From the NCBI GenBank assembly GCA_024404315.1, contig JAKSQD010000022.1:1-33412 (forward strand): 33,412 bases of DNA. The letters are read 5' to 3'. Made by a program: the position numbers and the translations under genes. This document shows positions 1-33,412 of this stretch, piece after piece. The stretch comes from Oscillospiraceae bacterium. GTDB lineage: Bacteria > Bacillota > Clostridia > Oscillospirales > Oscillospiraceae. A model generated the notes under the pieces. The model was not told the origin of the DNA. It ran no database searches and saw nothing but the letters and a program-made list of their open reading frames with translations. The number at the start of each line of letters is the position of its first letter. The stretch's first letter is position 1.

Positions 1-52
1 CTTCTGCCGACAATACTTGCCTGGAGACGGGTCGGAAAGATAGGTAGTGCTA
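1..52 (+). rRNA. 5S ribosomal RNA, 3' end (partial)
   Basis: The first ~50 bases resemble the 3' third of a bacterial 5S rRNA: a CCGACAATACTTGCCTGGAG stretch, then GACGGGTCGG and GATAGGTAGTGCTAAC, which match the helix IV/V and terminal-helix pattern of 5S. The 5' part lies outside the window. A tRNA cluster starts 4 bases later, the usual order downstream of a clostridial rrn operon. The exact 3' end is inferred. Confidence 0.7.
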
Positions 53-56
53 ACAA

Positions 57-132
57 GCCTTAATAGCTCAGTCGGTAGAGCATGCGGCTGTTAACCGCAG
101 TGTCGTAGGTTCGAGTCCTACTTGAGGCGCCA
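57..132 (+). tRNA. tRNA-Asn (GTT)
   Basis: Full cloverleaf with acceptor GCCTTAA pairing TTGAGGC, anticodon loop CTGTTAA (anticodon GTT) and an encoded CCA. It is the first tRNA after the 5S gene. Confidence 0.95.
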
Positions 133-133
133 A

Positions 134-169
134 AAGTACCGCCATGTGGCATTTGACGTGGCGGTACTT
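134..169 (+). terminator. hairpin between tRNA-Asn and tRNA-Met
   Basis: AAGTACCGCCA and TGGCGGTACTT form a perfect 11-bp stem directly after the CCA of tRNA-Asn. Only a short T-rich tail (CTTCTT) follows, so this may be a processing hairpin or a weak terminator rather than a strong stop. Confidence 0.55.
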
Positions 170-184
170 CTTATGAAAAAATAT

Positions 185-261
185 GGGCCTTTAGCTCAGT
201 TGGTTAGAGCGTCCGGCTCATAACCGGATGGTCCCGGGTTCGAGCCCCTGAAGGCCCACCA
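185..261 (+). tRNA. tRNA-Met (CAT anticodon)
   Basis: Acceptor GGGCCTT pairs with AAGGCCC, the anticodon loop is CTCATAA (CAT), and CCA is encoded. The first acceptor base pair is normal, so this is not an initiator tRNA. It is most like elongator Met, but a lysidine-modified tRNA-Ile2 cannot be excluded by eye. Confidence 0.9.
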
Positions 262-302
262 GAGTTTATCAGGGAAACGGAAAGAGACCTTCCTCCTGTT
301 AT

Positions 303-378
303 AGGGGTATAGCTCAGCAGGTAGAGCAGCGGTCTCCAAAACCGCGTGCCGAGGGTTCGATTCCTTCTGCCCCTGCCA
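303..378 (+). tRNA. tRNA-Trp (CCA anticodon)
   Basis: Acceptor AGGGGTA pairs with TGCCCCT, the anticodon loop is CTCCAAA (CCA), and a terminal CCA is encoded. Confidence 0.95.
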
Positions 379-422
379 TGGTTGAATCAGCATTTGCTGT
401 TTCTCATATATATTTAGGCGAT

Positions 423-499
423 GGCCCGGTAGTTCAGTTGGTTAGAACGCCAGCCTGTCACGCTGGAGGTCGACGGTTCGAGCCCGTTCCGGGTCGCCA
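423..499 (+). tRNA. tRNA-Asp (GTC)
   Basis: Cloverleaf with anticodon loop CTGTCAC (GTC), a T-arm GGTTCGAGCC and an encoded CCA. It lies 3 bases before tRNA-Thr. Confidence 0.95.
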
Positions 500-502
500 T
501 TT

Positions 503-635
<133 letters not shown>

Positions 636-643
636 AAAATCGG

Positions 644-699
644 GGGAACTCCCGTGGGAACATTTGGGAACAAAGCCCTGTGTGAGTGTCGGTGTGAGC
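644..699 (+). repeat. putative integrase arm-type sites, element 1 left end
   Basis: Three GGGAAC boxes (644-649, 656-661, 666-671) are followed by two GTGTGAG boxes (680-686, 692-698), just before the integrase stop codon. GGGAAC boxes recur at the right end of the element (15350-15419). Repeats near both ends of an integrated element are the expected layout for integrase or excisionase arm binding. The function is inferred. Confidence 0.5.
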
Positions 700-700
700 G

Positions 701-2119
701 TCAATTCAGTCCTAAAAGTAACATCAGAGATGCAGCCTTTTCAGGAGATTCTTGAAGCATTTGCATCAGTTTCAGCATGGATTCGTTCATGGGGGGCTGG
801 GCAGGTGCTTCTTCTTTTTTCGTCTGCTGGAGAGGGGAGAAGAAGTGTTCGTCCATCTTACGGGCAAGATGCTTGCGATCCTCATCAAAGCTGTGGCTGT
901 AAACATCCATTACCATACGGCTTTGACTGTGACCCGTGTCCTTCTGGACGGTCTTTACATCACCGCCGCTGATTTTCAGCTTCATACTGGTGCTGCTGTG
1001 ACGGAGGGAATGGAACACAACAGGGGTAAGGTGAAATTCCTCAATCAGAGCCTTGATCTTCTTGGCGATGGTGTGCTCCTCAAAAGGTCGTCCGTTGTCC
1101 TGTGCCACCACAAGATTGAAGTCCTGATATTCGCCTTGCAGGTCTGCTTTGATGTCGTCCTGACGGCTCTTGGTGTCTCTCAGCATCTCCACCACGGTAA
1201 AGGGGAGGTAGATGGTTCTGACGCTGCTTTCCGTCTTAGGGGTTTTCAGGACGAGAGAGGTGGTGCAGCCGGTTTTCTTGATTTCGGGAAAGGTCAGGAA
1301 TACTTCGTCCCGTCCCTTGCTGCGGAGCTGCTCAAGGCTGGATTTCTGACAACGACGCAGCTCCTTTTCCACATAGAGAAAGGCTTCATCTCTCTCCACC
1401 AGTTCCTCATCAATGTGAACACAGTCCCACGTCAGAGCCAAAATCTCACCCACACGCATGGAACAGCCCAATGCAAGGAACAGGCACAGCCGGAGAATTG
1501 GGTCAGCACACAGATCGACTGCCTCGTGTGCCTCCTGATCGCTCCATGCCTTTCTCTTTGCCTTTTTGTACTTGGGAAGCTCCACATTCATCGCAGGATT
1601 GTTCCCCTTGTAGTAGTCCCAACGAATCGCCTGATTCATCGCACCACGGATGATGGAATGAACCTTCTCAATGACGCTGGGGGTGATGGTCTTTTCCTCG
1701 TGCTCATGCCCTTTGGTCTTGACCGCAGGCTCGGTCAGGAGCTTCTGATAAAACAGCTCCAAACGGCGAGTGGTGAGCATTTTAATGGGTAAATCACCGA
1801 TGTAGGGGAGAATATAGTCCTTAATACGATGCTGATTGCAGGAAAGAGTGGATTCACTCCAATGGGACAGCCCGTAGAGGTTCACATATTCCTCCATAAG
1901 CTGAGAAACGGTCATGGTTTCGCTGATGAGATCGTGGTTCACATCGGGGTCAACCAGCTCAGGGGGAGGGAGGAGGGTGCCACGCTTCTTTTCCAGCTTG
2001 ATCTGAGCAAGACGCAGGTCAGCTTCTTCCTGAGAATCATAAGATTCATGAATTAACTTGGGATAATTGGGGCAACGATAGTCAATTCGGAACTTGTTGC
2101 CATGTTTTACAACTTTCAT
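701..2119 (-). CDS. tyrosine recombinase/integrase of element 1
   Basis: This 472-residue phage-type integrase is predicted to insert and excise element 1 at tRNA-Thr. From the ATG at 2119 it has an N-terminal arm-binding region (residues 1-60), a SAM-like core-binding domain (about 70-180) and a catalytic domain with R222 (SMRVGEIL), H370-x-x-R373 (HSLRH), H397 (DTGH) and nucleophile Y407 (VYSH). A Met/Gln-rich tail follows (about 415-472). An in-frame GTG lies 15 bases upstream, but the ATG has GAGGT at good spacing and aligns with the start of the element 2 integrase. The stop lies about 65 bases inside the attachment repeat boundary, the usual position. It is closely related to the element 2 enzyme but keeps the full tail. 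Confidence 0.93.
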   Translation of the reverse strand: MKVVKHGNKFRIDYRCPNYPKLIHESYDSQEEADLRLAQIKLEKKRGTLLPPPELVDPDVNHDLISETMTVSQLMEEYVNLYGLSHWSESTLSCNQHRIKDYILPYIGDLPIKMLTTRRLELFYQKLLTEPAVKTKGHEHEEKTITPSVIEKVHSIIRGAMNQAIRWDYYKGNNPAMNVELPKYKKAKRKAWSDQEAHEAVDLCADPILRLCLFLALGCSMRVGEILALTWDCVHIDEELVERDEAFLYVEKELRRCQKSSLEQLRSKGRDEVFLTFPEIKKTGCTTSLVLKTPKTESSVRTIYLPFTVVEMLRDTKSRQDDIKADLQGEYQDFNLVVAQDNGRPFEEHTIAKKIKALIEEFHLTPVVFHSLRHSSTSMKLKISGGDVKTVQKDTGHSQSRMVMDVYSHSFDEDRKHLARKMDEHFFSPLQQTKKEEAPAQPPMNESMLKLMQMLQESPEKAASLMLLLGLN

Positions 2120-2146
2120 TTGATCATACCTCACAGTTTATGGATT

Positions 2147-2230
2147 CCTCATCCAGTGCCGATGCCTCCTTTTCTGACTGCGGGTATTTGCCAGTGAGGA
2201 AAGTATAGCACCGGATGAGGAAAAAATCAA
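2147..2230 (-). promoter_or_regulatory. integrase promoter with surrounding dyad, element 1
   Basis: On the minus strand TTGATT (2225-2230) and TATACT (2202-2207) are separated by exactly 17 bp, a good sigma-A promoter for the integrase. A 13-bp inverted repeat with one mismatch (CCTCATCCAGTGC at 2147-2159, GCACCGGATGAGG at 2208-2220) encloses the -10 box, with one arm filling the spacer. Element 2 has the same layout with different arm sequences, so this is probably an operator or a read-through RNA hairpin. Confidence 0.6.
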
Positions 2231-2235
2231 CACGA

Positions 2236-2430
2236 TTAACTATAATTGTTCAGGAAGTCCATGAGAGCGGACTGGGGGATACGAATGTTCTTGCCGATGC
2301 GGATGCTCCTGATCTCGCCGCTGTTGACGAGAGAGTAAGCGGCGTTGCGTCCGATGCCCAGAACCTTTGCCAGTTCGGGGACAGAGAGAACGAGGGGAAG
2401 ATCGTTAGGGTTAAAACGGTTAGAATACAT
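2236..2430 (-). CDS. excisionase-like HTH protein, element 1
   Basis: A 64-residue protein with a MerR/excisionase-type helix-turn-helix: LSVPELAKVLGIGRNAAYSL, then a wing-like IRIGKNIRIPQSAL and a short C-terminal helix. Such proteins usually bend DNA at attachment arms and set the direction of recombination. AGGAGG lies 8 bases before the ATG. It starts 25 bases after the mobB-like gene and precedes the integrase, so excision and mobilization are probably co-expressed. Its N-terminal 16 residues are identical to the element 2 copy. A role as a repressor of the integrase promoter is equally possible. Confidence 0.8.
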   Translation of the reverse strand: MYSNRFNPNDLPLVLSVPELAKVLGIGRNAAYSLVNSGEIRSIRIGKNIRIPQSALMDFLNNYS

Positions 2431-2455
2431 GGAAATTTCCTCCTAAGTTTAGAAA

Positions 2456-2851
2456 TTAAAGATTTTTGATGAAATACAGAACGAAAATGATAGTTCCGAT
2501 GTTGAAAAGACTGTTCAGGAGCAGCCAGAGCTTAAAGCTCCATCCCACGGTGTTTTTTCGTATGGTTTTGAGTGCGAGCTGCGTTGTGCCCGTCAGCTCG
2601 GAGTTTGCCGTCTCGAAAGAGGTCATCAAAAGAGAGATATTCGTCTGTAATGACCTGTTTTGCTCGTCGTAATTGTTCTTCAAGTGAGCGAGGCTGTTCT
2701 GGGACTTCCTCATATCTTCGTACAGTTGGCGGTTCATCATGGTCAGGTCGGACACTTGACTTTTGAGTGTGTCCAGAGACGCTTCGAGCCTTTGGATAGG
2801 CGGCTTGGGATTCTCGCTCAGTCTGTTCTCGACGATGTTTTGTAAATTCAC
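2456..2851 (-). CDS. nested MobB-like coiled-coil membrane protein, element 1
   Basis: A 131-residue protein starts at a GTG (2849-2851) with AAGGAG about 9 bases upstream, inside the relaxase gene in another frame. About 320 bp are coding in two frames. Residues 1-20 (NLQNIVENRLSENPKPP) are conserved with element 2. Residues about 20-85 look like a coiled coil, and the C-terminus is a single membrane helix (LWLLLNSLFNIGTIIFVLYF) encoded beyond the relaxase stop. Nested mob genes for small membrane proteins are known from ColE1 and RSF1010 mobilization loci (MbeB/MobB). By analogy this may tether the relaxosome to the membrane or a helper transfer channel. The family assignment is by layout, not sequence. 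Confidence 0.72.
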   Translation of the reverse strand: MNLQNIVENRLSENPKPPIQRLEASLDTLKSQVSDLTMMNRQLYEDMRKSQNSLAHLKNNYDEQNRSLQTNISLLMTSFETANSELTGTTQLALKTIRKNTVGWSFKLWLLLNSLFNIGTIIFVLYFIKNL

Positions 2852-3617
2852 GTTGTAAACTCTCCTTAGAAAAGTCAAAATGGAAGGTATCTGATAACTT
2901 TTTGTTGCGGACTTTATGTCCTTCGAGGTCGGAGAAGGTAATATACTTTTTCGTGTCCGTCCATGTGGTTGCAACGCCGTAGTCCAGCAACTTTTCGATG
3001 AAGTCCTCACGATTCAGGGCAGATTTCAGGACAGAACACACTGCAACGGCGATCTCCAAAAGGAAACTGTGACCTTCTCCACGAGCAGCCTTCTCCAAAA
3101 CCTGATGCTTGTCCTTGTTCCATGTCGTTGCGTCGGTTCGCTGCTGTCCGTCAAAGGTCTTACCCTTTTCGCAGATGGTCAGTCCAGCCTCACGGCACAG
3201 GTTGTCGGAAAAATCCTTTGCTTCTTGCAGCCAGTGGGCAGAGGTATGGATTTTCTTTCCCGTCTGGTAATTGACGGAGTTGACAATGATGTGAGAATGA
3301 ACATGATCTCTGTCCACATGGGTGGAAACAAGACATTCATAGCCGAAAAATTGACCAGATGCCCAGAGGACAGCAATTTCATGAGCCTGTTCGGGGGTGA
3401 TGTTCTCGTAGGGAGAAAAACTTTGGATATAGTGGTCGTACTGTCTGCCGCCGGTCTTGTGCCAAATTTTCTTGGTGTTCTCCATCTCCAACGTAGCTGA
3501 CATAGGGTCACAGTGGATGCCGGAGATCAGACGCGCCTCCGTTTTTTCCTTCTTCGTGATGTAATCAACGGCTACGCTCAACTTTGCCTTGGAGTGAACT
3601 GCTTTAATGACAGCCAA
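2532..3617 (-). CDS. relaxase/mobilization nuclease (MOBP-type), element 1
   Basis: This 361-residue relaxase should nick one oriT strand and stay covalently bound for transfer. The HUH-like metal motif is clear at H100-x-D-x-D-H105-x-H107-x-H109, followed by IIVNSV. Y19 in VDYI is a candidate nucleophile. The catalytic domain spans about residues 1-260, and the charged C-terminal region overlaps the nested mobB-like gene. The start is TTG (3615-3617), preceded by GAGGAG and overlapping the end of mobC by 40 bases, so it is probably translationally coupled. The N-terminal two thirds are nearly identical to the element 2 relaxase. The C-terminal part differs, including an 18-residue indel shared with the nested frame. 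Confidence 0.92.
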   Translation of the reverse strand: MAVIKAVHSKAKLSVAVDYITKKEKTEARLISGIHCDPMSATLEMENTKKIWHKTGGRQYDHYIQSFSPYENITPEQAHEIAVLWASGQFFGYECLVSTHVDRDHVHSHIIVNSVNYQTGKKIHTSAHWLQEAKDFSDNLCREAGLTICEKGKTFDGQQRTDATTWNKDKHQVLEKAARGEGHSFLLEIAVAVCSVLKSALNREDFIEKLLDYGVATTWTDTKKYITFSDLEGHKVRNKKLSDTFHFDFSKESLQREFTKHRREQTERESQAAYPKARSVSGHTQKSSVRPDHDEPPTVRRYEEVPEQPRSLEEQLRRAKQVITDEYLSFDDLFRDGKLRADGHNAARTQNHTKKHRGMEL

Positions 3618-3895
3618 AGATTGTTCAGCTCCTCTCGGATAGCAGCCAGTTCACGCTGGTCGATGGGAAAGCCCATGTTGGCGAGGCGGGTGAGCTGGTT
3701 GAGGTTGTTGCCGATGCTTTTGAGCTGTGCGGAAAATTCTCTCAGCCCGTCCGTGTTGACGATGGGTTTGTTGAGAATTGCCCGCAGGAGGTAGTCCTGC
3801 TGTTTCAGCCCAGAGGCGGCAACTTTCTTTTTGATACGTTCATGTTGGTCATCTGACATTCGGATGACCATTTGCTTGGTGTTTGTACGGGACAT
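3578..3895 (-). CDS. mobC: MobC relaxosome accessory protein, element 1
   Basis: A 105-residue basic protein of the MobC family. It has an N-terminal ribbon-helix-helix-like segment (TKQMVIRMSDDQHERIKKK) and the typical helical C-terminus with LKSIGNNLNQLTRLAN. MobC proteins bind oriT and help the relaxase melt and nick DNA. The ATG at 3895 has AGGAGAA 6 bases upstream. The longer frame upstream to 4123 reads through the conserved noncoding oriT-like region and is not used. It is first in the mobC-relaxase-mobB-xis operon. Confidence 0.9.
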   Translation of the reverse strand: MSRTNTKQMVIRMSDDQHERIKKKVAASGLKQQDYLLRAILNKPIVNTDGLREFSAQLKSIGNNLNQLTRLANMGFPIDQRELAAIREELNNLWLSLKQFTPRQS

Positions 3896-3899
3896 AAAT

Positions 3900-4345
3900 T
3901 TTCTCCTATCGTTCCGGTTAGTGGAACACGAAAGTTTTTGCGGGAGTCCAGAGGAGCTTTTTTCAAAAAGCTGCCTGTGGTGGGGTTCGGGGCGAAGCCC
4001 TAATCCTGCGACGCTTGCGGAGCTAACCAGCGAAAGTGTGAATTTCAGAATCGGATTGGATGATGGAATTACCGCTTCGCTGATGCGTCGCAGACTGGGG
4101 TTTGAAGGGGCAAAGCCACTCACAAGCGGGTCAAATGGCTATCATTTGGCGGAGCTTGCCTCTCTCTATGACAGACGCTACCGAAGGGGCGACGGTCAAC
4201 CACGCCACACAGGGGGCGGCTGGCATAGAGTGTGGGGACGACGGGAGGAGGGAGAAAATTTGACTCGCCATTTGGAGGAAAATGTTCTCACTTCCTTCCA
4301 CGAGTCCCCACATAGGAAGCTGCGAAGTAGATTCCGTAACCACGC
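3900..4345. other. putative oriT and structured noncoding region, element 1
   Basis: About 450 bp without a credible gene lie upstream of mobC. Positions 4005-4160 are identical to 19075-19230 in element 2. Visible dyads are CTGCGACGC (4006-4014) with GCGTCGCAG (4085-4093), an inner CAGCGAA/TTCGCTG pair, CTCTATG (4164-4170) with CATAGAG (4224-4230), and TGTGGGGAC (4231-4239) with GTCCCCACA (4304-4312). Nested hairpins beside mobC/relaxase genes are what an oriT looks like. The nic site is not located. Confidence 0.6.
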
Positions 4346-4454
4346 TGAGAGGGGAATTTGAAAATGGAGCAGACCGCGATTTTATCCGTAGCAAGCGTAC
4401 AGGCGTACCGTCAGAGGACTTCTGCGACGTTGCGACGGACGTTACACATAAAAA

Positions 4455-5765
4455 TCAGGTTGCTGCACAAATTCCCATGAAGCCACGGACACGTTTCCCC
4501 TCGTAGTTGTAGATGGTGTTGGTGTATTCAAGACCATACTCCTTCTCGTGCTGAATGAGAAAGTTGCTAAAGGTGCGTGAAGCCAGCGGTGTGAGCATAT
4601 TGTCATCACAAAACCGGACGTAAATGGCATATAATGCTCGTGAAGTGATCTCGCTGTCCGCATGAAACTCGATGTAGCCGGTGGATTCCAGAAATTCCAC
4701 AATGTTGTTGCTGTCACGAATGTTGAAGGTCAGATTTTCGGCGGTACGCTCACTGACGGTGAACTTGTAGCTGTTGGAGAGCAGCCGCAGCAGACCTTCC
4801 AGACACCAAAGAAAGATGCCTTCGATTTCGGCACACATTTTCTCCGCCAGATACGGGTCGTCCACACGGTTTTTGTCCTTTTCACGCACGGAGACGATAA
4901 GCTGGCGGCGGTAGAAGCCGTCACTTTTGTCATACAGTGCGTGCATGGTGCCGTTGCCAAACGCCATAAAACGTGCGTAGAGAAGCCCTTGATAGCTCTG
5001 TTTGCCCTTCTTCTCTAAGTCCATAGGAAGCTCCGCTGTGACGATGGACTTGATGTTGTTGGTCTGGGGCAGAGCCTCCAGCTTCATATCATCGTCCACT
5101 ATGGCAAGCTGAAATTGGAGATCGGCACGGGCGAAGGGGCTTGTCTCCACCTTGGAGATGCTGCCTACGTTCATGTTGGAGCCGAGGAGAGCTTTCATGA
5201 CCAGACCGATTCTGGACTTTCCCTCGCCGCCCTTGCCGGTGAGAAACAGCATCTTCTGACCCTTGGTGGAGGGAATCAGGCAGTAGCCCATAAATTCTTG
5301 AAGCGTGGGGATGTCCTCTGGATAGAGGAGCTGGTTGAGAAACTGTACCCAGTGAACAGGGGGCAGGGCGTTGGGATTGTAGTTGATGGGCAGACGGTTG
5401 GTGCAGTAATATTTCATCGGCTCAAACCGTCCGTCCAGATACAGTGTCCCGTTCGCCATGTTGATTCTGTCCAGATACAGGGGCAGCGGATCGGAATATG
5501 CCTCCACACGGAGCAGATCAATGATGCTGTTGACCTTTTTCGTGACGTTGGTGGTGGTGTAATCCTTGATCTGACGATAAATTTCCTGTTTCAGCCAATT
5601 TTCGTCAGTCATTCGTCCTTCGACGGTGTAAAATGAATCTTGAATACAAATAAGAGGGTACTGGCGAAGAAAGGCTTCGCAGAATCTTGCTTCGTTAATC
5701 TTGTCCTTGATGTACCAGCTCGGCACATCGGATGCACCCTCGTTGTGGGGAGCATGTTTGCTCAT
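4455..5765 (-). CDS. P4-type superfamily 3 helicase (primase-helicase), element 1
   Basis: A 436-residue D5/P4-like replication helicase. A D5-type N-terminal region (residues about 20-150) leads into an AAA+ SF3 core with Walker A GKGGEGKS (177-184) and Walker B LAIVDDD (220-226). A winged-helix C-terminus follows (about 340-436). It would unwind the excised circle from its origin. No N-terminal primase-polymerase domain is present, unlike many full-length relatives, so priming must come from elsewhere or the gene is a shortened form. The ATG at 5765 has GGAGG upstream and its own promoter. It is not homologous in detail to the replication proteins of elements 2 and 3. Confidence 0.85.
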   Translation of the reverse strand: MSKHAPHNEGASDVPSWYIKDKINEARFCEAFLRQYPLICIQDSFYTVEGRMTDENWLKQEIYRQIKDYTTTNVTKKVNSIIDLLRVEAYSDPLPLYLDRINMANGTLYLDGRFEPMKYYCTNRLPINYNPNALPPVHWVQFLNQLLYPEDIPTLQEFMGYCLIPSTKGQKMLFLTGKGGEGKSRIGLVMKALLGSNMNVGSISKVETSPFARADLQFQLAIVDDDMKLEALPQTNNIKSIVTAELPMDLEKKGKQSYQGLLYARFMAFGNGTMHALYDKSDGFYRRQLIVSVREKDKNRVDDPYLAEKMCAEIEGIFLWCLEGLLRLLSNSYKFTVSERTAENLTFNIRDSNNIVEFLESTGYIEFHADSEITSRALYAIYVRFCDDNMLTPLASRTFSNFLIQHEKEYGLEYTNTIYNYEGKRVRGFMGICAAT

Positions 5766-5790
5766 TGCTTAACCTCCGTTAGTTTTGTTT

Positions 5791-5838
5791 CACAATCGAT
5801 TGTGATGAGATGGTAACATAAAGCTCTTTTGGTTTCAA
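5791..5838 (-). promoter_or_regulatory. promoter and palindromic operator for the element 1 helicase
   Basis: On the minus strand TTGAAA (5833-5838) and TACCAT (5810-5815) are 17 bp apart. Just downstream lies the perfect 14-bp palindrome CACAATCGATTGTG (5791-5804), well placed as an operator between the start of transcription and the helicase ATG. Confidence 0.5.
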
Positions 5839-5842
5839 CCGT

Positions 5843-5891
5843 TTGACCCTTGATAGTTGTCGGGTTATAGGCAATTCACTGTCGGGTCATA
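5843..5891 (+). promoter_or_regulatory. divergent promoter for the zinc-ribbon gene
   Basis: TTGACC (5843-5848) and TATAGG (5866-5871) are 17 bp apart, reading toward the gene at 5919. A direct repeat TGTCGGGTTATA / TGTCGGGTCATA (starting 5858 and 5881) overlaps the -10 box and leader and could bind a regulator. Confidence 0.5.
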
Positions 5892-5918
5892 ACTTTTTAG
5901 ATAAAATAGAGGTGCTAA

Positions 5919-7265
5919 ATGAAAAAATGGGATATTCACATCGGGACAACAGAAACAACTTATACCGCCCAAATCGAAAATAAGACCATAACGGTATCCG
6001 CAGAAGCGGGGCTGTCCGCTCTGGATTTTCTGTATATCGACTGGGGCGTATTTCTTGATGAGCTGAAGGAGATACAGAAGATTCAACCGCAGGAGAAGAA
6101 AATCGTCCACAGCAGACTGATGATGCCTGAGACCGCTCCCTACTATCGTTTTGCCGGATGGTGCAGGCAGGCGGTGGAATTTCTGCGTGGTATCAATCCC
6201 GTATACGCTGAGAATTTTCAGGAGTGGCTTCGGTTTGAGATCGAGCGTCCCTACCTGACGGCCTATTGCGGCTCCGAGGAGAGCTTCAATCTGGCGAAGA
6301 TTCTTCGGGAGATAGCGGGAAATTGCTTCGATGAAAAGAGAGTAAAAAAGTACATCCACGACATCCGTCCGTCGGCGGAGAAGGAAATGGTAGCAGACAG
6401 GATTCTGTGGTTTGTGGACGCATATCCTGACTTTCCGAAGGATGCACAGTTTTCTGTGGATAAAAAGTGGATGGACAAGTATCAAAGTGGTGCTGAACCG
6501 CTGAATCAGATGGAAATTCTGCAAATCAGACGGTGGACAGAGGGGGAAGAATCTGAGGCGTTGGAGACCATGGTCTGGGAGTGTGACACCACGGCAAACG
6601 TGGATGATGCTTCTCTCTGCGAGGTCACGCAGGAGACCGTGGAACGGCTCATAGACTGGATGGAGGTGCTGCCCACCTATCAGGAGCATCTCACCACGCT
6701 GATTGCCTACCTTCTGGATGCTGATGAAGTCCAGAACGTGGATATAACGAAAGAAAGGCTCAATACACTGACAGAAATGCCAGAATATCAAGCCTTGGAG
6801 AAAGCGAGAACGGCGGTTTACAGGGAGGCGGCGATGCCTTGGAATCGGGAGCTGTCCCCGTATTTGTTCAGTCCTCTGCTTCTGGTGCTGGATGAATTTG
6901 AGTGGCTATGCCGTCACAGACGGAGAAAACTGATTAAATGTCGAAATTGTGGAAAATATTTCGTTATTGACGGTCTGAAAGCGATTTACTGCATGAGAAA
7001 GTATGAGAACAGCGAGGAAACTTGCCGTGAATACGCTAACCGCAGGAAGATGGAAAATCCCGATTGGGAGGAGATCGACCGGATTCACGAGACGGCACGA
7101 GACAGCTACTCCCGCAGGCTGAGAAATGCCCCAAACCGCAACACCGAGGCAGGAAGGAGAAATCGGGAGCAGTTTGAGGCATGGAAGAAGATGGCGATTG
7201 AGCAGAGAGACAGAGCGAGGAATGGGGAGATAAGTGTGGAGGAACTGAGGGAGAAGTTAAAATAA
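5919..7265 (+). CDS. protein of unknown function with C-terminal zinc-ribbon (DUF6076-like)
   Basis: A 448-residue soluble protein. Residues 1-320 are mostly helical with no motif I recognise. Residues 341-369 carry C341-x2-C344, C358 and C369 (KCRNCGKYF ... YC ... C), a probable zinc site followed by a basic helical tail. This layout resembles DUF6076-type proteins of clostridial mobile elements, a tentative match. The start has AGGTG upstream and its own promoter. It is divergent from the helicase and separates the mobility backbone from the cargo. Single-strand or RNA binding is possible from the zinc ribbon and basic tail, but that is inference. Confidence 0.7.
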   Translation: MKKWDIHIGTTETTYTAQIENKTITVSAEAGLSALDFLYIDWGVFLDELKEIQKIQPQEKKIVHSRLMMPETAPYYRFAGWCRQAVEFLRGINPVYAENFQEWLRFEIERPYLTAYCGSEESFNLAKILREIAGNCFDEKRVKKYIHDIRPSAEKEMVADRILWFVDAYPDFPKDAQFSVDKKWMDKYQSGAEPLNQMEILQIRRWTEGEESEALETMVWECDTTANVDDASLCEVTQETVERLIDWMEVLPTYQEHLTTLIAYLLDADEVQNVDITKERLNTLTEMPEYQALEKARTAVYREAAMPWNRELSPYLFSPLLLVLDEFEWLCRHRRRKLIKCRNCGKYFVIDGLKAIYCMRKYENSEETCREYANRRKMENPDWEEIDRIHETARDSYSRRLRNAPNRNTEAGRRNREQFEAWKKMAIEQRDRARNGEISVEELREKLK

Positions 7266-7328
7266 TAGTATACAAGGTTAAAAGGTATCGGTAATACTCT
7301 CTATTGATACATAAAATCAAAAGAATGA

Positions 7329-7357
7329 TTGCCATACATCTAAAAATAAGATATAAT
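7329..7357 (+). promoter_or_regulatory. promoter of the two-component operon
   Basis: TTGCCA (7329-7334) and a perfect TATAAT (7352-7357) are spaced by 17 bp, 36 bases before the response-regulator ATG, which has AAGGGG upstream. Confidence 0.65.
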
Positions 7358-7392
7358 TCCTGTAAAGAGAAAATGGGAAGAAGGGGATAGAG

Positions 7393-8106
7393 ATGTATAA
7401 AATCATTCTTCTTGAGGATGAGCAGAAGCAGGCAGAGCTTTTGCTGGACTATCTTCGCCGTTACGAGGGAGAGCATGAAGCAGTTCATTTTGAGCTGCGA
7501 AGTTATCAGCGGACACTGGATTTGTTACAGGACTATCAATGCGATGCGGATTTGCTGCTGCTGGATATTCAACTGCCCGATATGCTGGGCATGGAGGCGG
7601 CACGGCGTATCCGTGAGATTGACGAGAATGTGACCATGATGTTCATTACCAATCTGGCACAGTACGCCATTGAGGGGTACTCTGTTCGGGCGGTGGATTA
7701 CGTCCTCAAGCCGGTGACTTATGCCGCACTCAGCTCCAAGCTGGACAGAGTGTTTCGCATGGTGGAGCATGGCAGAAACGGGATCGCTCTTTGCATCCGA
7801 ACCAAGCAGGGTGTAGTGCGTCTTTCTTCCTCCGATGTCACCTATATTGAAGTGGTCAACCACGACCTCTATTATCATGTTGGTGACGAGAGATATCGTC
7901 AGTGGGGCACCCTCGCCGCCGTGGAAAAACAGCTGGAGGGAGAGGATTTTGTCCGCTGTAGCTCCTGCTATCTGGTGAATCTGAAATATATCCAGAGCGT
8001 CCGTGGGGATACCGTCACCGTTGGCGGCACCGATTTGACCATCAGCCGCACTCGGCGAAAGGAATTTCTTCGAGCGGTGGCACAGTATAAGGGAGGGAGT
8101 CGCTGA
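7393..8106 (+). CDS. LytTR-family response regulator (AgrA/VirR-like)
   Basis: A 237-residue regulator. The receiver domain (1-125) has the acidic pocket E8-D9, phospho-acceptor D58 (LLLLDIQLPD), T86 and K106 (LKPV). The LytTR DNA-binding domain (about 135-235) includes the typical FVRCSSCYLVNLKYI segment. Such regulators bind direct repeats upstream of target promoters, often for secreted or quorum-controlled products. It overlaps the kinase gene by one base (TGATG). The likely targets are the neighbouring secreted lipoprotein, glycosidase and hydrolase genes, inferred only from position. Confidence 0.93.
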   Translation: MYKIILLEDEQKQAELLLDYLRRYEGEHEAVHFELRSYQRTLDLLQDYQCDADLLLLDIQLPDMLGMEAARRIREIDENVTMMFITNLAQYAIEGYSVRAVDYVLKPVTYAALSSKLDRVFRMVEHGRNGIALCIRTKQGVVRLSSSDVTYIEVVNHDLYYHVGDERYRQWGTLAAVEKQLEGEDFVRCSSCYLVNLKYIQSVRGDTVTVGGTDLTISRTRRKEFLRAVAQYKGGSR

Positions 8107-9413
8107 TGCAGACCCTTCCTCACTGGTATGTGATGAACCGAGCCAGCCTGTTGTTTTTTCAGGCGATACTGGGCGTGCAGTGCTTTGCCTTTCGCCTGCC
8201 CCGACGCTCCGACCGCTGGCTTCGCCTTCTGCTGACCGTTCTTGTGGGCATGACGCTGAATTATTGGAATTCACTCTACCTTTATTTTCCCGGGCAGGAG
8301 GGCTTTCTCTATTCCCTCTCCCGCTGTACGTCCATCATTTTGCTGTATCTGACGGTGGTGGTCAGCACATGGGTGATCTATCAGGTCTCCGGCTGGACGG
8401 CTCTGTTTGCCGCTTCCAGTGGTTATGCCGCTCAGCAGATCGCAGGCAGCGTGAAAAGCCTCATCGGACTGAGCGAAAGGGTGACACGGTGGGCAAATAC
8501 GGGGATTTGGATGCTGGTGCTGGATATTTTGCTCTATGGCAGCTGTTATCTGCTGATGACGGTGCTGTTCCGACCCTACATCTCCAAAGGGGTGGACAGC
8601 TTTGATGATAAGGTCAAGGCGGGCTTTTCCTTTTGCGTTCTGATGCTCTGCACCGTTATGGCAAGAATCACCCAAGATAATCCCATGAGAAACCAGCTTT
8701 CCATTATTTCCGAGAATGTTTACGCTATTATTTGCTGTCTCATGATTTTGCTTCTCCAATTTGGCACTATGGAGCGAGCAAAGCTCACTTTGGATGTGGA
8801 CGCTATGCGGGAGCTGGTGCATCAGCAGCATAACCAGTACCACACCAGCAAGGAAATGACCCAATTGGTCAATGAAAAATACCATGACCTGAAAAAAATG
8901 CTCTCCGCTATATCGGGACAGATTTCTCCTCAGGAGGTGGAGCGGGTTGCGAACTCGGTTTCCGCCTTTGATAGCTACGTTCACACGGGCAACAAGGTTT
9001 TGGACGTGCTTTTGACAGAAAAACAGATGCTCTGTCACCAGCAGGATATTAAAGTCACCTGTTTTCTCGGCGGAATCGACTTTTCCTTTGTGGAGGAGCT
9101 GGATTTATACTCTCTCTTTGGTAACGCCCTTACCAATGCCATGGAAGCGGTGGTCAAGCTGCCCGATTCGGCGGAACGCTTTATTCATGTCACTGCCACG
9201 GAAACGGGAGATATGGTGGTGATCCATGTGGAGAATCCCTGTGCCGAAGCGGTTGTCTTTGATGATAATGGCATCCCACAAAGCCAAAGGGACAGCCGCT
9301 ATCATGGCTTCGGGATGCAAAGTATGGAGCGAATCACGGAAAAATACGATGGAATGATGTCTGCCAAGCAGGATGGCACTCTGTTTCTTCTTGACCTCGT
9401 GCTGTTCCGCTGA
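8106..9413 (+). CDS. GHKL sensor histidine kinase (AgrC-like)
   Basis: A 435-residue membrane kinase. Five or six hydrophobic helices occupy residues about 10-220. A dimerization helix carries H260 in NEKYHDLKKM, and a GHKL ATPase domain has the N box (FGNALTNAMEAV, 338-349) and a G box (HGFGMQSMERI, 400-410). There is no PAS or HAMP domain. AgrC-type kinases often sense peptides or envelope signals, but no agrB/agrD pair is in the window, so the ligand would come from elsewhere. It is translated from an ATG overlapping the response-regulator stop and ends at a strong terminator. Confidence 0.92.
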   Translation: MQTLPHWYVMNRASLLFFQAILGVQCFAFRLPRRSDRWLRLLLTVLVGMTLNYWNSLYLYFPGQEGFLYSLSRCTSIILLYLTVVVSTWVIYQVSGWTALFAASSGYAAQQIAGSVKSLIGLSERVTRWANTGIWMLVLDILLYGSCYLLMTVLFRPYISKGVDSFDDKVKAGFSFCVLMLCTVMARITQDNPMRNQLSIISENVYAIICCLMILLLQFGTMERAKLTLDVDAMRELVHQQHNQYHTSKEMTQLVNEKYHDLKKMLSAISGQISPQEVERVANSVSAFDSYVHTGNKVLDVLLTEKQMLCHQQDIKVTCFLGGIDFSFVEELDLYSLFGNALTNAMEAVVKLPDSAERFIHVTATETGDMVVIHVENPCAEAVVFDDNGIPQSQRDSRYHGFGMQSMERITEKYDGMMSAKQDGTLFLLDLVLFR

Positions 9414-9439
9414 TAATTACGATGTAAAAATGTCCTCTT

Positions 9440-9473
9440 ACGCTGTTTCACTTGTTTGAGACAGCGTTTTTTT
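9440..9473 (+). terminator. terminator of the two-component operon
   Basis: ACGCTGTTTCA (9440-9450) pairs with TGAGACAGCGT (9457-9467), followed by a run of seven T. It separates the regulator operon from the lipoprotein gene. Confidence 0.88.
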
Positions 9474-9492
9474 GTAAACTCCTTGTTAAAAG

Positions 9493-9516
9493 AGACGGAA
9501 CGATAGAATTTCGTCT
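9493..9516 (+). promoter_or_regulatory. inverted repeat before the lipoprotein gene
   Basis: AGACGGAA (9493-9500) and TTTCGTCT (9509-9516) form a near-perfect dyad 33 bases before the lipoprotein start. It could be an operator. No convincing consensus promoter is visible, which would fit a gene that needs an activator such as the neighbouring LytTR regulator. Confidence 0.35.
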
Positions 9517-9548
9517 AAAACACTGTTTCCATAGGAGGAAAACAAACA

Positions 9549-10160
9549 ATGAAAAGCATGAAGAAGATTTTTGCCACTCTGCTGGCAGCCATGATGCTGA
9601 TGCTCTCCCTGACCGCTTGCGGCGGCGGTGCAAAGGCTGACATGGTGAACACCTACACCTGCAACGCTCCCTATTTCATCAGTGCTATCGGCTGGTACAC
9701 CAACAACACCTACTCCCTGAAGCTGAACGCTGACAAGTCCTATCAGCTGGAATACCGTACCGATATGTTCGGCGCTGAGGACATGGAGTCCAAGGGTCAG
9801 CGTACCATCATCTTCTACGGCACCTACACCGCTGCCGCTGCTGCTGACGGTGAGGCTGCTCATCAGGACGTAACTCTGGCTCCCGCTACCCGTATCTACT
9901 TCGAGCAGCATGACAAGGGCTGGGGTCGTGAGTGCCCCGTGGTTCTGGGCACCGCTTGTCTGGACTCCGCCAACTGGACCGACTACATGACCACCATCTA
10001 TGACGCTGAGAACGGCACCAAGGGTGCTAAGGAGTTCCTGGCTGATCTGGCTCAGGAGATCACCGTCACCGTGGAGGATCCCACCACCGATCTGGAGGAC
10101 ACCACTCTGGCTTATCGTATCGTCAACGCTCCTCAGATCAATCTGGGTGAGAACAAGTAA
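9549..10160 (+). CDS. secreted lipoprotein of unknown function
   Basis: A 203-residue protein with a type II signal peptide: KK, hydrophobic core and lipobox LTAC, lipidated at C24. The mature part is rich in Thr, Ala, Asp and Tyr, with no recognised catalytic motif. It is probably a beta-rich extracellular domain. AGGAGG lies 10 bases before the ATG. Codon use is strongly biased (CTG, ACC, GCT), as in the next two genes, which suggests high expression and a host-like history for this cargo. Its position between a sensor system and a cell-surface glycosidase suggests glycan or peptide binding, but that is inference. Confidence 0.8.
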   Translation: MKSMKKIFATLLAAMMLMLSLTACGGGAKADMVNTYTCNAPYFISAIGWYTNNTYSLKLNADKSYQLEYRTDMFGAEDMESKGQRTIIFYGTYTAAAAADGEAAHQDVTLAPATRIYFEQHDKGWGRECPVVLGTACLDSANWTDYMTTIYDAENGTKGAKEFLADLAQEITVTVEDPTTDLEDTTLAYRIVNAPQINLGENK

Positions 10161-10342
10161 TGATAGTGTGAAGAGTGAAGAGTGTAGAGTGAAGTGGAGG
10201 CAGTGCAGTGAGAAAAGGACTGCCTCTAACGAAAGCCTTGTGTGGTGAATCCAATCACTTTTCATATTCTAAACTCTTCCGTTGTGGCTGTGGCAGTATC
10301 ATCCGTCGCAGCCACTTTCCTTAATCAGAAAAGGAGGCTGAC
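10161..10342 (+). other. intergenic leader with short repeats and two hairpins
   Basis: This gap holds imperfect GAGTGAA-type repeats (10165-10194), a perfect hairpin GAGGCAGT (10197-10204) with ACTGCCTC (10219-10226), and a second hairpin GTGGCTG (10284-10290) with CAGCCAC (10309-10315) followed by TTTCCTT. The second hairpin lies 27 bases before the glycosidase ATG. It may terminate or attenuate transcription, or protect the mRNA 5' end. No gene is seen. Confidence 0.5.
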
Positions 10343-13300
10343 ATGAAGAAAACGAAAAAAGTCGCCAAGGCAAAGAAGCCCGGCGGCATCTGGAAGGTTC
10401 TCACCTTCGTTTTTGCAATTTTGTTCGCCGTGATGATGGTTTTAGGTCCTATTGCCAACAACTTTGCATCCATCATCAATATGGTTTTGGGTACATCCTC
10501 CACCAAGGAGATTGGTGACCCCGGCGAAATCTACTTCAAACCCGACTATGCCACCAGTGCAGAGCAGGCAGCCGCTGCGGAAGCAGTCTGTGAGAGCGTT
10601 GTGGCAAATGGTGCCGTTTTGCTGGCAAATAACGGCGCACTCCCTCTGGCTGAGGGTGCAAAGGTCTCTCTCATGGGCAAGACCGCTTATGATTTCATCT
10701 ACGGCGGCACCGGCTCCGGCGGAATGGACACCTCCGCAGCAACTCCCCTCAAGGACGCTCTGGAAAAGGACGGCTTTGAGGTCAACCCCACCATGTGGGA
10801 CTTCTACGCCACCGGCAAAGGCTCTGAGTATTCCCGTCAGGCGGCTTCGGGTTCACTCAATAACTTTGTTGCCAACAACAACGAGTTCAAGACCAATGAG
10901 GTTCCTCAGAGTGCCTATTCCGCTGCCGAGTGGGACAGCGTGGCAAAGTACGGCGATGCTGCCGTTGTGGTCTTTGGTCGTGTCTGCGGCGAGGGTCGTG
11001 ACCTGCCTTGGTATGATGCAGGAGACGGTGACGGCAACTTCCTCTCCCTGACCACCGAGGAGCGTGATCTGCTGGGCAAGCTGGCGGAGCTGAAAAAGGA
11101 CGGTAAGCTGCAAAAGATCGTCGTTCTGCTGAACACCGCCAACGCCATGGAGGTGGATTTCCTCGCTCCTGAGCTGTGCGGTGCCGATTACGGCGTGGAT
11201 GCCTGTATGTGGATCGGTGAAGCAGGTCAGACGGGTATTGAAGCAATCGGTGACCTGCTCAAGGGCAGTGTGAACCCCTCCGGCAAGCTGGTGGACACCT
11301 ACTGCTATGACAACCTGACCTCTCCCGCTCTCCAGAATGCTCACGCTACCTCCTATACCAACGCTGCTCAGGCCGGTCTTGCCTTCAAGGACACCTGCAA
11401 CGAGTATTATGAGGTCTATCAGGAGGGCATCTACGTCGGCTATCGCTATTACGAGACCCGTTATGAGGACGTGGTTCTGGGTCAGGGCAACGCAGGCGAT
11501 TTTGATTATGGTTCTACCGTTGCCTTCTCCTTCGGTCACGGTCTGTCCTACTCCACCTTCGAGTACAGCCCCGTCACCATGACCGACAACGGCGATACCC
11601 TCACCTTTACCGTTGACGTGACCAACACCAGCGATGTGGACGGTGCCGAGGTCGTTCAGATTTATATGCAGTCCCCCTACACCGAGTATGATAAGCAGAA
11701 CCGTGTGGAGAAATCCGCCGTGGAGCTGGTGGGCTACCAGAAGCAGATGATTGCCGCTGGTGAGACCGCCTCCTACTCCGTGGATGTGAACAAGTCCGAG
11801 CTGCGTGCCTACGACTCCGAGGGTACCGGCACTTATATTGTGGACGCTGGCAACTACTATTTCGCAGCGGGCAATGGTGCTCATGATGCTCTGAACAACA
11901 TTCTGGCTCAGAAGGCTGCCATGAATGACGGTAAGGTCAACGCCGACAAGCTGGTGGGCGAGGGCAAGGCTGAGCTGGCGGTTCAGTATGTGGTGGACGC
12001 TCAGGATACTACCACCTATGCCGTTTCCGCCGTAACGGGTAACGCCGTTGAAAATCAGCTCGCTCACGCCGACCTCAACAAGGTGGACGACGACACCTCC
12101 AACGATGTGGTCTATCTGACCCGTAAGGATTGGGAGGGCACCATGCCCAAGGCAGAGCTGACCGCCAAGAGCTACAAGGCAGCTGTCCAGATCGAGGCAA
12201 ACGATGTCATTGCAAACGGTCTGAAAAATACCGTTTCTTACGAAGGTTCTTCCGAAATGCCCACCATGGGCAAGGATAAGGGTCTGAATCTGGCACTCTT
12301 TGTGGGCGTTCCTCTGGATGGTACTGTCACCTCTGAGGATGGCAACACCTACACTTGGGATGACCTGCTGGATCAGGTGACCTTTAACGAGATGGCAAAG
12401 CTCATCGGTCAGGCGTATCACTCCACCGTCCCCGTGCCCTCCGTCAATAAGCCCGGCACCAAGGACGAGAACGGCCCTCAGGGCATCACCGCAACCCTCA
12501 CCGGCGGCGGCTCCTCCACCTCCTACACCTCCGAGGACCTGCTGGCTGCTACCTTTGACACCGAGATTGCCGAGGCTGTGGGCCGCTCCATGGGCAACGA
12601 CTGTCTGCTGGCAAACGGCAAGGCGTATTCCGGCATCTATGGCCCCGGTGCAAACATCCACCGCACCCCCTATTCCGGTCGTAACTTCGAGTACTACTCC
12701 GAGGACCCCTTCATCTCCGGCAAGACCTGTGCCGCCGAGACCGCAGGTATCCAGTCCAAGGGCGTGTATGTCTACCTCAAGCACTTTGCCATGAACGATC
12801 AGGAGACTGCTCGTGACGGCATCTGTGTCTGGACCAACGAGCAGGCCGCCCGTGAGATTTATCTTCAGGCATTTGAGTATCCCATTGTCGATGCCGGTGC
12901 TTACGCAACCATGACCTCCTTCAACCGTCTGGGCTACACTTGGGCAGGCGGTGACCGTGGTATGCTGACCAATATCGCCCGTGACGAGTGGGGCTTCCGT
13001 GGCTTCCATCTCACCGACTACTCCAACTCCAACAGCTATATGGACGTTGTTCAGGGCGTTATGGCTGGCGGCGACGGCTGGGACTGCAACGATGCTTCCA
13101 AGTGGACGGAAAAGCTCAAGGGTTACTCCAACGACCCCGCTGTTTGCTCCGCTATGCGTGAGGCAACCAAACACATTCTTTACACCGTGGTCAACTCTAA
13201 CGCTATGAACGGCGTGTCCCCCAACCTCAAGGTGGTGGAGGTCATGACCTGGTGGCAGATGCTCATCATTGCTCTGGATGTGGTGTTTGGTCTGCTGACC

Positions 13301-13345
13301 GCCCTCTCCGTCCTGATGCTGGTGAAGGCTCGCAAGAAGAAGTGA
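10343..13345 (+). CDS. membrane-anchored family 3 glycoside hydrolase with permuted domains
   Basis: This 1000-residue enzyme is predicted to act as a beta-glycosidase at the outer face of the membrane. It has an N-terminal membrane helix (about 16-36). The GH3 C-terminal alpha/beta domain comes first (about 80-320), then a fibronectin III-like domain (about 395-515), then the GH3 N-terminal TIM-barrel domain (about 670-950). The barrel carries GRNFEYYSEDP (779-789), KHF (813-815) and nucleophile D892 in GFHLTDY. A second membrane helix (about 960-993) and a basic tail end the protein. The reversed order is known for some rumen bacterial GH3 beta-glucosidases. Having a helix at each end is unusual. 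AGGAGG precedes the ATG. The substrate is not predictable, and the gene probably works with the lipoprotein hydrolase downstream. Confidence 0.9.
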   Translation: MKKTKKVAKAKKPGGIWKVLTFVFAILFAVMMVLGPIANNFASIINMVLGTSSTKEIGDPGEIYFKPDYATSAEQAAAAEAVCESVVANGAVLLANNGALPLAEGAKVSLMGKTAYDFIYGGTGSGGMDTSAATPLKDALEKDGFEVNPTMWDFYATGKGSEYSRQAASGSLNNFVANNNEFKTNEVPQSAYSAAEWDSVAKYGDAAVVVFGRVCGEGRDLPWYDAGDGDGNFLSLTTEERDLLGKLAELKKDGKLQKIVVLLNTANAMEVDFLAPELCGADYGVDACMWIGEAGQTGIEAIGDLLKGSVNPSGKLVDTYCYDNLTSPALQNAHATSYTNAAQAGLAFKDTCNEYYEVYQEGIYVGYRYYETRYEDVVLGQGNAGDFDYGSTVAFSFGHGLSYSTFEYSPVTMTDNGDTLTFTVDVTNTSDVDGAEVVQIYMQSPYTEYDKQNRVEKSAVELVGYQKQMIAAGETASYSVDVNKSELRAYDSEGTGTYIVDAGNYYFAAGNGAHDALNNILAQKAAMNDGKVNADKLVGEGKAELAVQYVVDAQDTTTYAVSAVTGNAVENQLAHADLNKVDDDTSNDVVYLTRKDWEGTMPKAELTAKSYKAAVQIEANDVIANGLKNTVSYEGSSEMPTMGKDKGLNLALFVGVPLDGTVTSEDGNTYTWDDLLDQVTFNEMAKLIGQAYHSTVPVPSVNKPGTKDENGPQGITATLTGGGSSTSYTSEDLLAATFDTEIAEAVGRSMGNDCLLANGKAYSGIYGPGANIHRTPYSGRNFEYYSEDPFISGKTCAAETAGIQSKGVYVYLKHFAMNDQETARDGICVWTNEQAAREIYLQAFEYPIVDAGAYATMTSFNRLGYTWAGGDRGMLTNIARDEWGFRGFHLTDYSNSNSYMDVVQGVMAGGDGWDCNDASKWTEKLKGYSNDPAVCSAMREATKHILYTVVNSNAMNGVSPNLKVVEVMTWWQMLIIALDVVFGLLTALSVLMLVKARKKK

Positions 13346-13476
13346 TCCATACATAGCAAATTCCCTTCGCTTGCCGAAGCGTGAATAAACGGGCAGAAAG
13401 AGTTTCTTTCTTCTTCTCCTTCTCTTTTCTGTCCCATCTGAAGATGCTGCTATATCCATCTTCTTCATTTCCTCCG

Positions 13477-13510
13477 GCCTGCCCATTGATCTGCCTATCG
13501 GTGGGCAGGC
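13477..13510 (+). promoter_or_regulatory. leader hairpin before the hydrolase gene
   Basis: GCCTGCCCA (13477-13485) and TGGGCAGGC (13502-13510) form a perfect 9-bp stem followed by TCCTTT, 43 bases before the hydrolase ATG. It may be a terminator for the glycosidase gene or a leader element. The remaining 13346-13476 shows no gene. Confidence 0.5.
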
Positions 13511-13553
13511 TCCTTTCAGAGAAGAAAATAATCATCATAAGGAGAAAACAGAC

Positions 13554-14465
13554 ATGAAAAAGCTGTTTAGTCTGATTTTGGCACTGGCAATGGTGCTGGC
13601 TCTTGCCTCCTGCGGCGGAAATACGCCTGCAAAGACCGATGCACCGGCTAAAAATGACCCTCCTGCTTCCTCTGCCGCCTCCTCCAACACCGAGGAGACC
13701 GCTGAGCCTCGCATTGAGGAGCTGTGGACCACCAGCAAGAGCGGCAAGAAGATTTACGGTATGATGTACCTCCCCGCTGAGGAGAAGGAGACCTATCCCA
13801 CCGTGATTCTGTCCCACGGCTTCGGCGGAACCAACGTGGATAACAAGCTCTACGCCAAGGATTTCGTCAAGGAGGGCTATGCCTGCTACGCCTTTGACTA
13901 CTGCGGCGGCGGCCGTGGCTCTCAGTCCGAGGGCGAAATGACAGAAATGAGCGTCCTCACCGAGGCTGAGGATTTGAACGGCGTTATGGATGACATTCTG
14001 GCACTGGATTATGTGGACAAGTCTCAGCTGTTCCTGCTGGGTCAGTCTCAGGGCGGATTTGTCTCCTCCTACGTTGCCGCAAGCCGTCCCGATGATGTGA
14101 CGGCACTGGTGCTCTACTATCCCGCCTATGCTTTGCAGGATGATGCCCATGCCCGAACCCCCGACCCCGACAACATCCCTGAGACCGAGAACATCATGAA
14201 CAACACCCTTGGTGCCATTTACACCCGTGATGCCATTTCCTTTGATATTTACGAGGTGATTGGCGGCTACAAGGGAGATGTGCAGATCCTCCACGGCGAT
14301 AAGGATGGTCTGGTGCCCCTGTCCTACTCCGAGCGGGCTGTCGAGGTGTATGAAAACGCCGAGCTGACCGTGATGAACGGTGCCGACCACGGCTTTACCG
14401 GAAAGACCCAGAAGGATGCTTCCGCTCTGACGCTGGAGTTCTTGAAGGCTCACGCAAATCAGTAA
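13554..14465 (+). CDS. lipoprotein alpha/beta hydrolase (serine esterase/peptidase-like)
   Basis: A 303-residue extracellular lipoprotein. The signal peptide ends in lipobox LASC (C20), followed by a Pro/Ala/Ser/Thr-rich linker (21-52) and an alpha/beta hydrolase fold. The oxyanion region is SHGFGG (87-92). The catalytic triad is S165 in GQSQGG, D251 in GDKDGLVP and H279 in GADHGF. The fold and motifs resemble feruloyl/acetyl esterases and BD-FAE or dienelactone-type hydrolases. De-esterification of plant or host glycans would complement the adjacent GH3 enzyme. Peptidase activity cannot be excluded. It has an AAGGAG-type ribosome binding site and the same biased codons as its neighbours. Confidence 0.9.
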   Translation: MKKLFSLILALAMVLALASCGGNTPAKTDAPAKNDPPASSAASSNTEETAEPRIEELWTTSKSGKKIYGMMYLPAEEKETYPTVILSHGFGGTNVDNKLYAKDFVKEGYACYAFDYCGGGRGSQSEGEMTEMSVLTEAEDLNGVMDDILALDYVDKSQLFLLGQSQGGFVSSYVAASRPDDVTALVLYYPAYALQDDAHARTPDPDNIPETENIMNNTLGAIYTRDAISFDIYEVIGGYKGDVQILHGDKDGLVPLSYSERAVEVYENAELTVMNGADHGFTGKTQKDASALTLEFLKAHANQ

Positions 14466-14499
14466 AAATATATCTCTTTCCATTTCCTTTTTATATCAG

Positions 14500-14544
14500 A
14501 CCTCTTGAGGCAGAAGGGTAAACCTATCTGCTTCGAGAGGTTTT
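14500..14544 (+). terminator. terminator of the glycosidase-hydrolase cargo
   Basis: ACCTCT (14500-14505) with AGAGGT (14536-14541), and an inner GCAGA/TCTGC pair, form a long hairpin followed by TTTTGTG. It closes the cargo before the element's last gene. Confidence 0.75.
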
Positions 14545-14557
14545 GTGTTCTTTTCTG

Positions 14558-14586
14558 TTGCTTTGAACGTGGGAATAGATTATAAT
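14558..14586 (+). promoter_or_regulatory. promoter of the 214-residue right-end gene
   Basis: TTGCTT (14558-14563) and a perfect TATAAT (14581-14586) are spaced by 17 bp. The ATG at 14615 has AAGGAG upstream. The second copy of this gene at 24904 lacks this promoter. Confidence 0.6.
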
Positions 14587-14614
14587 AGTACAAAAACGAA
14601 GGAGAAAAGTTGAT

Positions 14615-15259
14615 ATGTACTGTTTACCTGAAATGGACAGCCCCATCATCCAAAAGCTGGTCAGCAATGAGCTGATTCGAGGCTTTCATCACCTGTTCAA
14701 CACCAGTGATGCGGTCAATGTGCCAAATCCTGATAACGTGGAGATGTTTATTGAGTGTTCCGATACGCTCTATCAAATCTCCTTGGAGCATCCAGAGCTG
14801 GTGCAGGGCTTGACCATCAAGCTGGGAATCATGCTCAAGGCTCTCAAGGACGCAGAATATGAGTATACCTTTGACGAATTTGGAGAGTTCCTGCTGTATG
14901 AGATGATTCGCAATGTCGATGCAGACGTAGAGGACGGTCTGATATGGGAGTTAGGTGGAACGTGGTTTGACAGGCAGGAGCTTCGGGAGGAGCTTTCGCA
15001 GTATTACGAGGACTGCTATGCTGTCGATGAAGAACCGGAGGAGAAGAAACGGGAGATGATCGAGCGGACGGTGGTTGCCGTGACCTGTTTCCCCAGACTG
15101 GCGGATGAGCTGAAAGGGAATACAGTTATGTCCTTCCTGTTTGGTGACACGGATTTCATGCTGTTCTATGACGAGAAATTTGACCGAGTGATTGACTTCA
15201 TAAGGGAGGACTGGGACTGCGGGTTCTCCGGCGGACAGATGCAGAAATATCCCCTTTGA
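14615..15259 (+). CDS. conserved right-end protein of unknown function, element 1 copy
   Basis: A 214-residue acidic, mostly helical protein with no signal peptide or membrane helix and no motif I recognise. It has several Trp/Tyr/Phe-rich acidic stretches, such as EDGLIWELGGTWFDRQELRE and FGDTDFMLFYDEKFDRVIDF. A copy with only a handful of substitutions lies at 24904-25548 in element 2, in the same place just inside the right end. A fixed position next to the attachment site in two elements with different cargo suggests a role for the element itself (maintenance, anti-restriction or attachment-end function). That is inference. Confidence 0.8.
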   Translation: MYCLPEMDSPIIQKLVSNELIRGFHHLFNTSDAVNVPNPDNVEMFIECSDTLYQISLEHPELVQGLTIKLGIMLKALKDAEYEYTFDEFGEFLLYEMIRNVDADVEDGLIWELGGTWFDRQELREELSQYYEDCYAVDEEPEEKKREMIERTVVAVTCFPRLADELKGNTVMSFLFGDTDFMLFYDEKFDRVIDFIREDWDCGFSGGQMQKYPL

Positions 15260-15502
15260 GAGAAATATTCAGTCCTCTGAAAAAACTCCAAAAAGCAACA
15301 AAAAACCGCATTTGAAGAAAAGTTCAAACGCAGATTAAAAATAGTATTTGGGAACATTTTGGGACGAATCGTGGGAACGAGTTGGGAACAAAGGGGACGA
15401 ACAGGGGTAAAATGGGAACGGACAAGGTTCTGATTTTATCACTTTTAAACAGGAAAACATCAAATAATACTGGCAAATACCCGATAAAACGTCTCCGGTC
15501 AT
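14615..15502 (+). repeat. 888-bp right-end repeat, copy 1
   Basis: From the start codon of the 214-residue gene to the attachment core, this DNA matches 24904-25791 at a constant offset of 10289. The 243 bp after the stop codon appear identical. Similarity ends abruptly at the ATG. The noncoding part holds a GC-TTTGAA/TTCAAA-GC hairpin (about 15308-15331), followed on the minus strand by a T run, and four GGGAAC boxes (15350, 15373, 15384, 15414) plus two GGGAC variants, which are candidate integrase arm sites. Confidence 0.88.
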
Positions 15503-15605
15503 CTTGGTAAGGATGAGGTCAGCGGTCCGAATCCGCTTAGCAGCTCCATTAAAGTTCTGAAGTCTTAGGATTTCAGAACTTTTTTGTTACTTCTGGAGCC
15601 TTTTG
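15503..15605 (+). repeat. attachment site copy 2 (junction of elements 1 and 2)
   Basis: A perfect copy of 533-635: the tRNA-Thr 3' half from the anticodon loop through CCA, then the AAGTTCTGAA terminator. There is no tRNA 5' half, so it is not a functional tRNA gene. It is at once the right end of element 1 and the left end of element 2. Confidence 0.92.
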
Positions 15606-15610
15606 GATTG

Positions 15611-15642
15611 GTAGAAACTGGTTCGTGGAAACAGATGGAAAC
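15611..15642 (+). repeat. putative arm-type sites, element 2 left end
   Basis: TAGAAAC (15612-15618), TGGAAAC (15626-15632) and TGGAAAC (15636-15642) occupy the positions where element 1 has GGGAAC boxes. The one-base shift (GGGAAC to GGAAAC) suggests a changed integrase arm specificity at this end. Confidence 0.4.
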
Positions 15643-15662
15643 AATGCTTCGGATGATAAGGA

Positions 15663-15821
15663 TTAAGAAGCCTGACCACCGAGAATCTTAGACATTTGAA
15701 GAAGCGGTCCCGCAAGATTGGGAGCGGATTGAAGCAGCTGCATGAGCTGAACCATGGATTCGTCCATAGGAGGCTGTGCAGGTGCTTTTTCTTCTTTCTG
15801 GGGCTGAGGCTGAGAAAAGAA
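15663..15821 (-). pseudogene. detached C-terminal tail of the element 2 integrase
   Basis: Downstream of the amber codon the same reading frame continues for 52 codons to TAA at 15663. It encodes a tail clearly homologous to that of element 1: Gln/Lys-rich, then APAQPPMDESMVQLMQLLQ, and a short hydrophobic end. The open frame and conserved sequence show the stop is recent or is bypassed. No separate start or ribosome binding site is seen. Confidence 0.8.
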
Positions 15822-17096
15822 CTACTCGTCAACTTTCTTTGCCAGCGTCTTACGATCTTCATCAACGATGTGGCTATATACGTTGGTCACCATATCGGCT
15901 ACTGCGTGACCCGTGTCACCCTGAACGGCCTTAATGTCGCCGCCACTGATTTTCAGCTTCAAACCGGTGCTGCTGTGTCTCAGGCTATGGAATACCACAG
16001 GACGAAGATTGTTGGCACTGATGAGGTCTTTGAGCTTCAAGGCGATCAGACGCTCCTCAAAGGGTCGTCCGTTGTCCTGAGCGATAACCAAATTGTAGTC
16101 CGTGTATTCACCACAAAGATCACCTTTCAGCCCTAACTGGTAGTCATACATGGCTTTCATGGACTCTGCGACGGTGGCGGGAAGATAAATCGTTCTCACG
16201 CTGCTTTCGGTTTTCGGCGTTTTGAGGACCAAAGAGGTGGTGCATCCCGTCTGTTTTAACTCAGGGAAGGTGAAAAAGACTTCATCTCGCCCTTTTCCTC
16301 TCAGTTTTTCAAGGCTGGATTTCTTGCAGCGTCGCAGTTCCTTATCAACATAGAGGTAGGCTTCGTCCTTTTCAATCAGCTCATCTTCAATGTGAACACA
16401 GTCCCAAGTCAGGGCTAAAATCTCACCGATACGCATGGAGCAGCCCAGAGCGAGGAGCAGACACAGCTTGAGGATTGGGTCTGTGCAGAGAGCAAGAGCC
16501 TGAAAAGCCTCCTGATCTGTCCATACCTCTCGTTTAGTTTTCTTCTGCTTCGGCAGCTCAACGGTCATGGCAGGATTGGCACCCCTCAGATAGTCCCAGC
16601 GAATTGCCTGATTTAAAGCACTCCGAATGAGAGAATGAACTTTATCCACAACACTATGGGTAATCGTCTTGTTTTGATGCTCATGTCCCTTGGTTTTTAC
16701 CGCAGGCTCGGTCAGGAGCTTCTGATAAAACAGCTCCAAACGATGGGTGGTGAGGGGCTTGATGGGAAGCTGACCGATATAGGGCAGAATGTAATGCTCA
16801 ATGCGGTGCTGATTGCTGGAAAGAGTACTCTCAGACCACTTATTCAGCCCATACAGGCTGACATACTCCGTCATGAGCTGTTCCACGGTCATGGTCTCAC
16901 GGGCAAGATCGGGATTAGCGTCAGGGTCAACCAGATGGGCAGGCGGAAGGAGTGTTCCACGCTTCTTTTCCAGCATGATCTGAGCGATTCTGAGATTTGC
17001 TTCTTCCTCGCTGTCAAAGGTTTCGTTGATAAGGTTCGGATAATTGGGACAACGGTAGGTAATACGGTATTTTTCACCGTGCTTATGTGCTTTCAT
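15822..17096 (-). CDS. tyrosine recombinase/integrase of element 2, amber-shortened
   Basis: This 424-residue integrase is closely related to the element 1 enzyme throughout. It has the N-terminal arm-binding segment, core-binding domain and catalytic domain with R in SMRIGEIL, HSLRH, DTGH and Y in NVYSH about residue 407. The ATG at 17096 has AGGAGG upstream. A TAG codon (15822-15824) follows KVDE, where element 1 has KMDEHFF and continues for about 50 more residues. The same frame stays open after the TAG to 15663. All catalytic residues precede the stop, so activity may remain, but the tail is lost unless the amber codon is read through. Confidence 0.9.
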   Translation of the reverse strand: MKAHKHGEKYRITYRCPNYPNLINETFDSEEEANLRIAQIMLEKKRGTLLPPAHLVDPDANPDLARETMTVEQLMTEYVSLYGLNKWSESTLSSNQHRIEHYILPYIGQLPIKPLTTHRLELFYQKLLTEPAVKTKGHEHQNKTITHSVVDKVHSLIRSALNQAIRWDYLRGANPAMTVELPKQKKTKREVWTDQEAFQALALCTDPILKLCLLLALGCSMRIGEILALTWDCVHIEDELIEKDEAYLYVDKELRRCKKSSLEKLRGKGRDEVFFTFPELKQTGCTTSLVLKTPKTESSVRTIYLPATVAESMKAMYDYQLGLKGDLCGEYTDYNLVIAQDNGRPFEERLIALKLKDLISANNLRPVVFHSLRHSSTGLKLKISGGDIKAVQGDTGHAVADMVTNVYSHIVDEDRKTLAKKVDE

Positions 17097-17147
17097 AATT
17101 AAGCCTCCTGACAGATTTGATATACTTCAATGATTCAGACCTCCTTC

Positions 17148-17206
17148 GGAAGTGTCAGGTGCTTCACTTGTGAGAAAAGTATAACACCTGACCTTCCAAA
17201 AATCAA
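17148..17206 (-). promoter_or_regulatory. integrase promoter with surrounding dyad, element 2
   Basis: On the minus strand TTGATT (17201-17206) and TATACT (17178-17183) are 17 bp apart. An inverted repeat, GGAAGTGTCAGGTG (17148-17161) with CACCTGACCTTCC (17185-17197), encloses the -10 box exactly as in element 1, although the arm sequences are unrelated. One extra base bulges in the left arm. Confidence 0.6.
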
Positions 17207-17211
17207 CACGA

Positions 17212-17406
17212 TTAACTACAGTTGTTCAGAAAGTCCATGAGAGCGGACTGGGGAATACGGATGTTCTTTCCGATATGGACACAGCGAATCTGACCACTGT
17301 TGACCAGAGCATAGGCGGCATTGCGTCCGATGCCCAGCACCTTTGCCAGCTCAGAGACGGACAGAACGAGGGGAAGATCGTTAGGGTTAAAACGGTTAGA
17401 ATACAT
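17212..17406 (-). CDS. excisionase-like HTH protein, element 2
   Basis: A 64-residue protein, close to identical with the element 1 copy. It differs mainly around the second helix and wing (SGQIRCVHIGKNIRIP versus SGEIRSIRIGKNIRIP), the part expected to read DNA. AGGAGG lies 8 bases before the ATG in a leader identical to that of element 1. It sits between the mobB-like gene and the integrase promoter. It is predicted to control excision or integrase expression. Confidence 0.8.
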   Translation of the reverse strand: MYSNRFNPNDLPLVLSVSELAKVLGIGRNAAYALVNSGQIRCVHIGKNIRIPQSALMDFLNNCS

Positions 17407-17431
17407 GGAAATTTCCTCCTAAGTTTAGAAA

Positions 17432-17881
17432 TTAAAGATTTTTGATGAAATACAGAACGAAAATGATAGTTCCGATGTTGAAAAGACTGTTCAGGAGCAG
17501 CCAGAGCTTAAAGCTCCATCCCACGGTGTTTTTTCGTATGGTTTTGAGTGCGAGCTGCGTTGTGCTCGTCAGCTCGGCGTATACTGTCTCCGAGGAGGAC
17601 ATCAAATGAGAAGAATCCTTCTGAATCTGGCTCAATTTCCCGTGCAGACGGGTCATTTCCTCGGATAATGCCTGATTTTGCTTGGCGGATGATGTCTTCA
17701 AGGCGGCGAGGCTGTTCTCCTGCTGCTTTATCAGTGAGAGGAGCTTGTCCTGCTGGACGGTCAGCGTCATGGTGTCTTGGGACATCCAGTCCTTGAACTC
17801 GTTCAGAGACTCCTCTATGCGTTGCAGCGGCGGCTTGGGATTCTCGCTGAGCCTGTTCTCGACGATGTTTTGTAAATTCAC
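17432..17881 (-). CDS. nested MobB-like coiled-coil membrane protein, element 2
   Basis: A 149-residue protein from GTG (17879-17881) with AAGGAG upstream, encoded in a second frame inside the relaxase gene. The first 17 residues and the last ~40, including the membrane helix, match the element 1 copy. The middle coiled coil diverges and is 18 residues longer. The overlapping relaxase is also 18 residues longer, so one 54-bp length difference is absorbed by both frames. Conservation of start, ribosome binding site and membrane anchor in two diverged copies argues for a real gene. Confidence 0.72.
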   Translation of the reverse strand: MNLQNIVENRLSENPKPPLQRIEESLNEFKDWMSQDTMTLTVQQDKLLSLIKQQENSLAALKTSSAKQNQALSEEMTRLHGKLSQIQKDSSHLMSSSETVYAELTSTTQLALKTIRKNTVGWSFKLWLLLNSLFNIGTIIFVLYFIKNL

Positions 17882-18647
17882 GTTGTAAACTCTCCTTAGA
17901 AAAGTCAAAATGGAAGGTATCAGATAACTTTTTGTTGCGGACTTTGTGTCCCTCAAGGTCGGAAAAGGTGATATACTTTTTCGTGTCCGTCCATGTGGTT
18001 GCAACGCCGTAGTCCAGCAGCTTTTCGATAAAGTCCTCACGGCTGAGAGCGGATTTCAGGACAGAACAGACTGCAACAGCGATCTCCAAAAGAAAACTGT
18101 GACCTTCTCCACGAGCAGCCTTCTCCAAAACCTGATGCTTGTCTTTGTTCCATGTGGTAGCGTCGGTTCGCTGCTGTCCATCGAAGGTTTTGCCTTTTTC
18201 GCAGATGGTCAGTCCAGCTTCAAGGCACAGATTATCAGAAAATTCCTTCGCCTCTTGCAGCCAATAGGCGGAGGTGTGGATTTTCTTCCCCGTCTGGTAA
18301 TTCACGGAGTTGACGATGATGTGAGAATGAACATGATCTCTGTCCACATGGGTGGAAACGAGACATTCATAGCCGTAGAACTCGCCAGATGCCCAGCGGA
18401 CAGCAATTTCATGAGCCTGTGCAGGCGTGACGCTCTCGTATGGAGAAAAACTTTGGATGTAGTGGTCGTACTGTCTGCCGCCAGTCTTGTGCCACACACG
18501 TTTTGTGGTTTCCATTTCCATCGTAGCCGACATAGGGTCGCAGTGGATGCCGGAGATCAGACGCTCCTCCGTTTTTTCCTTCTTCGTGATGTAGTCAACG
18601 GCAACGCTCAGCTTTGCCTTGGAGTGAACTGCTTTAATGACAGCCAA
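17508..18647 (-). CDS. relaxase/mobilization nuclease (MOBP-type), element 2
   Basis: A 379-residue relaxase with the metal motif HVDRDHVHSH (about 100-109) followed by IIVNSVN, and candidate nucleophile Y19. The first 270 residues are nearly identical to the element 1 relaxase. The C-terminal region, which overlaps the mobB-like frame, is divergent. The start is TTG at 18647 with GAGGAG upstream, overlapping mobC by 40 bases. It would process the oriT-like region upstream of mobC. With such similar catalytic domains, either relaxase might act on either element. Confidence 0.92.
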   Translation of the reverse strand: MAVIKAVHSKAKLSVAVDYITKKEKTEERLISGIHCDPMSATMEMETTKRVWHKTGGRQYDHYIQSFSPYESVTPAQAHEIAVRWASGEFYGYECLVSTHVDRDHVHSHIIVNSVNYQTGKKIHTSAYWLQEAKEFSDNLCLEAGLTICEKGKTFDGQQRTDATTWNKDKHQVLEKAARGEGHSFLLEIAVAVCSVLKSALSREDFIEKLLDYGVATTWTDTKKYITFSDLEGHKVRNKKLSDTFHFDFSKESLQREFTKHRREQAQRESQAAAATHRGVSERVQGLDVPRHHDADRPAGQAPLTDKAAGEQPRRLEDIIRQAKSGIIRGNDPSAREIEPDSEGFFSFDVLLGDSIRRADEHNAARTQNHTKKHRGMEL

Positions 18648-18925
18648 AGATTGTTCAGCTCCTCTCGGATAGCAGCCAGCTCACGCTGGTCAATGGGGAA
18701 GCCCATATTGGCAAGGCGGGTGAGCTGGTTCAGGTTGTTGCCGATGCTTTTGAGCTGTGCGGAAAAATCTCTCAGCCCGTCCGTGTTGATGATGGGTTTG
18801 TTGAGAATCGCCCTCAGCAGAAAATCCTGCTGTTTCAGTCCAGAGGCGGCAACTTTTTTCTTGATACGTTCATGCTGGTCATCTGACATTCGGATGACCA
18901 TTTGCTTGGTGTTTGTACGGGACAT
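18608..18925 (-). CDS. mobC: MobC relaxosome accessory protein, element 2
   Basis: A 105-residue protein differing from the element 1 MobC at only a few positions (QQDFLLRAILNKPIINTD versus QQDYLLRAILNKPIVNTD). It has the same ribbon-helix-helix-like N-terminus and C-terminal helices. The ATG at 18925 has AGGAGAA upstream. First gene of the mob operon. Confidence 0.9.
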   Translation of the reverse strand: MSRTNTKQMVIRMSDDQHERIKKKVAASGLKQQDFLLRAILNKPIINTDGLRDFSAQLKSIGNNLNQLTRLANMGFPIDQRELAAIREELNNLWLSLKQFTPRQS

Positions 18926-18929
18926 AAAA

Positions 18930-19480
18930 TTTCTCCTATGGCTCCGGTTAGTGGAACACGAAAGTTTCGGGGGTGTCCAGAGGAGCGTTTTCAAAAGCTG
19001 CCTTTGGGACTTGCCGTCCCCTTTGGGGAAGGGGGACCGCCGTAGGCGGTGGAAGGGGTGGGCGAAGCCCTGACCCTGCGACGCTTGCGGAGCTAACCAG
19101 CGAAAGTGTGAATTTCAGAATCGGATTGGATGATGGAATTACCGCTTCGCTGATGCGTCGCAGACTGGGGTTTGAAGGGGCAAAGCCACTCACAAGCGGG
19201 TCAAATGGCTATCATTTGGCGGAGCTTGCCGTCGTCAGAGCAAACTCCACGCCGCTTAGGTCGGCAGGCGTGCCGCCCGTGCGCTCTGTTCCGTTGCTCT
19301 TCCTCTCCAAACACGACTCGCTACGCTGGACTCGTGTTTGGTTTTGGGGAGGTTGCTCTGACGAGTGTGGGGACGACGGGAGGAGGGAGAATATTTGACT
19401 TGCCATTTGGAGGAAAATGTTCTCACTTCCTTCCACGAGTCCCCACATAGGAAGCTGCGAAGTAGATTCCGTAACCACGT
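18930..19480. other. putative oriT and structured noncoding region, element 2
   Basis: This is the counterpart of 3900-4345. Positions 19075-19230 are identical to element 1, including CTGCGACGC (19076-19084) and GCGTCGCAG (19155-19163). The flanks differ. An extra hairpin CCGCC/GGCGG lies near 19038-19049. The variable hairpin position holds GTCAGAGCAA paired with TTGCTCTGAC, enclosing CCAAACACGA/TCGTGTTTGG. The GTGGGGAC/GTCCCCAC pair around 19368-19448 is kept. No gene is seen here. Confidence 0.6.
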
Positions 19481-19533
19481 TTCAGAGGCTACTGTCTATC
19501 CTGAGAAGAAAAAACAGAAACTCTGAAAACTGT

Positions 19534-19560
19534 GGTTTTAATGTTGTTAATGGTGCGAAT
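19534..19560 (+). repeat. 9-bp array at the 3' end of the element 2 primase gene
   Basis: Three 9-bp units, GGTTTTAAT, GTTGTTAAT and GGTGCGAAT, overlap the primase stop codon. They are inverted relative to a similar array inside the gene at 21027-21053. Both arrays end in a CTGTGG or CCACAG flank. Confidence 0.55.
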
Positions 19561-21436
19561 GGAGAAACGCAGGATTCACAACGATCTGCATACCCGCTTT
19601 CCGTCCCGGTCTGCCGGTGGGCTGGGGCTGCTCTAAACGGAGGTAGCCGTGCTCTTGCAGCAGCTCCAACGTAGCGTCGATGTCATGAGCCTCCTTGAAG
19701 AACCGCCCTCGGCAGGCATGGTACAGCTCATAGTGAGTGACGCTCTCTTTTTTTAGGCTGAGAAGGGTGGAAGCCACAAGCAGCCCTTTCTCAATCGCTT
19801 GATCGTCCGCAATCTGGGTGTAGGCAAATTCCGCCTGTGCCAGAAAATAGCGTCCGATGGTGATGGCACGATGGACGGTCTTTGCGGAAATCTCCGTCTC
19901 CTCTGGATGCTCCGCAGCATGAAGCAGTCCGGCGATCCGCAGCACCGCTCCCGGATACTTGGATGCCCAGCCGGTTATTGCTTTACCCTTGCGGCAAAGA
20001 TACCGCTCATTGGCTAAAAAGAAATCGGAGAACAGCATAGCAGCGTCAGGGGAAAGGGTGAGCCTGATAGGTTCCTCTGTTCTGGGGAGAGCCATGAGGG
20101 AGAAAATCAGAAGTTCATATCGCTCACGCAGCTCCGGCGGAACGGGAGGAGATTCAAAAACTCGGTGTCCCACTCTGGACGGAGGGGAGCAGTAGAGGAA
20201 ACGGTCAAGTAGCCCTCGTCCCTCCATGGTGGCGTTGCTCATAATGTCGCCCAATACGCTGGGCTGAACGGTGAGAACAGCGGACAGGGTGGGGTGATTG
20301 ATATGCTCCGACTCCCTGCCCTTGCGGTCTACCACAATATCGTCCCCACAATGCCCCTTGAGCCATGTGTCGAGGTTGGGCTTCTTGCTGTATCGTCCTG
20401 AGAGAATGTCAAAAATGCCGCCCTCCGTAGACAGAACGGAGAAAATACCGTCATAATCCGCCAGCAGACTGGTGAGGGCTTCGGGGGTGCAGTCGTCCGC
20501 ATAGTATCGCATGGCTTTTATCACCGGCAGCTCTGCTAACTGAGCTTCCGCATCACGCAGCTCCGCTTCCATCTCAAAATCATCTTTTTTCTCCAAACGA
20601 TGCTCCAAACGCTTGATTTTCTTCTCCAAATTCTTACGAGCGATGAAATTATCTCGAAGTTCTTGCTCGTGCTGCTGGTTGAAATCCTGCTCATAACGGG
20701 AAATCACGGAGGTAATATCCCGCATGACGGCGGATTTTCGCTCACCGGGGGCAGCTACGATAACAAGGTAGAGGTTCATTGGCTCTATGTAGCCCAGCTT
20801 GCCCATGACCTCATATTTCCGCTGTAAAGCAATCGCCAGAACGCCGAGGGAAATGGTCGCTGCCATGTCGATGGAGGTCTGACTATGGACGGCGATGGCT
20901 TCCACATAATCCTGAACGGCTGCGGGCAGAGCGTCCAGAGGAAAGGGCGGGAGCTGGCTGGACTCAATCTGGAGAGGAACAAAGGGCTGGAAAGGAGAAT
21001 GTTCAAGAACGGCAGAGTATTGGGGTTTTACACCATTTACAACATTTACACCACAGGTTTCAAAATTGTTTTCTTCGTTTGGACGCTGCATGAAGCGGTC
21101 AAGAAGCTCCTGAAACTCCTTCGTGCGGTCACAGATAGGCAGGTCATTGACGTTGTTTCCTGTGAGGAGCACAGACGGCATGGATTCTGCCAGCTTGATC
21201 TCGATGCCTGCATCATAATTCGTGAGGTAATAACGAGTGGAATCCAGAGAAATGTTCTCAGCACGAAACAGGATTTGCAGCCCGTTCAGGTCGGGGGTGT
21301 ACTCCGTATAGCTGTTCATAAGTTCCACAATGGTGGCGGCTGGCTCTCGATAGTATCCAGAATCAGTGATACAGTCTTCGAGAATGAGGGCGTGACAATC
21401 AGATGAAATTTTTCTTGCGGGTGTTTGCGTAAACAT
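19547..21436 (-). CDS. DUF3987-like replication protein with degenerate primase end, element 2
   Basis: A 629-residue protein. Residues about 15-115 align with the primase-polymerase domain of the element 3 protein but begin late in it, and the catalytic-type IDLDD reads LILEDC. SGKGLHI is also altered. The primase C-terminal linker region is missing. From about residue 165 the DUF3987 helicase-like part is intact, with a P-loop-like APGERKS, a coiled coil and a C-terminal winged helix. It probably keeps an origin-binding/helicase role without primase activity. The ATG at 21436 has AGGAG upstream and a repressor-controlled promoter. Confidence 0.82.
   Translation of the reverse strand: MFTQTPARKISSDCHALILEDCITDSGYYREPAATIVELMNSYTEYTPDLNGLQILFRAENISLDSTRYYLTNYDAGIEIKLAESMPSVLLTGNNVNDLPICDRTKEFQELLDRFMQRPNEENNFETCGVNVVNGVKPQYSAVLEHSPFQPFVPLQIESSQLPPFPLDALPAAVQDYVEAIAVHSQTSIDMAATISLGVLAIALQRKYEVMGKLGYIEPMNLYLVIVAAPGERKSAVMRDITSVISRYEQDFNQQHEQELRDNFIARKNLEKKIKRLEHRLEKKDDFEMEAELRDAEAQLAELPVIKAMRYYADDCTPEALTSLLADYDGIFSVLSTEGGIFDILSGRYSKKPNLDTWLKGHCGDDIVVDRKGRESEHINHPTLSAVLTVQPSVLGDIMSNATMEGRGLLDRFLYCSPPSRVGHRVFESPPVPPELRERYELLIFSLMALPRTEEPIRLTLSPDAAMLFSDFFLANERYLCRKGKAITGWASKYPGAVLRIAGLLHAAEHPEETEISAKTVHRAITIGRYFLAQAEFAYTQIADDQAIEKGLLVASTLLSLKKESVTHYELYHACRGRFFKEAHDIDATLELLQEHGYLRLEQPQPTGRPGRKAGMQIVVNPAFLHSHH
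21027..21053 (-). repeat. 9-bp array inside the element 2 primase gene
   Basis: Three consecutive 9-bp units read TTTACACCA, TTTACAACA, TTTACACCA on the plus strand. In the gene they encode a GVNVVNGV linker. They are the inverse of the array at 19534-19560. Confidence 0.6.
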
Positions 21437-21459
21437 TGGGTATCTCCTAAACTTATAGC

Positions 21460-21551
21460 GTTCTTGATGGGAACACTATAACAGAGAAAGAAGTTCTTGT
21501 CAAGAACTAAAATAAAAAAGACTTGAAAAATCGTTCTTGTTAAGATACAAT
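21460..21551. promoter_or_regulatory. divergent promoters with three repressor operators, element 2
   Basis: Three copies of a GTTCTTG-centred operator lie between the primase and repressor genes: GTTCTTGATGGGAAC (21460-21474), the perfect palindrome GTTCTTGTCAAGAAC (21493-21507) and GTTCTTGTTAAGATA (21533-21547). The leftward promoter is TTGACA (21498-21503, inside operator 2) with TATAGT (21475-21480). The rightward promoter is TTGAAA (21523-21528) with TACAAT (21546-21551), its spacer filled by operator 3. Both spacers are 17 bp. Confidence 0.78.
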
Positions 21552-21594
21552 AAGGATAGAGATAAGGTAAACCGACCTCAAAGGAGAAAATGTG

Positions 21595-22314
21595 ATGAAA
21601 ACCGAAAAAATCAGACAAATCCGAAAAGAAAAGGAAATGACCCAAGAGGAGCTTGCCCGTAAGATCGGGGTCAAGCGTGCGGTCATTTCCAAGTATGAGA
21701 GCGGAAGTATCGAGCCGTCTCTGACCCAGCTTCAAAAGATTGCCGATGCGTTGGAGGTTCCTCTTGCGAAACTTTTGTTGGATGAGGGGGCTGTGAGCTT
21801 TACGGAGGGGATTCCTGCCATTGATGTTCCCGTGTATTTGAGGCAGATTCCTCTTGAATTGCAATGGCTGGCGGAGCAGTTGGACACCACGCCGGAGGTC
21901 ATCCAGAGTATCAACGACTTCGGTGCTGACTACGAGCGGGAGATTCTGGCTGCAACCTTGTACTTTGGCAAGGTGGACATTGAGGACTTGAGGAAGCAGA
22001 AAGCCCAGCAGGAGGACGCTTACGACCGTTTCTACAAGACCTACAACACCTCGACCTCCGAGCCGGAGCGGGAAGCTGCGTGGCAGTGCTGCCAGAAATA
22101 CAGCCGAAAGTCCCGTGAGCTGGGACAGAAGATCACCAGACAGGAGCGTTTGGCGGAGCAGAGGAAGAAGCTGGCAGAAAGATACGAGGCGAAGGTACAA
22201 AACGTCGTCGATCCGAGATTGGTTGCCGCTTTTCTGGCACTGAATGAGACGGGGAGGGAGGAAGCGATTAAGAGAGTGCAGGAGCTGGGAGAGTTGGAGA
22301 GGTATCGGGAATAA
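21595..22314 (+). CDS. XRE-family repressor, element 2
   Basis: A 239-residue regulator with an N-terminal XRE helix-turn-helix (about 4-60: MTQEELARKIGVKRAVISKY). A long helical, charged C-terminal region (about 70-239) probably oligomerizes. The ATG at 21595 is preferred over the GTG three bases earlier because AGGAG lies 8 bases upstream. It is divergent from the replication gene, with operators covering both promoters. It is therefore predicted to repress itself and replication, like phage or ICE maintenance repressors. There is no peptidase domain, so induction would need an antirepressor or dilution. Confidence 0.88.
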   Translation: MKTEKIRQIRKEKEMTQEELARKIGVKRAVISKYESGSIEPSLTQLQKIADALEVPLAKLLLDEGAVSFTEGIPAIDVPVYLRQIPLELQWLAEQLDTTPEVIQSINDFGADYEREILAATLYFGKVDIEDLRKQKAQQEDAYDRFYKTYNTSTSEPEREAAWQCCQKYSRKSRELGQKITRQERLAEQRKKLAERYEAKVQNVVDPRLVAAFLALNETGREEAIKRVQELGELERYRE

Positions 22315-22407
22315 AGTGATCTTTAATAGAAAAGAAATATGTGTTCTGTAATATTGATGCGAGATAGCTAATGTGAAATATGATATATTCTTTTTTTAGG
22401 TCACAGG

Positions 22408-22436
22408 TTGCTATTTCCGAAGTTGGAAGCTATAAT
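22408..22436 (+). promoter_or_regulatory. promoter of the AT-rich two-gene cassette
   Basis: TTGCTA (22408-22413) and a perfect TATAAT (22431-22436) with a 17-bp spacer, 60 bases before the GTG start of the membrane protein. The surrounding DNA turns markedly AT-rich from about 22315. Confidence 0.6.
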
Positions 22437-22495
22437 AGTTTGCAGAGAGTGGAAAAAATACGATAATGTTAAATGATAAATTGGAGGGGTGCATT

Positions 22496-23110
22496 GTGAA
22501 AAATCAAAAAACAGAGTCCCAAATAGCTGGAATTATGGAAGAGTATTCTCAAGTTAGAAGTATGCTTGAAAAGTCGTGCGAGAGACAAGATACTTATTTC
22601 TTATCTTCTTTTACTATTTTAGGAGTTGGAAATATTTTTCAAAAAGGATCTGTATTTTATCTTGGTATAACATTGTTATGCATATCTTTGTTCATAAACC
22701 TTAAAATTATCGAATGCAGGAATATGACATTTTACAATACGACGTATTTAGTAACGTTTTTAGAGGATGCTCAGTATGGGCTTTTGTACGAAACAAGAAT
22801 ACAAAAATTAAGAGGTATATTTTGGAAAGATAAATCTGGAATTACACAAAAAAATATATACAATCGGTTCTATCGTTTTGGATATTATATAAAAAATGGC
22901 ATTATCTGTATCATGGTTATTTTTCTTGCAATTCAAACCACAGAAAGTTTGTTACCGATTGATACAGTTGGAAAAAAACTAAAATTATTCCTCGTAATAA
23001 TTATTACAGTATTAAATCTTGTGTATTCCTATGTCTTATTAAATGATAGATTTTTAACAGGAGAATTTTTGAAAAAATGGAAAAAGATAAAGGAAGAAGA
23101 GAATACATAA
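22496..23110 (+). CDS. four-helix membrane protein of unknown function
   Basis: A 204-residue protein. The GTG at 22496 is chosen because GGAGGGG lies 7 bases upstream. An in-frame ATG at 22466 has no good site. An N-terminal helix (EEYSQVRSMLEKSCERQDTY) leads into two closely spaced membrane helices, a cytoplasmic helical segment, and two more membrane helices. The basic tail is KKWKKIKEEE. The layout resembles SLATT-type or other small membrane effectors, but no family is certain. Low GC and rare-codon use mark it as a recent import. It overlaps the next gene by 34 bases, so the two form one unit. Confidence 0.7.
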   Translation: MKNQKTESQIAGIMEEYSQVRSMLEKSCERQDTYFLSSFTILGVGNIFQKGSVFYLGITLLCISLFINLKIIECRNMTFYNTTYLVTFLEDAQYGLLYETRIQKLRGIFWKDKSGITQKNIYNRFYRFGYYIKNGIICIMVIFLAIQTTESLLPIDTVGKKLKLFLVIIITVLNLVYSYVLLNDRFLTGEFLKKWKKIKEEENT

Positions 23111-23850
23111 TATGTATTATTAACAGTGAGGCGGTATATTGCAACGCTTTTGAAACAATGTATCAATCAATTATCAGCAATAGCCCCCTGTTGTTAGAGA
23201 GAAAATGGGTTGTTTTATATACAGAGGATAATGAAGAAGGAATAGAACACTTAATAAAAAAATATCAGAATATTGAATTTATTAGTTATCCTGAATTTCA
23301 AAGTGTAGATAAATATGAACTGAAATTTTTGTTGATTAATTATATTGAATCAATTGAAGACAGTGAGAGTATAATCACGTATTTAGATACGGATCATATT
23401 TTTTTAAGAAATATGGATTTAATAGAGGTTGAGAACGGTAGAGTAATATTGAGTTCGGAAAAACGCAAGTTATCTATTAATGGGGAAAAGATAATACATT
23501 ATAATGCTTCATTTGTACGGGCAACGATAAACACATGGAAAGCGTTTATGTTAGACTGGAAGAAAACATATTCAGCATTAGAAGGAAAAGTCAATTCAAG
23601 ATTTAGAGAGGAAATTGCTTTTTCAATTGCTATCAGAGATAATAAGGTGCAAGTTACTCCGTTGTCAGGAGAGATTCAGTCAAACTTTCAAAATTATCAT
23701 TTAGAGTGCATATGCTTTCATTATGGAGGAGAGTACTCTTCGGCTAAAAAAATGAAAAATGTGTTGGTTGGAAATCATATAAGTATAGATACGTTGACAA
23801 ACCAAGAAAAGTGGCTTATCAGTCAAATACAATTCAATATGCCAAAATGA
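23077..23850 (+). CDS. glycosyltransferase-like protein (GT-A type, tentative)
   Basis: A 257-residue soluble protein. A Rossmann-like start (REYIICIINSEAVYCNAFETM) and a central TYLDTDHIFLRNMDL contain a DxD motif typical of metal-dependent GT-A sugar transferases. NASFVRAT and the C-terminal CFHYGGEY fit the acceptor/metal-binding end of such folds. The ATG at 23077 overlaps the membrane gene. AGGAG lies about 13 bases upstream, a long spacing, so coupling is likely. AT-rich like its partner. The donor and acceptor are unknown. The pairing with a membrane protein may modify a surface polymer or act in defence, but neither is shown. Confidence 0.6.
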   Translation: MEKDKGRREYIICIINSEAVYCNAFETMYQSIISNSPLLLERKWVVLYTEDNEEGIEHLIKKYQNIEFISYPEFQSVDKYELKFLLINYIESIEDSESIITYLDTDHIFLRNMDLIEVENGRVILSSEKRKLSINGEKIIHYNASFVRATINTWKAFMLDWKKTYSALEGKVNSRFREEIAFSIAIRDNKVQVTPLSGEIQSNFQNYHLECICFHYGGEYSSAKKMKNVLVGNHISIDTLTNQEKWLISQIQFNMPK

Positions 23851-23895
23851 TAATTTGCTTTGCTTTTTCTGCGGATAATTTTTTGAAATTTCCTA

Positions 23896-23924
23896 TTGAT
23901 TTTTTCTCCTCAATATCATATAAT
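23896..23924 (+). promoter_or_regulatory. promoter of the structured RNA
   Basis: TTGATT (23896-23901) and a perfect TATAAT (23919-23924) with a 17-bp spacer. Transcription would begin near 23931, right at the first hairpin of the RNA. Confidence 0.7.
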
Positions 23925-23930
23925 ATACTC

Positions 23931-24190
23931 AAGAACAGAGATGTTCTCGGTGATGAGAGCACCGAAAAAAGTTGAGCTGCATGTGGAGCAGGGTAATTTT
24001 CCACACCCTTCGGTATTTTAACTGGATACCACGCTTGGCAGCGAAGATGAACGCTGTAGTCCACACGGAGGACTTAACGATTTCCGTACCTTTTTGACAT
24101 CTTAACTGGATGTCACGGCTGGCAACCAGCAGAAAACTCTCAAACGAAAAGAATTTAGGGGAAGGGACGGCGATTCTCTTCCCCTTTTTT
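23931..24190 (+). ncRNA. tandem structured RNA upstream of the PBECR4-like gene
   Basis: About 260 nt run from the promoter to an intrinsic terminator. Hairpins in order are GAACA/TGTTC with GAGA loop (23933-23946) and TCGGTG/CACCGA (23947-23965). Module 1 has TGTGGA/TCCACA (23982-24005), GGTAT/ATACC with loop TTTAACTGG (24012-24030) and CGCT/AGCG (24032-24043). Module 2 has ACGGA/TCCGT (24065-24087), GACAT/ATGTC with loop CTTAACTGG (24096-24114) and GCTGG/CCAGC (24118-24130). The terminator is GGGGAAG/CTTCCCC plus T6 (24158-24190). The two modules are 84 nt apart. Their central stems differ by compensating changes while the loop is kept. This could be an RNA antitoxin, a riboswitch-like attenuator or a small RNA. 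Confidence 0.62.
24158..24190 (+). terminator. terminator between the structured RNA and the PBECR4-like gene
   Basis: GGGGAAG (24158-24164) and CTTCCCC (24178-24184) followed by six T. It ends 20 bases before the next ATG, so the gene would be expressed mainly by read-through. Confidence 0.85.
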
Positions 24191-24210
24191 CTTGAAAGAG
24201 CAGGGTATAT

Positions 24211-24849
24211 ATGGCGACGAAACAAGAGAAGAAAGAAAAAATACGGCGTGAGATCATTGATGCGGCAAAAATCTATTCTCAGGACTTAGCCGGTAAAGCG
24301 TTCCTGTATGTGTACGGCGATGAGTATTTTGAGATACTGTTTAAAACCAATCGCTTTACTCACTTAACGGGAGTTAAATCCAATTTAAGTGCTGGACAAG
24401 TATATAATTACGCTAAAGAAGGGATTCTGACAACGAATCAGTTCTTTTTTGACCAAAAGCATCCATACGCTAACGCACGAAAAAAGCTGTCCTGTCTGAA
24501 AAGGCTGCCCGAATTGACCACAAATATGGTTTGCGTACTGAAAAATATGCAGACAGTGACGGTTACATACAAAATCGGCTTGACAAATCTGGAATTTACC
24601 TTGGGATTGACCGAAAACGTGGATAAACAGGGCAATAAGATTGATAATTTCTTTTTTCCAATGACGCTGCGGGTGAATGATAAGTCGGTGGATAGAAGTG
24701 CAGATGGGGAAATAGTCGATTTTATCTTTATGCGTGATGCGTCAAAGTCTACCTATACGGATTTGATTGTCGCTGACGCAGATAAAACGATACCCCATTG
24801 TGTCGCACATTTGATTGATTCTAAGTTCTATGAGGAGCAAATCAGATAA
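24211..24849 (+). CDS. PBECR4-like (barnase/EndoU/ColicinE5/RelE-superfamily) protein
   Basis: A 212-residue soluble protein. A basic N-terminal helix (KQEKKEKIRREIIDAAKIY) is followed by a segment resembling the PBECR4 domain: FKTNRFTHLTGVK (about 50-62), FFDQKHPYANARKKL (about 89-103), then a beta-rich half with TVTYKIGLTNLEFTLGL and FFFPMTLRV. PBECR domains are predicted RNases of phages and mobile elements, and candidate catalytic residues are His and Lys/Arg in these blocks. The family call is from memory of the pattern. It has only a weak ribosome binding site. No protein antitoxin gene adjoins it; the structured RNA lies directly upstream. Confidence 0.6.
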   Translation: MATKQEKKEKIRREIIDAAKIYSQDLAGKAFLYVYGDEYFEILFKTNRFTHLTGVKSNLSAGQVYNYAKEGILTTNQFFFDQKHPYANARKKLSCLKRLPELTTNMVCVLKNMQTVTVTYKIGLTNLEFTLGLTENVDKQGNKIDNFFFPMTLRVNDKSVDRSADGEIVDFIFMRDASKSTYTDLIVADADKTIPHCVAHLIDSKFYEEQIR

Positions 24850-24903
24850 AATCCTGCGTTTTATGAGGTATATCATTGATTAGTGGTTAAAGGAAGGAAT
24901 AAA

Positions 24904-25548
24904 ATGTATTGTTTACCTGAAATGGACAGCTCCATCGTCCAAAAACTGGTCAGCAATGAGCTGATTCGAGGCTTTCATCACCTGTTCAACACCAGTGATG
25001 CGGTCAATGTGCCAAATCCTGATAACGTGGAGATGTTTATTGAGTGTTCCGATACGCTCTATCAAATCTCCTTGGAGCATCCAGAGCTGGTGCAGGGCTT
25101 GACCGTCAAGCTGGGAATCATGCTCAAGGCTCTCAAGGACGCAGAATATGAGTATACGTTTGACGAATTTGGAGAGTTCCTGCTGTATGAGATGATTCGC
25201 AATATCGATGCGGATGTAGAGGATGGTCTGATATGGGAGTTAGGCGGAACGTGGTTTGACAGGCAGGAGCTTCGAGAGGAGCTTACGCAGTATTACGAGG
25301 ACTGCTATGCTGTCGATGAAGAACCAGAGGAGAAGAAACGTGACATGATCGAGCGGACGGTGGTTGCCGTGACCTGTTTCCCCAGACTGGCGGATGAGCT
25401 GAAAGGGAATACAGTTATGTCCTTCCTGTTTGGTGACACGGATTTCATGCTGTTCTATGACGAGAAATTTGACCGAGTGATTGACTTCATAAGGGAGGAC
25501 TGGGACTGCGGGTTCTCCGGCGGACAGATGCAGAAATATCCCCTTTGA
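24904..25548 (+). CDS. conserved right-end protein of unknown function, element 2 copy
   Basis: A 214-residue protein nearly identical to the one at 14615. Changes include SSIVQ for SPIIQ, TVKLG for TIKLG, NIDAD for NVDAD, ELTQ for ELSQ and RDMI for REMI. The ATG at 24904 has AAAGGAAGG upstream; an in-frame start 21 bases earlier has no such site. The upstream sequence is unrelated to that of copy 1, so the gene is probably co-transcribed with the PBECR4-like gene here. No known domain is recognised. Confidence 0.8.
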   Translation: MYCLPEMDSSIVQKLVSNELIRGFHHLFNTSDAVNVPNPDNVEMFIECSDTLYQISLEHPELVQGLTVKLGIMLKALKDAEYEYTFDEFGEFLLYEMIRNIDADVEDGLIWELGGTWFDRQELREELTQYYEDCYAVDEEPEEKKRDMIERTVVAVTCFPRLADELKGNTVMSFLFGDTDFMLFYDEKFDRVIDFIREDWDCGFSGGQMQKYPL

Positions 25549-25791
25549 GAGAAATATTCAGTCCTCTGAAAAAACTCCAAAAAGCAACAAAAAACCGCAT
25601 TTGAAGAAAAGTTCAAACGCAGATTAAAAATAGTATTTGGGAACATTTTGGGACGAATCGTGGGAACGAGTTGGGAACAAAGGGGACGAACAGGGGTAAA
25701 ATGGGAACGGACAAGGTTCTGATTTTATCACTTTTAAACAGGAAAACATCAAATAATACTGGCAAATACCCGATAAAACGTCTCCGGTCAT
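24904..25791 (+). repeat. 888-bp right-end repeat, copy 2
   Basis: Matches 14615-15502 over its full length, with scattered substitutions in the gene and none noticed in the 243 bp after it. It includes the GGGAAC boxes (15350 and following, plus 10289). In element 2 these boxes differ from the left-end GGAAAC type. Confidence 0.88.
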
Positions 25792-25842
25792 CTTGGTAAG
25801 GATGAGGTCAGCGGTCCGAATCCGCTTAGCAGCTCCATTAAA
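25792..25842 (+). repeat. attachment site copy 3 (right end of element 2)
   Basis: A 51-bp copy of the tRNA-Thr 3' half, from the anticodon loop to CCATTAAA. Similarity to copies 1 and 2 stops exactly where their terminator begins. It is either the ancestral tRNA end or the left end of element 3. Confidence 0.9.
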
Positions 25843-25878
25843 TCCACTTGATTCTTAATTGAATTGAGTGGATTTTTT
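25841..25878 (+). terminator. terminator after attachment copy 3
   Basis: AATCCACT (25841-25848) pairs with AGTGGATT (25867-25874), followed by a T run. It plays the same role as the AAGTTCTGAA terminator at the other two copies but has an unrelated sequence. Confidence 0.8.
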
Positions 25879-25929
25879 GTATTTCTGCAACTTTCTGATG
25901 GATTTAGCCCCTTTCGTCAACTTGACGAA

Positions 25930-26098
25930 CCGTGTTTCCACGGGAGGGACTCACACAGAAACTCACACCAACAAATGGAGCTGCACTCCCTCACCCCTAC
26001 CAGGGATGATAAGAAGGGAACATTTTAGGGTACGCAGCGTTTTACAGATACGTTTTTTCAAATCATGCGGCTTTCGCACTCACACATGACACTCACAC
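25930..26098. repeat. putative arm-type sites and hairpin, element 3 left end
   Basis: CCGTG-TTTC-CACGG hairpin (25930-25943), two pairs of ACTCACAC boxes (25949, 25961 and 26078, 26091) and one GGGAACATTTT box (26016-26026). The last ACTCACAC overlaps the integrase stop. GTGTGAG boxes, the same word on the other strand, also lie next to the element 1 integrase stop. No gene is seen between 25879 and 26092. Confidence 0.5.
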
Positions 26099-27367
26099 AG
26101 CGGACTGTTCTTCGGAACGGTCCTTTTTCTTTTTGCCGTCCTTTTTATCCTCCGGCTGCTCCTCCAATGCGTCACGGAACACCTGACTGGCTCGCCTCAT
26201 GCTCTCTTGATCGGAATGGGTATACATCCGAAGGGTCACGGACTTGTCGTAGTGTCCCAGCTTCTCGGAGATGCTGGCAATGTCCGCTCCGTGAGTAATG
26301 GCGATGCTGGCGAAGGTGTGACGCAGCTTATGAGGGTGGAAGTCCTCAATACCGTGGCGGTTGGAGAACTGCTTCATATACCGTGTCGGGCTGGTGGGGA
26401 ACATCGGCTCAGGACTGTCATCCTGCGTGAACACCCATTTGGACACGAATTTCTGCTCTCGATGAAACAGCTTTGCCAGATGTAGAATTTTGGGGTCGAT
26501 GTCGATGGTGCGGATGCGACGGCTCTTGGTGGTGGACACGTAGAGCCCCGTCTTCGGCGTGTAGTTGACCGTGCGGCGGATGGATACCGTATGCTTGTCA
26601 TAGTCGAAATCGTCCCACTGCAAGCCGCAGCACTCGCCACGGCGGATGCCAGTGTCAGCCATAATGCGGATGTAAAGCTGCCATTTCAGCGGTTCCTGAC
26701 TGAGACACTTGAAAATCTGACGAACCTCCTCCACGGTGTAGGCGGGAGTTTCCTCCTCGATCACCTCGTCCTTGCGGGGCTTGGGGCGGTCTACCTTGTC
26801 CATGGGGTTCTTTTCCACAACGTCCGTCTTGTACGCCATCTTGAAAAGGCTCATGAGGACAGTGTAGATTTTCGCTACAGTGCTGTGAGCCTTGCCGGTG
26901 TTCTGCACATTCAGAAGCAGCGTGATAATCTGTGCCGAGGTAACGTCGGGCATTTTGATGTTGCCGATGGCAGGGTAGATGTGGTTTTTCAGATTGCCCT
27001 GAAAGCTGGCGATGGTGTTGCCCGCACAGTGGACGGACATGGCGGGGATGAATACCTGTTCGCCGTACTGCTTGACCGTCATGATTTTGGCAGCTTCTTC
27101 CGCTTCTTTTGCCTTTTTCTCTGCTTCTTCGGTTCGGCTGAGGACTTCACCGGACCTGCATTGACGCTCAAACTCAGCTGCTACCTTTTTCAGTTCACGG
27201 TCAATGGCTTTCTGACTCCAACCATCGGGCGGATACCAGCGTTTGGTCAGGGTGGGGCGATCACGTTCAACGTGACAGCGGATTTCATAAAAGGTTTTTC
27301 CGGTTTTGGTGGTCTTCTTGCTGATAGATGCCAAATAATACAACTCCTTTTGGTTATGGCTCTTCAT
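26093..27367 (-). CDS. tyrosine recombinase/integrase of element 3
   Basis: A 424-residue integrase unrelated in detail to the other two. It has an N-terminal AP2-like arm-binding region (about 10-45), a Lys/Glu/Ala helix, a SAM-like core-binding domain (about 90-200) and a catalytic domain. Motifs include R in TGIRRGECCGL, K in TTKSRRIRTI, HKLRHTF, LGH and Y in RMYTHS. The basic C-terminus ends PEDKKDGKKKKDRSEEQSAV. The ATG at 27367 overlaps the end of the upstream regulator by 14 bases. Frames opening further upstream run through that regulator. It resembles Tn916/Lactococcus-phage type integrases. Its position beside attachment copy 3 suggests a tRNA-Thr target. Confidence 0.9.
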   Translation of the reverse strand: MKSHNQKELYYLASISKKTTKTGKTFYEIRCHVERDRPTLTKRWYPPDGWSQKAIDRELKKVAAEFERQCRSGEVLSRTEEAEKKAKEAEEAAKIMTVKQYGEQVFIPAMSVHCAGNTIASFQGNLKNHIYPAIGNIKMPDVTSAQIITLLLNVQNTGKAHSTVAKIYTVLMSLFKMAYKTDVVEKNPMDKVDRPKPRKDEVIEEETPAYTVEEVRQIFKCLSQEPLKWQLYIRIMADTGIRRGECCGLQWDDFDYDKHTVSIRRTVNYTPKTGLYVSTTKSRRIRTIDIDPKILHLAKLFHREQKFVSKWVFTQDDSPEPMFPTSPTRYMKQFSNRHGIEDFHPHKLRHTFASIAITHGADIASISEKLGHYDKSVTLRMYTHSDQESMRRASQVFRDALEEQPEDKKDGKKKKDRSEEQSAV

Positions 27368-27992
27368 CAGGCTCTGCAACATCCGACAGAAAATCGTCGG
27401 GGAACTCAAAGTTGTCGGGAAAATCGGGGTTCTGATACTCTGGAATCTTTGCAAGCTCCTCCAACCGCTCAATGGCGATTTCCTGTGCCCTTGCGTTCAG
27501 CTTGGCAAAGGCGATGCGGAGCTTTGCGTCACGGATTTCATATTCCTCCTGACGAAGTGCCTTTTCTGATTCTTGAATTTTGGTTTCGACCTCCAGCATT
27601 TCCTGAAAGGCTGCGGAGGTCTTGTCCAGAGGCATACCGAGGGCATTTAAAATACTGTCCAGAGCGGCAACGGATAATCCGCCGTTTTGCCCCTCTGCCT
27701 GCTGGATTTCGTGGACGGACAGACCGGATTTCGCAGCGAGTTCCTCCTGTGAAAAACCTTGATTCTGCCGTAAAAGGTTCAGAAGAGAGCCGGTATTCCA
27801 ACCAACGAGGTATTCTGGTGCGACATTCAGCACTTCTGCCAGCTTTTGCAGCTGATCCAGAGACGGCTCACGCTGTCCCTTTTCGTAGCGCATAATGGTG
27901 ACACCGGTTACGCCGATGGCTTTGCCTAACTCCTCCTGTGTCATGGGGATGGATTCTCTCGTTTCTTTAATACGTTCACCTAATGTGTTCAT
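27354..27992 (-). CDS. double-XRE transcriptional regulator, element 3
   Basis: A 212-residue protein with two helix-turn-helix domains in tandem: XRE-1 about residues 5-62 (MTQEELGKAIGVTGVTIMRY) and XRE-2 about 68-125 (FSQEELAAKSGLSVHEIQQ). A helical acidic tail ends PDEEP. Two recognition domains in one chain are unusual and could bridge neighbouring operators. It is divergent from the excisionase-like gene and overlaps the integrase gene, so it probably controls excision. Its minus-strand -10 is a good TATAAT (28010-28015) with only a weak -35. Confidence 0.88.
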   Translation of the reverse strand: MNTLGERIKETRESIPMTQEELGKAIGVTGVTIMRYEKGQREPSLDQLQKLAEVLNVAPEYLVGWNTGSLLNLLRQNQGFSQEELAAKSGLSVHEIQQAEGQNGGLSVAALDSILNALGMPLDKTSAAFQEMLEVETKIQESEKALRQEEYEIRDAKLRIAFAKLNARAQEIAIERLEELAKIPEYQNPDFPDNFEFPDDFLSDVAEPDEEP

Positions 27993-28058
27993 AATTTATC
28001 ACCCACGGGCATTATAACACAGACAAACCAAAAAGGAAAGAGGAAAATGAAAAAATTC

Positions 28059-28136
28059 TTGACAATAAACCAAAACGGTTATATAATACAGGCAACCGAA
28101 ACGGTAAGAGAACAACAAGAGAAATCCGAAATGGTT
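28059..28136 (+). promoter_or_regulatory. promoter and three operators for the element 3 excisionase operon
   Basis: TTGACA (28059-28064) and TATAAT (28082-28087) with a 17-bp spacer form a perfect promoter. Operators follow the palindrome AACCGAAACGGTT: AACCAAAACGGTT (28068-28080, in the spacer), AACCGAAACGGTA (28094-28106) and ATCCGAAATGGTT (28124-28136). A degenerate fourth copy lies near 28025. The double-XRE protein is the obvious candidate ligand. Confidence 0.78.
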
Positions 28137-28162
28137 AATCTGCAACAGAAGGAGGTGCATCT

Positions 28163-28345
28163 ATGACCAATTACAAGGATACTCCCTTTATGAAGATTCC
28201 CGATGCCTGTCGAGTGACCGGTCTTTCCCAGTATTATCTGAGAAACGGCTGCAAGGACGGCACGATTCCCCACATCAAGAGCGGGCGGGTCTACTTCATC
28301 AACGTCCCTAAGCTGCTGGAACAGCTCGGCGTGGCTGGACAGTAA
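28163..28345 (+). CDS. excisionase-like HTH protein, element 3
   Basis: A 60-residue protein with a MerR/excisionase-type fold: KIPDACRVTGLSQYYLRNGC, then a wing HIKSGRVYFINVPKLLEQLG. AAGGAGG precedes the ATG. It is driven by the strong operator-controlled promoter divergent from the regulator and integrase genes. It is predicted to promote excision once repression is lifted. In contrast to elements 1 and 2 it lies with the replication genes rather than between mob and integrase. Confidence 0.8.
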   Translation: MTNYKDTPFMKIPDACRVTGLSQYYLRNGCKDGTIPHIKSGRVYFINVPKLLEQLGVAGQ

Positions 28346-28507
28346 AGGCAACACCGCACAATAGTCGAATGTGCGTCTTGCTTGTCCTTTTACTCCCAAA
28401 TTTGCCGTTAAACCCTTGAAATACGTCAGTATTCCTGCGGCTTTCCCAACAAATTTGAAAGCAAAATTACTGCGCAATACACACATCCCTATTGTGCGGT
28501 GTTGCCT
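28346..28507. mobile_element. MITE-like element (162 bp)
   Basis: Perfect 19-bp terminal inverted repeats, AGGCAACACCGCACAATAG (28346-28364) and its complement (28489-28507), enclose about 124 bp with no gene. It starts one base after the excisionase stop codon. Clear target-site duplications are not visible beyond one or two A/T bases. Size and termini fit a non-autonomous transposon. Confidence 0.68.
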
Positions 28508-28512
28508 AAAAA

Positions 28513-28540
28513 GAGTCCTTACCCGGCAAGGCAAGGACTC
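28513..28540 (-). terminator. hairpin after the MITE-like element
   Basis: GAGTCCTT (28513-28520) pairs with AAGGACTC (28533-28540). Five A precede it, so it reads as an intrinsic terminator on the minus strand, although no minus-strand gene feeds it. It may also slow rightward transcription into the primase gene. Confidence 0.5.
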
Positions 28541-28640
28541 TCAATGACGACTCAATCAGCGGCTGCTGTGTGAATCATCTCGTAGCAAAGATAGTATAGC
28601 ACAAATGCCGCTGAAATAAAAGTGAAAAACAGGAGTTTTT

Positions 28641-31034
28641 ATGAATTTTTCAGCATTACCCAAAGAAATAAAAGAAAATGGCCTGTTCTGCTGCTGGCGG
28701 CTGGAATGTCGTGACGGCAAGCCCACGAAGGTTCCCTATAACCCTATGACGGGTGGTCGAGCACAGAGCAACGATGCGTCTACCTTCACCGATTTTCGCA
28801 CTGCTGTTTCCCGTATGGGGGAGTATTCCGGCTTGGGAATCGGCATCTTTAACGGTATTTGTGCCATTGATCTGGATGATTGCGTCTCTGACTCCGGCTA
28901 TTATAAGCCTGAAGCGGCGGAGATCGTGGAACTGATGCACAGCTATACTGAGCTCAGCCCCAGCGGAAAAGGTCTGCACATCCTCTTTCAGGCGGATGGT
29001 TTTCAGTATGACAAGGAAAAGTATTACATTATGAACCACGGGGCAGGAGCGGAAGCCTATGTTGCCGGTGCGACCCAGAAGTATGTGACCGTAACCGGAA
29101 AGGTTGAGTGTGACCTGCCCTTCGGAGATCGCAGTTCGGAATTGAAGGTTTTTCTGGAACGGTATATGAGGAGAAACACCCTCGACAAAACCCCCGACAC
29201 TGTTGGCAGAAATGGCGTAAATGGCAGAAATGATTTTTATGGCGTAAATTCCACGCTGGATGATGATGCTCTGCTGGAGAAAGCCTTTCATAGCCGCAGC
29301 GGTGCAGCCTTTCAGCAGCTTTGGAACGGGAATATCAGCGGTTATCAGTCCCAATCCGAGGCAGATATGGCTCTGTGCAGTCAGCTTGCCTTTTGGACAG
29401 GGCGAAATGCCGAGCAGATGGACAGGATCTTTCGGCGGTCCGGTCTGATGAGGGAGAAGTGGGACAGACCTCAGAGCGGCACGACCTACGGAGCGATTAC
29501 CATTCAGAACGCCATCCAAGGCTGTACCAGCGTCTATGAGCCGAAAAAAGGCAAAAACTCGATTCAGGCCGTACAAAAGCCTATGGAATTTCCACCGCTT
29601 TTGCCCTTAAAGCCAGAGAAAAACCAGCTTCCTGCCTTTCCTGTGGAGTGCTTGCCCCAAACGATCAGGGATTACGTTCAGGCGGTGTCGGTTCACAGTC
29701 AGACGGCGGTGGATATGGCGGCGGTCATCGCCTTGGGGACGCTGGCGGTGTGTACACAGGGAAAGTTTCTGGTGCAGGGGACTCCGGGGTATTTTGAACC
29801 ACTGAGTTTGTATGTGGTGGTCATCGCTTCTCCCGGTGAGCGGAAGTCAGGTGTCATGCGGGACATGACGCAGGTGATCTACCAATACGAACAGGAGTTC
29901 AACGAGGCGAGAGAACCGGCGATTCGCTCCTATAAGCAGAAACGGGAGGCATTACAGCGGAAAATCAATGGTTTGGAGCGGAAATTGGAGAACTCCGGCG
30001 GTCATGAGCTGGAAATGGAGCTGCAAGATCTGAAAAATCAGTTGGAGGATTTGCCAGAGGTCAACCTAGTCCGATTCTTCGCTGACGATTGCTCCAGCGA
30101 GGCATTGACCAGCCTTTTGGCGAACAATCACGGTAGATTTGCGGTGATTTCCACCGAGGGCGGCATTTTTGACATCATGGCGGGACGGTATTCCAGTAAA
30201 ACCAATATTGATGTGTGGCTCAAGGGTCACTGCGGCGATGCCATTCGGGTGGACAGACTGGGACGAGAAGCGGAGTACATCCCTCATCCCGCACTGTCCG
30301 CCATCCTGACCATTCAGCCCAGTGTTCTGGACGATATTATGTCCAACGACGCTATGAACGGGCGGGGACTGATTGCCCGGTTTCTCTACGCCTGTCCACA
30401 GTCCACCATCGGCAGGAGAGTGTTCACCGCTCCGCCCATCCCTGTGGAGATTTCCACAGCCTATCAGCGGCGAATCTATGAGCTGATGGACATTCAGACC
30501 GTGGACAGCCCCTTTATTCTGAACCTTTCCGCCAAGGCGACGGCGGTCATCTCCGACTATTTTCAGGAGCATGAGCGGTTTCTGGTTGGGGAGGGTCAGG
30601 CTATCTCTGACTGGGCGAGCAAATACATTGGAGCGGTGCTACGGATTGCAGGGTTGCTTCATGTGGCGGAGGACTCCGAAGAGCGGGAGATTTCGGGGGA
30701 GACCATGAGGCGAGCCATCCAAATCGGTGAATATTTTCTGGCACATTCCACCTATGCCTATTCCATGATGGGGACGGATTTGACCATCAAAAAGGCGGCG
30801 TTTGTGCTGGCAAAGCTCCGCAAGAACCGGACGCAGGAGATCAAACGCTCTGAGCTGCTGCGGATGTGCCGAGGGAAGTTCTTCAAGAAGGTGGAGGACA
30901 TCGTGCCCACGTTGGAGCTGTTGGAGAGCCACAACTATCTGAGGTTGGAGGAGCCGATGCGGACAACGCCGGGCAGACCTCCCGACTGGCGTGTGGTGGT
31001 GAATCCGGCGGTGTATCAGGAGGTGGCAGGATGA
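28641..31034 (+). CDS. primase-polymerase/DUF3987 replication protein, element 3
   Basis: A 797-residue replication protein. The N-terminal primase-polymerase-like domain (1-175) has catalytic-type D77-x-D79 (AIDLDD) and SGKGLHI (108-114). A linker with Asn-Gly-Val/Arg repeats (190-202) leads to a primase C-terminal helical domain (about 205-295). The DUF3987 helicase-like part (about 320-797) has P-loop-like ASPGERKSG (396-404), a coiled coil (about 420-475), STEGGIFD and a C-terminal winged helix. It would prime and unwind the excised element. AGGAG lies 6 bases before the ATG. The small Cys-rich gene overlaps its stop (ATGA). It is the intact counterpart of the eroded element 2 protein. 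Confidence 0.88.
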   Translation: MNFSALPKEIKENGLFCCWRLECRDGKPTKVPYNPMTGGRAQSNDASTFTDFRTAVSRMGEYSGLGIGIFNGICAIDLDDCVSDSGYYKPEAAEIVELMHSYTELSPSGKGLHILFQADGFQYDKEKYYIMNHGAGAEAYVAGATQKYVTVTGKVECDLPFGDRSSELKVFLERYMRRNTLDKTPDTVGRNGVNGRNDFYGVNSTLDDDALLEKAFHSRSGAAFQQLWNGNISGYQSQSEADMALCSQLAFWTGRNAEQMDRIFRRSGLMREKWDRPQSGTTYGAITIQNAIQGCTSVYEPKKGKNSIQAVQKPMEFPPLLPLKPEKNQLPAFPVECLPQTIRDYVQAVSVHSQTAVDMAAVIALGTLAVCTQGKFLVQGTPGYFEPLSLYVVVIASPGERKSGVMRDMTQVIYQYEQEFNEAREPAIRSYKQKREALQRKINGLERKLENSGGHELEMELQDLKNQLEDLPEVNLVRFFADDCSSEALTSLLANNHGRFAVISTEGGIFDIMAGRYSSKTNIDVWLKGHCGDAIRVDRLGREAEYIPHPALSAILTIQPSVLDDIMSNDAMNGRGLIARFLYACPQSTIGRRVFTAPPIPVEISTAYQRRIYELMDIQTVDSPFILNLSAKATAVISDYFQEHERFLVGEGQAISDWASKYIGAVLRIAGLLHVAEDSEEREISGETMRRAIQIGEYFLAHSTYAYSMMGTDLTIKKAAFVLAKLRKNRTQEIKRSELLRMCRGKFFKKVEDIVPTLELLESHNYLRLEEPMRTTPGRPPDWRVVVNPAVYQEVAG
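29205..29249 (+). repeat. 9-bp array inside the element 3 primase gene
   Basis: Five consecutive 9-bp units: GGCAGAAAT, GGCGTAAAT, GGCAGAAAT, GATTTTTAT, GGCGTAAAT. They encode the Asn-Gly-rich linker between the primase and helicase halves. The inverse array lies at 31245-31289. Confidence 0.7.
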
Positions 31035-31261
31035 ATCACTGTAAAGGCTGTTGGTGGGAGCATCGGGACTGCCTGTGCAATACCTGCCAGCGTGATAATT
31101 GGCATGACGGGGTTTCCTGTTGCCAGCAGATGAAGCAGCGGGGTGAGAGCTGCTGTGTGGCGGATTGCCCCAACTATCAGGCGGAGCCGTGGGACGTGAC
31201 CGCTCAGAACGCCGGGGCGGACTGGCTCAGGGAGCGTCTGAGGGATAAACGCCATTTATGA
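31031..31261 (+). CDS. small cysteine-rich protein
   Basis: A 76-residue protein with nine cysteines in its first half (CKGCWW, CLCNTC, SCCQQ, SCCVADC), a likely zinc- or metal-binding knot, followed by a helical tail DWLRERLRDKRHL. Its ATG overlaps the primase stop as ATGA, so it is probably translationally coupled. No family is recognised with confidence. A role in replication or as a small DNA-binding partner of the primase is inferred from coupling only. Its last codons overlap the downstream 9-bp array. Confidence 0.72.
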   Translation: MNHCKGCWWEHRDCLCNTCQRDNWHDGVSCCQQMKQRGESCCVADCPNYQAEPWDVTAQNAGADWLRERLRDKRHL

Positions 31262-31289
31262 CGTTTATGCCATTTGCGCCATTTCTGCC
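31245..31289 (-). repeat. inverted 9-bp array after the element 3 primase operon
   Basis: Five units on the plus strand: ATAAACGCC, ATTTATGAC, GTTTATGCC, ATTTGCGCC, ATTTCTGCC, followed by ACAGG. They are inverse to the array at 29205-29249. The last is the exact complement of GGCAGAAAT. Confidence 0.7.
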
Positions 31290-31299
31290 ACAGGTGGAC

Positions 31300-31499
31300 G
31301 GAAACGGGCGCAAAAGTTTCGGGGGTTCTCAGGGGGGACTTTTCAACGTCCCACTTGAGTGGGTGCAGGGCAAAGCCCTGCTGGGGGTGTTGTCCGCAGA
31401 CAACGGGGGCAAAGCCCTTACCCCCCTCGGAGAGCGCATAGCACTTTTGATGCCCCAAGGTGTCAAAAGTGCTTTTGCGTTACTCTTGACAAGAGTAAC
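31300..31499. other. hairpin-rich putative oriT region, element 3
   Basis: No gene is seen. Consecutive dyads are GCAGGGC/GCCCTGC with loop AAA (about 31364-31380), GTTGTC/GACAAC (about 31388-31403), GGGGG/CCCCC (about 31404-31425), GCACTTTTGA (31441-31450) with TCAAAAGTGC (31463-31472), and GTTACTCTTG (31479-31488) with CAAGAGTAAC (31490-31499). AAAGTTTCGGGGG near 31312 also occurs before mobC in element 2. Placement before a mob gene suggests oriT. Confidence 0.5.
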
Positions 31500-31502
31500 A
31501 GA

Positions 31503-31535
31503 AATAAAAAAGAGACAACCATTAAGGCTGTCTCT
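31503..31535 (-). terminator. terminator of the minus-strand small peptide transcript
   Basis: On the minus strand AGAGACA pairs with TGTCTCT and is followed by a T run (31503-31510). It ends a transcript of about 225 nt from the promoter at 31738-31766. Confidence 0.75.
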
Positions 31536-31583
31536 CGTGAGTGCTCGGTTAGAATATAATAGAACGGAGAGAATGTCAAGGGT

Positions 31584-31703
31584 TTAAGCCGTTTTTTTTA
31601 ATGTTCTCTGAATCGAACAAAAAAACTGACCAAGAACTGTGCAAATTGCAGTGACAACAATAGGCATAAGCACATTCTCCATATTCCATTGTAAAGTAAA
31701 CAA
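31584..31703 (-). CDS. small single-helix membrane peptide
   Basis: A 39-residue peptide from TTG (31701-31703) with GAGGTG 6 bases upstream. Later in-frame ATG codons would give 32 or 27 residues. It has one hydrophobic helix (VLMPIVVTAICTVLGQFF) and a basic end (RTLKKTA), the form of type I toxin or holin-like peptides. Its own promoter is TTGACT (31761-31766) with TATACT (31738-31743), spacer 17, and a terminator lies downstream. No clear antisense RNA was identified. The function is unproven. Confidence 0.45.
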   Translation of the reverse strand: MFTLQWNMENVLMPIVVTAICTVLGQFFCSIQRTLKKTA

Positions 31704-31817
31704 ATTACACACCTCGCACTTTAAATTCGTTAGTGTTAGTATATAGCATAATACATCAGAAGTCAATTAGAAATGCAGTATTTTTATCTAAATTGGAATT
31801 AAGAAAGGAGAGCCTAT

Positions 31818-32711
31818 TTGAAACGTACCATCAGCGCAATGGTAGGGAAGGGGTCGGTGAACCACAACGACAGAAAGTTTCACGCCAAGAACACAGACCC
31901 TTCCCGAACGGTGTACAACATCACCTATCAAAACGAGGATATTCGGGAGGTGTACCATCAGCTCTTTGATGAGGCTCTTGAGCGGTATAATGCCAAGCAG
32001 AAGCGGAGCGACCGCATGATAGACGACTACTATGAGAAGATTCGTTCCGGTAAGCAGGAGAAAACCTTCCATGAGCTTATCATCCAGATTGGCAACAAGG
32101 ACGATATGGCAGCGGACTCGCAGGATGGGGAACGGGCGAAAGCGATTCTGGACGAGTACATGAAAACCTTTCAGGAGCGGAACCCGAACCTCCGTGTGTT
32201 CTCTGCACACCTCCACATGGACGAGGCAACGCCCCACCTGCACATTGATTTCATCCCCTTCACCACTGGAAGCAAGCGAGGCTTGAAACAAGGGTGTCGC
32301 TGAAACAGGCTCTGGTGGCGCAGGGCTTCAAGGGCGGCACAAGGGGCGATACCGAGTGGAATCAGTGGGTGAATGCCGAGAAGGAGTGTCTGGCAGAGCT
32401 TATGCTGGAGCATGGGGCAGTTCGTGGTGCAGAAGAAGCAGGAGAGCAGGCTGCAAAAGCTGTTGGGTGAGGCGAATAAGAAAATTGAGGGGCTGGAAAA
32501 GACGATTGCGGGACTGCGGGAGGAAATTGACAGACTCAAGAAGGAGCTGAGTGAGTATAAGTCTGTGAAGGGGAAACTGGATAGAGGGAAGTTGGAGAGG
32601 GAGAATCGAGAGTTGAAGGAGGAAAATGGTAGGTTAAAAAATAAATTAAGAGAGTTTGGACTTGAAAAGTTTTCTGAAATGAGAATAGAAAAACAAAGTT
32701 TGGACTTATAA
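31818..32711 (+). pseudogene. broken MobV-type relaxase (Pre/Mob family), element 3
   Basis: The first 156 codons from TTG (31818, AAAGGAG upstream) give a normal MobV N-terminus: DRKFHAKNTDPSRTVYNI and the metal motif HLHMDEATPHLHIDFIPF. One base is missing near 32285, where RGLETRVSLKQAL would be read. The continuation in the next frame (SLKQALVAQGFKGGTRG, EWNQWV, LMLEHG) is then cut short. The coiled-coil C-terminus resumes in a third frame (about 32430-32711), and the intervening region found in full-length relatives is absent. So there is at least one frameshift plus an internal deletion, and the protein is very unlikely to nick DNA. Confidence 0.85.
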
Positions 32712-32784
32712 GAGGGATAATGTTGCAATGCACAGAGGTTGAAGTGTTCAGATAGTTATTTTGGTAGAAAACACACAAAACATA

Positions 32785-32813
32785 TTGCTTTTTCTTGCTC
32801 AATGGGGTACAAT
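32785..32813 (+). promoter_or_regulatory. promoter of the TIR-like gene
   Basis: TTGCTT (32785-32790) and TACAAT (32808-32813) with a 17-bp spacer, 50 bases before the ATG at 32864. Confidence 0.55.
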
Positions 32814-32863
32814 AGTAAAAATGTATTATTATCAATATAAGCATGGAAAGGGATGAAAAGAAA

Positions 32864-33408
32864 ATGGCAAGCGCTTCTGAAAAAAACATTTATTTCTTAT
32901 AGCGGCGTTTGGCAGGGAACATTCTTTAGATCGAATGTATATGACTGCCATTCAGCAATTGATGACGTTTAGTGATACATTTAATGACGAATACATTATT
33001 GAGAACCACTCGCAATCTAGTGCAGTTGATTTGTATAATAGTTTACGAGATGCACTTCAAGGAGAACGTTATGAGGGGTATATTGTAATTTTAGACTGCA
33101 TCGCACCTGAAAATATTTTGAATCCCAATGTCTTGTTTGAGTTTGGAGCAGTGAAAAATTCCAATAAACCTTTTGTTGTAATGGATACATCGAAGCATTC
33201 GGTGGATAAATATCCTTTTGACGTTAGAAATTTGAATATTACTCATGCGCCTCTTTGTATTGCTAAATATGTTGAGGATTGCCATCAAAAACGAGAAAAA
33301 ATTAATATTGCTCGTTGGTATAAAGACATGGATGGGAAAGACCAGTCAGAAATTAATGGTAAGCGATCAATTTACCACCGTCTCGACACCCACTCTCTCA
33401 TCTGGTAG
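32864..33408 (+). pseudogene. frameshifted TIR-like/nucleoside-processing domain gene
   Basis: The ATG at 32864 opens MASASEKNIYF and then meets TAG. Adding one base at about 32898 joins it to IAAFGREHSLDRMYMTAIQQ and the long open frame to 33408. The body has GYIVILDC, NPNVLFEFGAVKNSNKPFVV and a C-terminal helix. This pattern resembles TIR-like or nucleoside 2-deoxyribosyltransferase-like domains of antiphage effectors, with Glu in FEFG as a candidate catalytic residue. The family call is tentative. The last residues (SIYHRLDTHSLIW) look like read-out into unrelated sequence, so the C-terminus may also be truncated. AT-rich. Confidence 0.5.
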
Positions 33409-33412
33409 AGTA

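What the first reader, a model, noticed from the sequence alone, without database searches (positions are those of the whole stretch)
23896..24849. Tandem covarying RNA modules, terminator and a PBECR4-like nuclease: candidate new RNA-controlled toxin
Seen: a consensus promoter, then two 84-nt-spaced modules, each with three hairpins in the same order. The central hairpin is GGTAT-TTTAACTGG-ATACC in one and GACAT-CTTAACTGG-ATGTC in the other, so stem pairs change together while the loop stays. A strong terminator sits 20 bases before the gene, which has a weak ribosome binding site and no protein antitoxin beside it. Known: type III toxin-antitoxin loci (ToxIN, CptIN, TenpIN) have promoter, RNA repeats, terminator, then an endoRNase gene. 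Inference: this may be a type III-like system with a PBECR4 toxin, or a ligand-sensing attenuator.
Basis: partly seen in the sequence, partly recalled or inferred. Interest (0 to 1): 0.88.

Follow-up and report, generated by a model that had tools for sequence, protein, structure and literature searches.

The report
RNA-antitoxin toxin family with phage decoys
A bacterial gene for a probable RNA-cutting toxin sits right behind a knotted RNA that most likely keeps the toxin switched off, similar pairs recur in many other bacteria and some phages, and at least one kind of phage seems to carry only the RNA.

Summary
At 23896-24849 lie a promoter-like site, a structured RNA of two three-hairpin modules, a strong terminator and an intact PBECR4 (PF18813) gene. 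Two relatives with intact genes (L078, L107) keep all 48 base pairs tested, 14 with changes on both sides.

The arrangement recurs. 70 of 76 PBECR4 rows have a terminator-like hairpin just upstream, against 24 of 70 control ORFs. Leaders of 53 of 66 tree rows are of three types: the window's (A); a tandem RNA (B) unknown to Rfam, with three covarying pseudoknots, also kept in 17 sequences outside the model; and drum RNA (RF02958). RNA type follows the toxin tree. Drum lies directly before PBECR4 in 12 of 23 places. RNA copies without the gene exist, including two near-identical ~93-kb viral contigs with no PBECR4 match.

Best reading: a type III-like toxin-antitoxin family, not found in the literature searched, whose pseudoknotted RNA binds and inhibits the PBECR4 ribonuclease; the terminator keeps RNA in excess, and some phages may carry decoy antitoxins. 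Toxicity, binding and defence are untested. The AlphaFold model was unusable.

The parts
23896..23924 (+). sigma-70-like promoter, TTGATT-17-TATAAT
   Evidence: 10 of 12; not rarer than in shuffles; lies about 7 nt before the RNA
23932..23947 (+). 5' hairpin P0, AGAACA-GAGA-TGTTCT
   Evidence: one pair changed on both sides among window, L078, L107
23948..23964 (+). hairpin H0, CGGTG-ATGAGAG-CACCG, loop proposed to pair with 24137-24141
   Evidence: loop pairing AGAG/CTCT present in 3 of 3 but invariant, so no covariation evidence within type A
23971..23974 (+). strand S0 (GTTG) after an A-tract, proposed to pair with loop CAAC 24123-24126
   Evidence: present in 3 of 3, invariant; the equivalent pairing covaries in type B
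23983..24056 (+). module 1: hairpins 23983-24004, 24012-24030, 24039-24056
   Evidence: 7 pairs with changes on both sides in these three helices
24065..24130 (+). module 2: hairpins 24065-24087, 24096-24114, 24118-24130
   Evidence: (5 pairs with changes on both sides)
24131..24141 (+). AGAAAA linker (possible processing site) and strand S2 CTCTC, proposed partner of the H0 loop
   Evidence: sequence; same order, A-tract then S2, in type B
24149..24193 (+). intrinsic terminator between RNA and gene
24211..24849 (+). PBECR4 (PF18813) predicted ribonuclease, 212 aa, H51 and T152 conserved
   Evidence: E 1.9e-26; H51 71 of 71 rows, S/T at 152 71 of 71

Best explanation
The locus is a type III-like toxin-antitoxin system of a PBECR4 family. 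A constitutive promoter makes a two-module, probably pseudoknotted RNA; most transcripts stop at the terminator before the gene, and a minority read through and make a little PBECR4 ribonuclease. The RNA binds the ribonuclease directly and blocks it. When the balance is disturbed, for example by a phage that stops host transcription, the toxin is freed and cuts RNA, which arrests the cell and the phage. Shown here: the anatomy, the conserved RNA folds, the pairing of RNA type with toxin clade, and conserved residues like those expected of the active site. Inferred: read-through ratio, binding, toxicity, processing at the A-rich linkers, and defence.
For: Terminator-like hairpin upstream of 70 of 76 PBECR4 rows (near-copies included) against 24 of 70 control ORFs. 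Type A: 48 pairs, 142 of 142 cells kept, 14 pairs changed on both sides, slid controls 26-48% paired. Type B: 99.3% of 546 cells paired, 54 cells changed on both sides, slid controls 27-54%; 17 sequences outside the model: 98.4% of 432 cells paired, 51 such cells, and the pairings L1-S1 and L2-S0, which the model did not contain, 97-100% paired. Drum (an independent Rfam model) lies within about 75 nt upstream of a PF18813 match in 12 of 23 places in 391 genomes (one of the 12, G479, is below the drum cut-off and beside a truncated gene). Type B outside the model: PBECR4 sequence directly behind 8 of 20 places. RNA-type labels need 8 changes on a 66-row toxin tree against 30.8 in shuffles. H51 and S/T152 in 71 of 71 rows. 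Phage phi1605, not in the model: RNA at 63.5 bits just upstream of its PBECR4 with three re-matched pseudoknots. RNA without PBECR4 in two near-identical viral contigs, as expected of an antitoxin acting in trans; precedent phiTE pseudo-ToxI (PMC3475682, passages). AbiF/RCd22 is a reported RNA antitoxin with the same layout, two motifs and a terminator (PMC12373285, passages).
Against: No experiment. No sequence match to any PDB chain and a poor AlphaFold model (pLDDT 48), so kinship with ToxN is not shown. Many RNAs stand alone: 9 of 23 drum places have no PBECR4 and 2 more only fragments; 10 of 29 type-B places have none (two of the ten, L160 and L162, are weak RNA matches). This fits orphan antitoxins but also an RNA with its own job. 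The two closing pairings of type A are invariant, hence unproven in the window. The promoter match is not rarer than chance. 13 of 66 tree rows have other leaders or none seen.
Confidence: 0.75

Rival explanations
1. The RNA is a cis-acting riboswitch or attenuator: it senses a ligand, tRNA or protein and switches the terminator to control PBECR4, without touching the protein.
For: Terminator directly before the gene; structured leader; some control in cis is expected in any case, as reported for RCd22.
Against: No excess complementarity of terminator arm to RNA: 5.3 nt against 5.1 in shuffles over 72 loci; three single loci (L091, L093, L120) exceed most shuffles, and the window's 6 nt is reached by 6 of 60 (a crude exact-match test). 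RNA-terminator units occur without PBECR4 behind them. Several unalignable leader types serve one gene family, unlike one aptamer for one ligand.
Confidence: 0.13
2. The RNA is a guide or activating cofactor of the PBECR4 nuclease rather than its inhibitor.
For: Same co-inheritance evidence; RNA and nuclease adjacent at most loci that have both.
Against: No variable spacer seen; loop sequences of type B are tied up in covarying pairs. An RNA-only phage copy makes more sense for an inhibitor.
Confidence: 0.06
3. Independent small RNA genes (drum and relatives) that merely sit next to PBECR4 on mobile elements.
For: Solo copies: 9 of 23 drum places, 10 of 29 type-B places; the window carries mobile-element genes.
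Against: In the 12 drum places with PF18813 the gap to the match is 54-71 nt, same strand, and RNA type follows the toxin clade across 66 rows.
Confidence: 0.06

Closest known systems
Type III toxin-antitoxin systems (ToxIN/AbiQ, CptIN, TenpIN)
   Same: Promoter, repeated structured RNA with pseudoknots and A-rich sites, terminator, then endoribonuclease gene (criteria in PMC8860590, passages).
   Different: Toxin is PBECR4 (PF18813), which matches no PDB chain by sequence; types A and B are one composite RNA with two modules and long-range pairings, not several short independent repeats.
AbiF-RCd22 (abiF RNA, RF03085)
   Same: Rfam RNA motif in two copies, terminator, downstream toxin; RNA acts in cis and in trans (PMC12373285, passages).
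   Different: No abiF RNA match in the window or in the loci scanned; the gene matches PF18813 only.
drum RNA, RF02958
   Same: Leader of 29 of 38 rows of the other main PBECR4 clade; followed by terminator and gene.
   Different: The window RNA does not match RF02958. Rfam lists drum as an sRNA; I found no function or PBECR4 link for it in the library searched (listing, one passage). The 2017 paper that I recall as its source was not held.
PBECR nucleases of phages and conjugative elements
   Same: Same family name and predicted histidine plus S/T active site (PMC5512222, passages).
   Different: There described as effectors of phages and mobile elements; the passages seen mention no RNA partner.
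phiTE pseudo-ToxI (phage antitoxin mimic)
   Same: Phage DNA carrying antitoxin-like RNA without the toxin (PMC3475682, passages); compare L172/L174.
   Different: Here the RNA is of type B, inside a tRNA-rich island; activity untested.

Membership tests
Type III toxin-antitoxin system | promoter before the RNA | tested here: inconclusive
   10 of 12 consensus match in place, but as frequent in shuffles
Type III toxin-antitoxin system | tandem repeated RNA upstream of the gene | tested here: met
   two modules, spacing 84, kept in L078 and L107
Type III toxin-antitoxin system | terminator between RNA and toxin gene | tested here: met
   70 of 76 rows against 24 of 70 controls
Type III toxin-antitoxin system | RNA forms pseudoknots | tested here: inconclusive
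   type B: supported by covariation; window type A: pairings possible but invariant
Type III toxin-antitoxin system | gene encodes an endoribonuclease | tested here: inconclusive
   PF18813 match, conserved H51 and S/T152; activity not measured
Type III toxin-antitoxin system | toxin arrests growth; RNA binds it and rescues | not testable with these tools
   needs expression and co-purification
ToxN/AbiQ toxin family | kinship detectable by sequence profile | tested here: not met
   Pfam gives PF18813 alone; profile A1 finds no PDB chain at E <= 5
ToxN/AbiQ toxin family | same protein fold | not tested
   model too poor for a fold search; second job not accepted
drum RNA RF02958 | window RNA reaches the Rfam gathering score | tested here: not met
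AbiF-RCd22 | abiF RNA motif in the window RNA | tested here: not met
PBECR4 PF18813 | protein reaches the Pfam cut-off | tested here: met
   94 bits against 27
Riboswitch / attenuator | excess complementarity between terminator arm and RNA | tested here: not met
   5.3 against 5.1 nt over 72 loci, exact matches only

The most novel reading that the evidence does not exclude
Several orphan structured RNAs (drum, types A and B, perhaps DUF3800-XI and others) are antitoxins of RNA-controlled toxins, and phages carry banks of toxin-free antitoxin decoys inside tRNA islands, as in L172/L174, where a DUF3800-XI RNA, a PBECR4-type RNA, tRNAs and a ROOL RNA stand close together. Decoys would neutralise the host's toxins while the tRNAs replace what the ribonucleases destroy.
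Probability: 0.3. Interest if true: 0.93.

Novelty: new variant of a known kind. Interest (0 to 1): 0.82.

Why it matters
If right, it adds a widespread toxin-antitoxin family (PBECR4 in 65 of 348 genomes of the bacterial family of Anaerostipes MSJ-23, 58 over the cut-off). It gives a function to drum RNA, an Rfam family for which I found none assigned, and describes an antitoxin RNA with three interlocked pseudoknots. It also suggests how to read phage RNA islands: look for toxin-free copies of antitoxin RNAs. The core claim is testable with two plasmids in a laboratory strain.

Tried and rejected
Rfam on the window RNA: nothing at gathering score, only chance-level matches at E 0.8 and 2.4. 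A T-box-like reading (TGG..ACC) was considered from the sequence and dropped: no Rfam match, no antiterminator. PADLOC and NCBIfam give nothing for the PBECR4 protein. Structure: the five-sequence AlphaFold model was too poor; a second job with nine sequences was not accepted, so no fold search was made. Window protein against phages: no match; against plasmids: one, pCY360. Drum-clade protein profile in viral contigs: none and in phages: none, although a drum DNA pattern found two viral contigs, both with PBECR4 sequence behind it, one interrupted. My automatic pseudoknot finder recovers the type-B pairings but gives unrelated best pairs for many other rows, the window included, so it only suggested type B. 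One-module RNAs (L002/L003, L136 = L157, L156, L158, L161) accompany no full-length toxin, but independent cases are few and two-module RNAs also occur with broken genes (L096, L122, L124), so I do not lean on it. Literature: 'PBECR4' 0 papers; 'PBECR' 2 papers, one naming only PBECR3 (PMC9403866, passages); drum RNA only in RNA-structure and Rfam papers besides an unrelated chemistry paper (listing); no linking paper noticed in the listings. The library lacks most subscription journals and bioRxiv preprints.

Full report
What is there. The window holds, on the + strand, a sigma-70-like promoter (23896-23924), a structured RNA from about 23931 to 24141, an intrinsic terminator (stem 24157-24185, then T's) and a 212-aa ORF at 24211-24849 that matches PBECR4, PF18813, with 94 bits. 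The RNA has two 5' hairpins and two modules of three hairpins in the same order, 84 nt apart. Rfam matches nothing here.

Homologues of the window's RNA. The same RNA lies upstream of a PBECR4 relative in [Ruminococcus] faecis and Anaerostipes sp. MSJ-23 (L002, L003), in genome G515 (L078) and in an IMG/VR contig (L107; protein 56% identical). L078 and L107 have open genes and two modules; L002 and L003, near-copies of each other, have one module, and the L002 frame contains a stop (the same stop is visible in L003). Over window, L078 and L107 all 48 pairs of the ten helices are kept (142 of 142 cells), 14 pairs change on both sides, and slid controls pair only 26-48%. Two long-range pairings (AGAG/CTCT between the H0 loop and the strand after AGAAAA; GTTG/CAAC between the strand after H0 and the last hairpin loop) exist in all three but never vary, so for type A they are a proposal.

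The arrangement recurs at PBECR4 genes. PF18813 was found in 12 of 300 genomes of the window's family, 29 of 391 of its class and 65 of 348 of the family of Anaerostipes MSJ-23 (58 over the cut-off, loci fetched for the best 30 places). Reading upstream of the fetched genes shows mostly the same order: promoter-like site, structured RNA, terminator, gene. A terminator-like hairpin lies within 130 nt upstream of 70 of 76 PBECR4 rows against 24 of 70 other ORFs from the same loci; rows include near-copies and broken genes. The six failures are L006, L010, L017, L080, L103 and L131; L006 and L131 show a hairpin by eye with a short T run.

Drum RNA. Rfam places drum RNA (RF02958) directly upstream of PBECR4 in 5 of 15 loci given to, 16 of 20 (chosen because they were not type B by eye) and 1 of 20 (mostly types A, B and others; none of the nine type-B and two type-A loci given there matched any Rfam family). 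The independent test starts from the RNA: in 391 genomes drum occurs at 23 places. At 12 of them a PF18813 match on the same strand follows after 54-71 nt; one of these, G479, is below the drum cut-off and beside a truncated gene. Two more have PBECR4 fragments (L057, weak, E 0.011; L058, by eye), and nine have none (L052, L055, L056, L063, L065-L068, and L069 at a contig end). Two viral contigs found with a drum pattern both have PBECR4 sequence behind it, one interrupted.

Type B RNA. A second RNA, without an Rfam match, precedes PBECR4 genes nearer to the window's. It has a hairpin GGTG-loop-CACC, then two modules each ending in a hairpin such as GTTGG-nnnn-CAAC and an A-tract. Of 25 extracted segments, 21 were aligned (L007, L009, L082 and L136 left out; L100/L101 and L112/L113/L122 are near-copies). 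I saw three loop pairings by eye: first loop with the strand after the last A-tract, module-1 loop with the strand after the first A-tract, module-2 loop with the strand after the first hairpin. On the 21, 99.3% of 546 cells pair, 15 of 26 pairs and 54 cells change on both sides; slid structures pair 27-54%. I then took 17 sequences not used for the model (three of them, L007, L009 and L103, already seen by eye; some close to model sequences): 98.4% of 432 cells paired, 18 of 26 pairs and 51 cells changed on both sides, slid controls 23-52%. Two of the three pseudoknots were not in the model that aligned them. In Erysipelothrix phage phi1605, whose PBECR4 is annotated as a hypothetical protein, the RNA lies just upstream (63.5 bits) and all three pairings are kept with other letters: GCTTGA/TCAAGC, TTGG/CCAA, CAAG/CTTG.

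Type B, reverse test. Model R1 finds 29 places in 265 genomes: 17 with PBECR4 sequence directly behind (own profile, E < 1e-4; some copies broken), one weak fragment (L156), one with PBECR4 on the other strand about 1.2 kb away (L159) and ten with none. This test is partly circular: nine of the 17 (L138, L139, L143, L144, L145, L147, L153, L163, L164) are places whose sequences built the model. Without them it is 8 of 20. The drum test above has no such flaw.

RNA and toxin are inherited together. On a tree of 66 PBECR4 proteins (rows under 165 aa and five near-copies left out) the A/B rows and the drum rows separate at a branch with 100/99 support. The four labels (A 3, B 21, drum 29, other 13 rows) need 8 changes against 30.8 in shuffles, none of 200 as low; remaining near-copies and long branches (L092, L093, L095) are cautions. 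Among 71 rows of at least 165 aa H51, G54 and S/T at 152 are present in all. This resembles the histidine and S/T pair described for five of six PBECR families (PMC5512222, passages). Another leader, in L092, reads by eye as two tandem simple pseudoknots.

RNA without toxin. Type-B 3' motif patterns hit seven viral contigs. Five have PBECR4 behind the RNA, two of these being contigs already known and one (L170) with an interrupted frame. The other two, L172 and L174, about 93 kb with identical RNA stretches and so probably one kind of virus, have a type-B RNA (53.3 bits) and no PF18813 match in the held contigs, which may be fragments. The RNA lies between tRNA-Asn and tRNA-Met in an island with eleven tRNAs on the L172 stretch, a ROOL RNA and, 21 nt before it, a DUF3800-XI RNA. 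None of the eight ORFs listed on the 8.5-kb stretch matches a DUF3800 family; the rest of the contig was not searched for one. The loop pairings are kept by eye, with one mismatch in the first. A phage RNA that mimics a type III antitoxin is known: phiTE pseudo-ToxI (PMC3475682, passages).

Mechanism. The layout fits the criteria used for type III systems (promoter, tandem RNA, terminator, toxin ORF; pseudoknots; A-rich cleavage sites; PMC8860590, passages), and there is a reported parallel: RCd22, with two abiF motifs and a terminator, represses AbiF in cis and binds it and suppresses its toxicity in trans (PMC12373285, passages). I therefore propose direct inhibition of the PBECR4 ribonuclease by the RNA, with the terminator setting the RNA excess. 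An attenuator is less likely: terminator arms have no more exact complementarity to the RNA than to shuffles (5.3 against 5.1 nt, 72 loci), and RNA-terminator units exist without the gene. Binding, toxicity, processing and defence are inference.

Known or new. It works like a type III system as far as anatomy can tell; membership is open until toxicity and RNA binding are shown. It is not a ToxN family member by sequence, and the window RNA is not drum. The literature searches found no link between PBECR4 and an RNA antitoxin, in an incomplete library; the 2017 paper that I recall as the source of drum was not held. I rate it a new variant of a known kind.

Noticed in passing
L172 1456-7393 (RNAs at 4309-4355 and 4377-4511); L174 same region: Two ~93-kb viral contigs have an RNA island: 11 tRNAs on the L172 stretch, a ROOL RNA, a DUF3800-XI RNA and a type-B PBECR4 RNA, with no PBECR4 match in the contigs and no DUF3800 among the eight ORFs of the stretch.
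   Followed up: partly
L065, L066, L067 (genome G537) and L063; probably L068: Solo drum RNAs at several places in one genome inside nearly identical flanking sequence, as if the RNA were spread as a repeat.
   Followed up: no
L092, upstream of the PBECR4 ORF: A different leader that reads by eye as two tandem simple hairpin-type pseudoknots, in look closest to ToxI repeats.
   Followed up: no
L099 (Butyrivibrio proteoclasticus plasmid pCY360) 3741-3960: Nearest outgroup toxin of the window's clade; its leader is not visibly alignable to type A but also has distant complementary strands (CACTGGA/TCCAGTG) and a terminator.
   Followed up: partly
L002, L003, L136/L157, L156, L158, L161: RNAs with only one module accompany broken or missing toxins, as if two modules were needed to hold an intact toxin.
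   Followed up: partly
window 57-5765 and 15822-32303: Mobile-element genes: integrases (701-2134, 15822-17096), relaxase (2532-3617), P4-type primase (4455-5765), two DUF3987 proteins (19547-21436, 28641-31034), Mob_Pre (31818-32303); five tRNAs at 57-578.
   Followed up: no
control genomes: A PBECR4 match over cut-off in the Lactococcus lactis control genome, a possible laboratory model.
   Followed up: no
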